From Armillaria gallica (Eukaryota; Basidiomycota; Agaricomycetes; Agaricales; Physalacriaceae), in NCBI GenBank assembly GCA_037576215.1, contig JBANDB010000009.1, forward strand, positions 1,426,001-1,490,000: a stretch of DNA of 64,000 bases. Direction: 5' to 3'. Shown here in pieces: positions 1 through 64,000 of the stretch (the stretch's first letter is position 1; each line of letters starts with the position of its first letter). The notes beneath the pieces were generated by a model. That model did no database searches. It saw nothing but the letters and a program-made list of their open reading frames with translations, and was not told where the DNA came from. A program made the position numbers and the translations under genes.

Positions 1-2048
1 AGTCGGAGAGCCATATCTCTTTCCATATATCATGGAGTTCTATCGATGAAACCGAGCCGTAAATTGATGGGGCACCTGAGACTATCACCTCCATACAACA
101 AAGATGACCATTTGACACCAGCAATGCATGAGGTACAACACATGTATTCATGTGCGCAACCAGGTTGGCTGCGACGTCAGGGATACACATCTTAGCGCCG
201 GTTATCTAAAGATGTCGGAACGTCCAAGAAAGCCGGAGGAAAATCTTTTCCAAAGGACATATGTACAAAAGTTCCCACGCAAGTCTGGACCGGTGCCTCC
301 GCGCAGATTGGGATCCTAAATTCCGAGCTTTGTTCGATCCGGTAGGACGTGGACACAGAGATGTGACGATAGGATAAACGTGCTATTTGCATGACTGCAC
401 CCGCGGTCCGATGAATGAGATGTGAGCGATAACCGAGTCCAGATGACCTCTTGGAGGCTTTGCAATGCCGAGATCTCATTTCATAACAGGACGTTAGCTC
501 CTCGTTAATTACCTGCAAATGAATGCTACCTGGCCAACACGTCATCATGACATCGAGCCTGCGATCCGATGATTGCCGATAAGATGCGTATACTTGCTTC
601 GTATTCGCCGGAAACCCTACGGAAAGACAACCAGACAGGGTCAGGCCTAGGTCTAGTATATATGACAGAGGCATGTTTGGCGGCCTGAGCTAAGACGGAT
701 TAGCCAGAGTCAGCTGGTGAAGAGAAAAAGAAATGAATTACGCGAGGCTGGTATTGACACAGCCACTGATTGCTCCTTCCCTAGCACCGACTCTCAATAC
801 ATCGTGGAGTTCAATCTAGGAGGTAGGCGCGCCTGGACAGGTTACTGATATAGCTTGGTCTATCCAATCCGATCTATCGTGTATCATGAACGTACGGTTT
901 CCATCCAGCTAAGGTCCAGACGCCTAGGCTCAATCTCAAGCCCCACGGGGTGTCGAAACTCTTTCCCATGGAGCCTCAGTGCGAGTCATCTGAGCTGCGA
1001 GCTCTGCGTCACTTTTCGCCTTGATGACGATCAATTCACAATCTCACGCCAAATATAATCCCGAGGCTTCCAAGTTATCTATTTCCGAGTCGCACTGTCT
1101 GTAATTTCGCCTCAAATGATACTTTCCATTCCGTTTCTTCTGTTCTAGATGCTCGACGGGTGCCGCATGCTGAAATAGCCTTCGAAAATGTTTTGTCTCA
1201 AGCCCGTGCGACCGTTACCGATCACTCTATTATGCTTTGGTTCAGCCCGACACCATCATCGCCGAACGACTGATACAAGACCTTCGGCCGAATATATTTC
1301 TAATCTTTTACGGTATCACACTGTTAGCACCGACGACTAATAAAATCACCTTCCTTCCTTCCAAGACACTCCCGTTTTTCGGTTTACCGCAGGTTTCGCT
1401 GGGTTTCCACCCAGTTATCTGCGATGCCCATAATGGGTATTTTAATGTTCCACGCTTTTGTTCATTTTTCCTGGCACCATCTCTCGACCTTTTGGCCCTG
1501 CATTTTGACTGTAAATGTAATATACAATGGTTAATGATATGTCAAAGTTTCGGAAAACCAAACGTGCTGTGCAGCGCGATACTTGAGAAAAAGTGAATCT
1601 CCTACTATCTAACGCGCCCCTATGTTATCTGCCATCGGTCCGGGATTTCCGAGTTACCGGCGACGCGCTGCTACGCTTGCATCCTCCTCACGTATACATG
1701 GTATATCAGCCGACGCCGTCAGTGTTTTTGCCCTGGCTCTTCGGGTTTATGATGGAGCAATTCCCGACTTTGGCAGGCATCTGGGCGGGTACTTAAACCT
1801 CTAAACTGGGGATGATGGACTTCACTTTTCCTAATGTTGGCTATTTTGTTGGTTCTTTGCTACGCCTCCTTGGCGCTCTCTTTCCCTGCGGTTCAACGAA
1901 GCTGATAGGAGCCGACCTAGCGCTCTTGCAACTAGTGTTCTTTGGCGGTTGGTGTCTGAATATTTGTTGATTAAAAGTATCAACGCTGAACCGACACTGC
2001 GTCTGCAGCAACCCGTGCCCAAAGCTGATCTTGGACTTGAAGTCTACA
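1..2048. other. No recognised gene
   Basis: I see no protein family in this stretch. The longest open frame (minus strand, 192-674, 160 codons) has no recognisable motif, no repeat elsewhere in the window and no hydrophobic or charged pattern that suggests coding, so I treat it as chance. The only structure is the left copy of a diverged direct repeat near 1220-1390. Confidence 0.6.
1220..1390 (+). repeat. Diverged direct repeat, copy 1
   Basis: This matches 3782-3911 in the same orientation. The shared core is a stretch reading ggttcagcccgacaccatc, followed by a shared cttcggccga block. Similarity fades on both sides and I see no terminal inverted repeats, so it is an old dispersed or local duplication of unknown type. 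Confidence 0.6.
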
Positions 2049-2056
2049 ATGCCCGT

Positions 2057-2640
2057 CAGTGTTGTCATGATCCCTGGTCAGACCCGGGTCAGTCCAACGA
2101 GCGGTCAGCGAGAATTCTTGTGACCTCTACGATCCCCGGGTCATGACCGGGGTCAGAGGGGTCAGGCAATGTTCATTCATTTGTGAGTAGTGACAGTGTT
2201 TAGGGCCTTCTATTCAACTACAATAGATGTATTACCACCTGTACCAGCACTCGCAGTAGTGCCCGCTTGCAACAGATCATATAATTACATCTACTTCTCC
2301 GAATTCTTCACTCCGACTTTCCGGAATAAATTGAAGCGGGCCTTTAACTGATGTCCCAGCCTCAAAACGAAGCTCGGCGAGACACCAGGCCTTTTGATGT
2401 GACAGGTCGTTCTTGTAGCTTATATCATCGGTCGAAAAATGTTCCCATGCCCATTTTCTGTGGTGCGCCATACTTGCGAGGCCGTAGAATATCGAAATAA
2501 CAAGAAAATCGAGCTAGAAACACACGCATTTTTTGCAACACGTGATAGGCTTTGACCACCCCAAAAATCTTCGTCTGTACTGACCCATTTGATAGACCAG
2601 GGGTCAGGGTCAGGTCAAACACTTGACCCTGATAACACTG
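2057..2640. mobile_element. hAT-like MITE, 584 bases
   Basis: The ends are inverted: CAGTGTT at 2057 and AACACTG ending at 2640, and both subterminal regions are rich in GGTCA/TGACC motifs. The eight bases outside the ends are ATGCCCGT (2049-2056) and ACGCCAGT (2641-2648), six of eight identical, as expected for an aged 8-base hAT target duplication. No transposase frame is present, so this would be a non-autonomous element. Confidence 0.6.
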
Positions 2641-2648
2641 ACGCCAGT

Positions 2649-4700
2649 GGGTTCGGTCCCGGGCTGTGAGTGTTTTCCATCTCTATGTGGTCTCCCCGCC
2701 TATAAATATGGCGAGACTGACAAGCGGGTCTAGCGTACTTGCCCCTGGAAGCAACCAGATGGTCGAGCTGCATGATAAGGCTTTCTAGACCTCTATCCTT
2801 GTGAAGAACAAAAACGCTGACGATGAGATGGTGATTCCCGTAGAGCAACGGCAGAGAAGCCAGAAATAAGCCGCAAGGACTAACGAAACGCCGGATTTAC
2901 GTTTGCAAAAGTCGAAGAATGCTATGAATATATTTAGACGCACGTTCCTCCTCTGCGCGTTCATTCATTCAAATTTGAAGCCAACAAGCTCAAAACGAAG
3001 CTTGCCAACATTATTTCATGCAGGAGAAATGGTAGGAAATGATGTTTACATCGCAAAAATGCGGAAATCAATTCTTAGTTTATCATTATGGGGTCCATCC
3101 GCAGGTGCAGACACCATTACAATGTATTCCCATGGATTGTGCAATAGAAAAGTCTTGTAACGTGTGCACATGCCTGTTTTGATGCACCTTAAATTTGCAT
3201 GAGTGGAGCATATTAAATGGAAAGCTCAAGGAGCACTCCATTTACACTCCCCTGCCCTTTTTCGAGCTTACAGGGGTTTTCTGCAAAATAATGAGAATCG
3301 GTTGAAATTCTATTTCGCTGCGCAATATAAGTAGTAATTCCCGATCTTGGATTCCACCAAACGCACAAACGCTCAACAGACGCTGGGAATTATACCTTCC
3401 TGACGTCCAACTGGGCTATATTCCTCCGAATTATCCATCAAAGACTCTGTTATCATCACCCAGGCCTTGGTTCGTGATCCTCATGCATCCGCTAAGCTGG
3501 TTTGTCAAGTCCCAAATCAGTGGCGTTCTTTTCACTCACTGCAGGCTCCATTGCATGATTCGATGACTCCAAAGCAGGGTCTATTGCTTCGGGAATCAAT
3601 ACTAAACTGTTTATTTTACCATTACCGTTGCTCTTGGGGTTGAGTCGCTGCTGAGAGAAAACTGATACCTACAAATTACTGTATTGAGCTGATCATCGAC
3701 ATCTCCCGAAGTCTTTTCTGTTTTTATTCTTGTTGCTCCTTTTAGAGCATGCGACACCCAGTGAAAACCTTCGATGCCATCGATCACTCTCATTTAAATA
3801 TGCTCTGGTTCAGCCCGACACCATCGTCACCGAACGACTCTTCGGCCGATTGAATATATTCACTCCGAAATCACACTGCTCCAAAATACTCCCATTTTCT
3901 TGGCTTTTCCTTGGAACGCGACAAGTACTTAGTCAGGCCGAGCCTACACCCATTTTGGCAAAAGGGCGGGAGATACCTGGATCCCTAATTTGAATTGGAA
4001 AAGGAACAGGTTCGCACCCCCACGCTGCAATACATGAGGCTGCATGTTGAATTAAACAGTGGTCACTGGTGCGCCGAGTCGAATCTAGGCATTTAAATTT
4101 TGATTGTTGCGCGAGGTCAAAGTAATGCCAATGATACTACGGGTTAATATATCCCGAAGTCGTACTACGGCGAGACTAAAAGGACATCCTTCCCGTCGTC
4201 TTGGCCTGTGAATGAATTTAAAAATTACGACTTGTTCGATTTCACGAGGACTGTCCGGCGCTAAAGTGGCCTATTACAGGTCATGCGCGTCTGTTCTGAC
4301 TACCAAGCTACCGTAGGTAGTGGAACTTGAGTGGAACCCTGCTCCGCACGAGTCTCCAGTATAAAGTATTCTCGGATCTCGACGAGACATTTTAACCAGT
4401 AGAAGGATCTGAAATAGTAGTCTCAAGAATAGATACGTGTACGGTGGAGACCGCAACGGAGAATACATACAGTGCATGGACACCGCCATCCCGGACCGCC
4501 AGAATTAGAACGAGGAACAGGAGAGACCGGAGGTCCTAAAACGGGCAAGGACGGGAGAGATCGGGATGACGCCCAATAGGATAGCAGAAGACCCAGTCAC
4601 CTTGTTTCACTCCTGTGCCTTCCAGACTCGCTGTCTCGTCCTCTACTGCACCTGAAGAATAGCCGCTGTTGTTGCTTTTTACTACTACCACCCACCCATC
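2649..4700. other. No recognised gene; right copy of direct repeat
   Basis: No recognisable gene. It contains the second copy of the diverged direct repeat at about 3782-3911 and, at its right end, the presumed promoter and 5' leader of the proline-rich gene that starts at 4711. Open frames here are short and resemble nothing I know. Confidence 0.55.
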
Positions 4701-4710
4701 ACCACTACAA

Positions 4711-5940
4711 ATGTCGAGTCGCTGCAGACGAGGATGTCTCAAGTCGCCTGTGGGGAGTCCAGGCCTGGACGTCGGCCACTCGCGGAAATGCGTGGCTTTT
4801 TGCGATGCTGGGAGTGAGGAAGTGCATATAGCAGATGAATGGGATAGGACGCCGTCCGAGCCTGCTCGCAGCTTGTCTTACCAGTGAGTGGTCGTACGAC
4901 ATGTCGTGGACGACCAGCAATACCGTTCACCGCCATGCCACACGTTGCCGGCGCCCTGTACTGACATTTTACCAAGGGACATGCTTGAACTCAAGGCCAT
5001 TCAGCGGACGCTGCCAAGAGCAAATCAATTGCCTGATATGTACACTGGCAAACCCGCGTCCCAGTTTTTGTCAAAAGTCCCAATTGGTCTTTTGCCTCTT
5101 CTTCCAACGAGCTCACCACCACCACCACCGCCTGCATCTCCAGCATATACACGGCAGCCGCCATCCGAAGAGCGGACCTCGTATTTTCCCCAATCAAGTC
5201 CTCCTCCCAACAATAAAGCGAAGAAATTTGCTTTTTTGCCATTACTAGAAACTCCGCCCTCGCGTTCACCTCCTACACCACCACCTACTGCCAACGCCGG
5301 CCATGCGCCATTTTTCCATGTACCGTCCCCGAATCGCAATAATCCAACATCGGCCCGGAAGGCCTCTAAGCTAGAAGCCGTAGCCTCACCTGGGCTCCCT
5401 CCACCGTCTCCACTATTCCTAGACTCTCCTCGCGCCTCGAGCTCAAGAAGTGCCCCGAATCTACTTGGTTCGGCGAAGCCTATTCGTCGCCGGAATGTCA
5501 TGTACATAAACGGCCAGGAAATCGACCTAGACGAAGAGGAAGACGAGCAGCCGCAGACAACTCCTGCCGAAGAGACAATCCGCCCAGAATTAGTCACTTG
5601 CTCTTTTCGCTCCCGCCGCTCGCGATCGATATCCGAGGCTCAGTTGAAGCAGAAGCCGTCGCCACCTATACCCATTGTAGCCCCCATACCCACACCGCAG
5701 AAACCTCCGTCACCCTCGAGCTCGCCCATATCGCTATCACCCATCAAGATTCATTCTTCCTCACCTGTACAATCACGTTCATCTGTCCGTTCTCCGCCTG
5801 CAACGAACGCGTTCGCGCCTATAAAGGTCGTTCGTGCGACGAGAGATAATACGAATCCAAGTAATCTTGTATCTCTCTCGTCGTCATGGCGTAGGTCTCC
5901 GAGTCCGCGGACGAGCCCGGTTTTGGTTCCTCTTGCTTGA
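4711..5940 (+). CDS. Proline/serine-rich fungal protein of unknown function (intact copy)
   Basis: Two exons, 4711-4883 and 4977-5940, joined over a 93-base GT..AG intron, give 378 residues. The start is the ATG opening MSSRCRRGC; a farther upstream ATG at 4669 would add only a low-complexity leader. The N-terminal part carries a VHIADEWDRTP motif at roughly residues 35-45, then SLSYQDMLELKAIQ across the splice junction. The rest is mostly Pro/Ser-rich and probably disordered, with a short acidic patch (DLDEEEDEQ) just after a basic stretch and an R/S-rich segment. The ADEWDRTP plus LELK block recalls an uncharacterised ascomycete/basidiomycete family that I cannot name. Two broken relatives lie at 15338 and 45491. 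This is the only copy whose frame stays open throughout, so it is the likely functional source. Function is unknown. Confidence 0.75.
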
Positions 5941-7609
5941 TGTTTAGTGTTGTTTAGAACATGACTCTTTTTTGTTACTTGACGATTATGTATTGTCGCA
6001 GTGCTTTTGACCATCTGCTATCATATCCTGTACATATCATAGACTATGGCATATACGTGTGTTCTTGTTTCCTTAGGGTGGGATTTAAGGCATGCTTAGC
6101 GCGCTTACGGGTCCACCGGTAGTTGCGGCTACATAGAATGGGCGGTCATTGCCGTATACGGTCTGTTATTGATTACGGCTTTGATTTTCATGTTGATTGA
6201 CACCAGACTAATCCATTTCTAGCTAGTGCTTTCTTCGGACCTGAACCTGATTTTGACATATCTCTTGGCTTCGAGCTAGTATGTATGGTGAGAAAAACCG
6301 ATACCTCCGACTCGGAGTCTGACGCATTCTTGGTCATCATAGTATGCGTTGTCATTAAATGGCGGGAAGGGAAAGCTGCCTGGCGGCTCTTCGACACTTG
6401 ATACTCACGAAGAGAACGGATGGCAGGCAACTCTTCACCTGACCTGGGACCCAATCATGATCAATGGATTGCTGATGACTGTACATTCTACAAGTACCCG
6501 ATGCCAACGGTGCCGCAAGTCCAGGGCTATTTTTCTCACTGGGGAAGAAAAAAGGCATCAGTCAAAATCTTTTTCTCGAAGGTTCTTTGGTGGAGGAAAA
6601 TCGTTCTCGAAATCATATGTGCCTTGTAAACCCTTGGATTCTCAGGCATGCCTTCGACACCTGCTTGTTGGATACTGTGGGGCCTCTCCGCGGATGGATA
6701 ACCGATGAAATATAATCGCGTTCTCATTGGGCGGCTGACTATTTCTGGTGCTTCAAATATGCTCACGCGTCCACACGGGAATACAAGCTGACTAGGTACG
6801 AGGTCTACTTCATTTTTGGGGTTATAGCCAGAAGTGTGCGTCTCCCCACCTTGCCGAGGGTTTTGGGCGGCTAGTACTTCGTGTGGGGACACTAGATTCA
6901 GCAGCCACGGGGAGACTGGCGTGGAAGCCTTGGAAGAGAATGTGGCGCATTCGTGTGCTTCGAGTTTCAGCCGTCCACGTCAGGAGCCGTCGAATTAATA
7001 TTTGCGCTACCTTCCGTAGCGGTATCGAGGCTCGAGGGCCACCTACGAACCCGAAAGTCAATGCCAAAAGGAGCTGTTCTTCTGACTTTAACTTCTGTGC
7101 ATCATGGTTGATAAAGGCCAATATAAAAGATCAATCCGAATTTTCAATACCCGAAGGCGGAGAATAGTTAGGACGTACGGAGCTGGTGATGAAACTATAA
7201 AGTCGAATCCCGTAGTACGACCATCAAATGGTTATCTCTCTTCGACTGAGCTCTGAGGCTGTTATTGAGATTCGCGTCAGAGGTGTCCTCCTGTATGCGA
7301 ACCCGCTTGTGTGTCCGGGAGTGAAGTGACAATATGGCCAAGTAATAGGTCGGCAAGCTAGCCAGAGTACGGTATAGCTCTATCCTCAGGGGTACGTCCC
7401 AGTTCCCTCCCCCATGTTGACATTAGCTCCCACAAAACACGAACAGGATTATAAGAGAGTAATTACTATAATAAACAAATTTATCAAAAATTGTTCAGAC
7501 ACAGACGCACTCCTCGCTATAAATGGTGGGCCGGGATTTACATATCAGACAAAGAGAAGAAATTGAAAGGGGGGATAGGAAGAATTTGCCACACCCATTA
7601 AATCCTCTT
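5941..7609. other. Duplicated intergenic block between proline-rich and membrane genes
   Basis: No gene is recognised. The block is repeated, with scattered indels, at 16429-18036. Open frames in the two copies are not conserved with each other, which argues against coding. The last 400 bases are the 3' flank of the membrane-protein gene. A stretch near 6880-7130 also resembles the sequence just upstream of the proline-rich copies at 15338 and 45491. Confidence 0.6.
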
Positions 7610-9063
7610 CTATTCAGCGTCGATCTCCTCGGGTTTGTCTACCTGGATTGATTGAGCCTCTAAGTCGTCATCGACCAGGGAATCAATTTGAGAGCATGTC
7701 TCAGCATCAGCCCGCGGGTGAGCTTCGAAGCGAAGTGACGACATGATGCTGCCCTCCCAGGAATCGTCGGGACGAGCGTGACCTGCCGCTATACGTCCGG
7801 CAAGGAGAGTTGGAGCGACTCCCTGTATACAGTGTTTGTCAGATATATGTATTCAGGAAAAAGAGTAGATCAGTGCGTGCCGTTGTGATTGCTGCCAGGG
7901 TATCAAAGTAATTGCTCGCCGCGTTATTGCTCGCCTCCAGGGCAATGTATATGATCAAAGTCACAGAATGAAGAGCCGAGGACTCGACAAGGACTTCAAT
8001 AATATGGTGATAATCTCCGAGCCTACCATTCGCTCCCCGTGTAACAGTTAGGATACGAATAACAATGAGAATGGTACACCACAGAGTCGTAGCAAGGATG
8101 CAGGATATGTAAACCACCAGAAGGGACACATAGAATTTAAAGGCGTGATAAAGTTGGTCAGGCCCTGAGATAATGTCCAAGATTTTGCAAACTGTACAAA
8201 TTGACCGGCTATCAGTGATATATGAAAGCAGCAGACCTCGAGCATCTCACCAAATCCAGAAATAAGACAAAAGATAGGAAACAGGACTACGAGCCAACGC
8301 CGCCCCCAGACCATCCAGCAACGCCAAATCTAGAGTTTGTATAATACTAAACTGATATCAAGATTCGCTACAAGAATTGCACACACCATGATGGAGTCCG
8401 CAATGACAGTGCTCATAACGGCTGTGATACCGATTCCTGGTACATCAATCCCCCACCCCAGCACGTACCAAGTTGAAATAACATGAATTTTGCCGGTGCC
8501 GGAAACCGAAGAATTTATCTTGACTCTGGTGATTCCCTCGTGACAAAATTCGTAATTAAAGGAGAAATTGATGGTCGTAGAAATGTAGAGGAAGATGATA
8601 CTGGCCGCCATGACTCGTCCGATGGACCGAAATTTGTTGTTGACTGCGTGGGACAGCTTATTTAGGTTAGAAGTACAGCGAGAATATTCCACCCACATAT
8701 ATTCCACAATGCAACAGAAACGATGCCAGTATATATGCCTATAATACGTTAGCCACGATTAGCAGAGTAGAGTACCAACAATTTTGAATACCCGTACCGT
8801 ACAATAGGGCAAGTTCAAAGGTTGTGTTCAATTTGTCATCACGAAATTGAACAAAGTCGAATTCAACTCCTGGGCGGAAGATAGACTCTAACCCACCAGA
8901 ACTCAAGGACATCTGAACGAAGGTGTAAGCGAGCAGTAAAATCGATTTATGGGTCACCGCAACCACTGCATATCATACCTCCCAATATATAGATCGCGTA
9001 GCCCTTCAAAAGTCCATCAACGCATAAAATAAGAACCGCAACTGCGAGAAGGTCAACGAACAT
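7610..9063 (-). pseudogene. Multi-pass membrane protein family, copy A, probably frameshifted
   Basis: It reads from MFVDLLAVAVLIL to a short C-terminus ending PEEIDAE. Visible family landmarks are TFVQMSLSSGG, GIYTGIVSVALWNICGWN, WGRRWLVVLFPIFCLI, SCILATTLWCT and IEVLVESSALHS, then a hydrophilic tail with AGRVAAGHARPDDSW. Hydrophobicity suggests about six to seven membrane helices. This architecture matches an uncharacterised membrane family that I recall as multiplied in Agaricomycetes; no function is established to my knowledge. Relative to copy C, about four bases are missing just after GWN (near 8650-8665), shifting the frame inside the third exon, and the tail stops slightly early. I therefore call it a probable pseudogene, though an alternative splice could rescue it. 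Confidence 0.65.
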
Positions 9064-9295
9064 CTTTACTGCACAGCAGTGAGCGATTCAATGGCATATA
9101 TCGGTATATAGGTGGCTCACAATGAGGAATATCCTTGGAAACACGATCTCAATTGAGCGGGGTCCAAAGTGGGAGTTATGAAGGGAGAGGGTTAGGGGGT
9201 TGAATCATGCAGACTTGCAAACAGCCGCGGACGCCTTTACCTGCTATATTTTCGTAGATCAATCAGGGACTAGAAAAAATGTCCGGTGCATACTA

Positions 9296-12200
9296 GCATT
9301 TGAGGGCCACCACATGCATGTGGCATATCCGAGTCCTACTTTAGTCGTATGTCAGGGATCGTGTTGATATCTACCCGGTTCTTACTATCTACACGGGAAC
9401 TCGGATGTTCTGAAGATGGGGCTGTCAGAAGAAGGAGAATCTGTCGTACTTCGATGAAGCTTCCCGGCCCTAGGCCTCTACTATAAGAAGAAACAGGTTA
9501 ACGGGCGCATCACCCAAGGTAATAGAATTGTCACGCACGCCCTGAACAAAAGGTAACAGCACTGTCCCTTCAACCTCACTCGTCTTGTGCACACAGTGCT
9601 TGTTCAGAACCCCAAACCTTCGACCTCGATGTCGTGAGTGAACTGTAGGAGCTGACTGTGATCAAAGCTCGGCGTCGTTCAGTGAACGCATCATTCTCCT
9701 GAGCTGAGGCTATTGCGCCGCGACAAACGCTAGATAAGTTATGACTTTCAGCAATTTGGACTCGAATTCAGCATTAGATCCATGCCAAACACATTGAGAT
9801 GAAAAACTGAGTTCCAATATTATCTTCACAAGACACCATTCTTCTACCGGCTAAACTTTGTGACCGAGATCGACTCCACAGTGTCAGTAATGTTGTCGTC
9901 CGAGGTCAACCCGGAGTCGACAACTGTGTCCTAAAGTGTCCAATCTACTCAGTACAGGACCTGGAAAGATGGACTAAGCATATCCATTCAATGGCCTTCC
10001 CATTAGCTGCAAAGAAGGGTATAACCAGGATGAGGATGAAGAGGCACAACAGAAAAAACTCACAGACAAGTAGTGATAGTCAAAATGACTTCTCCGTTGA
10101 CTGTAACCCTTTGCGTGCACGACTCGGTACTCTCGTCGTTTTTATCTACACAATCAAGGTTCAGGCAGGCATCCCTCGCTCTGCGACTACTCAGAGTTGA
10201 TGGTTACAGGAGTATTCGCATCGATAGGGACGGATTCGCCATTCTGTTGGGTACCTTTAATGATCCGCCCTTAGATACATCACCCAAGTGAAACATAACA
10301 ATTACCGTCGTAGACGCTAGTAAATATACACCGCTGGCCCGTCGATCCACCACACTCACTGTCAGGCATCGTCAGTCTTGGCTTGCTAAGAGCTAGATGA
10401 CTACCTCTCTGGACTGGCGATAGCGAGTACAGTGGAGTGGTACAATCCTCCACCATTGGTACTTACTACCCATACCAAGCCACAGTGCCTGTCTGTCAGT
10501 AGTAGGGTTGCGCACTTTGCTCGGTGAGAGTAGTCATAGCCTCAATAATATATGAGCTCGTCGCTCCTATCGAGTAGAAGGCCTGAACTGCAGGACGCTC
10601 GATACAGCGAAGAAGGAAACGACAAGTGCGAGGTAGGAGAGCATGTCACCGGAGAAGGAAACCATCGTGGTGTTGTTGCTTATATATACGGAGAGCGGCT
10701 CGGAGAAAGTACATGGCAGACTTGAGGCTAGTGAACATGGTGGCGGTGAATAGAGAAGATAGCCGCTCAATCTTATTTGATCTTCACAGCCGAGATAAAA
10801 ACATGTATCGGAAGTAGCAAACTACGGTTCCTCCTTCGTAAATGTACAAGAGCACAAGAAATAAGGTCGCCTACCTTGGAATCCTACAACATTCTGGTTC
10901 CTTGCTTGTGAGGCGAGCCGTCATTCGAAGATGGAGAGGAAGTCCTTCAAAAACCATCGGTCTATTGAAAAGTAAGTTCAGTAAAACGTGGTGAGGTGGA
11001 TGGAGAAAAGGATAGTCGTACAGATGTTTCCCAGGCAATCGAAAACAAATGAAGAGGGTATTTTGGGCCCGCAATTGAACATCCCTAGTTGGAACTCTAT
11101 CTTCGAATATTCAACATGAACATGAACTCGCATTGCATCGATCCACGTGGTGCCTGTTCGTCAGGAGTGAGGTCGTTGGCTACGAGGTGGGTATAGCTAG
11201 ACATGGTCTTGGAGCCCTTGCCTCGGGCATACGCATGCCGAGCTTACAGTTCAAGCATTAGCTGTCTAAAGAGGGTAGTATAGTAGGGATTTGCTTCTGC
11301 TGTTCTGACGAGTACATATACCCGTCCCCTTCGAAACGCAAGCTGATATAGTGGCCGTAATACATATACTGGATAGCGTGAACTGCGATGGTCCGTGTCA
11401 AGGTATGTCCCATCCCTCATCGTCAGTCAAAACCTGCTCAAACCATACACGTAAGCTTTTGCACCGTCAATGTACGGCAAACACCCATACCTTGCTTGCG
11501 ATCCAGCTCCCCTCTACCTGCACCGAAATGACTCAACTTCGTCACCTGGAGGTTACGTTCGCATCTGAGAAATGTCAACAAGAAAAGGAGAGTAGGGGTG
11601 AGGGCACGTACTTCACCAGTTCGCAAACAACCGACTTCGATATTGCAAACCGATGTTTCAGTCTGGAAAAGGGTGAGTGAATGGGGAAAGGAAGGGAAGG
11701 CGGACGATACATACTAGAGGTGTAAACTCTCTCCAGTTCTATGACCCCATAATCTCCCTCCTTCACCTAACAACAGTAAGTGGCAAGTATCCTTCCCCAT
11801 CGGATTCCTCTCTCTTGAATATTTGAATGTCTGGCACAGTGGCAGACTTGACGATGAGCTGAACGAGACGGAAAAAGAAAGTAAGCAAGAAAAGGAAGCG
11901 AAGCGAAAAAGATACTGAATAGCACGCAGGTACACGAAGGTGAAACCGCAAGTGTTCAGGATAGGCGACATCGTGGAAGTGCAGATGACACTGGCGGTGG
12001 TACGAGGGAAAAAGAATGTGTTCAGGATGAAACCCATATTGAGAGCGATAGTACTTCTGCACGGTGAATACATGCAGGTGAAGGCCGAAATATCGAGCAA
12101 TAGGTCTAACTGACCGATGGGCATAATTAGGAAGCGCTAAGAGCACAGTCGTCAAATACAGTACTCGTGACCAAAGGGGGAGCAATGGGGACGAAGTCCT

Positions 12201-12628
12201 GCAAACAGAAGCTTACATATGTTATGGAAGAGGAATACGTAGATATGGATGTAGAAGAGAACGAAGGCCAGCGCAAAAAGTAGATGACAGGCGAATTAGA
12301 CACATTAGATGCGTAATCAGATAAAGATGTTTGATGACAAAAGCGGAGCAGTTGAGGACAGGTGCACCCAATAAAATCAATGACCAAATAAAGATGTCAG
12401 TCTGATAAGAACGAAATGACATTATCAAGGCAAGTTAAAGACGAGGAAAATGCTAGAAGATGAGGCAAGCGATAAGAGCAAGGGGGGCGAAGATAGCACG
12501 AAGGCAAAAGAGCCCAAAGTCAGAAGACTCAAAGCCACGCGACAAAAATGATGGACGATGGCCAAAAATTCCCACGGAGACACCAGGTGAGTGGGACGGC
12601 AAATGCCGTGTTGGCTGATGCAAAATTC
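9296..12628. mobile_element. 3.3 kb insertion of unknown type in the array
   Basis: Sequence up to about 9295 and from about 12629 aligns with one continuous stretch around 43730-43760 in block 3, so the intervening 3.3 kb was inserted or transposed here. TGCA occurs at both junctions (ccggTGCA and gaTGCAaa), a possible short target duplication. I see no clear terminal repeats and no transposase. The minus strand from about 12430 to 11760 has several hydrophobic open frames with plausible GT..AG introns, which suggests the remnant of an intron-rich membrane protein gene that I cannot identify. Confidence 0.5.
11714..12430 (-). other. Possible remnant of an intron-rich membrane protein gene
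   Basis: On the minus strand, frames such as the one opening MSFRSYQTDIFIWSLILLG and a later one containing ALAFVLFYIHIYVFLFHN are strongly hydrophobic and are separated by short GT..AG candidates. One candidate intron begins gtatctttttcgc and ends ctcgttcag. I tried to fit a STE3-type pheromone receptor and failed, because none of its characteristic motifs is visible. I make no functional call. Confidence 0.3.
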
Positions 12629-13261
12629 CAGCCTTCGTTCAAGAGAGAATATGTAAGTTGTGGAAAGGAGATCAATAATATCTGATTTGGTATGGGAGTC
12701 CTGCAGCGACGTTGAGTCTGGATGGGCATTTGACCGGGCGTCTGGCGGTAATGTTTGAAGTTGTAGACTATTTTCAAGACCGGAGACAACACAACCCGGT
12801 CACAGTACGACAGTACTTGATTATCACGGAATATGCTTTAGAAAGACTCCCTCGTGGGTTAAATGATTGTCATTGATTATCAACAAAAATCAGCATTGGT
12901 TCGGATGCCATTGGCACACCTTGTTAGTCCCATGGAATCTTCCTCAAGCCATTGCGTTCGTGAACCTGGCGATAGACAATTTCGGAATGCATCCATCTGG
13001 GAAAATGTCTGCTCCTTGGTTCTTTGCTGGCACCAATAGCAAGACTGATGAGTCCAAATAAATGATACAAACTGCCAAGAACGAGAATGAAACTGTTCTG
13101 CTATCCAAAACGACGGTAACAAAGAGCCACATCAAGACCAATGAGTGTCAGCATTTAGCCTCAAGTCCATATCACGACGCGGAATAGAAGCAGAGAGCAC
13201 AGAGAGGTTGCGATACTATTGATTCTTGAGCTGATGTTCTAGCAGGCATTTGTTCGGATCT
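12629..13261. repeat. Array flank, homologous to 43750-44370
   Basis: This is the 5' flank of a membrane-protein copy and the spacer leading to the kinase fragment. It is collinear with 43750-44370 (shared cttcgttcaagagaga, agaggttg and gcatttgttcgga blocks). No gene is visible. Confidence 0.7.
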
Positions 13262-14414
13262 CATCTCATCTCATCATTACACGGCACGGTACCTTCAGGC
13301 ACGCCGGACGCAAGGATACAGGCAACAGCACCACCGAAACCATCACCTCACTAACCCTCTACTTATTCCCCAAGCCGAGCTCACGACCGAACCACCCAAA
13401 CAGAGTAACCCGCCGTTGTAGAACTTAGACCTATAGAGGGAAACTCAAAATTATTAACTATACCTCAAGGACGTACGCTAGCCTCCACGATAGACAGGAA
13501 CAGCATAAAAGATTTTCAGAATGCTATGCGCCCACTTCGTGACCGTGGCAATTGCCTTTCGACTTTGTACCAGCTTCTTCAGGAACCCAGCTGGCCATAC
13601 ATAGGCGCCAAATCAGGTTCGTCACGGATGACTCTTGCCATCATCTGACTCCTAGTATGTACCAGTACCTGTGAAGACGTGCAACCCAGCATGGCGTGTT
13701 CCGGCGACTCGACCGCAATTTTGCAGAAACGGCATTTGCGGTGATCTCGCTCAAGTCTTGGTCTTCCCAATTCTCGCCATCGCAGCCTCTCTATTGCCAA
13801 CATATAGCTCGATAGGAGCATCCATGTCAGGGCTTTACGATGATCCTTAATTTTAATTTGACATCAAGGTAGTGATGAAGGGTGAGCGTTATCGTTCTTG
13901 GGCTTTTATTCTTCACAGGTTCCTTACGACCATGAAGGAGGTACAATTTATCGCTACTATCAACTTGTTGCTGCAGCGACCGTTCCATGCAATGAAAAAC
14001 CATCTTTGAGTACAGGTCAACGTAGTCTGGTGTGAGAGACCACGGGTCAAGTTCATATGCAAGTGGGTAGGGTAAGTTGCGTGCAGCCTGAAGTAAATCG
14101 GTAAACCACGTTTTTCGACCCAAAATATCATGAAGCACAATGCTATTCATAATTGCAGCCCGTACGAGGTGTTTATCCTGAAGAGAAAGTGTATACTTCA
14201 GGAATTTGAGTACCAGTATAAAGCGACGTGTTTGGAGAGGTGTGATTCCAGTTTCTGTGTGGAGCGGTACTAACATTGAACGGGAGCCAACGTGAAGCAT
14301 CTTGCGGATGAACTTTACTTGAACATTGACTAAGGGTTCTATCAGGGACTTGGTAGCATCTGGCATCACCTGACATCCATGGATGAGATGGCAGTCTACT
14401 CGCGCCATGTAGCA
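13262..14414 (-). mobile_element. 5'-truncated LINE retrotransposon, reverse transcriptase C-terminal end
   Basis: Frames on the minus strand (14432-13827, then 13821-13579 after a frameshift) give MARVDCHLIHGC, FIRKMLHVGSRSMLVPLHTETG and, near the end, CRFCKIAVESPEHAML with a following Cys. This pattern is typical of the C-terminal part of LINE reverse transcriptases in Agaricomycetes, which end in a CCHC-like knuckle. The element ends at 13262 in a short TCTCA-type tandem tail, as expected for a LINE 3' end. The empty site can be read at 44360-44395, so this is an insertion truncated at its 5' end. It has frameshifts and is dead. Confidence 0.8.
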
Positions 14415-14740
14415 GATCAAAGTCATTGCCAAGGTAAGTACAGCAACGGCCTGATTTAATAGTACCAGTGACGCTGTAATGCAAAGTAAAAATAGATTTT
14501 ACGAAAATTGTTCCAGTATATGGTTCGTCGTCGGTGCTCCACTTTGTGCTTGATAGTTTACGCCATACAGAAAGTAAAACACCACAGAATCGTGCCGAAT
14601 TATTTCAAATCCACCGAAGCATAAGAGGTGGTCGGCAAGAAATCGGAATTCGATTCTCGGGTGATGACGGTTCGACGTTGACGTTGAGGATCTAGCCAAA
14701 AAAGGCAGCCACCCTCCAATCGCTCTTTCTCCCGTACACC
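14415..14740 (+). promoter_or_regulatory. Duplicated thymidylate kinase upstream region
   Basis: This carries the same upstream block as the complete kinase gene, including an aaaaaaggcagccaccctcc-type stretch just before the ATG. The complete gene has the equivalent ggaagtcaccctccgatcgc at about 55480. The block is retained before all kinase fragments in the array. Confidence 0.6.
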
Positions 14741-15018
14741 ATGGCTCGCGGTGCATTCATCGTTATTGAAGGCCCCGACAAATTCGGAAAACGACACGGA
14801 TGTACAGCTGGTCTTCGAGCACCATTGGCGGCTTTCAGGAACACAGTGACATAGGACAAATTTCCTGGTAGGCATGACTCCTAGTGGAATTTCCACATTT
14901 CTTTCATGGAGACGTTCCCCTCAGACAGGGCGACCTCGATCTGGATTCAATTATCTTCAATTTAAATCGGAGCTTGACGACAGCTTGCCATTTACCTATT
15001 ATTCTCAGCTGACCGATG
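14741..15018 (+). pseudogene. Thymidylate kinase 5' fragment, block 2
   Basis: It begins [11 protein letters not shown] like the complete gene at 55517. The nucleotide-binding loop is destroyed: a base is missing after GGAAAA and neighbouring bases differ, so the frame is lost just where GKTT should be. The first intron and about 90 bases of exon 2 follow, ending at gaccgatg where similarity to the real gene stops. The fragment at 44740 carries the same loop lesion, so both derive from an already dead copy. Confidence 0.8.
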
Positions 15019-15337
15019 TCAGATATATGCATCTCAAGTCACTTTAGCGCGTTACATTCCGAGGGTTTTTGCGTGTGGATAATTCTTTGCTCAAGATCGT
15101 CTGACTCGGTGGTTGCGGAGAGACTGGAGAGACATAATGCAGAAAGAGTTGAATGTGACGCATTTGGATTCAACGTCAGTCATCAAACGCAGTTTGACAT
15201 GGCATTGGGAGTCACCAACACTGGCTTGTCGTTGGACGACCGTTCTGGCTGCCATCTTCCCTATACCACTCGAGAATCGACTCCACATAAGAACCAGAAA
15301 GTCAAATCCAAAAGCAGCCGTTCTTCTGACATTAGAA

Positions 15338-16428
15338 ATGTCAAGTCATTGTAGATGTCTCAAGTCGCCTGTGGGGAGTCCATGCCTGGACGTCGGCCAG
15401 TCGCGGAAATGTGTGGCTTTTTGCAATGCTGGGAGTGAGGAAGTGCATATAGCAGATGAACGGGATAGGACGCTGTCGGAGCCTGCTCGCAGCTTGTCAT
15501 ACCAGTGAGTGGTCGTATGACATGTCGTGGACGACTAGCAATACCGTTCACCGCTATGCCACACGTTTCTGGCGCCCCGTGCTGACATTTTACCAAGGGA
15601 CATGCTCCAAGGCCATCCAGTCCAACGACCTCACCACGACCACTGCCTCCGGCATACACGAGAGGAACGAACTCCGTTTTTTTTCTCCTGTCAAGTCCTC
15701 CTACATACAGGGCAAAAATATTTGCTTTTCTGCCATTACTAGAAGCACCATCGTCGCGTTCACCTCCTACACCACTACCTACTGCCAACACCGGCCATGC
15801 GCCATTTTTCCATGTACCGTCCTCAAATCGCAATAATCCATCCTCTTCCTCGACCCGGAAGGCCTCTAAGCTAGAAGCCGTAGCTTCACCCGGACTACCT
15901 CCTCCTTCTCTGCTATTCCTAGACTCTCCTCACGCCTCGAGCTCAAGAAGTGCCCCGAATCTACTTGGTTCGGTGAAGCCTATTCGTCGCCGGAATGTCA
16001 TGTACATAAACGGCCAGGAAATCGACCTAGATGAAGAGGAAGACGAGCAGCCACAGACAACTCCTGCTGAAGAGACAATCCGCCCAGAATTAGTCACTTG
16101 TTCCTTTCGCTCCCGCCGCTCGTGATCGATATCCGAGGCTCCATTGAAGCAGAAGCCGTCGCCACCTATACCCATTGTAGCTCCCATACCCATACCGCAG
16201 AAAGCTCCGTCACCTTCGAGCTCGCCCATATCGCTATCACCCATCAAGATTCACTCTTCCTCACCTGTACAATCACGTTCATCTGTCCGTTCTCCACCTG
16301 CAACGAACGTGTTCGCGCCTATAAAGGTCGTTCGGGCGACGAGGGATAATACGAATCCAAGTAATCTCGTATCCCTCTCGTCGTCATGGCGTAGGTCGAC
16401 GAGCCTAGTGCTGGTTTCTCTTGCTTGA
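15338..16428 (+). pseudogene. Proline-rich gene copy 2, broken
   Basis: This is collinear with 4711-5940 at high identity, including the intron. The first exon still reads through VHIADERDRT (Trp to Arg in the motif). The middle of exon 2 has several indels that break the frame. A direct comparison shows one in-frame nonsense change: codon CGA at 5623-5625 in the intact copy is TGA at 16123-16125 here. The last 90 codons (from 16144) remain open and nearly identical. It is not expected to make a full product. Confidence 0.85.
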
Positions 16429-18036
16429 TGTTCCATGTTGTTTAGAACGTGACTCTTTTTTTTTACTTGACGAGATTATGTATTGTCGCAGTGCTTTTCA
16501 CCATCTGCTATCATATCCTGTACATATCATAGACTATGCATATATGTGTGTTCTTGTTTCCTTAGGGTAGGATTTAAGGCATGCTTGGCGCCCTTACGGG
16601 TCCACCGGTAGTTGCGGCAACATAGAGTGGGCGGTCGTTGCCGTATACGGTCTATCATTGATTACGGCTTTGATTTTCATGTTGATTGACACCAGACTAA
16701 TCCATTTCTAGCTAGTGCTCTCTTCGGACCTGAACCTGATTCTGACATATCTCTTGGCTTCGAGCTAGTAAGTATGGTGAGAAAAACCGATACCTCCGAC
16801 TCGGAGTCTGATGCATTCTTGGTCGTCATATACGTTGTCATTCAATGGCAGGAAGGGAAAGCTGCCTACGCTTCGACTTGATACTCACGAAGAGAACGGA
16901 TGGCAGTCAGTGCATATTTTTCTCCAGGCAACTCTCCACCTGACCTGGGTTGCTGATGACTGTACATGCCACACGCACCCGATGCCAACGGTGCCGGAAG
17001 CTCAGGGCGAGCATTTTTCTGACTGGGGACGCAAAAAAAGGATCAGTCAAAATTTCTTTCTCGAAGGTTCTTTGGTGGAGGAAAATCATTCTTGAAATAA
17101 TATGTGCCTCGTAAACCCTTGGATTCTCAGGCATGCCTTCAACACCTGCCATCTGAGCTTAGTGGATACTGTGGGGCCTCTCCACGGATGGACAGCCGAT
17201 GAAATATAATCTCGTTCTCATTGGGCGGCTGACTATTTCTGGTGCTTCAAATATGCTCGCGCGTCCACACGGGAAGCTTGTCAATAAAAGCTGACTAGGT
17301 ACGAGGTCTACTTCATTTTTGGGGTCATGGCCAGAAATATACGTCTCACCATCTTGCCGAAGATTTTGGGCGGCTAGTACTTTTTGTGGGGACACTAGAT
17401 TCAGTAGCCACGGGGAGACTGGGGTGGAAGCCTTGGAAGAGAATGTGGCGCATTCGTTTGCTTCGAGTTTCAGCCATCCACGTCAGGGGCCGTCGAACTA
17501 AGATTTGCGCTACCTTCCATGGCGGTATCGAGGCTCGAGGGCCTACCTACGAACTAATGCCAAATGCAGCCGCTAACTCTGGCCCCATTACCTCCTGTAC
17601 GTCAGAGAATCAATACAAAGGATTAGTACGAATTTTCAACATCAACATGGTCCGAAGACAGGGAACATGAAGAATGGTCAGGACAGGGAGCTGGGCTGTA
17701 AAGACGATGAATATAACTCCCGACGGGCAGCAACTCGACTGAGCTTTGAGGTTATTGTTGAAGCTCGCCTCAGAGGCGTCCTCCTGTATGCAAGCCCGCT
17801 TGTGTGTCTCAGAGTGAAGTGACAACATGGCCGAGTAATGCGTCGGCTAGCTAGCCAGAGTACGGTATAGCTCGATCCTTTGGGGTACGTCCCCGTTTTG
17901 ACATTGGCCCCCACAAAACACGAACAGAATTATAATGGAGTAAGTACTATAATAAACATATTTATTAAAATTGTCCAGATGGTACAGATGGGACGGGGTT
18001 TACTGATCAGACAAGGAGAAGAATTCGTCACGTCCA
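16429..18036. repeat. Second copy of the 5941-7609 spacer
   Basis: Collinear with 5941-7609 with small gaps. No gene is recognised. It runs into the 3' flank and C-terminal exon of membrane gene copy B. Confidence 0.7.
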
Positions 18037-18375
18037 TTACATCCTTTTTCCAGCGCTGATCTCCTCGGGCTCGTCTACCTGACTCGATTGAGCTTCAAGG
18101 TCGCTGTCGCTCATGGAATTCTCTTGGGAGGATGTCTCAGGATTAGCCGGCTGATGAGCTTCAAAGCGAAGTGACGACATAATGCTGCCCTCCCAGGAAC
18201 CATCGGGACGAGCATGACCTGCCGCTATACGCCCTGCGAGGAGAGTCGGGGCGACTCCCTGTATGTGCCTTTTGTCAGATGTATGATTTGAGGAAAGAGT
18301 ATATCAGTGCGTACCATTGTGACTGCTGCCAGGGTGTCAAAGTAATCACTCAAGAAGCTATCATTGGCCTCCACA
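18037..18375 (-). pseudogene. Membrane protein copy B, C-terminal piece
   Basis: The last exon and the end of the previous exon of the membrane family are present, with the tail AGRIAAGHARPDGSW-like and a C-terminus ending in PEEISAGKRM. At about 18375, inside the exon that encodes the last helices, similarity stops and an 18.6 kb element begins. The matching N-terminal part resumes at 37019 on the far side. The gene is split and cannot be expressed intact. Confidence 0.8.
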
Positions 18376-18392
18376 ACCTTTATTGACCGTAG

Positions 18393-18511
18393 TATGCAGA
18401 GTGGCCCTGTAGTTACAGTGCAAGCCGGTATGCAGATTCTCCTGTAACTACAGGACGGTGGCGCTGACAGATGCGCTCTGCATACCCAAGAAACCCACTC
18501 TGCATACTCTG
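18393..18511 (+). repeat. Left terminal inverted repeat of the KDZ element
   Basis: About 119 bases match the reverse complement of 36890-37008. Within it are a small palindromic pair (ctgtagttacag and its mirror ctgtaactacag) and several CTCTGCATAC half-sites. Direct reading shows most positions identical with scattered substitutions. Confidence 0.85.
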
Positions 18512-19609
18512 CATACTCTTTTCAAATTAGTCAAGCGAGCGCGTTTTCTTGACAGCGGCAATGTTCGGCAGGCGCAAGGGCAGGAAGAGCTTTTTTTGCC
18601 TGGACACTGATTAGGGCTCAGGAAAGGGGCAGGGCATGGGGGCAGTCCAGGACGACATCAAAATATCGGCCATCTTGCACAAAATCAAAAAATTAGCAGT
18701 GTTTGTATGAAGAAATAGCGGTACAAAATCGGCGATTTTTTGGGAATTTTTGGTGATTTTTGTCTTTTTCCAGTGCGTCGTCGTCGTGGCCCACGACGAC
18801 AGAGCAGGCGGCCTGCGAATGGAGACGGGCCGGTTGGAGCGTCGTAGTACGCATCGGTACGGATTTTCACTTAACCGGTCAGTGGACCCGCTCACCCTGC
18901 AATTGGCGCCGAAAGGCGGCAGAGCAGATGTCTCATTCTTCATGCATCCCTCCAGCGACAGGTCAGGATTTTTCTGTTTTGAACCCTTACAATGAGCCTC
19001 AATCATGCCCCCCAAGTCATTCCGAGGCTCTTCAACGCTACAATGTGAAACCAGAGGTAGCCGGTCCTTACAAAGGCCAATCTCGACCGGTTTTTGCTGC
19101 CTCGCAAGACTTCCTCTATGCCTACAAAAAAATTTACTGCGCAGTATTAGTCATATGGATTCACTGAGTTATCAAAAAAAACCCGAAGCCAACGACTTGC
19201 TAGAACGTGCTGAAATCCAAAGTTTGCACATCGCGATCCATTTGCAGATCATTAGAATCGACATCGTACTTTTGGGGTTGACCGGCACTGTGGCACGGCT
19301 GGATTCCTCCGGAAAATTCCGTCAGTTGGAAGACATGGACTTGAATTTTCTCAGCACCCAGCAAGACTTGAATAGTAAGAGACGTCGCTGATGGTAATTT
19401 CCTTCCTGCTGCGAGTACCTTGTTCGTTCCCTTAGTGATTGTTACACAGAAAAATACATTTAAGAAGGGAATTCAATACAATAAAAAGTATCTACAGTAA
19501 TGAAAATAGGCGACGATTTAGATACCAAGAATATGTAGTAACACATATGTATATACAGACTGAGCGAGCACTGATAAATGCTTTCCAAGAATTGTCAATA
19601 TAAAAGCGC
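18512..19609. other. KDZ left subterminal region, no recognised gene
   Basis: No family is recognised. Plus-strand open frames at 18760-19167 and 19005-19391 overlap in different phases and have no motif. They may be part of an unrecognised passenger exon or chance. Confidence 0.4.
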
Positions 19610-21544
19610 CTACCTGCGGCGCTTCGCAGGCACATGCTGTTGAAGAAGAGCCTGAATGGTCCGATCTACGTCCGCGACCATCTGCAGCCACTGGGATCGC
19701 TCCTCTCCGAGCTGCCCCCACCAGAATAGACCAAACAGGATTGTAATTATCCCATTCTGTCCCCCTTTGCGAAGACATGTGAGTGGCTTAGAATAGTCGG
19801 AGATAGGAAGCCCAATGGCAGTTTGTCTCCAGGTGGGCTGTAAAGTGTTCCACCAGGCCATCATAGACTTGGCGAACCCACGAGAATCGGAAATAAGGGG
19901 GGGTATGTCAAATGAACGTGTACCGTCTGGCCAAGTCATCAGAGTTTTAGGTCATATCTTAGACGCTGGGAGTTTTCCCTGGACCTTGATGTTAGGCATA
20001 TGACAAATCTAGTATTGATATGAATGATGCACCAAATTTCGCTCGCGGCTCATATCGGTCTCGAAAGTATACCACTTCTCTAGCAGTGCCACCCACTCCT
20101 GCCCCAGCGCCGGATCCTTCATTGTTTCGAAGCTGTGAACTTGCCAACTAGGAGGGCCTTGACCGGTACTTGAGAGAGTAGTAACTTCCTTCGGGCCTGT
20201 AGGTTTGCGTGCCCGAGCCTGGTGCATCATACTACAAGTCGTGTCCGATGCTCCAACAGCTGTTGCTGAGGTACTTGTACCTATCTGAGGATTCTCGATG
20301 GTAGCAGTTGGATTGGTATTGTTCAGAAGGGCAACAACATCCACCGGAGCTGTAGCAGCATGTGGAAGAGGTGTATACGAGGCGAGAACCGGCAACGGTG
20401 TCTGAGGATTATTTGATATAGTTGGTGAATGATTGAACACAAAGTCAAGTGTTGCACTGGATGGTGACGCTGCAGAATGTGACAAGTCAGAATCGAACAA
20501 GAAGGGAGAGTCGCTGGGTGCGGATGCACTGGAAGATGATTCCCGGATGAAGTCATCTACGAAGCCAAGGGAAAACGAATCTGACAAGTTAGATGCATTT
20601 GTGTCAGGGCTACCAGACTGCGACCACAGATCCATGAAAGATGCATCTGAATAAGGGAGCAAATTTTGCTGAGCGGCCTCTGCTGGGAGTATAGAGCTAC
20701 CTGAGGCTGAAATATCGGAAAACTCCCAGTCCTGCGGCAAAAAGTTGGCAAAGCTATCGAGCCCCTCTGGCATGCTGAACATAGACAGAAACTCTGCATT
20801 TGAAAGAGGCTCAGTACACTGCTGAGCATTCGATGGCATTGTGTATGAGGTAAGCAGAGGATTTGGCAGCGGTTCCACATTTAGATGTGCCTCAGGGTTT
20901 GAACGGCTTGAAAGCGGCTCCACGATCAGCAACGGACTTGGGAGCATGGATGTAGTAGAACCGGCATTTTGGGTGGGAGCTGAGTTGGAAGTTTGTGGCT
21001 CCGAATCAACATCCATTGGGTGCAGCGCAGCATACACATCTAGCCACAAATCAGATGTCGTCAACATCAGTGACTTTTATGATAACGTATGTTCCACATT
21101 TCTCATGTGAGCTACTAACGGTGCTCCAAAGTATTCACTAGAGCCCTGCTTATCTCCTGGCATACCGCCGGGTACCATGCTTAACTCAGCGGCATCGTCG
21201 AACCAATCAAAGAATTGAGCACTGGACTCCAAGTCTGTGCCATAGTTCCAGCTGCGACAACGTCAATCTCTGCCTATACCTCGGTATAACAACAAAAATA
21301 CTTGCTACTTTTCAACTGTCCAGATTTCGGGTCTATACCTGCGCTGATTATGACGAAGCCCCAATCCGAGAGGGCGACTAGCTGGTTGAAGATATTCCCA
21401 AGCTCAGCACCTATTCCTTTCAGTACACTGCCAGCAGGTCAGTTGTCATATAAATTATTACTTCAACTGAAATGACATACAGAGCCTTCTGCTCTGGAGA
21501 CAGATGAATGTTTCCAGGTTTGACACCTTTCAGTTTTGCAATAA

Positions 21545-21552
21545 GCTCCTTC
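21545..21552. repeat. hAT target-site duplication, left copy
   Basis: GCTCCTTC, identical to 25420-25427 on the other side of the hAT element. Removing one copy and the element restores a continuous codon series in the passenger gene. Confidence 0.95.
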
Positions 21553-24500
21553 TAGTGATGCCATGACTCAGCTAGACTTGGCTCGGCTAGACTTATGCCG
21601 ACTTTGGTAATTTTGTTTAGCCGAGTCAGCTCAAGCCTGTGTCAAATTGTTGGCTAGACTAGACTCCGGCTCAAAGTCGGCTTAAGCGCAGACTAATAAT
21701 CAAAAAAGGAAATAGATGTATTAAACAATACTGTGTGATGCAAGAGACCTAATAAATGCCTGCATATCCTCGGGAACCAGTGTCTGCTGATGTAGAAGTG
21801 CCTCAAGCTCTTCTATCTGTGAGGCTTCATCCAATCCATCCGTAAAATTAAGACCCCGCCCCTTTCTGATTGAGAATTTGAGCATCTGCAAAGCTTCCAT
21901 TGCCTCTACACCTAAACGATTACACCGTAATGTGTCAGTCTCTTTCCCACTTGAAAAAACACGTTCAGAGGGTACTGCAGTGCCTTGAATAGGCAAAATA
22001 TCAAGCGCAAAAGAGAAAATAGTTGGATATCATTTCTGATTCTCCTGGCATTGATACATTAAGATAGACACAGATACGGAGATTGCATATATACCTGCCA
22101 GAACATCAAGATTGATATATCATCTCTGATCGGATCAGAAAGATATGCATCAACTTCTGCTCAAAGACTTTTTGGGGGAGCGGAAGTATGTGCACCTGGG
22201 CACATGCGAAGAATGTCATGGGCACAAGCAAGAGCGTTCCCAGAATTTGGAGCCAGTGTCCAAAGAAATGAAAGTGGCTTACTGATTGCTAAGAAATGGA
22301 CATCAACATCATCAGCATGATTTCGGTACTCTGCAAGCTTGTCAAGACCAGCATCAATGATTTTGGACAAATGCGGCAGCTCTTCTTGAAGAGCCTCCCA
22401 CGTTGATCTCATAGCCTCAAATGCGGGAAGCATATCAGAGATGCATGGGGTTTTCTCTGCTGAAAGAATTTGCTGGAATGCATGTGGAACCTGGGAAAAT
22501 ACAATGTTAGCTAGCGCATTTCTGGTGCTCAAAAAGACTGTACAGCAAGTATGTCCTGGAAATCAGAAAGTGCATTCCATTCAGCAGTACTCAGCTGATA
22601 CTGGTGTAACCCAGGAAAATCAGGGGATCTAAGAAATCTTTCAATTGCCTGTAACTGGTTATCATGTCATTCAAATCACAAAAGCATATTAAAGAATCAC
22701 AAACTGGATGTAATGTGAGAGCTCGATCAATCATCAGGAGTGTCGATGACCATCGTGTAACAACATCTCGCAAGAGCTGGAGATTGTTGGTCTCCAATGC
22801 CTCAAGTATCTCCGAAAACACTTGACAACATATGGATGAGGCTCGAATCTGAAAGGAATTCATATAAAAGAGTTGAAATTGTGAACAGATTACTTACAAC
22901 TCAGACAATTGTTCTCACGGTTGCAATAGGATCACGTTGGCATGCAGCGTTGAAATTAGTAGGTCGTCCAGGTGGTGGAATAAATTCACTGTGATCGAGA
23001 GCATGATCCAGATTTGTGATTGCTTTCAAGACAGCCTTGCAAGCAAGGTTAACAATATGTGCAAAACATCTGGAAATATGAGAACAACTGAAGACAACTA
23101 ATCACATGATAACTTACCGAATATGCCGCTTTAAAGCATCAAATGGTATACCTCGCTGTGTGAGCAATGTTTCAAGCCAAGCCAGCATCGTATCATTATT
23201 AGATGCATTGTCAAGGCTGATCCAACCAATCTGAGACAGATATTAGTTAGCACCAAGGGATCAAAGTTCTGAGCTTACCTTCAGTGCAATGTGGAGACGA
23301 TCAACTATGTGGAGAAAAGCTCTCACTAAATGCTCCCCATCATGATGACCGGGGACACAGTGAAAGCCAATCAAATCAGCGCGAAGCGTCAGAGCCAAGT
23401 ACATATCCCTGCTATTAGGTGGATGAACCTCCTTTGTATCAATCCAATGAGCTGTAACAGCCATGAATGGTACAAGATTGGCATTTGACCACAAATCAGT
23501 TGTGAATGAAATTTTACCCAGAGCGCTCTAAAGGCAGAACAGGCATCAAGACGTTAAAACACAACATATTGCAAACTATGTGACATACCTGCATCTCTCT
23601 TGAGAGCTGTTTCAAGTGCTCCTCCCATATTTCCATTACTCGGGACCAGATCTGTGTTTGGCGTGGTATGTTGGCATCAGTAAGGTCCTCTCTGAGCATG
23701 AGAAAAATCTGACGCAGCTCCGGAGACTCAATGACATTGAAAGACTAAAATATTGGTTTCAGATGCCTGTTTTGTGAATAGGAAGCCTACCTGATCATTC
23801 GCAGCAATAAACGCAACGAGTGCATCAATAAATGCTTTAAGCGAAAATGCTGGGATCCCCTCAACATTGCTTGCCATGCTGGGAGTATTCTTATGTCCTT
23901 GTCCTTGTGATTCTCGGTATGCTGCAACGACAGCTTCTGCAGCATCTGCAGTGATTTTGATCTTGAGTTTATCACATGCAGCTACCCAGAGTGAGAGATG
24001 CTTCGTATACAAGTGTCGCCGCCAGTTGCTAGTAGACGTTGATAAATGGCCAAATGATGTCGTGATCTGATGAGCCCTAGAAGTACTTTAGATTTGTATG
24101 TAGAAAAATAAGTCAGAACTTACAAGCAGAAGATACAGTGCACACAATCCTCACGCACTTGATAAAACGGTCGGAGATCAGGTATGTCTGGCATTTCCAT
24201 TGTTGCTCGCTTAGCCTGGCGGCGCTGGCGATTGCTCTTGGGTGTTGGCGCACAAGGATGCAGAATAGGTGTCAGTGTTGTAGGCCCTGATGAATCAGAC
24301 AGTGTATCAAAGTTAAATATTTCTACATCATCGGCACTTGCTAAAGAGCCATCGAGCATCGGCTGAGGCTGCAAACGACTGGCGTTATGTTCCAGAGTAG
24401 AAGCAAATGGATTCTCGTCATCGGGATCAGGAAGATCACCCTGATGTCTGTGTGAACGGGTCAATGGTGGAGTCGTTGGTACATGCGGAGAGGGCAGGGG

Positions 24501-25419
24501 AGGCTGTTGACCATGCTGAGGTGAGTAATTTGGCTGAGAGGGTTCGTTTATCCCTATGAGAAGGATATTTAATAAACGAGGCCAATTGAGAAAGGAGGAA
24601 TGACATACTAAGGTCCTGGACACGAAATCATGCATTCAAGGCTCCTCCAGGGTGTACAGCAAGCATCTCCGTTGGCCCAGGGGCTTCACTGTCAGTGACA
24701 GCTGAAGATTCAGTCTGACCACCATGTCTCTGAGCACGAGTACGCACTCCCCGACGTCCAGTTGGAGCCATTCAGGCAGTAAAAGTTAGATGATCAAAAT
24801 CAGACTGGGGAGAACAGAAAAAGTAAACAGTGTGCTAGAGAAACATAGGCCTGTTGAGAGCCATATTTATATGGTTTGCGCAATGCTGGGAAGCAAATAT
24901 AGATGTATTTCATTAAGGTGCTAAGTACGGCTGGTTTTCATAGATTAGTAGCATTTTAGACGACTGTTGGTGAACACCTAGGTCTCAATGAATACAAGAA
25001 CAGCACATATAATGTATAATGACACACCTTTATGTTGACGTTCGCTCTCGCCGCCAGTTTTCCGCCCTCAAAAGGCCTTGAGACTTGTTTCAGACATTGT
25101 GCTTGTAATTGTCCTCAGGCTTGGAAACGGAGATTAAAACTACATGTTTGTGGATGGCCAGAGGAAGCGGAAACACATAGGAGCACTACGTCTTACCGCT
25201 CGCGCCCCAAGAAGTCGGTACAAGGATGGTAGGAGCTGGTAGAGAGCAAGGATGAAGATCAATGAATCGTTACCAAATTGGTCATCGATAACCGGCTAAA
25301 GCCGACTATGGCAGCGACTTGAGTCTAGAACGAGTCTGAGCCAATTAAGGCTCAAGCTCGGCTTATCAAGGCTCAGCTTAGGGGCTCAAGCGGCTTTAAG
25401 CTTAGCCGCAGCAACACTA
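21553..25419 (-). mobile_element. Complete 3867-base hAT transposon
   Basis: The short terminal inverted repeat is TAGTGATGC at 21553 and GCAACACTA ending at 25419. The element is bounded by perfect 8-base duplications GCTCCTTC (21545-21552 and 25420-25427). Both subterminal regions are rich in GGCTAAGC/GCCGA-type words. It carries one transposase gene on the minus strand. It sits inside a coding exon of a KDZ passenger gene, and the clean duplication argues that it arrived after the KDZ element formed. Confidence 0.95.
21721..24771 (-). CDS. hAT family transposase with BED zinc finger
   Basis: A multi-exon gene reads from MAPTGRRGVRTRAQRH to HSIV. In order it shows a Pro/Ser-rich N-terminus, a BED-type finger (CVHCIFC, then WRRHLYTKH after an intron), the RNase-H-like core (FTTNLWSNANLVPFMAVTAH, GWISLDNASNNDTML, CFAHIVNLAC) and the C-terminal dimerisation block (GTAVPSERVFSSGK, RCNRLGVEAMEALQMLKF). 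This is the usual hAT order. One in-frame TGA lies near the N-terminus (24628-24630) in the frame I read from the first ATG. It could be removed by an intron I have not placed, could mean the true start is downstream, or could be a nonsense mutation. The rest looks open when spliced. Activity is uncertain. Confidence 0.85.
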
Positions 25420-25427
25420 GCTCCTTC
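25420..25427. repeat. hAT target-site duplication, right copy
   Basis: GCTCCTTC, identical to 21545-21552. Confidence 0.95.
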
Positions 25428-26584
25428 TCCTCCACGACGTCTTTTTTGATCTCGTCCTGTATTTCTGGTGTCGCGTTCTCCCACTCTTGCTGTGTGATCT
25501 CTTTGACCAATGGGAGATTATTGATGCAGACCCCTTGTCTCTTCGCCTTGTCTTTGACCTTCGGCGCAACCAACAAGTCGTAGTATCTGTTTGAAAACTT
25601 TTGGACAGCTTGGCCAGCACACTTTCGGCTGATGTCCAATTTTACCAACGTCCTCTGCGATTCGACCTGGTGAGGTTTGTGGTTTTGATACCAGCGTCCG
25701 AGTTGCTGTCAATTCATTATTAGGATATCTGGTAACCGAAAAAATAGAATGCTTACCCTCTTCTTCCTCTTCAATTTCTTATCCAGCCTTCTCCTCTCTT
25801 TCTTGGTTACACATACCTTCTTGCATCCAGCCAAACAAAGCTGCGGACCAAGATCCAGTACACTGTCAACCATCTTGGGATATTTTGCTCCAGGAGGGGA
25901 GTTGAACACCCCAATCAACTCAGGTGGTGCCAACCTGGCATTCCCGACTGGATCGAAAAACTTGTTATGATACAAGACCATCCACCATCGCATAAAGTCC
26001 TTTCTCACCCTGGTGAAAAACACTGTCATCACTCCATTTGATGACGAATCCACATATTCGCCTATGCTGGCCTCTAGAAATGACTGCTGGTCAGGATTGG
26101 TCCACCGCTTGTTACTCTTTTCATCGTCAGACGATGAATCCGAAGAGTCCTCATCATCTTCATCCGAGATATCACCTTTGTCTCCTAGTTCTTCATCTGA
26201 ATCACCTCCAAACGCCTCGCCTGAAAGGCCTGTGAACATGTCACCTGAAGTACCTGCGAACACATCGCCTGAAGGCCCTCCAAACACGTTGCCTGAGAAG
26301 AATCCCGCCGCAGCCAGCCTAGACAGAAAATCGGTCATGTCTGATGAGGACGCTGCACTACTGAATGGCAGAGGAGCGATGGCTTGAGCTGACATCTTGA
26401 CAGATGTGAACGGAGGTACTGGAAGCATCGAAGTGGATATACTCGACATTCCATTGGCTGGTAGGCCTTCAGAGACTGCATGCAATGGTGCACGGGAAGC
26501 AACCTGTCCTGATTTTGCATTCCCAGGTATTTTTGATTGAGGGCGAGCATTGCTTTTGGCTTTTGGCTTTGCTGAAGTCCCCAT

Positions 26585-26924
26585 CTGAAACTCCTCTATA
26601 TTAGCAGCATTCCCAACGCGTTAGAACGATGTGAAAGCTTACGGTGAGGCCAATATTACCTGAAAAGTTTCCGCTTGACCACCTAAGAATAGTTTTTTGG
26701 TCTGACAAGGGAGAAAAGCGAAAATGCGGTTTTGATGGCCTTTTTCAGCTGGCACCTGATCTGTCATTCTTGACTGCACTGTACAGAGTTGGATTTACTG
26801 GAGTATGCATACTCCCCTGTTGATATAAATGCCTTGATGCTCTCCATTCCACATCATCCCATTCTCACTCACTATCAACCAGCACTCTCAATTTCAGTTC
26901 TCAGTTCTCAGTTCTGCATTCAAA
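26585..26924. promoter_or_regulatory. Bidirectional promoter with 14-base palindrome and TATA-like box
   Basis: This region separates the starts of the minus-strand passenger gene (26584) and the plus-strand RNase H1-N gene (26925). It holds GAGTATGCATACTC at 26801-26814, a perfect palindrome whose core GTATGCATAC recurs five more times in the KDZ element. TATAAA follows at 26824-26829, about 95 bases before the plus-strand ATG. Roles are inferred from position only. Confidence 0.55.
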
Positions 26925-27670
26925 ATGACACACTTCACCCAAGACCAGTTCGTCACAGCCCTTGCAGCCCTCAGTATTTCACTGCCGCATGCGGAAGGTA
27001 TGTTTGTCGAACTTCTTAAACCAACATATTCTAACCTTACTGTTCAGCGCCAGTTCATCCTGATGCGCACAGTAATAATTTGGCAGAAGCTGCTGCTGGG
27101 GCACTACACAGTTTCTTTTGTTACAACTGCTCCCACCCAAACGTCATTCCAGTGTCAGCTATCCCCACCATGACAGCGGTTCCTCTTGCACGCTCAAGGA
27201 ACCCTGCCCTGCCGGTGTCTGCTGCTGCCACGAGGGATTCGTCTTCTCCTGCACAGGCCCCGACCGCTCACTGCCCTATCATTGCACCCGTTGCACAGTG
27301 CATGCCAGTAGCCTCGTCTTCAGCCATTCCTTCTGGCCCCCTCCCTCAAAATCCCGCCGATGTCCAGCCAGTTGGTGTTGCCGCAGGTACTCCCTCTGTT
27401 GGGCCTGCCCCCTTCTCTACTTCCCCGACTGTCGGACCAGATGGTCCTTGGTATGTTGTTTCGAAAGGCCGCTCTGTTGGCGTCTTCAAGGGGTGGTAAG
27501 TACTCTTTACTCTAATCTGAACGCATGCTTATTTTTCCCTATCTAGGCAAAATGTAAGCAATCTTGTGATGGGGGTGGGGCGCACATGCTTTTTTCATCA
27601 TCCAAGCCGTGCATCGGCTCTCGCCGCGTTTAATGAGGCTCTCACCAACGGTTCTGTGGAGATTCTCTGA
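26925..27670 (+). CDS. KDZ passenger protein with RNase H1 N-terminal (viroplasmin-like) domain
   Basis: Three exons (26925-26997, 27048-27495, 27547-27670) give 214 residues; both introns are short GT..AG introns that keep frame. The N-terminus opens MTHFTQDQFVTALAALS. The middle is Ala/Pro/Ser-rich and probably disordered, with a CYNC pair. The C-terminal about 55 residues start PWYVVSKGRSVGVFKGW and continue with VMGVGRTCFFHHPSRASALAAF, the pattern of the small domain shared by RNase H1 N-termini and caulimovirus viroplasmin (WYxVxxGRxxGIYxxW, then F..F....A...F). That domain binds RNA:DNA hybrids or dsRNA in RNase H1; here no catalytic RNase H follows. It lies inside the KDZ element, divergent from the large passenger gene, so it is probably element cargo. 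Role unknown. Confidence 0.8.
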
Positions 27671-28748
27671 ATGGCCCTGAAAAACACACTTTCTTGGTAT
27701 TTCTTGGACACTTTCTTGGACCCTTTCAGTTGTAGTCTCCGTGCTAATTTTCATTGGTAGTTGCGGCTATAAGTTTTATGCATGTAGTTGAATCGCGCTC
27801 CTTACAAACATCCACTCCTTAGCTGTGTCTTTTTTTTAAGTTATTTTTCGCAGTACATATTCATTACTCTTTACTGTTACCCTTCCCTCCCCTTCTTGCC
27901 ATACTCCTCCCAAGGCTTAGTCGCTCAATATACTGTTTGTCACCCTGAATTACATGTCATGAGAACCACAGAATGTATCAGCCTAAGAATAATGCGCAAC
28001 AACTTGAATCAAGTACTCCTCCCCAATGTATCCAACGAGTTTGCTATTTGCACCACGAACAAGCACGACAGACCAGCTCATATGGACCGAGACATCAGAT
28101 GTCCCCACCTTTCCGTTACCACACTGTAGTCATCTATCAATGTTCAAAGAAGAGAATCTAAATCATGACTCATTTCCCAGCGTCGATGGGTAGGGAAACA
28201 AGGGGTCAAAGTCGCTGATAATATCATCTATATTATTTTCTTCTGAATAATGATGAGCGCATATTGATGATAGATTGAGAAGGCGACTACTACTTAGTTT
28301 TGACAATGATGTCAGATCCAAATATAGCTGATCATGATCACTTTTGCCTCTCTATTACGAATACGAGTATGCATACCCTGACAGTCACTGGCTGCTCCAC
28401 TCCCAACCTCTGACTGTAATCCAAGAAATTGACGTTGAATGTTTTGCAGGGAGCAGGTCAATGGCCACGCATATTCAAGCATCGGATCGTACATTTAGGC
28501 AGAATAAGATAGCATACTCTTGTTGCCAGCCCATCCTTCTAACCTATGGCCTATGTACCCTGGCCATCATGTAGCAGTACCAACCCTTGCTAAATGCGAA
28601 TTCGACCTCGCCTTGTCACCGCTCTTTATCATCACTGAAGCTACCTCTGCTCTCCAGTGTAAAATGCACTCCATGGTACTATTTTTGACAGGAAAGAAGT
28701 TGCCTTCAGTGGAATTAGTCTCCTTGCTATGTCTGGAGGTTGATGAAG
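27671..28748. other. KDZ internal spacer, no recognised gene
   Basis: No coherent gene found. One GTATGCATAC palindrome lies at 28367-28376. Open frames on both strands are short and in conflicting phases. The 28567-28842 minus frame overlaps the end of the neighbouring broken gene in the wrong phase. Confidence 0.45.
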
Positions 28749-29222
28749 TCAATGTTGAGCGGTTAAGTTCCCGGCCAATTTTTGCAATTCTTCCTCCACG
28801 TGCATCCATCCATCCATCCTTCGAGGACCTGGAAGTATTCATTAGTCACTACTAAAGATAGAGCTTACGAGCACGTATGACTCGCAAAGACTGCACACTA
28901 TCTAAATAGCGAATAAACCCTATGAAATGTCGGTCCATCACGGAACTGGGGTATTCAGCGACAAAGATGCGCAGGAATCCTCGCCACCAGACCTCCAAAT
29001 AGCCATGGTATATTGCATTGAGGTACCCCTCATGATATCAAGCAAGAAATCTCTCCTTTGTGATATCCAGGGTGAATTTGCCGTCGAGGGTGCGAATTAT
29101 CCTTGAGTGATCCTGCATTGATCTAGGGTATGACAGTATGTGAGACGTAGTCGTAAAAAGATGTTAAAGGGTTCATACATGATTTGAGACCTAAAGAGAG
29201 GAGAGAGGTGTGATGCTGTCAT
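28749..29222 (-). pseudogene. Small KDZ passenger gene with an internal TGA
   Basis: It starts MTASHLSPLFRSQ at 29222. After a GT..AG intron it continues MQDHSRIIRTLDGKFTLDIT, then EGYLNAIYHGYLEVWWRGF and VMDRHFIGFIRYLDSVQSL, and a last exon ending VEEELQKLAGNLTAQH. An in-frame TGA at 29038-29040 interrupts an otherwise clearly protein-like sequence (FLA then TGA then YHEGYL). The phase across the last intron did not fit cleanly, which may indicate another indel. I do not recognise the family. The composition, with many aromatic and acidic residues, resembles the small gene at 35855-36479. Confidence 0.55.
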
Positions 29223-29522
29223 CTCAGAGTCGTGGAGATGGGAGGAAAATGTTAAGAGGATCTGTGTGGGAATCTGAATCAGAAGGAGTGGGCATTTATA
29301 TAGACATCGTATAACAGAATTTATTCAGTCTTAAATATATGGTGACTGCTATGACTGACATGCAATTGCAATTTCGACTCATTTGAAAGAGATTCCAGCT
29401 GTTAGTGTATATTCCAGACACATTTATTTCGATACGATGAGACTGTCATATGAAAAGATGAAAATGGTATAAGCTGCACCAATTGATCACGGTCACAACT
29501 TGGACCATCTTCTCTCACTCTC
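29223..29522. promoter_or_regulatory. Divergent intergenic region of two passenger genes
   Basis: This separates the starts at 29222 (minus) and 29523 (plus). A TATA-like tttatatag lies near 29296. No copy of the GTATGCATAC palindrome was found here, unlike the other divergent pairs. Confidence 0.35.
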
Positions 29523-30391
29523 ATGGCACCACCGAAAAAATATCTTACTTTGGAAGCCAAGCAACAGTTGCTCTGTGACAACAGCAAATGTTATTATGAG
29601 AGGTACGCTATCTCGAAACCCAAGCATATTTCATTTATCATTGTACGAAGGCATAAGCACAAAATTCATTGCCACAGGGCTGCCTACTATGATGCTCAAC
29701 ATGCCGGGAAGAAATCTAGGTACGCACTAGTTGATATGTATAAGTTTTAACTTGCTCTCACCATTGCACATCACTAACAGGCGCTCTGAATCTCATCCTG
29801 ATGCAAGGAAACAGACTCATGCCAAGAGAGTCGGCAAGACCAATGCACTTGAAATCCAGACCATAAGGTACTGACGTTCCTTTCAGTATCTAATCTTCTA
29901 CATTATACTGATGTTAACTAAAAAGCAGAGCAACTGTACATTATCTGAAATCCACGAGGGTCAAGCTAGCGTCTCCTCCTCCACCTCCCCCTCCTCCGCC
30001 TGTTGATGTGTTTCCCAAACTCAGCGACGAGGCCAAGGTTCTTCGGGATGACTTTGACTATTTCATTGGAGGCGTGTCGCTCACAAGCTTCATAAAGCAC
30101 CTCTTGAAAAAATATTTCAGATCGGACTCCAAGCGCCAAGGACAAATCGCCATATTTGTAGAACCTCTAGATGAATTGTACCAATTTCAGAAGAGCTACG
30201 GATGCATCGTTGCGCAATCCCTGAGGATCGAAGGACCAAGTACTAGACATCTTGGACTAGAGCAAGAGGGTCAATCGATTGGAAGAGCCATCGAATGGGT
30301 AGAGGATATCTGGCATTGTGCGATTGATGGACCAGGCAACTTAAGACTTGCATACAACAGGCAACTGATGGCGTGGCAAAGGAGGGTATAA
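29523..30391 (+). CDS. KDZ passenger protein, basic N-terminus, unknown function
   Basis: Four exons (29523-29602, 29678-29719, 29781-29867, 29929-30391) keep frame through three introns and give 223 residues. The N-terminus MAPPKKYLTLEAKQQL followed by CYYERAAYYDAQHAGKKS is basic and resembles the leader of the gene at 30611-31170 and of many Agaricomycete hypothetical proteins that start with a K/R-rich helix. A run of nine prolines near residue 80 separates it from an alpha-helical, mixed-charge C-terminal half (DDFDYFIGGVSLTSFIKHLL, AIEWVEDIWHCAID). I recognise no domain. It sits inside the KDZ element between other passengers. DNA binding by the basic leader is only a guess. Confidence 0.65.
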
Positions 30392-30610
30392 TTAAATATT
30401 GTCGCTACAAAACGCAAGCTCCTGGCTGTCATACTTAACCTGCAAACTATTGAGGCCAATCATTGCCTCGCATAAAATAACCTCTAGCCAGTATATCAGC
30501 TGCTCAATGGGTGCCAAAACAGTTTGAACGTAAGCCATCTCTTTTCTGACTCCCGTTAAATTCAAGACCACATGCTCGTATTCCTGTGCTGAGTTTTCAA
30601 GTGAAGAAAG

Positions 30611-31170
30611 TCAAGTAATAGCATTGTTGATGAGACTCCGAAACCCACGGGGATGTCTTGAATTAATGGTACTGAGATATTCATGATATATGCTCTCAGC
30701 AAAGCATTGCAGACTGTTTTCAGTTAGTAGGCTGAATCTCCATCCTAGATGCTCAAGTTGGTCCAATGTTGCAGCCAACTCAGAGCTACGCCTACAAACA
30801 ATGTTCAAACCGGCTAGCCTGACAGTATATTGACACGTACTGTGTATGGGTTTCTCCGGCATTGACCTCAATATCGATATTATGTGCTGCCCGTTGAACC
30901 AAGGGCTCGAGACATCTGGATCCGTGTTCAGGACCATGAAACAAAGAGGTGTCATGCCACTTACCCTTTTGACTTTTTTTTGGCCTTTTTAGCAATAGCC
31001 TGGTAGGTGTTGCACCGACGTTTGTTGATGTTAAGCCGATGTCTGAGAATCTTGATTAGCAAATCATACTCTGGAGCCGTTTTGACTGACATTTGATAAC
31101 TTTGACAACTGCTGGCATTGTGAGCAGCTCTACGCTCCTCTTCACTTTTGGGTGTGTGTTGTGAAACCAT
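30611..31170 (-). CDS. KDZ passenger protein, basic N-terminus, unknown function
   Basis: Three exons (31170-30965, 30915-30841, 30791-30611) join in frame to 153 residues. The N-terminus reads MVSQHTPKSEEERRAAHNAS, then a basic stretch HRLNINKRRCNTY and KKAKKKSKG, followed by LVQRAAHNIDIEV and a helical C-terminus with LAATLDQLEHLGWRF and HEYLSTINSRHPRGF. The leader is similar in style to the 29523 gene. It is convergent with that gene and divergent from the 31548 gene, sharing with the latter a promoter region that contains three palindromes. No family is recognised. Stop and start are clear, but the first intron is only about 50 bases. Confidence 0.6.
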
Positions 31171-31547
31171 AGCAATGACTGAAAAGAAAGGATACTGTCA
31201 AACTGAACAATGGACGACGTATGTCAAGGGCACGTGAGAGACGCTCTGCATACTCCAGCAAGGGAATAAGAACGGTGATTACGAGCCGTCAGTATGCATA
31301 CTGCATTGCAGTATGCAGAGTGGACTGTCTTGGTATGCATACCGTCGAAATGAGGATTATGCAGACCGAGTGCTCTTGAAGTATACATACTCGCAGTGGA
31401 TTGGTATGCATACCAATGTCGAAACGAGGATCTCTGAAAAGTATAAGACTAGGATGATCACAATAAACCACTTACCAAAATGTCTATTGGCATGCGGTGC
31501 ATTACTTTCGTGTTTTGTGATTCCTACTGACAAGCGATGACCTTAGC
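31171..31547. promoter_or_regulatory. Bidirectional promoter with three palindromes and a TIR-like block
   Basis: GTATGCATAC occurs at 31292-31301, 31333-31342 and 31404-31413. AGTATGCAGAGTGG at 31310-31323 is identical to bases 18391-18404 of the element's left terminus. CTCTGCATAC, the inverted half-site, is at about 31244-31253. The region thus carries transposon-end sequence between the divergent starts at 31170 and 31548. It may be a regulatory site, a transposase binding site, or the end of an older element now captured inside. Confidence 0.6.
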
Positions 31548-31996
31548 GTGACCATGAAGCAGCGGGTATTTCTCAAGCCATACCTCGATATGTATCGTAG
31601 GGCAAAAGCCGAAGTGAGTCATAATCCTGGTGTCTTTGCCAGATTTCAGTCCTGCATATGGGAGCTGTGGCAGGCTCGCTGGCGACCAGAAATAAAACCT
31701 TTAGTGGATTCAGAGGAGAAGGATGTTCGAGCATGGCATAGACATCGCCAAAAGGTAAGCTTGCATGTCATACTGCATATTACTAGTTCGCTGAGGTTTC
31801 ATTCAAGGATCTTCTATTGATTGTTCATGCATACACAATGTGGGATTGCTTCTACATCAGATCGAAGGGAGTCGGAGTGAAAAAGAAGAAAACAGTTATG
31901 TACAGCAGATCCAAGGATACTGACAAATCCATTGGTGCACGGCGCAGTAGTAGAGTACCCAAGCCAACCAAACACACGGATGCTAGTAGTGAATAA
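31548..31996 (+). CDS. Small KDZ passenger protein, unknown function
   Basis: Two exons (31548-31754 and 31808-31996) give 131 residues. It reads MTMKQRVFLKPYLDMYRRAK, then FARFQSCIWELWQARWRP, then after the intron DLLLIVHAYTMWDCFYIRSK and a basic tail (KKKKTVMYSRSKD, RRSSRVPKPTKH). Exon joining is phase 0 and clean. The aromatic WELWQARW block and basic tail are the only visible marks, and I recognise no domain. It lies directly upstream of the KDZ transposase on the same strand and could be its N-terminal partner gene. Confidence 0.6.
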
Positions 31997-32191
31997 CCTT
32001 GTTGCCATCTGTTTTCCAATAGCTTCTAAACAGGCTTCTTTGAGACCGTCAAGCACGAGAGTTAGACAAGAAGTTTGTTCTGGTCGTCTCCGTGTTTCTA
32101 GTTCTCAGAGAAGTATCATGCTCTTATTATACAAGCTACTATACTGAGCATTCTGCATAGTCCTGACAGGTGCTGGCGCTCTTAAAGAACG

Positions 32192-35100
32192 ATGTTACAA
32201 AGGCAAAGCCTCAACACTACATTTTCTGTCCAACAATGCTTAACTACCGTCCTAAGAAGCATGGACAGGCATGTCCAGCCAGGGAATTCAGAGTCGAAGA
32301 CAAGGATGATGAACAGCCCCCCCCTGCCACAGCTGGACCATTATCAGCACACTCAATTTAGTTTGAAGGGGACCAGCACTCGATCAAGTGCACACACTAC
32401 GACACTTTCGCTCCCTTCACTAGGACTACACCATCCTTCAACAGCCATAGAGCCTTCTCGCTTTGCGCCGGAACTGCTCCCATCATCTTTTTTGGATCCA
32501 GACTATGCACCATCTGCTGAACTGCCAGGCAGGGATGAGGAACATTCCAGTACTCGTGCTCCTAGGCCACTGGGCGTAAGTTGAAATCCCATGCTAATCT
32601 AATTGTCCTGATCTTCTCTGTTAGGATCATCCACTCCTTGTGTGGTGCAGTCAACGCTCAGTTTTTCTCGACGAAATGCTTAAACTCGATGCATTTGAAG
32701 ATGACGGTGACAACGGAATATGTGACGCATGTACGATTAGTCCAGGAATATATCGCTGTCTTTCCTGCATGGATGCACGACACCTGTGCCAGACTTGTAT
32801 TGTGGACGAACATGCATGCTCACCCTTACACAGGATAGAAGTAAGCTTCGCTTTATAAACATGAGCATAATTCACCGATACTTGGATAGGAGTGGCGAGC
32901 ATCATTTTTCTGCAAAACCACTCTCGCAAAGCTTGGTCTCAGCTTCCATTTGGGCCATAAACTTGGAATGCCGTGCCCATCTCCTGTCATTAATACTAAA
33001 TTTGTTGTTATTGATGTGGACGGCATCCATACCGTCAATATAGCCTTTTGTGATTGTACCCAAGGTATTGAACGACACATACAGCTGCTTCAACGAAGGC
33101 TGTTTCCTGCTACTACAATTTACCTGCAGACTGCCATCACATTTCGAGTTCTTCACCTATTTCAATTGCTTTCGTTTATGTCAAAGGTATCGGCATACAA
33201 ATTTTATCATACTCTGGCTTGGGTAACCGATAACTCCGGGATGTATACGCCTCCAGTGAAGTTTTTTCTGATGTGTTAATATAACATTCCTGATTGGTTT
33301 CAGGATCGCTATCAGACGTTTCTTTGTGTTGTAAGAGAGTGGCGCCATATTCGTGCTCTGAAACGATTTGGATGTGGGCATGAACCTGGAGGAATTGAGG
33401 GTACTCGCCCAGGTGAACTCGCCCTTCATTGTCCGGCCTGCCCTCAACCTTGCATAAATTTACCCCCAAATTGGAGGGACGATATGTATGTTGCCTTATA
33501 TATGACATGTCTCATATTTACAGTTTTCTTCCTTTAGATCTAGGCGCTGGTTATATCGGTTGTTCCTTGGTATCGATGCCAATTTTCAACTCTGTTGATT
33601 GAACGTCTCCAGTAACAATGCTGACCCTGGCCTGAACGAGGGCTATGCATACTTTGTCGAAGAATGCGCTTTCCAGACACATCTCAACGCTTTTGGCAAG
33701 ATCATACCTGAGGAGGAGAAGAGCACCTGCAATAATCATGACGCCGTCAAACTTGCGAACAGCAGAGGAGGTCAAGGTGCAGCAGCAATGGGTGTGGGTG
33801 CCGTTGTCTGCGCGTGGCACGATATGAAGCGCCCTTTGTCAGTTGGAGACCTCCAAAAGGGTGAAAGGTGTGGAATGCATATTCTGTTTCTAATTTGATG
33901 CTCATCGCTGGTGATATAGATACCTTAATATGGATTATTTCATGTTATCAACACTTACATGCGACTCACCTCCGGATTTGGTAGTCTTGTATGACATTGC
34001 ATGTCAATGGCATAAGAACTTCTTTAGTCGGATTTCTAAGTATCCCGAGCATCTCTGACCGGAGCAATTAGAGCGGAATATTCTCTATCTAGTACCAAAG
34101 TTCCACCTTCCTGCCCATATCCTCCAATGTTGCGACAATTTCTCTTTCAACTTCTCATCCAAGGTTGGCCATACCGATGGCAAAGCTCCAGAACATGGTT
34201 GGGCTGCCACTAATGTGTTAGCAAGCAGTACAAAGGAGATGGGCCCTGGTTCTCGCAGAGACACTCTTGACGACCATTTTGGAGATTATAACTGGCGAAA
34301 AATCATCATTTTGTGTACGTCATTCCTTGTGGAACATACAAAAGTGGCTAATGCTTGGTCTCAAGCTGATACCCTCTGTGATCGACTGAAGGTGGCATGG
34401 TCAGCTTGTCTAGAGCACATCATAGAGTTCATCAGCTACGAGGAAGCCCTAAAGGCCGATCACTCAGCATCAGTTGAGTTGTGGAGACAAATGGTTCTTA
34501 AATGGGAGCAAGACCGAACCCAGACAAATCCCTTCTCGCCGAGATTGCATTGTATGTAGCAGTTGTATCCCTTAACAAAAAAGATGTCTTTCTTATGTGC
34601 TGTAACTTGTAGCTGTAACAGAAACTGCAGTCTGCCTCGAGCTTGCCAAAGAAGAGAAATCTGTATCACTTGTCGAAATCCGTCATGATGTAAGTCCAAG
34701 CGAGTTCATTGCACAGGGACTTCAGCTGGAGGAGGCTCAGTGAGTGTCTTGTTGTGGTTCGTTACTAAACGTTATTGATCAAATGGATAGGGTTCGACTG
34801 CAGGATGATATGAACGCACTTGGTTCTCACGCAACAGATTTGCAGCGCTCAAAAGTTCAAACACAGGCAAATCACATTGGGCGGAAAATCGAGGCCTGGA
34901 TAGATGTCCAGAAGGTATACATGCCTAGGACCACCCTTCTCCGGGTCAGGGATGATGACCGTTGTCCAGCTGGTACCGAAGTGCACCCATCAAAAATCCC
35001 GCTGTATCTCCCTTCAGCAGCATTGAAACTCAATGCTGTTGATCCAACAACCCAAATCACAGTCATTGACGACGAACGACGTCTACGACTTGCTCAAGCC

Positions 35101-35835
35101 AATGACACATTGGCCTCACTACATGACCATCTCCTGCTCAGATCGTACCTGACAGTCTGGCGTCAGCGCTTTAATCGGGGTCAGTGTTATGGAACGAAAG
35201 CAAACACGTTGCTTCACCGAGTGGAGACCAAGATTGCAGCAGATGTAGCCTGGTACCAGCGTATATATGCGGCCTTGGATACCGTCTCGACCAAATCAAA
35301 CCGATTTGAATGGCAGGGTGTCCTTCTCCCTCTCAAGGATGGGGATGTTCATGGATTAGATCAGTACAATGAATCAATATCAGAAGGGCATCGCAATCTG
35401 TCATGGATCTGGAAGACAAATCTACAAGGTGGTGACGAGGGACTGCAGGAGGGTAAGCAGATTGTAGTTTTCTTCTTACAAAATTTGACTATCTATCCCC
35501 TTATAGCATTGCAGATCGAGTGGTGTAAGTCTTGTGCATGAGCCCAACACTGGCAAGAAGAATGCGAGTTGCTGACAGAAGAGATGCACCATGTCCAGGT
35601 CACTTTCACATGTTATGCACAATTGTGGACCACCCAGGCGACATTGAAGGATCTCCCCGGTACAAAAGCTTATGCTTTCAGGCAAGCTGCACTATGGAAC
35701 AATCTATACGAGAAAGCTGAAGCTAAGTGGCTTGAGCTGCAGGCATCCTTCACTTTGACTTCGACGGAGATAGCCATCTCTATTACTGACCTAGATAATC
35801 GTACTACAGACGCGGTATTTTTTAATGAAGTTTAG
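32192..35835 (+). pseudogene. CxC2-type KDZ transposase, three internal TGA codons
   Basis: A Ser/Pro-rich first exon is followed by DHPLLVWCSQRSVFLDEMLK and the cysteine cluster (ICDACTISPGIYRCLSC, CQTCIVDEHAC, PLHRIE, AFCDC) typical of the CxC2 domain. Then come FMSKVSAYKFYHTL, REWRHIRALKRFGCGH and LHCPACPQPCINLPPNW. The KDZ catalytic part shows FLGIDANF, LYDIACQWHKNF and APEHGWAATNV with MGPGSR and LDDHFGDYNW; by family knowledge the D, D and E in the three blocks form the active site. Introns are short and keep frame. In-frame TGA codons occur at 33596-33598, 34056-34058 and 35539-35541, each where I recall the family having arginine, suggesting CGA to TGA decay. The exact start is uncertain. 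Confidence 0.85.
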
Positions 35836-35854
35836 GGACAGTAATCATGTATTA

Positions 35855-36479
35855 TCAAAGCTCCATTTCAAACTGAGTGTCAAACTGAGTCGGTCGTACA
35901 ATGACCCATGGATGCCCAAAGACATGGCAAATCTTTTGGAACTCACAGCAAATAATGTCCTCCAAATCATCCAAAATCTCCAGGACCTTCCGATCTTCCA
36001 ACCCATCTGGCGCTTGCTTGAGAAAGTACCACCTATGTTTAAGCCCCATAATATAAAGTGTAAAAATTTCCTATTCAATCGAAGTTTAAGTCAGAAGAGA
36101 AGAACGGATGGTAGGACAGGACATATGATTTTACGTTGCTCTGTATCCGCTAGGCACTCTTCGTCGATGTACATCGCGAATTCATCTTCAGGCCAGGAAG
36201 AGAACCATGAATCATACAATTTCTCAAAGAAAGGCAACACTCTGTGCTCCAAAACAGCTTCTTCAAATGCAGGACCGAATTCTGCAAGCCAGAGTTGTTG
36301 CTCTAGAGAGTACCATAGTCGGACAGCATAGTCGTGCTTGACCGGACCTGTGAAAACACTGATAATTGTTCTGTAAGAGCGTCAGCACTAGTCAGAATCT
36401 GTGTGAAAATATCTTACCAAGAACCATCCCCAATTCTGTTATATTGATGATAATGGAACAAGTCCATATCGAAGGACAT
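35855..36479 (-). pseudogene. Small KDZ passenger gene, probably damaged
   Basis: The minus strand reads MSFDMDLFHYHQYNRIGDGS at 36479. After a consensus intron (gtaagat to ttacag) it continues TIISVFTGPVKHDYAVRLWY and SLEQQLWLAEFGPAFEEAVL, and farther on YDSWFSSWPEDEFAMYIDEE. A last exon reads GLKHRWYFLKQAPDGLEDRK and ends FDTQFEMEL. The protein-like quality is strong, but joining exon 1 to exon 2 creates a TGA and the last splice does not keep phase, so I infer damage or unusual splicing. No family is recognised. It is the rightmost passenger, reading toward the transposase end. Confidence 0.5.
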
Positions 36480-36889
36480 GGTGTCAAAGCAGGGAGCGAT
36501 AACACATAACCAGGAGAGGAGCACTTGATATAGAGGTTTCCCAGTGCATATGAGTATGCATCCTGTAGGAATGACGTTTTCTACAGCGATTGGGCACGCA
36601 TGGGTATGCATACTCTAGTTTACTGCGCTATGCAGGGCATATTTGCATGACATAACGGCCTTAGATGGTCATACTGTTGAACTCCATTTGCAGGACGCAT
36701 CATTCAAGATAGGTGATGAGAGTGAATATCGTCGGGAGATCGAGAGAGTAAAATAAGAATATTGCGAGTATTCAGGTAGTTCAGCAATTCCTGGTTATTG
36801 GCCGATTCGGCATAGTATTTTGGGTGGGGGTGTGGGCGGGGAGGGGAGAATATTGTGATGTAACTAGGATGTGGGAAAATGACAGGACC
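36480..36889. other. KDZ right subterminal region
   Basis: No gene seen. One GTATGCATAC palindrome lies at 36604-36613, about 125 bases upstream of the small gene's ATG. Confidence 0.5.
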
Positions 36890-37008
36890 CTGAGTATGCA
36901 GAGTGAGTTTCTTAGGTATGCAGAGCGAATCTGCCAACGCCACCATCCTGCAGTTACAGGAAACTCTGCATACTGGGCTGCACTGTAACTACAGGGCAAC
37001 TCTGCATA
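36890..37008 (-). repeat. Right terminal inverted repeat of the KDZ element
   Basis: Reverse complement of 18393-18511 with scattered mismatches, ending ACTCTGCATA at 37008. Confidence 0.85.
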
Positions 37009-37018
37009 ATATGGACGG

Positions 37019-38483
37019 TATAGCCTCGCCTCCAAGCCAACGAATATGAGCAGAACCACAGAATGAAGAGCCAAGGACTCGACAAGGACTTCGATAACAT
37101 GGCTATAATCTCCAAGCCTGCTATTCACTGCATCATTTACCCGTATAATGGTTACAATGCGGAGAACGATAAGAACGGTGCACCATGTAGTCGTAGCAAA
37201 GATGCAGAATATGTAGATTACTGTAGTATTACGACTGCATGTTCATATAACGCATAACGCGGCACCCTGAACCGAACTTAAGTCATATCATGTAACACGT
37301 AATGCAGGGTCATGAACATGTATCTAGGCAAACAATGTTTACTCATTTTTTGGTGTGATTTTCAGCTATTTTCTCGACTTAATTTAGGCCTATTCTTTGT
37401 CCAAAATACAATCCTCCGTGGGCTGAAGAAACATTTTGGACCAATGCATGACTCTGACAACTGGGACAATTCTGTCTGGCATTCCATGAACATGAACCTA
37501 TGCCATAATCTATAATGCATAACACCGAGTCCTGAACATGAGTCCCGGTGAACCTAACTCATAACGCATAACACCCGGTGAACATCCGGTCGTAATACTA
37601 CAGTACCAGTATGAGCTGGTCTCCCTTCCCGTAGAGGAACACTTCGGAAATATCCCTAATTTTAAGAGCTGTACAAATTTGCTGCCTGTCAATGAATATA
37701 TGAAAGTAGGGTTATTAGACATCTCACCAACTCTGCCAATAAGGCAAAGGACAGGAACACAACTATGGACCAACGCCATCCCCACACCATCCAGCAATGC
37801 CAAATCTACCCGGAGTTTGCATAACACTAAGTTGACATCAATATTCACTGCTGGAGTTGCACATACTATGGTGGAGTCGGCAATGGCAGTACTCATAACC
37901 GCAGTCATACCAATCCCGAGGTTGGATATCCCATTCAAGCGATTCATAGAAGGATCAAGTTCCAAACCGTCGACAATGGTTGTTTCGACAGAAAGAATAA
38001 GTGCCGAATTTAAGAAGACGTTAATGGACGTCATAACGTAGAGGAGGATGATAACGGCCACCATGGCTCGGCCAATGGATCGGGATTTGCTGATAACTGT
38101 GTGGGAGAAATTGGGTATATCAAAAACACAGCGAGAATATTCCACCCACATATATTCCATAGCGTGACAGAAATGATGCCAGTATATATGCCTAAGATGC
38201 GCAGCCACGATTAGTGGAACCAACCATCAACAATTTTGAACACGCACGTACTGTGCAATAGAGCAAGTTCAATGGTTGCATTCAATTTATCATCGTGGTA
38301 ATGGTATTCATACTGAACGTTAACTGTCACCGTGTAGGGGAGAATATCTATCCCAGACTTTAAGGACATCTGAACAAAGGTATGGGTGGCAAGCAGTAAA
38401 TTGGTTATGAAACCGTACACACATACTCCTATTATATAGAACGGATTCCCCATCAAAAGTTCATCGAAGATTGAAACAAGCAT
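37019..38483 (-). pseudogene. Membrane protein copy B, N-terminal piece
   Basis: This continues the gene split by the KDZ element. It reads MLVSIFDELLMGNPFYIIG at 38483, then THTFVQMSLKSG, a third exon with SRSIGRAMVAVIILLYVMTS, and the WGRHW-type block near 37780. It ends inside the exon with HSVVLLIFVGLEA near 37030, next to the KDZ right end. A further MITE (37221-37603) interrupts it. Its matching C-terminal piece is at 18037-18375. Confidence 0.75.
37221..37603. mobile_element. TA-flanked MITE inside membrane gene copy B
   Basis: The inverted ends are CTGTAGTATTACGAC at 37221 and GTCGTAATACTACAG ending at 37603, each bordered by TA. The interior contains repeated tataacgcataac words near both ends. 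Copy D around 47185 shows the uninterrupted sequence, so this is an insertion of about 383 bases with a TA duplication, as in Tc1/mariner-related MITEs. There is no coding sequence. Confidence 0.75.
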
Positions 38484-39044
38484 TGCTCCGAGTAGCTCAT
38501 GTTACTTGTATAGGTCAGCTGATATCTTCATTACACAGCAGTGAGCGGTCGAATGGCATGTGCTGGTGGCTCGCACCAAGGAATTTCCTTGGAAACACGA
38601 TCCCAACTAGGCACGGACCAATGTGGAACCTATTGAAGGAGAGACTTTAATTATAATCGTGGCATCTTTGTTTGCTGCATTGTGATAGATGAATCATGGA
38701 CTAGAAAAATGGCCAGCGCACACCGGTTCTTCGAGGAGATGACAAACGTTTAGCATTGAGAGAAGTAGAAAGGAGAGACTCTAGAAGGTTAAGGATGTCA
38801 TGCGTAGCGTACAGTGAGCCCTGGTGTTAATTTGACAGGCGCATTGTGGGATGTTCGAAGTTACGTCTTTAAGATGGGAAGCAAAGCAACCTGGTAGTGT
38901 TTAACGTTCAGATGATCATGGAAGGTAAGAAATCCCTCGCGGGTTCGCTGATTTTCAACAAATCATACATGATTGAGGTTTCTAAGGCCGGGTCAGTATC
39001 AGCACAGCTACAGTTGCTATTGGCACACCTCGTAAGTCCCAGAT
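38484..39044. repeat. 5' flank of membrane gene copy B
   Basis: Collinear with 48150-48680 and partly with 54960-55090. No gene is visible. It ends at ccaccttcgtaagtcccagat-type sequence where a 1.9 kb insert begins. Confidence 0.65.
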
Positions 39045-40948
39045 TCCGAGTCCTGTGTATACAGGCTCGGTCTTATGCAGTTTTTGGGGGAGGTCCTCGG
39101 TGGCGGTGCATTTTGGTTAAGTCGGTCTTTGCTGGTATTAGTCATCAAGCCTGACGTCTTTTCTCGGCTTGACCTTCGGCATTGTGTCGGCCTCCACCGT
39201 TCCTTTGAGCATTGTTGCCATTCCGTCGTCTTTGCTTGGTTCGTTGCAGTTTCTATCGTATCTCGTACTCCTATAGCCATATTTGTACACCTCTCAATAT
39301 CCCACTTTGCACTCCAAAGTTCTTGCCCCTCTTTATTGCAATCTCTCTGCCCTGCCTTCTCCTTGACGCTCAGCTTGCAATGATGTATCGTTCGTTCTCT
39401 CTCCTGTGGTTCGCCGTCAGCTCAAACTTCTTGAAAACTTCTGTTTGTTAAACCAGTGGAAAACCCTTCACCTATCAGAGCTACTGATCGCGGCTTCAAC
39501 TTCAACTTCTTTTGGCCGTTCTTGAAGGCTACTCAACAGTTGAACTCCGATGATGTTGCTTGCACAAATATCTGTGGTTTGGTGACCTCGAATCTGCAAT
39601 GGTTGTGTCAGCGATTCTACTGGTGTTCTAACTGTTAAATTTTTGCATTCAACTTCAGTGTGAAACAGGTTTACCCTCATGTAAGCAGTTGCGAGTATGC
39701 CCTTTAGATCGATGCCTTTCTCAAACAAAACTTGCTCCTGTGGGTAAGTCGCCTTCCCTGTTTCGGGATAGCGGCTACTGATGTCCATAGTACGCAAACA
39801 GCATTATTGCGCTTAATTTTAGCCTTCTAATTGGTACTTGAACATTGTGAAGGCAAGGAAACTGATGAACATGACGACGGGGCTGGGAGCATGGCTGGAG
39901 ATAGTGGCAGACATGCCCCGGAGTGGTAAATCGCACTGTTCATCCTACAATCTTGAATCTGCTAGCATCCTCAGAATCTATAAACCATTCGCAGAATCAA
40001 AGTTCGCAAGGTGTTCATCTATGGGTCTTCGTTGGGATGGCTTGTAGTTCCTATTGCTCACCGTTTTGTAGGTTTACATCCAAGAAGATGCAATTGTTCT
40101 TCAAAACAAAGCCCTCTGGGGCGAGCATTGCATGTAGATGTCAAATAGGTCACCATTTAGGGTATTTGTGACCCTTTGTCGCTCACTTTTTTGACAGGTT
40201 TCGGTTCGCTCTCACCCAAGTGATTGCCTTCCTGGCCCAATTACTTCCACAGCTACGCCGACTCTTATCACTCTCGTACGCAACTCCGCTCTTGAACTTA
40301 GATGCATATGTCTGATGAAATACGCTAGTTACTGAAAGAATATGGATCGGCAGGCTCATATCGGGAATGGGAAGCCGTAATGGATGATCGCGCAGTGGGA
40401 ACCGGAAGACTATACTGGACGTTGACCATCGGACCAGAATTCTCAATATGTTTGCTGTAAGGGCGGTCCTAAGTGCTTCGTTGGTGTAATTTATTTTCCT
40501 GCAGCTCGTTAGCGTCCCTCAGCCGTTGACCATTTTATGGATTGACACATTCAGTGTCATTGATAAAAGCCTTGCCCGTGTTGCAGGCCAAATCGATTAC
40601 TTACCGTGCCAGCTTTCCTATGGAGGTTTAAACATGAGGATGGTGTCATCTGGGCGTGTTTACTTCCACCGGATTCGGACATACAACAGCACAGGGTATT
40701 GTGGGAGTGGTAATGTAACAGTTCCAGTTTCTCGACGTGAAGGAGTCTCTAGTTAAATGGTAAGCACTCTACTCTTTCTAGAGACTACACAAATTCCAAA
40801 TTAACAGGCCAAACTGACATGGTAAAGTGGCAGCCCTTCCAGCGAAGTTCATGTTGCATGAAGGTCTTCGTGTAACATCAATGGTCCGTTTGAAATATAT
40901 ATTGGGTATGCCTTGAGAGCTTCCCCCCACAATTACACAGGACTCGGA
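39045..40948. mobile_element. 1.9 kb element with 15-base inverted ends
   Basis: TCCGAGTCCTGTGTA at 39045-39059 is perfectly inverted at 40934-40948. The flanking array sequence aligns on both sides with one continuous stretch at about 55080-55100. No transposase is recognised; open frames are short and unlike known families. It may be a non-autonomous DNA element or a captured fragment. The exact outer ends are uncertain because array copies differ near the junctions. Confidence 0.5.
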
Positions 40949-41460
40949 CCTGCCACGCCCCGCGACGGCCCACCACTTCATCTTCTGGAAACCTAACTAT
41001 AGCCTTGATAGATTCTGAACGTATAAATTCCGGGGTTCTTAATCATGTCTGCTTGGTTCTGGCACTGTGGATGACAAGACGATGGAATCATATGGCCCAT
41101 GCAAAAAGGTGCGAGCTGCTCAGAACGACGTTGAAGCTGATATGCGGAATAGCATCGAGGTCATAGTGCAGAGATATCTTTGTAAGCTCGAGTTAATAGT
41201 ATCAGCAACAAAGTAAAAATATATTTCACGAAAATTTGATCCGGTATACGGGGGCACAATGCTCCACTTCGGACTCTAGGCCTGCCAGTGATAGCTATCT
41301 TCGCCAGTGCTCAAAGGAAAAACCACACGGAATCGTGCCAAATTTCAGATCTACCCAAGCTCATGAGGTGACGGATTCTCGAGTGATGACTGTTTGATGT
41401 CGAGGAAGGATTCAGCCAAAAAAGGAAGTCGCCCTCCGATCGCTCTTGCTCCCATGCGCC
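40949..41460. repeat. Array spacer leading to kinase fragment
   Basis: Collinear with 48730-49070 and 55130-55516, including the kinase upstream block (aaaaaaggaagtcgccctcc near 41420). No gene is visible. Confidence 0.6.
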
Positions 41461-41714
41461 ATGGTCTGTGGTGCGTTCATCGTAATTGAAGGTTTCGATA
41501 GATCCGGGAAACGACCCTGACAGCGCGTCTTCAACGAGCCAAATTGGCGGCTTCCGGTAACACTTTGAAACAGGGAAATTTTCTAGTGAGCATCTGGTCT
41601 TGATTTACACGTTTTTCTCGCCTTGATGATCCACCGCAGATAGGGCCACCTCAATCAGCAATATTATAGATTCATATCTTCAAGTTGAGTGTAAATCGGA
41701 GCTTGACGACCATG
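41461..41714 (+). pseudogene. Thymidylate kinase 5' fragment, block 3
   Basis: It reads [16 protein letters not shown], then a missing base and a TGA end the frame in the nucleotide-binding loop. Intron 1 and part of exon 2 follow to agcttgacgaccatg, where similarity stops and the 3' flank of the next membrane gene begins directly. The lesion differs from the one shared by the 14741 and 44740 fragments, so this copy decayed separately. The proline-rich gene is absent between this fragment and the membrane gene. Confidence 0.75.
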
Positions 41715-42072
41715 TGAGACGATGAATATAGCTCCTGACGACTATCTATTTACATCTACCTCTGTTCAACTGAACTTTGACGTTATTGTTGAGGCTCGCC
41801 TCAGAGGTGTCCTCCTATATGCGAGCCTACTTGTGTCCCCGGGAGCGAAGTGACAATACAGCCGAGTAATAGGTCAGCCAGCCAGAGTAGTACGGTATAG
41901 CTCGATCCTTTGGTACGTCTGATTTGACATGAGCTCCCACAAAACACGAAGAGAAATGATAATAGAGTAAGTACTATAATAAATAAATTTATCCAAGATG
42001 TATAGACAAACATGGGCCAGGATTTACTAGTCAGAAGATGTTGAAAGGAGAAATGAGAAGACGTCACACCCA

Positions 42073-43514
42073 TTAAATACTCTTTTCAGCTCCGGTCTCC
42101 TCGGGCTCGTCTACCTGGATTGACAGAGCTTCTAGGTCGTTGTCGACCAAGGAATCAAATTGAGAGCACGTCTCGGCATCAGCCTGAGGGTGAGCTTCGA
42201 AGCGAAGTGACGATATGATGCCGCCCTCCCAGGAATCGTCGGGACGAGCGTGGCCTGCTGCTACACGTCCGGCGAGCACAGTCGGAGTGACTCCCTGTAT
42301 GCGGGTTTTGTCAGATATATGTAGTCAGGAAAGAGAGTAGATCAGCGCGTACCATGGTGATTGCTGCCAGGGTGTCAATGTAAACGCTCGCCACGTTATT
42401 GCTCGCCTCCAGGGCAATGTATATGATCAAAGCCACAGAGTGAAGAGCCGAGGACTCGACAAGGACTTCAATAATATGGTGATAATCTCCAAGCCTACCA
42501 TTCACTCCCCGTGTAACAGTTAGGATACGAATAACAATGAGAATGGTACACCATAGAGTCGTAGCAAGGATGCAGGATATGTAAGTCACCAGAAGGGACT
42601 TATAGAGCTTATCACTGCGGGTTACAACTGGTATGTAAAGCCTAAAGACTATGACCCAGATTTGGCAAACTGTACAAATTGACTGGATATCAGTGGATAT
42701 ATGAAAGCAGCAGACCCCGAGCATCTCACCAAATCCAGAAATAAGACAAAGGATAGGAACCAGAACTACGAGCCAATGTCGTCCCCAGACTATCCAACAA
42801 CGCCAAATCTAGTTTGTATAACACTAAGTTGATATTAAGATTCGCCACAAGAATTGCACACACCATGATAGAGTCTGCAATGACAGTGCTCACGGCGACT
42901 GTGATATCGATTCCCGGTACCTCAGACGTCCGCACCTCCAGCTCCTCATAAATAGCATGAATTTTGCCGGTGCCGGAAACCGAAAAAAATATCTTGAAAG
43001 CGACGATTACATCGTGACGAGATTCCCAATTTAAGGAGAAATTAATGGTCGTAGCAATGTAGAGGGAGATGATACTGGCCACCATGCCAACTTGTCCGAT
43101 GGACCGAAATTTGTTGTTGACTGTGTGGAGCGGCTTATTTAGGTATATTGAGATCATAGCGAGAGTATTCCACCCACATATATTCCACAATGCAACAGAA
43201 ACGATGCCAGTATATATGCCTATGGTGCATTGACCACAATTAGTAGAGTAGAGCACCTATAATTTTGAACACCCGTACCGTGCAATAGAGCAAGTTCAAT
43301 GGCTGTGTTCAATTTTCCATCACGAAATTGAACAAATTGTTCTCCTTGGAGGGTAGTATCGAACCCACCAGAACTCAAGGACATCTGAACGAAGGTGTGA
43401 GTGAGCAATAAAACCACTGCATAGCATACCTCCTAATATATAGATCGCATTGCCCTTCAAAAGTCCATCAAAGCATAAAATAAGAACTGCTACTGCGGGA
43501 AGGTCAACGAACAT
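42073..43514 (-). CDS. Multi-pass membrane protein family, copy C (best preserved)
   Basis: About six exons on the minus strand. Landmarks in order: MFVDLPAVAVLILCFDG, THTFVQMSLSSGG, GIYTGIVSVALWNICGWN, FRSIGQVGMVASIISLYIAT, VSTVIADSIM spliced to IWRCWIVWGRHWLVVLVPIL, SCILATTLWCTILIVIRIL, YHHIIEVLVESSALHSVALI, then a hydrophilic tail with LAGRVAAGHARPDDSWEG ending EETGAEKSI. Six to seven hydrophobic helices are visible. I found no stop or frameshift in exons 2-6; the first splice is unresolved, because a clean phase is not obtained at the GGAGGTATG junction. The IWRCWxVWGRxWLVVL and LATTLWCT motifs match an uncharacterised Agaricomycete membrane family. A receptor or transporter role would be guesswork. 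Confidence 0.7.
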
Positions 43515-44739
43515 CTTTACTACACAGCAGTGAGCGATTGAATGGCATATATCAATATATATGTGGCTCGCAACGAGCAATATCCTTGGAAACATGATCC
43601 CAATTGAACGGGGTCCAAAGTGGGGGTTATCGAGGGAGAATGTTGAATCGTGCAGCATGCCAACAGCCGAAGACATCTTTACTCACTATATTTTCGTAGA
43701 TCAATCAGGGACTAGAAAAATGTCCGGCGCAAACTGGTTCTTCGAAGGGATGACTCCAGCCTTCGTTCAAGAGAGAACATGTAAGTAGCAGAAAGAAGAT
43801 CGATAATGCCAGACTTGGTATGGGAGTCCTGCAGTGACCGTGAGTCTGGATGGGCGTTGAGTTTATCGGGCGTCTCGTGGTAACGTTTGAAGTTGTAGAC
43901 TAGTTTCAAGTCTGAAGATAACGCAACCCGGGTCCCGGCCACGGTACGACCGTACTTGATGATCACGGAGTATGCTTTAAAAAGACTCCCTCGCGGGTTG
44001 AATGATTCTTAACAAAAATCAGGACTGCTACGGATGCTATTGGCGCACCTTGCAAGTCCCATGGAATCTTCCTCGAGCTGTTGCGATCGTGAACCTGGTA
44101 AATAGAGAATTTCTCAACGCATGGATCTAGGTGCTCTTCAATACGTCTGCTACTTGGATCTTGGTTGGCACCAATAGCAAGACAGATGAGTCCAAAAAAA
44201 TCATACAGACTTACAAGAACGAGAATGGAACTGATCTGCTATCTAACACGACGGGAGCAAAGAGCCACATCAAGACCGATTAGTGTGGCCTCAAGTCCAC
44301 ATCACGGTGCGGAGTAGAAGCAGAGAGCAGAGAGAGGTTGTGATACTATTGATCCTTGAGAGCAAGCATTTGTTCGGACCAAAGTCGTTGCCAGGGTAAG
44401 TACAGCAACGGCTGCAACTCGTTCAGATCATAAGCTTGATATAATGGTACCAGCGACGCTGTAATGCGAAGTGAAAATAGATTTTACGAAAATTTCTCCA
44501 GTCTACAGTTCGTTGTCGGTGCTCCGCTTTAGGCTTGATAGTTTACGTCCATACAGAAAGAAAAACACCGCAGAATCATGCCGAATTATTTCAGATCTAT
44601 CCAGGCATAAGAGGTGGCCGGCAAGAAATCGAAATTCGATTCTCAGGTGATGACTGTTCGACGTCGAGGAAGGATCTAGCCAAAAAAGGAAGTCACCCTC
44701 CGATCGCTCTTGCTCCTGTACACCACCAACACCAACACC
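43515..44739. repeat. Array spacer, block 3
   Basis: Collinear with 9064-9295, 12629-13261 and 14415-14740. It shows the uninterrupted form at the points where other blocks carry the 3.3 kb insert and the LINE, so it serves as the empty-site reference. No gene is visible. Confidence 0.7.
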
Positions 44740-45171
44740 ATGGTCCGCGGTGCGTTCATCGTAATTCAAGGTCTCGACAAATTCGGAAAACGACACGGAT
44801 GTACACCTGATCTTCGAGCAAAATTGGCGGCTTTCAGGAACGCAGTGAGGTTGCACAAATTTCCTGGTAGGCGTCTACAGTCGACTCTGTAATAACCCAT
44901 ACCTCTATAAGGCCATACCACCCCATAAGCCATGGGTTTGTTCGTCTACCGAAGTGCATATTCCCCTTAAATTCCTCTCTTTAAACCCATACTCCCTCAT
45001 AACCCATAGCACCGAGTGGGAACGGAGGGGTATGGGTTATTACAGAGTCGACTGGAGTTTAATTTCCACGTTTCTCTGCTCCCCTCAGACAGGACGACCT
45101 CAATCTGTATTCAGCTATCTTCAATCTAAATCGGACCATGCGATTCACCTATTATTCTCAGCCAACCGGTG
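44740..45171 (+). pseudogene. Thymidylate kinase 5' fragment, block 4, with MITE in its intron
   Basis: It reads MVRGAFIVIQGLDKFGK, then the frame is lost at the same missing base as in the 14741 fragment. Intron 1 is interrupted by a 177-base MITE (44878-45054). Exon 2 sequence resumes at acaggacgacctc and ends at gccaaccggtg, the same truncation point as the 14741 fragment. Confidence 0.8.
44878..45054. mobile_element. 177-base MITE with 26-base perfect inverted ends
   Basis: 44878-44903 and 45029-45054 are exact reverse complements, starting CAGTCGACTCTG. The left side is bordered by TA and the right by GA, so a TA duplication is possible but not proven. CAGT ends and a TA target are usual for Tc1/mariner/pogo-type MITEs. 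No coding capacity. The fragment at 14741 shows the intron without it. Confidence 0.85.
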
Positions 45172-45490
45172 TCAGATATATACATCTCAATTCACTCCAC
45201 GTTACGTTACGAGGTTTTTGCGCGCGGAGCGCGGATAACTCTTTGCTCGAGGTCGCCTAACTCAATGGTTGCAGAGAGAAGGGAGAATCAAAAAATCGAA
45301 GCGTTAGGAAAGAGAACGTGGCGCGTTCGTTTCGGCCTGGATTCACCATCGGCTGTCGAACGCTGTTTGACATGGGAGTCGCCAACAATACTGGCTTGTC
45401 GTCGGACGACGGTTCTGGCTGCCGTCTTTCATGCTGGTAAAGACTCGACCCCACATAAGAGCCAGAAAGTCAATCCCAAAAGCATTAGAA
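45172..45490. repeat. Array spacer upstream of proline-rich copy 3
   Basis: Collinear with 15019-15337. No gene is visible; it presumably served as the promoter region of the proline-rich copies 2 and 3. Confidence 0.6.
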
Positions 45491-46168
45491 ATGTCAAGTT
45501 GCTGCAGACGAGGATGTCTCAAGTCGCTTGTGGGGATTTCAGGCCTGGACGTCGGTCAGTCGCGGAAATGTGTGGCCTTTTGCGATGCTGGGAGTGAAGA
45601 GGTGCATATAGCGGATGAATGGGATAGGACGCCGTCGGAGCCTGCTCGCAGTCTGCCATGTCAGTGAGTGGTTGTACGACATGTCGTGGACGACCAACAA
45701 TACCGTTCACCGCCATGCCACCCGTTTCCGGCGCCCTGTACTGACATTTTACCAAGGGACATGCTTGAGCTCAAGACCATCCAGTTCAACGAGCTTGCCA
45801 CCACCACCGCCTCTGGCACATACACGGCAGCCATCAAAGGAACGACTTCGTACTTTTTCCCGTCAAGTCCTCCTACAAACAGAGCAAAAACTTACGCTTT
45901 TCTGCCATTACTAGAAACTCCGCCCTCGCGTGCATCTCCCACACCAACACGGGCCACCACCAACACCGGACATGCGCCATTTTTCCATGTATCGTCCTTG
46001 ATTCCCAATAATCCATCTTTGGGCTGGAAGGCCTTTAAACTAAAAGCTGTAGCTTCAACCGGGCTGCCTCCACCTCCTCTACTATTCCTAGACTCTCCTC
46101 GCACCTCGAGCTCAAGAAATGACCCCAATTTTTATGCTGACCAAATGCCTGATTACGCATTCCAATGA
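45491..46168 (+). pseudogene. Proline-rich gene copy 3, C-terminally truncated
   Basis: It starts MSSCCRRGCLKSLVG and keeps VHIADEWDRTP. The intron is conserved and exon 2 opens DMLELKTIQFNEL. It stays open through HAPFFHVSSL and LLFLDSPRTSSSR, but after RNDPNF similarity to the intact copy stops and a short unrelated tail ends at 46168. About half of the protein is missing, including the acidic patch and the conserved C-terminus. It could still be expressed as a shorter protein, but I regard it as a remnant. Confidence 0.75.
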
Positions 46169-46664
46169 AGGAATTGAGGATGATAGTAAGCAAAACCAGG
46201 AAGTTTTTGCATACTTACATCTGACCTTTACTCCTTCAAATACAGCACACAACAAAAACACGAAGGACCAGGAGCTGGGTAAAGAGACTCAGAAATTTGT
46301 CTCCTTCGACCATTTCACTGGGCGGTGGGTTCGTTTACTCTGTTCCACTGAGCTTCGGGGTTATTATTGAGGGCTTGCCTCGGAGGTGTCCTCTCGCATG
46401 CAAGTCCCTTCATGCGTCTGGAAGTGAAGTGACGATACGAAAAAATAATGCCTGGCAGGGCCCAGGAGTGTAGCTCGATCGTCCCCGGCCGTAACCAAAC
46501 CATGTGTCCCATTTCTCTCCACTTCCCACAAAGTACGAATAGAGTAAGGTTGGCTATACGATGGCTATAATAAACAAATCCATGATGGGATTCACTGATC
46601 AGACAAAGAGAACAAGCGGGAAGAGCTCTGGAACCGATCGGAGGAGAGGAATTTATCATACCCA
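46169..46664. other. Spacer and 3' flank of membrane gene copy D
   Basis: The first 100 bases are not shared with other blocks; the remainder is the 3' flank common to all membrane copies (ctcggaggtgtcct, tataataaacaaat and a conserved gatcagacaa block). No gene. Confidence 0.55.
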
Positions 46665-48146
46665 CTAAATCCTCTTTTCATCGCCGGTCTCCTCGAGTTT
46701 GTCTACCTGGCTTGACTGAGCTTCTAGGTCGTCGTCGCTCATGAAACTAATTTTGGAGTGTGTCTCAGCATCAGCCTGAGGGTGAGCTTCGAAACGAAGG
46801 GACGATATCATGCTGCCCTGCCAGGAATCGTCGGGACGAGCGTGACCTGCTGCTACACGTCCGACGAGGAGAGTTGGAGCAATTCCCTGTATGCAGATTT
46901 TGTCACATATGTATTCAGGAAAGAGTGGATCCGTGCGTACCGTCGTGAATACTGCCAAGGCGTCCAAGTAAATGCTCGAAGGGTTATAGCTCACTTCCAG
47001 GGCAACGTATATGATCAAAGCCACAGAATGGAGAGCCGAGGACTCGACGAGGACTTCGATAAGATGGCGATAATCTCCAAGCCCGCTATTTGGCCCATTA
47101 TTGACCCGTATAACGGTTACGATGCGGAAAACAATGAGAATGGTGCACCATAGAGTCGTGGCAAGGATGCAGGATAGGTAAAATACCAGATAGGACACAG
47201 TTTCGAACACGATCAAATACGCGTCCATGATTTCCATGATTTTGTAAGCTGTACAAATTTACCATCTCAGGACGTTAGTGGATGTATGAAAAACTTCAGT
47301 TTTATCGGGCATCTCACCAATTCCGCTTACAAGACAGAGGATAGGAACCAGGACTACGAGCCAATGCCGTCCCCAGACCATCCAGCAACGCCAGATCTAG
47401 AGTTGACATAAGACTACGTTGACATCAATATCCGCCGCAGGAGTTGCACATACCATGGTGCAGTCTGCAATGACAGTACTCACAACGGCTGCGGCACCGA
47501 TTACTATGTCGGTCCTCGCAGTCCACCCCCAACTCGGAACTAGTACCAGTAGAGCATCTTCCTGAATTTCATGTCTCCAGAAATCCAGAGTCGCGCCGGT
47601 AGAATCTTCGTCATTGCTCGCAGTCAAAAATGGCCCATCAAAGAAGAAATTGATGGTCGTAGTAATGTAGAGAAGGATGATAATGGCTACCATGGCTCCT
47701 CCGATGGACCGAGATTTGCTGATAACTGCGTGGGACAGTTCCCTTGGGTATATTGATAACACAGCGAGAGTATTCCACCCACATATGTTCCATAACGCAA
47801 CAGAAACAATGCCAGTATATATGCCTATGACACGTTAGCGACGATTGGTGGAGCCAAGCACCATGCGCACCGTGCAATAGAGCGAGTTCAACGGCTCTGT
47901 CCAAGTCCGCTATCTTGACGTAGTGTGTGAAACCCGATTGGTCATACCAGGAATAGAATTTTATGAAACCGGCCTGTAAGGACATCTGAAGGCAAATAAA
48001 AGAGAAAGGCAAAATTGTTTATAGGTGTAACCACTTACCATACCCTCCCGTTATATAGTGTATCGCCCGTCAAAAGTTCGTGCAGTGATGAAACCAGAAC
48101 CGCTGTTCCGAGAAGGTCGCGTTGCCTCGTACAGGTCAGCCAACAT
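46665..48146 (-). CDS. Multi-pass membrane protein family, copy D, start uncertain
   Basis: Exons carry QMSLQAGFIKFYSWYDQ, GIYTGIVSVALWNICGWN, SRSIGGAMVAIIILLYIT, VSTVIADCTM spliced to IWRCWMVWGRHWLVVLVPIL, LSCILATTLWCTILIVFRIV, HLIEVLVESSALHSVALI and the tail GRVAAGHARPDDSWQGS ending DEKRI. The body is open and typical of the family. The N-terminal exon has an extra stretch of about 16 bases relative to copies A and C, so MLADLYEATRP at 48146 runs out of frame with the usual first helix. Either the start lies elsewhere or the copy is damaged at its 5' end. Confidence 0.55.
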
Positions 48147-49062
48147 CTGTGCTGCACAGCAGGGAGCGATTGAATGGCATATATATTATCAGCGTATAGG
48201 TGGCTCATTTCCTTGGAAACACGATGTCAATCAAGCACATACTAAATTGGAGCCATCGAGGAAGACGGTTGAATCATACAGACATGCAAACAGCCGTACG
48301 CATACTCGTTCGTGATATTGTGATAGATGACTGGAAAATGCCGGCGCACACCAGTTCTTCAGGGGATAACAAGGTAACTTCCAGCGTTCGTTGAGAGAAT
48401 ATATAAGTAGAAAGGAGAGACTCCAGGAGCCTAAGGATGTCAGGCTTGGTGTGCAGTGAGCCCTGCAACGACTGTGAGGCTTGAGTCAGAATGGGTGTTA
48501 ATTTGACAGGCACATCGCGAGATGTTCGAAGTTGCATTTTCAAGACGGGAGGTAAGGCAACCCGGTAGTGTACTAACCGTACAGATGATCACGGAAGGTA
48601 GATGATTCTCAAAAAATGTTACATGATCGATATTTCTAAGGATGGGTCGGCATCAGCATTAGTACAGATGCAATTGACGTACTTTGTACATCCCAGATCT
48701 TCCGGCAATCTTGCTCCGCCCAAACTGTTGGGATCACAAACTTGACCAAAGCCGTCAATAGTTTCTGAATGTATCCATTGTGGTTCTCTTTCACCATGTT
48801 TTGCTACGTGGTTCTTAGATGGTACTGGTGACGAGACGATGGAGTCGGATGAATGCAAAAAACAAAGTACGGGCGTAATTTGTTCGAGTATAAATCAATG
48901 GTTGGGTTCGGACTCTATCGATAATTGCCTTCGCCTGGTACCAAAAGAAAGATGTCTAGAGTGGTGCCGAATGTCTACCGAAGCATAAGATGTGACCGAC
49001 AAGAGATCAAAATTTGAGATGACCATGTTCGACGTCAAGAATAAATCTTGCCGAAAAAGGAA
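48147..49062. repeat. Array spacer, block 4
   Basis: Collinear with 38484-39044 and 40949-41460. It leads into the kinase upstream block near 49040-49070. No gene. Confidence 0.6.
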
Positions 49063-49070
49063 GTCACCCT
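49063..49070. repeat. Target-site duplication of hAT MITE, left
   Basis: GTCACCCT, identical to 49498-49505. Confidence 0.95.
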
Positions 49071-49497
49071 TAGTGTTTCAGTGACGTGACTTGGTGCGGC
49101 TCGGCGTGACTTCATATAACTTCGGCTTCAACGGCTTCACCAAGTCATAATTTTTGACAGCTTTGAAGTCAAGCTGCCGTCACGCCGAAGCCAGCCGCTG
49201 AAGCCATGACTGCATGCATTTCCTTCAAATGGCAAGTCATTTGTTGTTTAGGCAACGTGATATTCGAGAACTTGTCGGAGAAATAGCGGGGACTATCGGG
49301 CCGGATTAAAATTGACCTAAAATAGTATTTCGGTATTTTTCAATCAAGTCGAAGCTCGGGCAACTTCAGGTCGCGTCAAGCCGAGCCGAGTCGATAACGT
49401 AGTGTGACTTTGCCGAAGCTACTCGGCAATACCGGCGCGACTTAGTTCAGCTTGACTGGCGTGGCGCGCGGCTTTAAGCCGAATCATCGAAACACTA
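49071..49497. mobile_element. 427-base hAT MITE in a duplicated kinase promoter
   Basis: The ends are TAGTGTTTC and GAAACACTA, flanked by perfect 8-base duplications GTCACCCT (49063-49070, 49498-49505). The interior is rich in cgaagc/gcttcgg words and has no coding sequence. The insertion splits the conserved kinase upstream stretch ggaagtcaccctccgatc, whose uninterrupted form is at about 55480. GCGGCTTTAAGC occurs at 49468-49479, exactly 18 bases from the right end. The same word lies exactly 18 bases from the right end of the hAT at 21553-25419. Confidence 0.95.
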
Positions 49498-49505
49498 GTC
49501 ACCCT
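49498..49505. repeat. Target-site duplication of hAT MITE, right
   Basis: GTCACCCT, identical to 49063-49070. Confidence 0.95.
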
Positions 49506-49950
49506 CCGATCACTCTTGCTCCCACGGTACCGCTCTTTTCAACGACCTGCCATTCGAAATTTCCTCCGATGCCTCGTGCTTGCCATTTCTTGTGTTCACG
49601 ACCTCCGCTGCTGCGTGCTCGCCATCTCTTGAAAATGGTTGGCCTCGCCGATGCCGGCGCTTGCTTGGTTTGTGGTTTCGTACGCCTGAGAAACGCCTTG
49701 CCATTTCTTGTAAATGGCGGGCTTCGATGCCGGCGCTTGTTTCGCGCTTGCATTTTGTTCCCGTTACTCCTGCACTGCTTTCTGTTAGGATTCTGCCGAA
49801 ATCGGATATGCGAGCACGAGGCAAGTAGCGATGATCGAATCGAGGTAGGATTAATTAGAGATGATGTATGTCGTTAGGGAATAGAATAGATTCCGGCAAG
49901 GGTTCGTGAAGAGACCTGAGTGGTCCGGTTTGCGAAATAAAGGAAGACAG

Positions 49951-50170
49951 TAAGCGCGAAGCAATTACTGAAGGGAAGTAGCCGGTAAGCGCGAAGCAAT
50001 TACCGATATAGAAACCCAGCAAGCGCGAAGCTATTACAGGGCAGGGGTGAAGGCAAGCGCTAGGCGTAACCTTCGGGTTGGTGTCAGAAAGCGCTAGGCG
50101 TATCCAACGAGTTGTTCAGCAAGCACTTGGCGTAGCTGAGGGTTCACGCAGTGCGAGGGGTGCTGAAAGT
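49951..50170 (+). repeat. Degenerate motif array with about 34-base spacing
   Basis: An 18-base word (taagcgcgaagcaattac and variants such as caagcgctaggcgtaacc) starts at 49951, 49986, 50020, 50054, 50088 and 50120, with a weaker seventh near 50154. Spacings are 35, 34, 34, 34 and 32. The spacer sequences differ from each other, so it is the motif spacing that is conserved rather than a simple tandem repeat. Confidence 0.8.
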
Positions 50171-50240
50171 AATAGATTGGTCCAGCATTTCATACAATGG
50201 TAAGTACCGCTTTATATACTAGGGATGGTTTGAATCATTA

Positions 50241-50902
50241 TTGTTCTACAATGTTCTACTATATTCTAGTGTCTGTAAGAAAAATAGAGAAAGTAAGAGA
50301 AGATACGAGCGAGTCACCTTTGAAACCGAGAAGCCCGAGTACAGGCATGTGTTGACTCATGGACCCAGTCGGCAGGTACCCGATATCCGTAACACTTTCG
50401 CTTTCTGGGTCCTCAAGTTCGTGGTCCGTGCATATGCAATGTACCCCATGCAGAATAGCGATGAAAGCTCAAAAGTCTGTAAACGCCTTGTTTGGGATGA
50501 GAATTCTGTGGGCATTATCTCTCTAAAAGACGGCATCGCTATCTACATGGCCACCGGTGATCCGCATCCGCTGTCTGCTTGTGATGTCTCCATCCAGCTA
50601 GAACGTCCGCTACTTGCAATACACCTTCACGCTTCCCGACGACGACTTTATATCCTATGCTATGGCAGACTCCTTCACTCTGGAAAGCGCCAGGAAAGCT
50701 TTGGAAATTGCTGGCCTCGCTTGCATACTACCGAATCTTCACCGCCCGTATTAATCGATTTGGCACAACAGACGTTGACGAGGTCGTCACTGCGTTCAAC
50801 AGTCCCCACCTCTTAGTCATGTATGATCCAAGACTCTTCGGTCTCATGCAAGAATACAGCACCAGACCCTTCTTCCCCACAAGTCCCAGTACACAGCCAT
50901 GA
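50241..50902 (+). other. Possible degraded gene, not recognised
   Basis: The frame 50241-50816 (191 codons) reads HVLTHGPSRQVPDIRNTFAF and GIISLKDGIAIYMATGDPHP. Another frame then reads YRIFTARINRFGTTDVDEVV and LLVMYDPRLFGLMQEYSTRP to 50902. Both look protein-like and would need a frameshift or intron near 50640-50700 to join. I do not recognise the family. Confidence 0.35.
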
Positions 50903-51482
50903 GCATTCGATCTTATGTACCTATTCCCGCGCATAGGAAAGCTCTCATTCGCTCGTTGACATCCTCTCATACGCTCTTTGTCGAGGTCCTTAGATAAGCT
51001 GATCGCCGTCGTCCCGTTCCTCGGTCGCAACAAATATGACACTCTGGTAACTCTGAGGTGGAGGACGAAACCCATGTATTGGTGTATTGCAAGGGATCGC
51101 GTCTGCAGCGTCCCTTGGAAGACTTGCGAAGCAGTGAAAGTCAAGATAATGTTTATTACTCGTGACGGCGGTCAACTTATCTTTTCGATCTTCTCGACTT
51201 CGTTTAGAGTCGTATGCGAGCCCGCTTATGCATGTAGAAGCGAAGCAACTATATGACCGAGTAATGGGTCGGCTATCCAGCATCTCTCGATCGTCTCCGG
51301 ACCACTCCGGTACGTCCGAATTCCCTTTCTCCGTTTCGACATTGGCTTCCACAAAACACAAACAACACGATGATAGAGCAAGTACTGTAATGAACAACTG
51401 CACCAAATTTGTCCGGACACAGATGGGCCGAGCATTACTGATCAGACAAGAAGACGAAGTTGAAAGTATGGAGGAGAAGTTG

Positions 51483-52681
51483 TCATGCCCGTTTAATCCT
51501 CTTTTCAATGCCGATCTCCTCAGACTTATCTACCTGTTCTGGCTGAGCTTCTAGGTCGACCATGGAACCCTCTTCGGAGCATGTGTCGGCTTCAGCCTGC
51601 GGGTGAGCTTCGAAGCGAAACGACGATATGATGCTACCTCTCCAAGAATCGTCGGGGCGAGCGTGGCCTGCTGCTACACGTCCGGCAAGGAGAGTAGGAG
51701 CGACTCCCTGCACACCATTTTTGTTAAAAATATATTCGGAAAAGAGTAAAATTGTGCATACCGTTGTGATTGCTGCCAGAGTATTAAAGTAGTCACTCGC
51801 AAAGTCACTTCTAGCTTCTAGTGCAACGAATATGATCAAAGTCACAGAATGAAGGGTCGAGGACTCGACAAAGACTTCAATGACATCGCGATACTCTCCA
51901 AGCCCACCATCCGCTCCATTTCTTGCCCGTATAACGATTAGGATACGAACGACAATGAGGACGGTGCACCATAGAGTCGTAGCAAGGATGCAGGATATAT
52001 AACCCATCAGACAGAATACACGTTCGACTATGTGGAGGTACGCTTCGGTAATTTCCATGATTTTGAAAACTGTACACATTTACCGGTTGTCAGTGCATAT
52101 ATGAAAGTAGGTTTATCGGACGTCTCACCAAATCCTGAAACAAGACAAAGAATAGGAAGCAGAACTATGAGCCAACGCCGTCCCCAGACCATCCAGCAAC
52201 GCCAAATCTAGAGTTTCCATAGTTGATATCAAGATTCGCCACAACAATTGCACACACCATGGTGGAATCTGCAACGACAGTGCTCATAGTGGCTGTGATA
52301 CCGATTCCTATATTGAGCATCCGAATATTCATGAGATCGCCGAGATGAAGACGTCCTTCGAAGAAATCAAGAAATTCTTCGGCAAGATCAATATTTGGAT
52401 CTTCGAATCCAAAACGAAGAAGTGCCAAATTCAAGGAGAGATTGATGGTCGTAGTGACGTAGAGGAGGATGATAACGGCTACCATAACTCGTCCGATGGC
52501 CCGATGTTTGCTGATAACTGTGTGGGACATCCCCCTTGAGTATATAGAGAACACAGCGAGAATATTCCACCCACGTATATTCCATAACGTGACGGAAACG
52601 ATGCCAGTATATACGCCTATGCCGCGTTAGCTACGATAAGTAGAGCCAAGCACCGATAATCATAAATACATACGTACCGTT
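51483..52681 (-). pseudogene. Membrane protein copy E, C-terminal part
   Basis: Landmarks include SRGMSHTVISKHRAIGRVM, VADSTM, FVESSTLHSVTLIIFVALEA, SCILATTLWCTVLIVVRIL and the tail AGRVAAGHARPDDSWRGS. The terminal codons read through the usual stop to end KRIKRA. At 52681, in the second exon just after the cgtaccgt site common to all copies, a 1.8 kb insert begins; the missing N-terminal sequence resumes at 54527. The copy is therefore disrupted. Confidence 0.75.
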
Positions 52682-54526
52682 ACCTTGCTTGCCAAGGTCT
52701 CTCCAGGTCCATTTCCCGCGCTTATTCAGCTGTCAAGATCACGTGCAGCTAATCCTAACCATATACGTCACCCTAGGGCTTGCCAAAGACCGCTATTGCC
52801 CGTACACTCAAGCATCCAGCGCCCCAGGATCCCTATTCCGGCGACCTGCAACCCTTCCAACATCCCATGACGATGCCTAACATGCCACACACCGCAATCG
52901 GGGTCAATGGCATTGGTGTGATGATTTCGCAACTACCAAGGACCTCCGGAACGACTACAAACGAACCGCAGCGACAGTGGTAGCGACCAGGACGACCGCG
53001 TCGACGGAAGGATAGATGAGGAGAGTAATTACAGTAAGGCGTGGTAGAGGGTGGGTTGGCTACTGCAACGGGGAGGAGGTGGCTGGGATGGGTATTGGGA
53101 CTGAGGGCGAGATGTTGATCGGGCCGCGGACATCAACGACGACGGTGAACGACGCGACTACCCTCGTATGTCGTGTTCGTCTTGTCAGTGGGGAGTCAGA
53201 AAGCGAAGCCGTCTGTAATCCACTCAACCGACGAATGTCTGGGATACTTGCACTTTGATGTGAGAAATTACTTGTCTCGTCTTTGCTTCGTATCTTTCGT
53301 TTCATCATTGATAATGGTCTCTCGTCGCGGAGCATAGATGATTCTTCGTGCTCACCCGAAGTCGACGGAGATGTTACGCCCAATCACTTGTGGTACAGTA
53401 CAAGGCTTCTCCATCTCCTCCCGTGATCATTCCTTCGAATCGGAGCTATGGACCGCCAACCCTCCGAGCCCTTCTTTGGATCGAGTCGGCAGATGTCAGG
53501 CCTAGTATCGTTCGGATCCCATTCATATCTCCTCTGATTGCCGTAGACTGTAGTCGGCACGAATCCAATCTTCGTACTCCTTGCTACCATCCCAAAGTTC
53601 AACCACATTGGAGCCTCGAAGCAGCCTCGCACTCTCGTTCTTTGCTTTGACAGAACTGCTGGTGAATACGAGAAGGACTTTTGCGTCAATGCGCTTCAAC
53701 GCCGTGCACTTTCTGACGGCTGACTTCAATCATAAAGACTTGACAGGTACTCCTGTCACAACGACCACTCCCAATTCCCAATAGACTTGGCTTTCACTAT
53801 CATCTCAGAATGCCAATCCCCATTACCTATGACTCTACCAACCGTCACTTAATGTCAGTGATGATGGAAACGAAAGCTATCAGTGAGTATTTTTGAATGG
53901 TTGCGAGGATCAGTTGCTCACGGTACTGTCTTAGCTTTACACCGGGTCCTCTCCCATCAAATTGCAGATTGCAAGTCGTTACCATACTGTCAACGTACAA
54001 TACTACAATATGAGGTTCTATTCAATTGACAGGGCTTAGTCGGAGATTAATCTTTAGGTGCCCGCCGAAGTTTAAGGCTATAATTTTTTTCCAGAAGCTC
54101 CGAGTCAAGGCTCTTATGTGGCAACCGCGTCGCAGTATCGCGCCGGTGATAATTCCTTGCCGAAGCACTGAAAGTGGCTGCCGTCTCGACGGCAGTGAAT
54201 GGCTGCAACTTCCCATTCAGATGACTCCAGGTACTGCCGTCATGGTCGCCATCGAGTTGGTTCCCCTTCAGAGGATCTTAACGCAGACGAAGGAGGAAGG
54301 GTGAAGCGGAAATCAGCTGAGTCCGTCCTGCCTAAGGCCAAGAAGAGTTGAGTATAAAGAACTTCATCCTTGATCCAACCTTGATCATAGATGTCGTATA
54401 TTGGATAAATGTAAATGTCGGTATGAAAAACGGATAGCAAAAATGGGTAGCAAAAGTCGTGAGTTCTGTTGGAAATGCTAGACTGCCAAAGCAAGGTCTG
54501 AGTCGTCGACCGACGACCGCTAGTGC
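52682..54526. mobile_element. 1.8 kb insertion in membrane gene copy E
   Basis: The uninterrupted form gtaccgtgcaatagag occurs at about 43277, so these 1845 bases are an insertion. The ends carry weakly similar inverted words (taccttgcttgcc on the left; the complement of agaccttgctttggc near 54490 on the right). No transposase is recognised. Minus-strand frames at 53729-53523 (LLRGSNVVELWDGSKEYEDW) and 53383-53060 look protein-like and may be a captured gene fragment. Confidence 0.5.
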
Positions 54527-54720
54527 AATAGAGTGAGTTCAATGGCTTCGTTCACTTTACTATCGCGCACGTGGTACATGACGTCTTCTAGGTCCTTATC
54601 ATGGAAAAGATCCATCCCGCCGGACTTTAAGGACATCTGAACGAAATTACGAGTGAACAAGTAAAATAGTTTATGGGTACAACTATATATCCCATTGCTC
54701 CGAGGAGGCTGTGTTACCTT
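54527..54720 (-). pseudogene. Membrane protein copy E, N-terminal remnant
   Basis: This contains the continuation of exon 2 (tgcaatagagtgagttcaat, encoding the ELALLH region) and the MSLKSGG-like segment, then similarity weakens. It is separated from its body by the insert at 52682-54526. Confidence 0.65.
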
Positions 54721-55516
54721 GTTTCAGAAGCACACGTCAGTCGACATCTTTTTTACAGTCATCGCGCCGCATCAATCGGGGGCTTGAGTTTTCGAGCCTT
54801 TCGGCGAAGTACCTTATTCTTTATCCCGAGTTAGCAGCAGAGGCAGTGAGCGATTGAATGGCATACCTTGGAAAAATGATCTCGATTGAACAACGCAGAA
54901 GGTCACAAACTCCTTTGCGGATCTGATGTAGACCTGTAACCGGTCGTCTTCCATATATGGAAGCAAGCTCACGATATATATGAACAGGATGGTTTTCAAC
55001 AAAATATACATGATCGAGCTTTCTAAGGCCGGATCAGTATCAGCATTGGTACAGAGCCTTGCTATTGGCGCACCTTGTAAGTCCCAGGTCTTCTGGTAAC
55101 GTTACTCTTCCCCCCAGCCGTTGTGATTGCGAACTTCGCTAAAGCCTTCGATAATGTGTATCCATTGTGGTTCTCTCCACCATGTTTGCTAAGTAGTTCT
55201 TGGTTGGCACTGACGACAAGACGGCGGAGTCACTGACTGTCAGATGGATGCAAAAGAAAGTCTGGCCGTGGTAGGTAGGTAGCATTACACGGAAGCGTGA
55301 ATTTGTTCGAGTGTACGCCGGTGCTGGTTCCAATGATTGTTTCGGGCTCTAGGCTCTTTCAACAAGCCCCAAAAGAAAGACATCCCAGAGCCGTGCCCAA
55401 CCCAAGCATAAGAGATGACCGGCAAGAAATCGAAATTCGAGATGACTGTTCGACGGCGAGGAAGGATCTAGCCAAAAAAGGAAGTCACCCTCCGATCGCT
55501 CTTGCTCCCGTACACC
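54721..55516. promoter_or_regulatory. Spacer and promoter of the complete kinase gene
   Basis: Collinear with the other array spacers. The last 50 bases hold the conserved block aaaaaaggaagtcaccctcc found before every kinase fragment, then gtacacc and the ATG. No other gene is visible. Confidence 0.6.
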
Positions 55517-56248
55517 ATGGCCCGCGGTGCGTTCATCGTAATTGAAGGCCTCGACAGATCCGGAAAAACGACGCAGACAGCGGATCTTCAAGAAAAATTG
55601 GCGGCTTCCGGGAACGCGGTGAAACTGCACAAATTTCCTGGTATGCATTCAGTCGAATGTACGCGTTTCCCTCGTCGTGACGCTCCCCCCCAGACAGGAC
55701 CACCTCGATCGGCAAGATGATAGATTCCTATCTTCAGTCCAAATCGGAGCTTGATGACCATGCGATTCACTTATTATTCTCGGCTAACCGATGGGAGCTT
55801 GCGTGAGGATTCTTAACTATAATTGCGCGAGGACTGGGAGATGAATTGACCTAGGTCCACTATTGAAGGCCTTCTTGAGTCGGGGACGACAGTGCTATGC
55901 GATCGATACGCGTTCTCTGGCATCGCGTTCAGCGCATCAAAAGGCCTGCCTTACGAGTGGTGTAGATCTCCAGATATTGGATTACCAGCACCGGACCTTG
56001 TTCTGTTTCTTGACATCACTCCTGAAAAGGCGCGAGAACGTGGAGGGTATGGTAATGAGCGGTATGAAAAAGAGGAGATGCAGCGGAGAGTGCGAGAGCA
56101 GTACAAAAGAATTGAATCAGAAAACATCGTTCAGTGGGCGACAATTGACGCGGGAAGAGAAAGAGAGCAGGTTGCCGCTGATATTTGGGCACACGTTGAA
56201 CCACTGGTTGACGGTATTAATCATGCAGTTGCGAAGCTCTGGGTTTGA
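55517..56248 (+). CDS. Thymidylate kinase (dTMP kinase), complete copy
   Basis: Phosphorylates dTMP to dTDP with ATP, an essential step of dTTP synthesis. Three exons (55517-55640, 55694-55802, 55855-56248) give 208 residues, close to yeast Cdc8 (216). Visible motifs are the P-loop [11 protein letters not shown] (residues about 11-21), [16 protein letters not shown] with the dTMP-contacting Arg, the [17 protein letters not shown] block starting at residue 94, [19 protein letters not shown] (Walker-B-like strand and lid Arg), and QRRVREQYK. All key residues expected for the eukaryotic type are present. It converges with UBC6, with 125 bases between the stops. Dead 5' fragments of this gene, including its promoter, are scattered through the array to the left, so this is the parental copy. 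Confidence 0.95.
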
Positions 56249-56251
56249 GAC

Positions 56252-56272
56252 GCGTATATATATATATATATG
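56252..56272. repeat. TA dinucleotide repeat between convergent genes
   Basis: A short (TA)n run lies just after the kinase stop codon, in the 125-base gap before the UBC6 3' end. It may act in 3' end formation, but no direct evidence is visible. Confidence 0.5.
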
Positions 56273-56373
56273 TCATTATACAAAGTTATCCAATGTTCCA
56301 TGAAATCTTAGGTGGAAGACAAAAATGAAGAATACAGTGAAACAAGAACAAGAATGAGCGTGGCCTAGATCAA

Positions 56374-57663
56374 TTAATCTTTGGAGGATATCTTGGAAAC
56401 AATAACGGCGAGGGCAATAAGAATACCCCAGCGCCACTTCTGCCAGAACAACTGACTCCACCCACTCGCCCACCCTACAGCATTAGCTGCTTCGTCGGGT
56501 TTACCTATTGAGCCGCGAGGTGCGCTATTAGCCGATACCGTCGGCGCTGTTGGTATGACCGCGAGAGTGGGCAAAGGGGTGGTCTTAGCTACGGCTTGCT
56601 GGGGTACGGTCGGTTGAGGCGCCGATGTGAAGAGAGTCACAGGTGGCTTGATGATACCTCGTTCCCGCTCACCCATATTTGGCAAGTCCCGGGGTTGCGG
56701 GGTACAATACTGCGGTGCGAGAACAATCAGCAAGCGTATCATGATGGCAGGGACGAAAATCTCCGTCACGGAATAACTTACGTCGGGAAAGGCCTCCTTG
56801 AACCGCGCCTGTGTGAGATTCCAACCATGACTTCGCTGGGCATAGGTACGCTTGTGGGTATCAGAAGATGTCACAGAGCCAGTTGTCATCTCATCCGATA
56901 GCATGAAGGAGAGCAGGCCGGTCAAACTGGAGAAAAAGCATAAGCAAGGAGCTGGAACAAGGATAGCAATAATCGGCAAAGGAGATGTCACTCGGGAAAA
57001 TGAAAAAGATTGATTACGGTACTCGCTTGCACTTGATGGCCGGAAACAAGGATAAATGATGGCCGAAGAAAAGACTGAACGCACATTGTCGCTACACTCC
57101 AGGCGGGATTCCACTATTGCGGTATGAGTGGCAGGAAGGCAAAATGAAGTGGCAGACGCACAGATCCGGGGTGAAAATCCGACATCGAGAAGCATATCTT
57201 CTTGTCGGGGTGAAATCGTCCGGAGGGAGTAAGCATCTGGCCAGCACTTCAGAATGAGATATGGACCGATAAGAATAGCGGACACACCTTGATACCTGGA
57301 GGCTTAAACGGATACTCTGAAGGAAAGAGTAAGAGGCCATGGTATTCTCCGCCGGCGAAAGGTGAATCGGGTGGGCCACGCTAGACATTTTCCGTGAGAA
57401 TGGCACAACTCAGTACAGCAGTTCCACAAACTATAATGTAGTTCCCTGTCAAAGAACGTGAGTTCGATAGAGAAAATGCTGGGCAAGAAGAAGAAGCAGC
57501 GCTCACAGGTCAAGATGTTCTTTTCGTCGGGTACAGCCCAAACGAACGGTGGTGGCTCTCTTTGCATGGTAACATATTCCTTGGATAGCTGCGCCGGGAG
57601 TAAGCGATGGCTTTCGGAAGAAAACGGACGACGTACGCGCTTGCTGGCAGCTTTGGTGGCCAT
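56374..57663 (-). CDS. Ubiquitin-conjugating enzyme E2, UBC6 type (tail-anchored)
   Basis: An ER-anchored E2 that works with Doa10-type ligases in ER-associated degradation. Several exons starting at 57663 join to about 265 residues: MATKAASKR, then [78 protein letters not shown] and [20 protein letters not shown]. The active-site Cys in KKICFS falls at residue 87, as in yeast Ubc6. A Pro/Thr/Ala-rich linker leads to a C-terminal helix ([16 protein letters not shown]) followed by SSKD, the expected tail anchor. Introns include a first one after only nine codons. It converges with the kinase gene. Confidence 0.95.
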
Positions 57664-59234
57664 GGAGAACGAGATGGAAAAGGAGAGCGTTAGAGTCAGG
57701 TCGTGGTTATTTGTAATGAGTACCGTGAGAAAATAATGCCCGTTCTCGTATTCCGGTTTGGGTCAAAGGCACGGCCGTCCCGTTTCGGCCCCGAAACCGG
57801 ATGCCCAGGAATAATCCACGGATTCCGTGCGAAGACGGGTCACGGCCCCCAAAGGCCTGGCTATTTCTCTTTCTCTAACGCGGATTACTGGAGCAATCTT
57901 CAAAGCAACATATCGGACAAACATCATTGCTTCGTGGCGCCGTTGCCATGCGGCCCATCAACACCTGGATCATATGTAAGCGATAATGACTCTGCTACTC
58001 CTCTGCTGTAATGACGAGTTGCTCATCTAGCCATATAGAAACAAGGTGGCGAACCATCACATAACTTTCCGACCCTAAGAAGAGTGCAGAAACATCGATT
58101 CAATGGAACCGGTCGAGTTCCAGAACAACACGCCTCATTTCATGGAAGTACCGGGAATTGAGTTATAGCGGAAATTTTCTACAAAGGGATCCGCGGGGAG
58201 CTGTGATAGCGACATTTATCCTATGGAAGTTTCCAGATGCTGATGCCGAAGATGTCGAAGGACAAAGAGCAACGAACCCTCATGAAGAGCTTCAGTGGCT
58301 ATACGATCAATGGCAAATAGACTTATGTTACGACACCGGCAAAGCTTGAGCCTAAATATTTGTTCAACATTCAGGTTAGACTCGTAACCGTCTCTCTCAC
58401 CACTTGACGTCTCAAGCGACAAATTGAGTGCCTGCAACGACTAGCGTGGTTAGACCGACGGTCATTAGTCTACATTCAGGCTCGATTGGGCGCGCCAGCT
58501 AATGACAAATCATTCAAGTAAGAATGTTTGAAACGAGACTACACACATTCACCAGTCTGTTTGACGACGCTTCAGAACTTGATTGCAAGGTGTAGAGAGG
58601 AGCTACGGTGGCGATAGATATCCTTGATGAGCATCAGGGACCCGCCAACTTCCCCAGATTTCGCTGCCGAAGCAGCTGTCAGCGGGACAATTTCTCCGCC
58701 GCGGCGGGCGGGAGGTTTGTGACAGATTGGTCTGACCCGCGCATGGACTCAATGTGCTGAGGTCAGCGTCTGAGAATAGCCGTACTTGGGTGCAAAATAG
58801 TTGCATTGATCTTGACGGGGAGCTGGCAGGGATAGTGTGCGTGCTATTCAATCAGCCGACGGCACGTATTGTTAGAAACGTCGTGCTCACGGTCGACCCT
58901 AGAAGATGTATGTGGTAGTATTGAGGTACCACCCTCTTGTTTTTGCGGCGCGGAAGATGTATGACAGTTTCACGAAGTGGATAGGGTCGAAAGCTAGAGT
59001 TTTGCACTAGTGGCGGCTCAGAGTCAGAAAATATTCTTGAACTTTTCAGGAGAAGCAGTGATTTGAAGTCGAACTCTTTCGCGGTCGCAGCAATACAAAC
59101 AGAATGTCCAGGCCTCAGGGTGCAACGTTCAACACGAAAAGCAAAAAAGCGGTAGCATTGTCTGGTCTCGAACAAAGTAAAGCAACCTACTTATGCATAA
59201 GCAAGTGAAGACAAGAGATGCCAGAGCACATACA
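57664..59234. other. Intergenic, no recognised gene
   Basis: No gene recognised. Open frames at 57703-58011 and 58852-59175 lack motifs. An imperfect inverted stretch (ccggtttgggtc to gaaaccgga) lies at about 57750-57800. The right end is the 3' flank of CWC27 and the left end is the UBC6 promoter. Confidence 0.55.
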
Positions 59235-61187
59235 TTATCGTCTCCTCCCTCCGCGCCCTCCTTTCGCTTTCATAGCCCTCTTCCTCTCTCGTTCCTCTTC
59301 TTTGGCACGGGCGTTTCGTTGCCGTGGGTCAATGACCTCGTAATCCCGCTCTGCCTTCCTACTCTCCTCGCCATCGTCCTTCGGGAAACGCAGCGCGTGT
59401 CCCAAAAATCCACGATCGTCGTCAACTTCCATGCCAGGGTCGTCCTCAATGGGCGGGGGAGCGCTCTCCGCATCCGGCTCCACGGCATCGTCTAGAGGTT
59501 CTGGCTCCTCCTCCAACATTGTACTCTGCAGTTTTCCGCGGAACGAATCCAAAGCAGCAAGGATATCTCCTTCATCCCGCCGTTTCCCCTTCTTGTGTAA
59601 ACCACGTCCCTTATTGTACTTGGATAGCTCTTCCTCGAGGTACGACTTCTTGGTGCGTTTCGCTGCATGCTCATCATCGCTGTCGTTGCCTTCGCGCCGC
59701 TTCGTGAGTTTGCGAATCTCGGCTTCCATCTTCTCAATTTCAGCTTTGCGGGCATTCTGTCCGGCAGCCTGCCCTTGAGCATGTTGTTCCCGGATCTTCG
59801 ATAAATCGGAGGCATCTTTCTTCTTCTTGCTGTCCTAAAACTTTGTGAGACGGCTACGACTTTGACAGTGTGGAACGTACTTTTGACTCTGACGTCTCTT
59901 CTGGTGTCTTCACACTTGACTTTGGAGGATTGTTCACGAAGTCAGGAATTGATACTGAAGGCTGAGGATCTTCCGCCACTACACTCTCCAGTTAGGCAGA
60001 TGATAAACCAAGGAATATGGGACATACAATCTGGTCGGGCAATCCCCTTCTTTTTGAATGAGACGACTTCCTCTTCAACATTGTCGTCGTCAAAACTCAG
60101 CAGTTTGACGTTCCTACGAATACGGTTCAGAACAGAGAAGGAATGAGAACAGAGCACCTACTTCTTTGCTCCCTTACGTCGCTCCATTTCTTCCCTCTCA
60201 CGCTGTGCTTGTTCTCTTGCCCGAGCCTGAGCGCGTCTCTCCTCTGCTGTTATTCGGGGGACGATATCCTCAAAAGGATTGTCGACTATGCGGACGCCTT
60301 TGATTTTCGGCGGACTAGTAGTGATGAGACCAAGGATGATGTTAGAGAGGTTTTTCTGCTCACTATAATGGTCGTCCGTCACTGTCGAGCTCTAGAGGCC
60401 GTGGTGAACGCCTAGTACCACACATGGACACAGCACATACCCATTTCGCCTATTTTCATGACATCTGCGAGCCCGTGGGTTAAGGTGAATGCTCGTTACT
60501 ATGATGAAGCACTCACTATACACCGTGTCTCCAACAAGTCTTCCGAACAATGTATGCTTTCCATGCAACTCGTCCGCTCTGTCTATTGCACGATCAGTTA
60601 TAAAACAATAAATATACACCAAACTCACCAAGAGTGATTATGAACTGCGAATCATTCGAGTTCTTCTTCCCGTTGTTGGCCATGGCCACGAGCCCACGAT
60701 GAGCGAACCGTAGCCGTGGGTGAATCTCATCCTCGAAAACGTCTGGAGGGGGAAAGCAGTGAGACTTTTGCCAGCACAGCAAATTCCATGGGGCGCACCG
60801 CCGTATATTGACTCCCCACCACCACCGGTGCCCGTTTTATCACCAGTTTGCACCAAGAACCCGGGTACTACGCTGTAAACAGGACATGTCAAAATGTACC
60901 ACAGGTAAGGATCACAAGGCTGCCGCACCGGTGAAATATTACTCCATCATAGTATCCTGTACAAAGAACGATATTATGCCACGGGTCCGCGGACTACAGA
61001 GAACTCACAGACCCTCCATAGCCAACGTCAAAAAGTTGCGGCATGTCTTGGGCGTTTCCTTGCGCAGAATGTTCAGTTCAAGGCAATGAATCGATAGTCT
61101 CAAATAAAATACCTTGGACCATAGTTCGATGTCAATTTCACCGACAGTGGTGTCAATGATAACGCGTCCTTTGGTCGGTAATGCCAT
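59235..61187 (-). CDS. CWC27-type cyclophilin, spliceosomal
   Basis: A spliceosome-associated member of the cyclophilin family; the CWC27 branch has lost robust isomerase activity in other species and acts as a scaffold in activated spliceosomes. It starts MALPTKGRVIIDTTVGEIDI at 61187. Exons continue [78 protein letters not shown] and DELHGKHTLFGRLVGDTVY. After the domain come PPKIKGVRIVDNPFEDIVPR, a highly charged coiled-coil-like region, RNVKLLSFDDDNVEEEVVSF, and near the C-terminus DILAALDSFRGKL, a hallmark of CWC27, ending GGRGGRRR. It is divergent from MSH2, with 142 bases between the start codons. Confidence 0.93.
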
Positions 61188-61329
61188 GGAAGGGAGTGAG
61201 AGAGATCGGTTGTGCCGAGCCTTGCCGAGTCTCCAAATTGGGTCGTGACGCATATCACATGATGTGACTTTTCACGCGTTACAATCTATAAGAACGCGCT
61301 TTTTCGTCTTTTCTTTTATCACACCCACC
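61188..61329. promoter_or_regulatory. Bidirectional promoter of CWC27 and MSH2
   Basis: The two ATGs lie at 61187 (minus) and 61330 (plus), leaving 142 bases for both promoters. It contains cacgcgtt (an MluI-type ACGCGT box, a cell-cycle S-phase element in yeasts, at about 61275-61280) and a tctataaga sequence at about 61286. Whether the ACGCGT box regulates MSH2 here is an inference. Confidence 0.55.
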
Positions 61330-64000
61330 ATGTACGGGAAGGACAAGGACGACGACGCGAATGGTACTTTACCCGCTCTATTATGCATAGTACTTTACTG
61401 ACTCTTGCCAGATAACGACCCCGCCTTCGTTACATTTTTCGGCAAACTGCCTCCAAAATCCCCAGAGACTGGGACCTTGCGACTGTTCCATCGGACAGCG
61501 CCTGACGAATTTTACTCTGCTTATGGACCAGACGCGCTCTATGCAGCTACTCATGTCTTTCATACCAATTCGGTCATCAAATACCTCGGGGCTGGAGGTC
61601 GAACAGTCGGGCTTCCCTATGTCTCTCTCAAAGTCAGCATAGCCCAAATGCTGCTCAGAGAAGCCCTGACGACCAAACAACTCCGTGTCGAGATATGGGA
61701 ACCGGAAAGTCAAGGGAGGAAGTGCTCTAAGTACAGACTGGAGAAGGAGGTGCGGCGCATACTAGACCGTTAAGAGAAGCGTCCTAATAGATACCACAGG
61801 CATCTCCTGGGAATCTCCAGGCAGTGGAGGATCTGCTTTTTATTTCGTCTGACTTACTCTCGGCGCCTATCGTCATGGCCATCAAAGTTAATACTACCTC
61901 GGCGGCTGGAGGAGGCAAAGATAAAGTCAAGTCTGTCGGCATTGCCTTTGCAGACACGAGCATACGGCAGTTGGGCGTAGCGGACTTTGTGGATAATGAT
62001 CTATTCTCAAATACCGAGGTGAGATTCCTTCTACCATGGTGGTATCTTGGCGCTCATTGACTTGTAGTCGCTCATCATACAACTCTCTGTCAAAGAGGCC
62101 ATCCTTCCGACAGGAACGTCCTCAGGAAATACGGATCGGGATCTTGACCTTAACAAACTAAAAGCCGTCCTTGACCGCTGCGGTGTAGTCATCACTGAGC
62201 GAAAGCCTAGTACGATTTCTGCGTTTCTTTTTGCTCTATACATCTAATCTCGGTATGTAGGCGAGTTCATGGCCAAAAACATAGCCGACGATCTACCACG
62301 TCTGCTGTCGAAGACTCCAGCACCAGCGGCCGGATCTGCTGACGCATCTGTCTCCACCCGTATGTCCATCAATTGTGACTCAGTTACGTTGGCTGACACC
62401 GAGCTAGCCCAGCTTTCACTTCCTGTTGCACCGTCTGCGCTCTCTGCACTGATAGCGTATCTCTCGCTCCTCGCAGATCCAACTAACCATGAAGCATATT
62501 CCATCCGGACCCATGACTTGTCGCAATATATGAAGCTTGACGCAAGTGCGCTGCGCGCTCTAAACTTGACAGAAGCTCCCGGAAACGCTGTCAGTCTCGG
62601 CTCACGTACGTTGACATTCGCATTAACTTCGGATATAGGGTACCACAACACGTAATACGACACTTCTCGGTCTCCTCAACAAATGCAAAACGGCCCAAGG
62701 CACGCGTCTTCTCGCAACGTGGCTCAAACAGCCATTAGTCAATCTCCACGAGATTCGTATGTACTTTGACATCACGTTTGTCTCATTAAATGAATTGTGT
62801 TCAACAGGGAGACGCCAAAACTTGGTGGAAATATTTGTCGATGATTCAAATTCGCGTCGTAGTCTTCAGGTCAGAATTTTTTGCCTAAATGAGTCGATTG
62901 ATTCTGATTTAATGGCGCAGGATGACTACATGAAAGTGATGCCGGATTTGCACCGGCTGTCAAAACGATTCCAGAAGTCCCTAGCCTCCCTCGAAGACGT
63001 CGTTCGCGTGTATCAAGTTGTCTTGAAGGTAAATGCTTTCGGCATACGAAGTGATGTAGGGCTGATTGAAATCCGTTCTGCAGCTCCCTGGCATGATTGA
63101 AACGCTGAACGATGTGCAAACCAAAGAGGAGCACTCGTCCTTGATAGATGAAGCTTACCTCACCGCTTTGCGTGTATGGTGCTTTGTGTCTAATCCGCTG
63201 CTAGTGTTAACATTATTTTCAGGAACACGAGTCCAATCTTTCAAAGTATAGCGAGATGGTGGAACAGACGCTCGACTTGGATCAGCTCGACCATCATAGC
63301 TATGTCATCAAACCAGATTTTGATCCCCGATTGAAAGAGTTCGCCGAGGAGCTGGGCAAGGTCTGCTTTTGTTTCGTCGATTATGCGAATGTGCCTTGAA
63401 CGACTCTTGTTTAGATTCGCGACGGCCTAGACGAAGAGCACCAATCCGTCGGGGACGATCTCAACATGGAGCTAGACAAGAAACTCCACCTAGAGAACAG
63501 TCAAGTGTATGGATATTGTTTCCGTCTGACGAAAAACGTTCGTGGTCGTCGTTTAGTCATTTCCGCTTCAGCTGACGTGGGATAATAGGATGCCAAGGGC
63601 CTTTCAACGAAGAAGTATACCGAGCTAGGAACCAACAAAAGCGGCGTCTACTTTACCACGAAGACGTTAAAAAACCTTGCCGAAGATTTCAAGGACATAT
63701 CAGACAAGTACACCCGGACCCAGAGTGGTTTGGTCAAAGAAGTTGTTAACATAGCATGTGAGTACAGGAATCTTGCTTCTTCTCCTCATTCTCTCATACT
63801 CTTGAATGTAGCCACGTACACTCCAGTCCTGGAGTCACTGGATAATATCATCGCGCATCTCGACGTAATTCTTAGGTGCGTCCGTGACATGACGATTGGA
63901 CACAGACAGCTCATTTATATCAAAGCTTCGCCCATGTGTCTGTTAATGCTCCTGAACCCTATGTCAAACCGACGGTCTTTGAAATGGGCACGTCAAATTT
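61330..64000 (+). CDS. DNA mismatch repair protein MSH2, 5' part (runs off the window)
   Basis: Core subunit of MutS-alpha and MutS-beta, which recognise mismatches and small loops in the nucleus. It starts [11 protein letters not shown]; after a short intron it reads [40 protein letters not shown] and [20 protein letters not shown] (mismatch-binding domain I). Then come [20 protein letters not shown] (connector), the clamp/lever segments [43 protein letters not shown] and [20 protein letters not shown], and [15 protein letters not shown]. The window ends after [12 protein letters not shown], before the ATPase domain. About a dozen short introns keep frame. No disabling change seen. The N-terminal extension of about a dozen residues is rich in Asp/Lys. 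Confidence 0.95.

What the first reader, a model, noticed from the sequence alone, without database searches (positions are those of the whole stretch)
18393..37008. An 18.6 kb KDZ transposon carrying at least six non-transposase genes
Inverted ends of about 119 bases bracket a CxC2/KDZ transposase and a set of other genes or gene remnants: a large acidic/WTxxxQ gene, an RNase H1-N domain gene, two genes with basic leaders, a small gene just before the transposase, and two small aromatic/acidic genes. The host membrane-protein gene continues on both sides, so the block moved as a unit. KDZ elements with passengers are known in basidiomycetes (TET/JBP cargo has been described), but I see no TET/JBP here. 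A cargo set including a viroplasmin-like domain seems worth describing as a possible cargo module.
Basis: partly seen in the sequence, partly recalled or inferred. Interest (0 to 1): 0.9.

Follow-up and report, generated by a model that had tools for sequence, protein, structure and literature searches.

The report
KDZ transposon with conserved gene module
A large jumping gene of a honey-mushroom-type fungus carries several extra genes that recur beside related jumping genes in the same order at up to 18 places in the same genome, so they look like working parts of the jumping gene rather than accidental passengers.

Summary
The block is one KDZ DNA transposon; its true ends are 18374-37027, 19 bases further out on each side, with a perfect 7-bp target-site duplication. 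It sits in a host gene whose Armillaria gallica counterpart reads straight across the site. (1) A hAT transposon (21553-25419) and a ~320-bp repeat are nested inside. (2) This copy is decayed: the transposase, B' and C' contain stops and gene A is split by the hAT. (3) The 'passengers' are not loose cargo. Genes A, B, C, C', D and E recur beside related KDZ transposases at 17 further loci of this genome, in the same order and orientation (A, C, C', D in 18 of 18; B and E in 17 of 18). dN/dS below 1 suggests purifying selection. Relatives of A and E occur in other Armillaria/Desarmillaria. Only B has a recognised domain, the RNase H1 N-terminal hybrid-binding domain, without catalytic RNase H. 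C and C' look paralogous; A and E perhaps. A has a weak homeodomain-like match. No TET/JBP gene was found. Best reading: a multi-gene KDZ lineage whose accessory proteins assist or protect transposition. Structure well supported; protein roles inferred.

The parts
18367..18373 (.). left copy of the 7-bp target-site duplication GCCTCCA
   Evidence: repeated at 37028-37034
18374..18509 (+). left end, beginning 5'-CAACCTTTATTG; inverted repeat with the right end starts about 19 bases in
   Evidence: 94-97% identical at three other loci
18928..19250 (.). nested ~320-bp dispersed repeat, not part of the module
   Evidence: 33 further matches listed at 76-87% (40 of 88 candidates scored)
19613..26620 (-). 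gene A: large acidic protein with a WTxxxQ...FL segment and a W[FY]xN (homeodomain-helix-3-like) segment; interrupted by the hAT; outer limits approximate
   Evidence: ORFs; 17 further hits, each in a KDZ module; frame resumes across the hAT empty site
21545..25427 (-). nested hAT transposon 21553-25419 with 8-bp duplication GCTCCTTC on both sides
   Evidence: Dimer_Tnp_hAT 28 bits over cut-off 21.4; duplication; 90-95% copy on C5
26925..27672 (+). gene B: exons 26925-26997, 27048-27495, 27547-27669 (my model), 214 aa, CxxC motif and RNase H1 N-terminal (hybrid-binding) domain, no catalytic RNase H
   Evidence: Cauli_VI 24.7 bits, cut-off 21; hits in 17 of 18 modules
28777..29103 (-). gene B' remnant: small aromatic/acidic protein, one internal stop
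   Evidence: 41% over 65 aa in the C10 element, also in C7, not seen in C3; no genome-wide search made
29523..30391 (+). gene C: basic leader MAPPKKY..., then a conserved part of about 130 aa
   Evidence: 18 of 18 modules
30395..31214 (-). gene C': likely paralogue of C, tail to tail with it, one internal stop in this copy
   Evidence: 18 of 18 modules
31521..31993 (+). gene D: small gene before the transposase (a separate gene by my reading of the ORFs)
   Evidence: 18 of 18 hits lie in the 18 modules
32236..35817 (+). KDZ transposase with CxC2 cysteine cluster; one TGA inside the KDZ domain; limits approximate
35897..36479 (-). gene E: small aromatic/acidic protein MSFDMDLFHYHQYNRIGDGS...
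   Evidence: 17 of 18 modules by profile
36892..37027 (+). right end, ...GGTATAGCCTC-3'
   Evidence: same terminal TATAGCCTC at 8 of 8 module elements examined, different flanks
37028..37034 (.). right copy of the target-site duplication GCCTCCA

Best explanation
This is a decayed copy of a large multi-gene KDZ DNA transposon. A KDZ transposase with a CxC2 cluster binds the long subterminal inverted repeats, cuts the element out and inserts it with a 7-bp staggered cut (cut and paste inferred from superfamily and duplication). Six accessory genes (A, B, C, C', D, E; probably B' too) are fixed parts of this KDZ lineage. Most likely they make nucleic-acid-binding proteins that help assemble the transposition complex, choose the target or protect the element from silencing. 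Shown: element borders, duplication, empty site in an orthologue, conserved gene order in 18 copies, two copies nearly identical at different sites, dN/dS below 1. Inferred: every function of the accessory proteins.
For: Borders and 7/7 duplication. A. gallica protein aligns across the insertion point, 85% identity. 18 loci share order and orientation: A 18/18, C 18/18, C' 18/18, D 18/18, B 17/18, E 17/18. All 18 A hits and all 18 D hits lie in these modules; a random point lies within 30 kb of one of the 123 KDZ hits used with chance at most 8.6%. The elements on C7 and C10 are 97-98% identical over the about 10 kb held of both, up to the same last base, with different flanks. Median dN/dS in usable pairs: A 0.41, C 0.21, C' 0.42, D 0.37, E 0.15, against 0.12 and 0.22 for two transposase pieces.
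Against: No accessory protein except B has a recognised domain. B' was seen in two of three other elements read, not searched genome-wide; its one close pair (C7/C10) has dN 0.041 above dS 0.024. AlphaFold models were poor (A pLDDT 31, E 55) and E gave no fold match at E<=0.001. dN/dS rests on few pairs for C (3), C' (2), D (2) and the transposase pieces (2 each); the D pair C7/C10 has dN 0.030 and dS 0. Loci sharing this copy's exact ends lack the module. No transposition was observed.
Confidence: 0.82

Rival explanations
1. Passive cargo: the element captured unrelated host genes that simply ride along and decay.
For: This copy's accessory genes B' and C' carry stops and A is interrupted; most have no known domain.
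Against: Same genes, order and strand at 18 loci of diverged elements; dN/dS below 1 in the usable pairs; among scored candidates A, B and D hits occur only in these modules.
Confidence: 0.07
2. Nested insertions or misassembly: independent repeats piled up between two KDZ ends.
For: A hAT and a 320-bp repeat really are nested.
Against: After setting those aside, the remaining order matches 17 other loci; 7/7 duplication at the outer ends; host orthologue intact across the site.
Confidence: 0.03
3. Anti-silencing module: the accessory proteins do not act in transposition but block host silencing, the role proposed for TET/JBP in other KDZ elements.
For: No TET/JBP match over cut-off anywhere in the genome; B has a hybrid-binding domain whose Pfam name, Cauli_VI, also stands for a caulimovirus protein (meaning of the name recalled).
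Against: No direct evidence of any kind; so many genes would be unusual for one task.
Confidence: 0.3
4. Transposition helpers: A (homeodomain-like), B and the C/C' pair bind element DNA or R-loops and shape the transposition complex.
For: All 5 PDB matches of the A profile at E<=1 are homeodomains in the same register (best 0.037); the diverged window copy independently gives homeobox PRH as second of five matches at E<=10 (E 0.67).
Against: E-values are weak and the five are related to each other; Pfam finds no homeodomain in 7 of 7 relatives; helix 1 not recognised; model of A unusable.
Confidence: 0.35

Closest known systems
Kyakuja (KDZ superfamily), e.g. Kyakuja-1_LB / -2_LB (PMC12730594; sections 3.1, 3.2, introduction, legends and one find seen)
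   Same: KDZ transposase; 7-bp duplication; 5'-CA start
   Different: 3' end is ...CTC, not TG; about 120-bp subterminal inverted repeats instead of none; no TET/JBP; a module of conserved extra genes
Cryptococcus KDZ1-KDZ3 (PMC12810828, passages seen)
   Same: KDZ plus CxC transposase, long inverted repeats (139-241 bp), about 9-11 kb
   Different: there CxC1 and 8-bp or 4-8-bp duplications; no accessory genes mentioned in the passages seen
Pleurotus KDZ transposons (PMC7641404, passages seen)
   Same: intact ones preceded by a CxC2 cluster
   Different: no accessory module mentioned in the passages seen
Zisupton / Dileera (PMC12730594)
   Same: same superfamily
   Different: 8-bp duplications
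Starship elements (listings and passages only; definition partly recalled)
   Same: large fungal element with many genes
   Different: no tyrosine recombinase found; small fixed gene set instead of variable cargo
MuDR/Vandal elements with an anti-silencing protein (mentioned in the introduction of PMC12730594)
   Same: transposon coding for an extra protein beside the transposase
   Different: unrelated transposase; the paper names one regulatory protein, not a module

Membership tests
KDZ superfamily | KDZ transposase domain (PF18758) over curated cut-off | tested here: met
   117 bits against 26.6
KDZ superfamily | CxC cysteine cluster before the transposase core | tested here: met
   CxC2 127 bits against 27
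Kyakuja | 7-bp target-site duplication | tested here: met
   7/7 here and at C2:84470-87763; 6/7 on C7 and at C5:531906-538199; 5/7 on C20
Kyakuja | 5'-CA...TG-3' termini without terminal inverted repeats | tested here: not met
   CA at the left, CTC at the right; inverted repeats begin about 19 bases in
Kyakuja | transposase falls in the Kyakuja branch of the KDZ tree | not tested
   no named reference transposases were fetched
Zisupton / Dileera | 8-bp duplication | tested here: not met
   the neighbouring base differs on either side at the two perfect 7-bp sites
TET+ KDZ elements | TET/JBP gene inside the element | tested here: not met
   none in six-frame Pfam scans (exon-split domains can be missed); genome search: none over cut-off, 3 weak hits, none near a module
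Starship | tyrosine-recombinase captain | tested here: not met
   six-frame Pfam scans at E<=0.1 show only CxC1/CxC2, KDZ and hAT; the scan missed B's exon-split domain, so it is not exhaustive
hAT (nested element) | hAT dimerisation domain and 8-bp duplication | tested here: met

The most novel reading that the evidence does not exclude
A multi-protein transposition machine: a eukaryotic DNA transposon that, beside its transposase, encodes a conserved set of nucleic-acid-binding proteins built largely by duplication of two helical families (C/C' and A/E, perhaps with D and B'), with a homeodomain-like DNA binder (A) and an RNA:DNA-hybrid binder (B), so that target choice or escape from silencing may be guided by R-loops.
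Probability: 0.15. Interest if true: 0.85.

Novelty: new variant of a known kind. Interest (0 to 1): 0.62.

Why it matters
KDZ elements are abundant in mushrooms and, in the papers seen here, are described by transposase alone or by transposase plus TET/JBP. A lineage with six or seven conserved accessory genes gives defined, testable proteins for how large eukaryotic DNA transposons move or escape silencing without TET/JBP. It also means that some gene families of unknown function annotated in Armillaria are transposon genes, which would distort gene counts. One survey lists A. ostoyae as an outlier with 31.6% candidate host-TE derived proteins (PMC10799480, passage seen); that this module contributes to it is my inference.

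Tried and rejected
Tried without result: six-frame Pfam scans gave only CxC1/CxC2, KDZ and hAT. Pfam for A, C, C', D, E gave nothing over cut-off (A family, 7 relatives). AlphaFold of A was unusable (pLDDT 31). E reached 55 and its fold search had no match at E<=0.001. PDB profile search with E gave four weak, unconnected matches (E 0.73-0.88). The homeodomain link of A is kept as a lead only. Shared origin of A, B', D, E: against 40 column shuffles each, A-E (29.0, shuffle maximum 21.1), A-D (18.6, max 17.6) and D-B' (18.7, max 16.9) exceed all shuffles, but A-B' is reached by 1 of 40, E-D by 8, E-B' by 17. Pairs meant as unrelated scored up to 17.1 (E against C) in the same call, hhalign probabilities among A, B', D, E were all below 2%, and A-E scored only 14.0 with the setting. 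So only A/E is called possible to probable and A-D and D-B' stay open. C/C' is better supported (29.6; maximum 15.5 in 60 shuffles; reversed controls about 11.6), though its hhalign probability is only 42-46%. Left ends were found at 3 of 8 module elements looked at (window, C7, C20): the pieces fetched by guess for C2, C1 and C5 missed them, none was recognised in the C3 stretch, and that of C10 lies outside what was fetched.

Literature: searches gave no listing or passage describing these accessory genes (one search found no paper at all). The founding KDZ paper (Iyer et al. 2014) is not held, so prior mention there cannot be excluded. Supplements were not read.
Full report
Setting. The window lies in an 86-Mb genome held as 28 contigs (C9:1426001-1490000). 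The nearest proteins for E, the host gene and A, wherever a source names them in the rows listed, come from Armillaria, Desarmillaria and (host gene) Guyanagaster (one search lists 120 of 199). The organism is therefore an Armillaria or a close relative.

Borders. At exactly these ends stands a perfect 7-bp direct repeat, GCCTCCA. A 3.3-kb derivative at C2:84470-87763 has CTGAGTG on both sides (7/7); one at C5:531906-538199 has GTCTAAC/GTCCAAC (6/7). The host gene is a membrane-protein gene on the minus strand. Joined flanks keep its frame open across the junction, and A. gallica protein ARMGADRAFT_1073823 aligns through the junction at 85% identity with no insertion there (the 22-residue gap in that alignment lies elsewhere, where I left out an exon). 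This is an empty site in an orthologue.

Inside. Six-frame Pfam scans show CxC2, KDZ and a hAT dimerisation domain. The hAT spans 21553-25419 with an 8-bp duplication and splits gene A; the frame of A resumes across its empty site. A 320-bp repeat at 18928-19250 has 33 further matches listed. Without these two the element is about 14.5 kb. This copy is decayed: stops lie in the KDZ domain, in B' and in C'.

Recurrence. DNA of the transposase region finds seven related transposases at 67-69% identity over 2-3.2 kb, and shorter matches at further loci; upstream DNA matches beside several of them. Protein searches of the whole genome were made for A (18 hits), C' (31 rows), E (27), C (34 rows), D (18) and B (22 rows) and for KDZ (169 matches, 150 rows listed). 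These searches score only the best candidates. Anchored on the transposase, 18 loci including the window have, in order, A (opposite strand), B (same), C (same), C' (opposite), D (same), the transposase, E (opposite). A, C, C' and D: 18 of 18; B: 17 of 18 (not C11); E: 17 of 18 (the C3:7274 locus falls below the threshold, but E is visible there). Strand is constant in every case. Spacing is mostly constant: A at -7.9 to -10.6 kb in 14 of 18, B at -7.1 to -9.6 in 14 of 17, C at -4.0 to -4.3 in 14 of 18, C' at -3.5 to -3.8 in 15 of 18, D at -2.3 to -2.8 in 15 of 18, E at +2.0 to +2.2 in 13 of 17, with three at +15.4/+15.5 and one at +5.3 (one search used start points instead of midpoints). On C10 an insertion of about 11 kb inside C explains the shift; the other shifts were not explained. 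A, B and D hits occur only in these modules. C and E have further hits: 30 of 31 C rows and 27 of 27 E rows lie within 30 kb of a KDZ hit, the extra ones in other arrangements, so C and E seem to accompany other KDZ lineages too. C' is looser: 19 of 29 rows.

Movement as a unit. The element at C7:1910967-1928657 (17.7 kb) begins CAACCC, ends TATAGCCTC and is flanked by TTGTCCA/TTGTCCG. It is 97-98% identical to the C10 element over the about 10 kb held of both, up to the same last base, while the flanks differ. The last bases TATAGCCTC are the same at 8 of 8 elements examined (window, C10, C7, C3, C2, C1, C20, C5), with eight different flanks. The left end of C20 equals that of C7 over the 90 bases compared, with a 5/7 duplication. 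Left ends of the other five were not found or not fetched.

Result against a simple reading. The 15 other loci that match this copy's own left end gave no match to A, B', C, D, E or two transposase pieces in the 20 stretches fetched (queries from C7; B was not among them, but no B hit lies there). Only C' occurs, in two of them. They are therefore non-autonomous relatives or fragments. The module recurs in related elements with diverged ends, and the nearest other transposase in this genome is only 69% identical in DNA. An A. ostoyae protein is 95% identical to the window's E (P0006, 134 of 141 residues), so the window's own subfamily seems to exist there.

Selection. Median dN/dS (NG86) over usable pairs (0.05<dS<2): A 0.41 (27 of 105 pairs), C 0.21 (3 of 6), C' 0.42 (2 of 6), D 0.37 (2 of 6), E 0.15 (16 of 55), transposase pieces 0.12 and 0.22 (2 of 6 each); B' none usable of 3. 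Close pairs C7/C10 carry too few changes to judge and some go the other way (B' dN 0.041, dS 0.024; D dN 0.030, dS 0; transposase piece 0.89). Comparisons with the window copy were mostly saturated. Taken together, values below 1 fit function at the level of the element, with little data for C, C' and D.

The proteins. B is a 214-aa protein with three exons in my model, a CxxC motif and an RNase H1 N-terminal domain (24.7 bits, cut-off 21). It ends about a dozen residues after this domain. The only PDB match at E<=10 is the N-terminal domain of a ribonuclease HI (1qhk, E 0.074). That such domains bind RNA:DNA hybrids is recalled knowledge. C and C' are alike: profile score 29.6 against a maximum of 15.5 in 60 column shuffles, 110 columns, 20% identity. 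A and E score 29.0 against a maximum of 21.1 in 40 shuffles, but hhalign probabilities among A, B', D and E are below 2% and an unrelated pair reached 17.1, so a common origin is possible to probable for A and E and open for D and B'. The A family has a W[FY]xN segment: in 8 of 9 database relatives and in C3 it reads VKQWFPNN. Its profile matches homeodomain helices 2 and 3 without gaps (5 of 5 PDB matches at E<=1, best E 0.037). The diverged window copy gives homeobox PRH in the same register at E 0.67, second of five. Pfam finds no homeodomain and the AlphaFold model of A has pLDDT 31, so this is a lead.

Other species. This suggests that the module is older than one species; gene order there was not read.

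What is known. Kyakuja elements of Laccaria make 7-bp duplications and have CA...TG ends without inverted repeats (PMC12730594; sections 3.1, 3.2, introduction, legends and one find). Cryptococcus KDZ elements are about 9-11 kb with 139-241-bp inverted repeats (PMC12810828, passages). Pleurotus KDZ transposons are preceded by CxC2 (PMC7641404, passages). Passages of PMC8290104, PMC7473861, PMC13066641 and PMC10799480 were also seen. I saw no description of this gene module in those texts or in the listings; Iyer et al. 2014 could not be read.

Verdict. A real, ordinary-in-kind KDZ transposon with an unusual content: a conserved module of accessory genes. New variant of a known kind.

Noticed in passing
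21553-25419: nested hAT transposon with perfect 8-bp duplication GCTCCTTC, a 90-95% copy at C5:161473-165798, four further relatives at 71-72% and one shorter match at 67%
   Followed up: yes
18928-19250: about 320-bp repeat with 33 further matches listed at 76-87%; no clear inverted ends seen
   Followed up: partly
L014, L015, L016, L018, L020 (C20, C6, and C2 three times): five copies of the right-end sequence have nearly the same outer flank, so they are part of a larger repeat unit; two of them lie at the same distance (3110) from the start of contigs C6 and C20, perhaps a shared subtelomere
   Followed up: no
L021:3877-4254 (C2) and L027:2736-3113 (C5): C' copies beside a related left end but without transposase in the DNA held; on both contigs a second C' hit lies about 13 kb away, suggesting a duplicated segment
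   Followed up: partly
C15:1978218, C17:1572983, C5:3674292: three modules share the same shifted E position (+15.4 to +15.5 kb), as if an element that already held a 13-kb insertion had spread
   Followed up: no
C6:353126, C1:6301914, C2:4747036: three sub-threshold Tet_JBP matches (24-28 bits), none near a module
   Followed up: no
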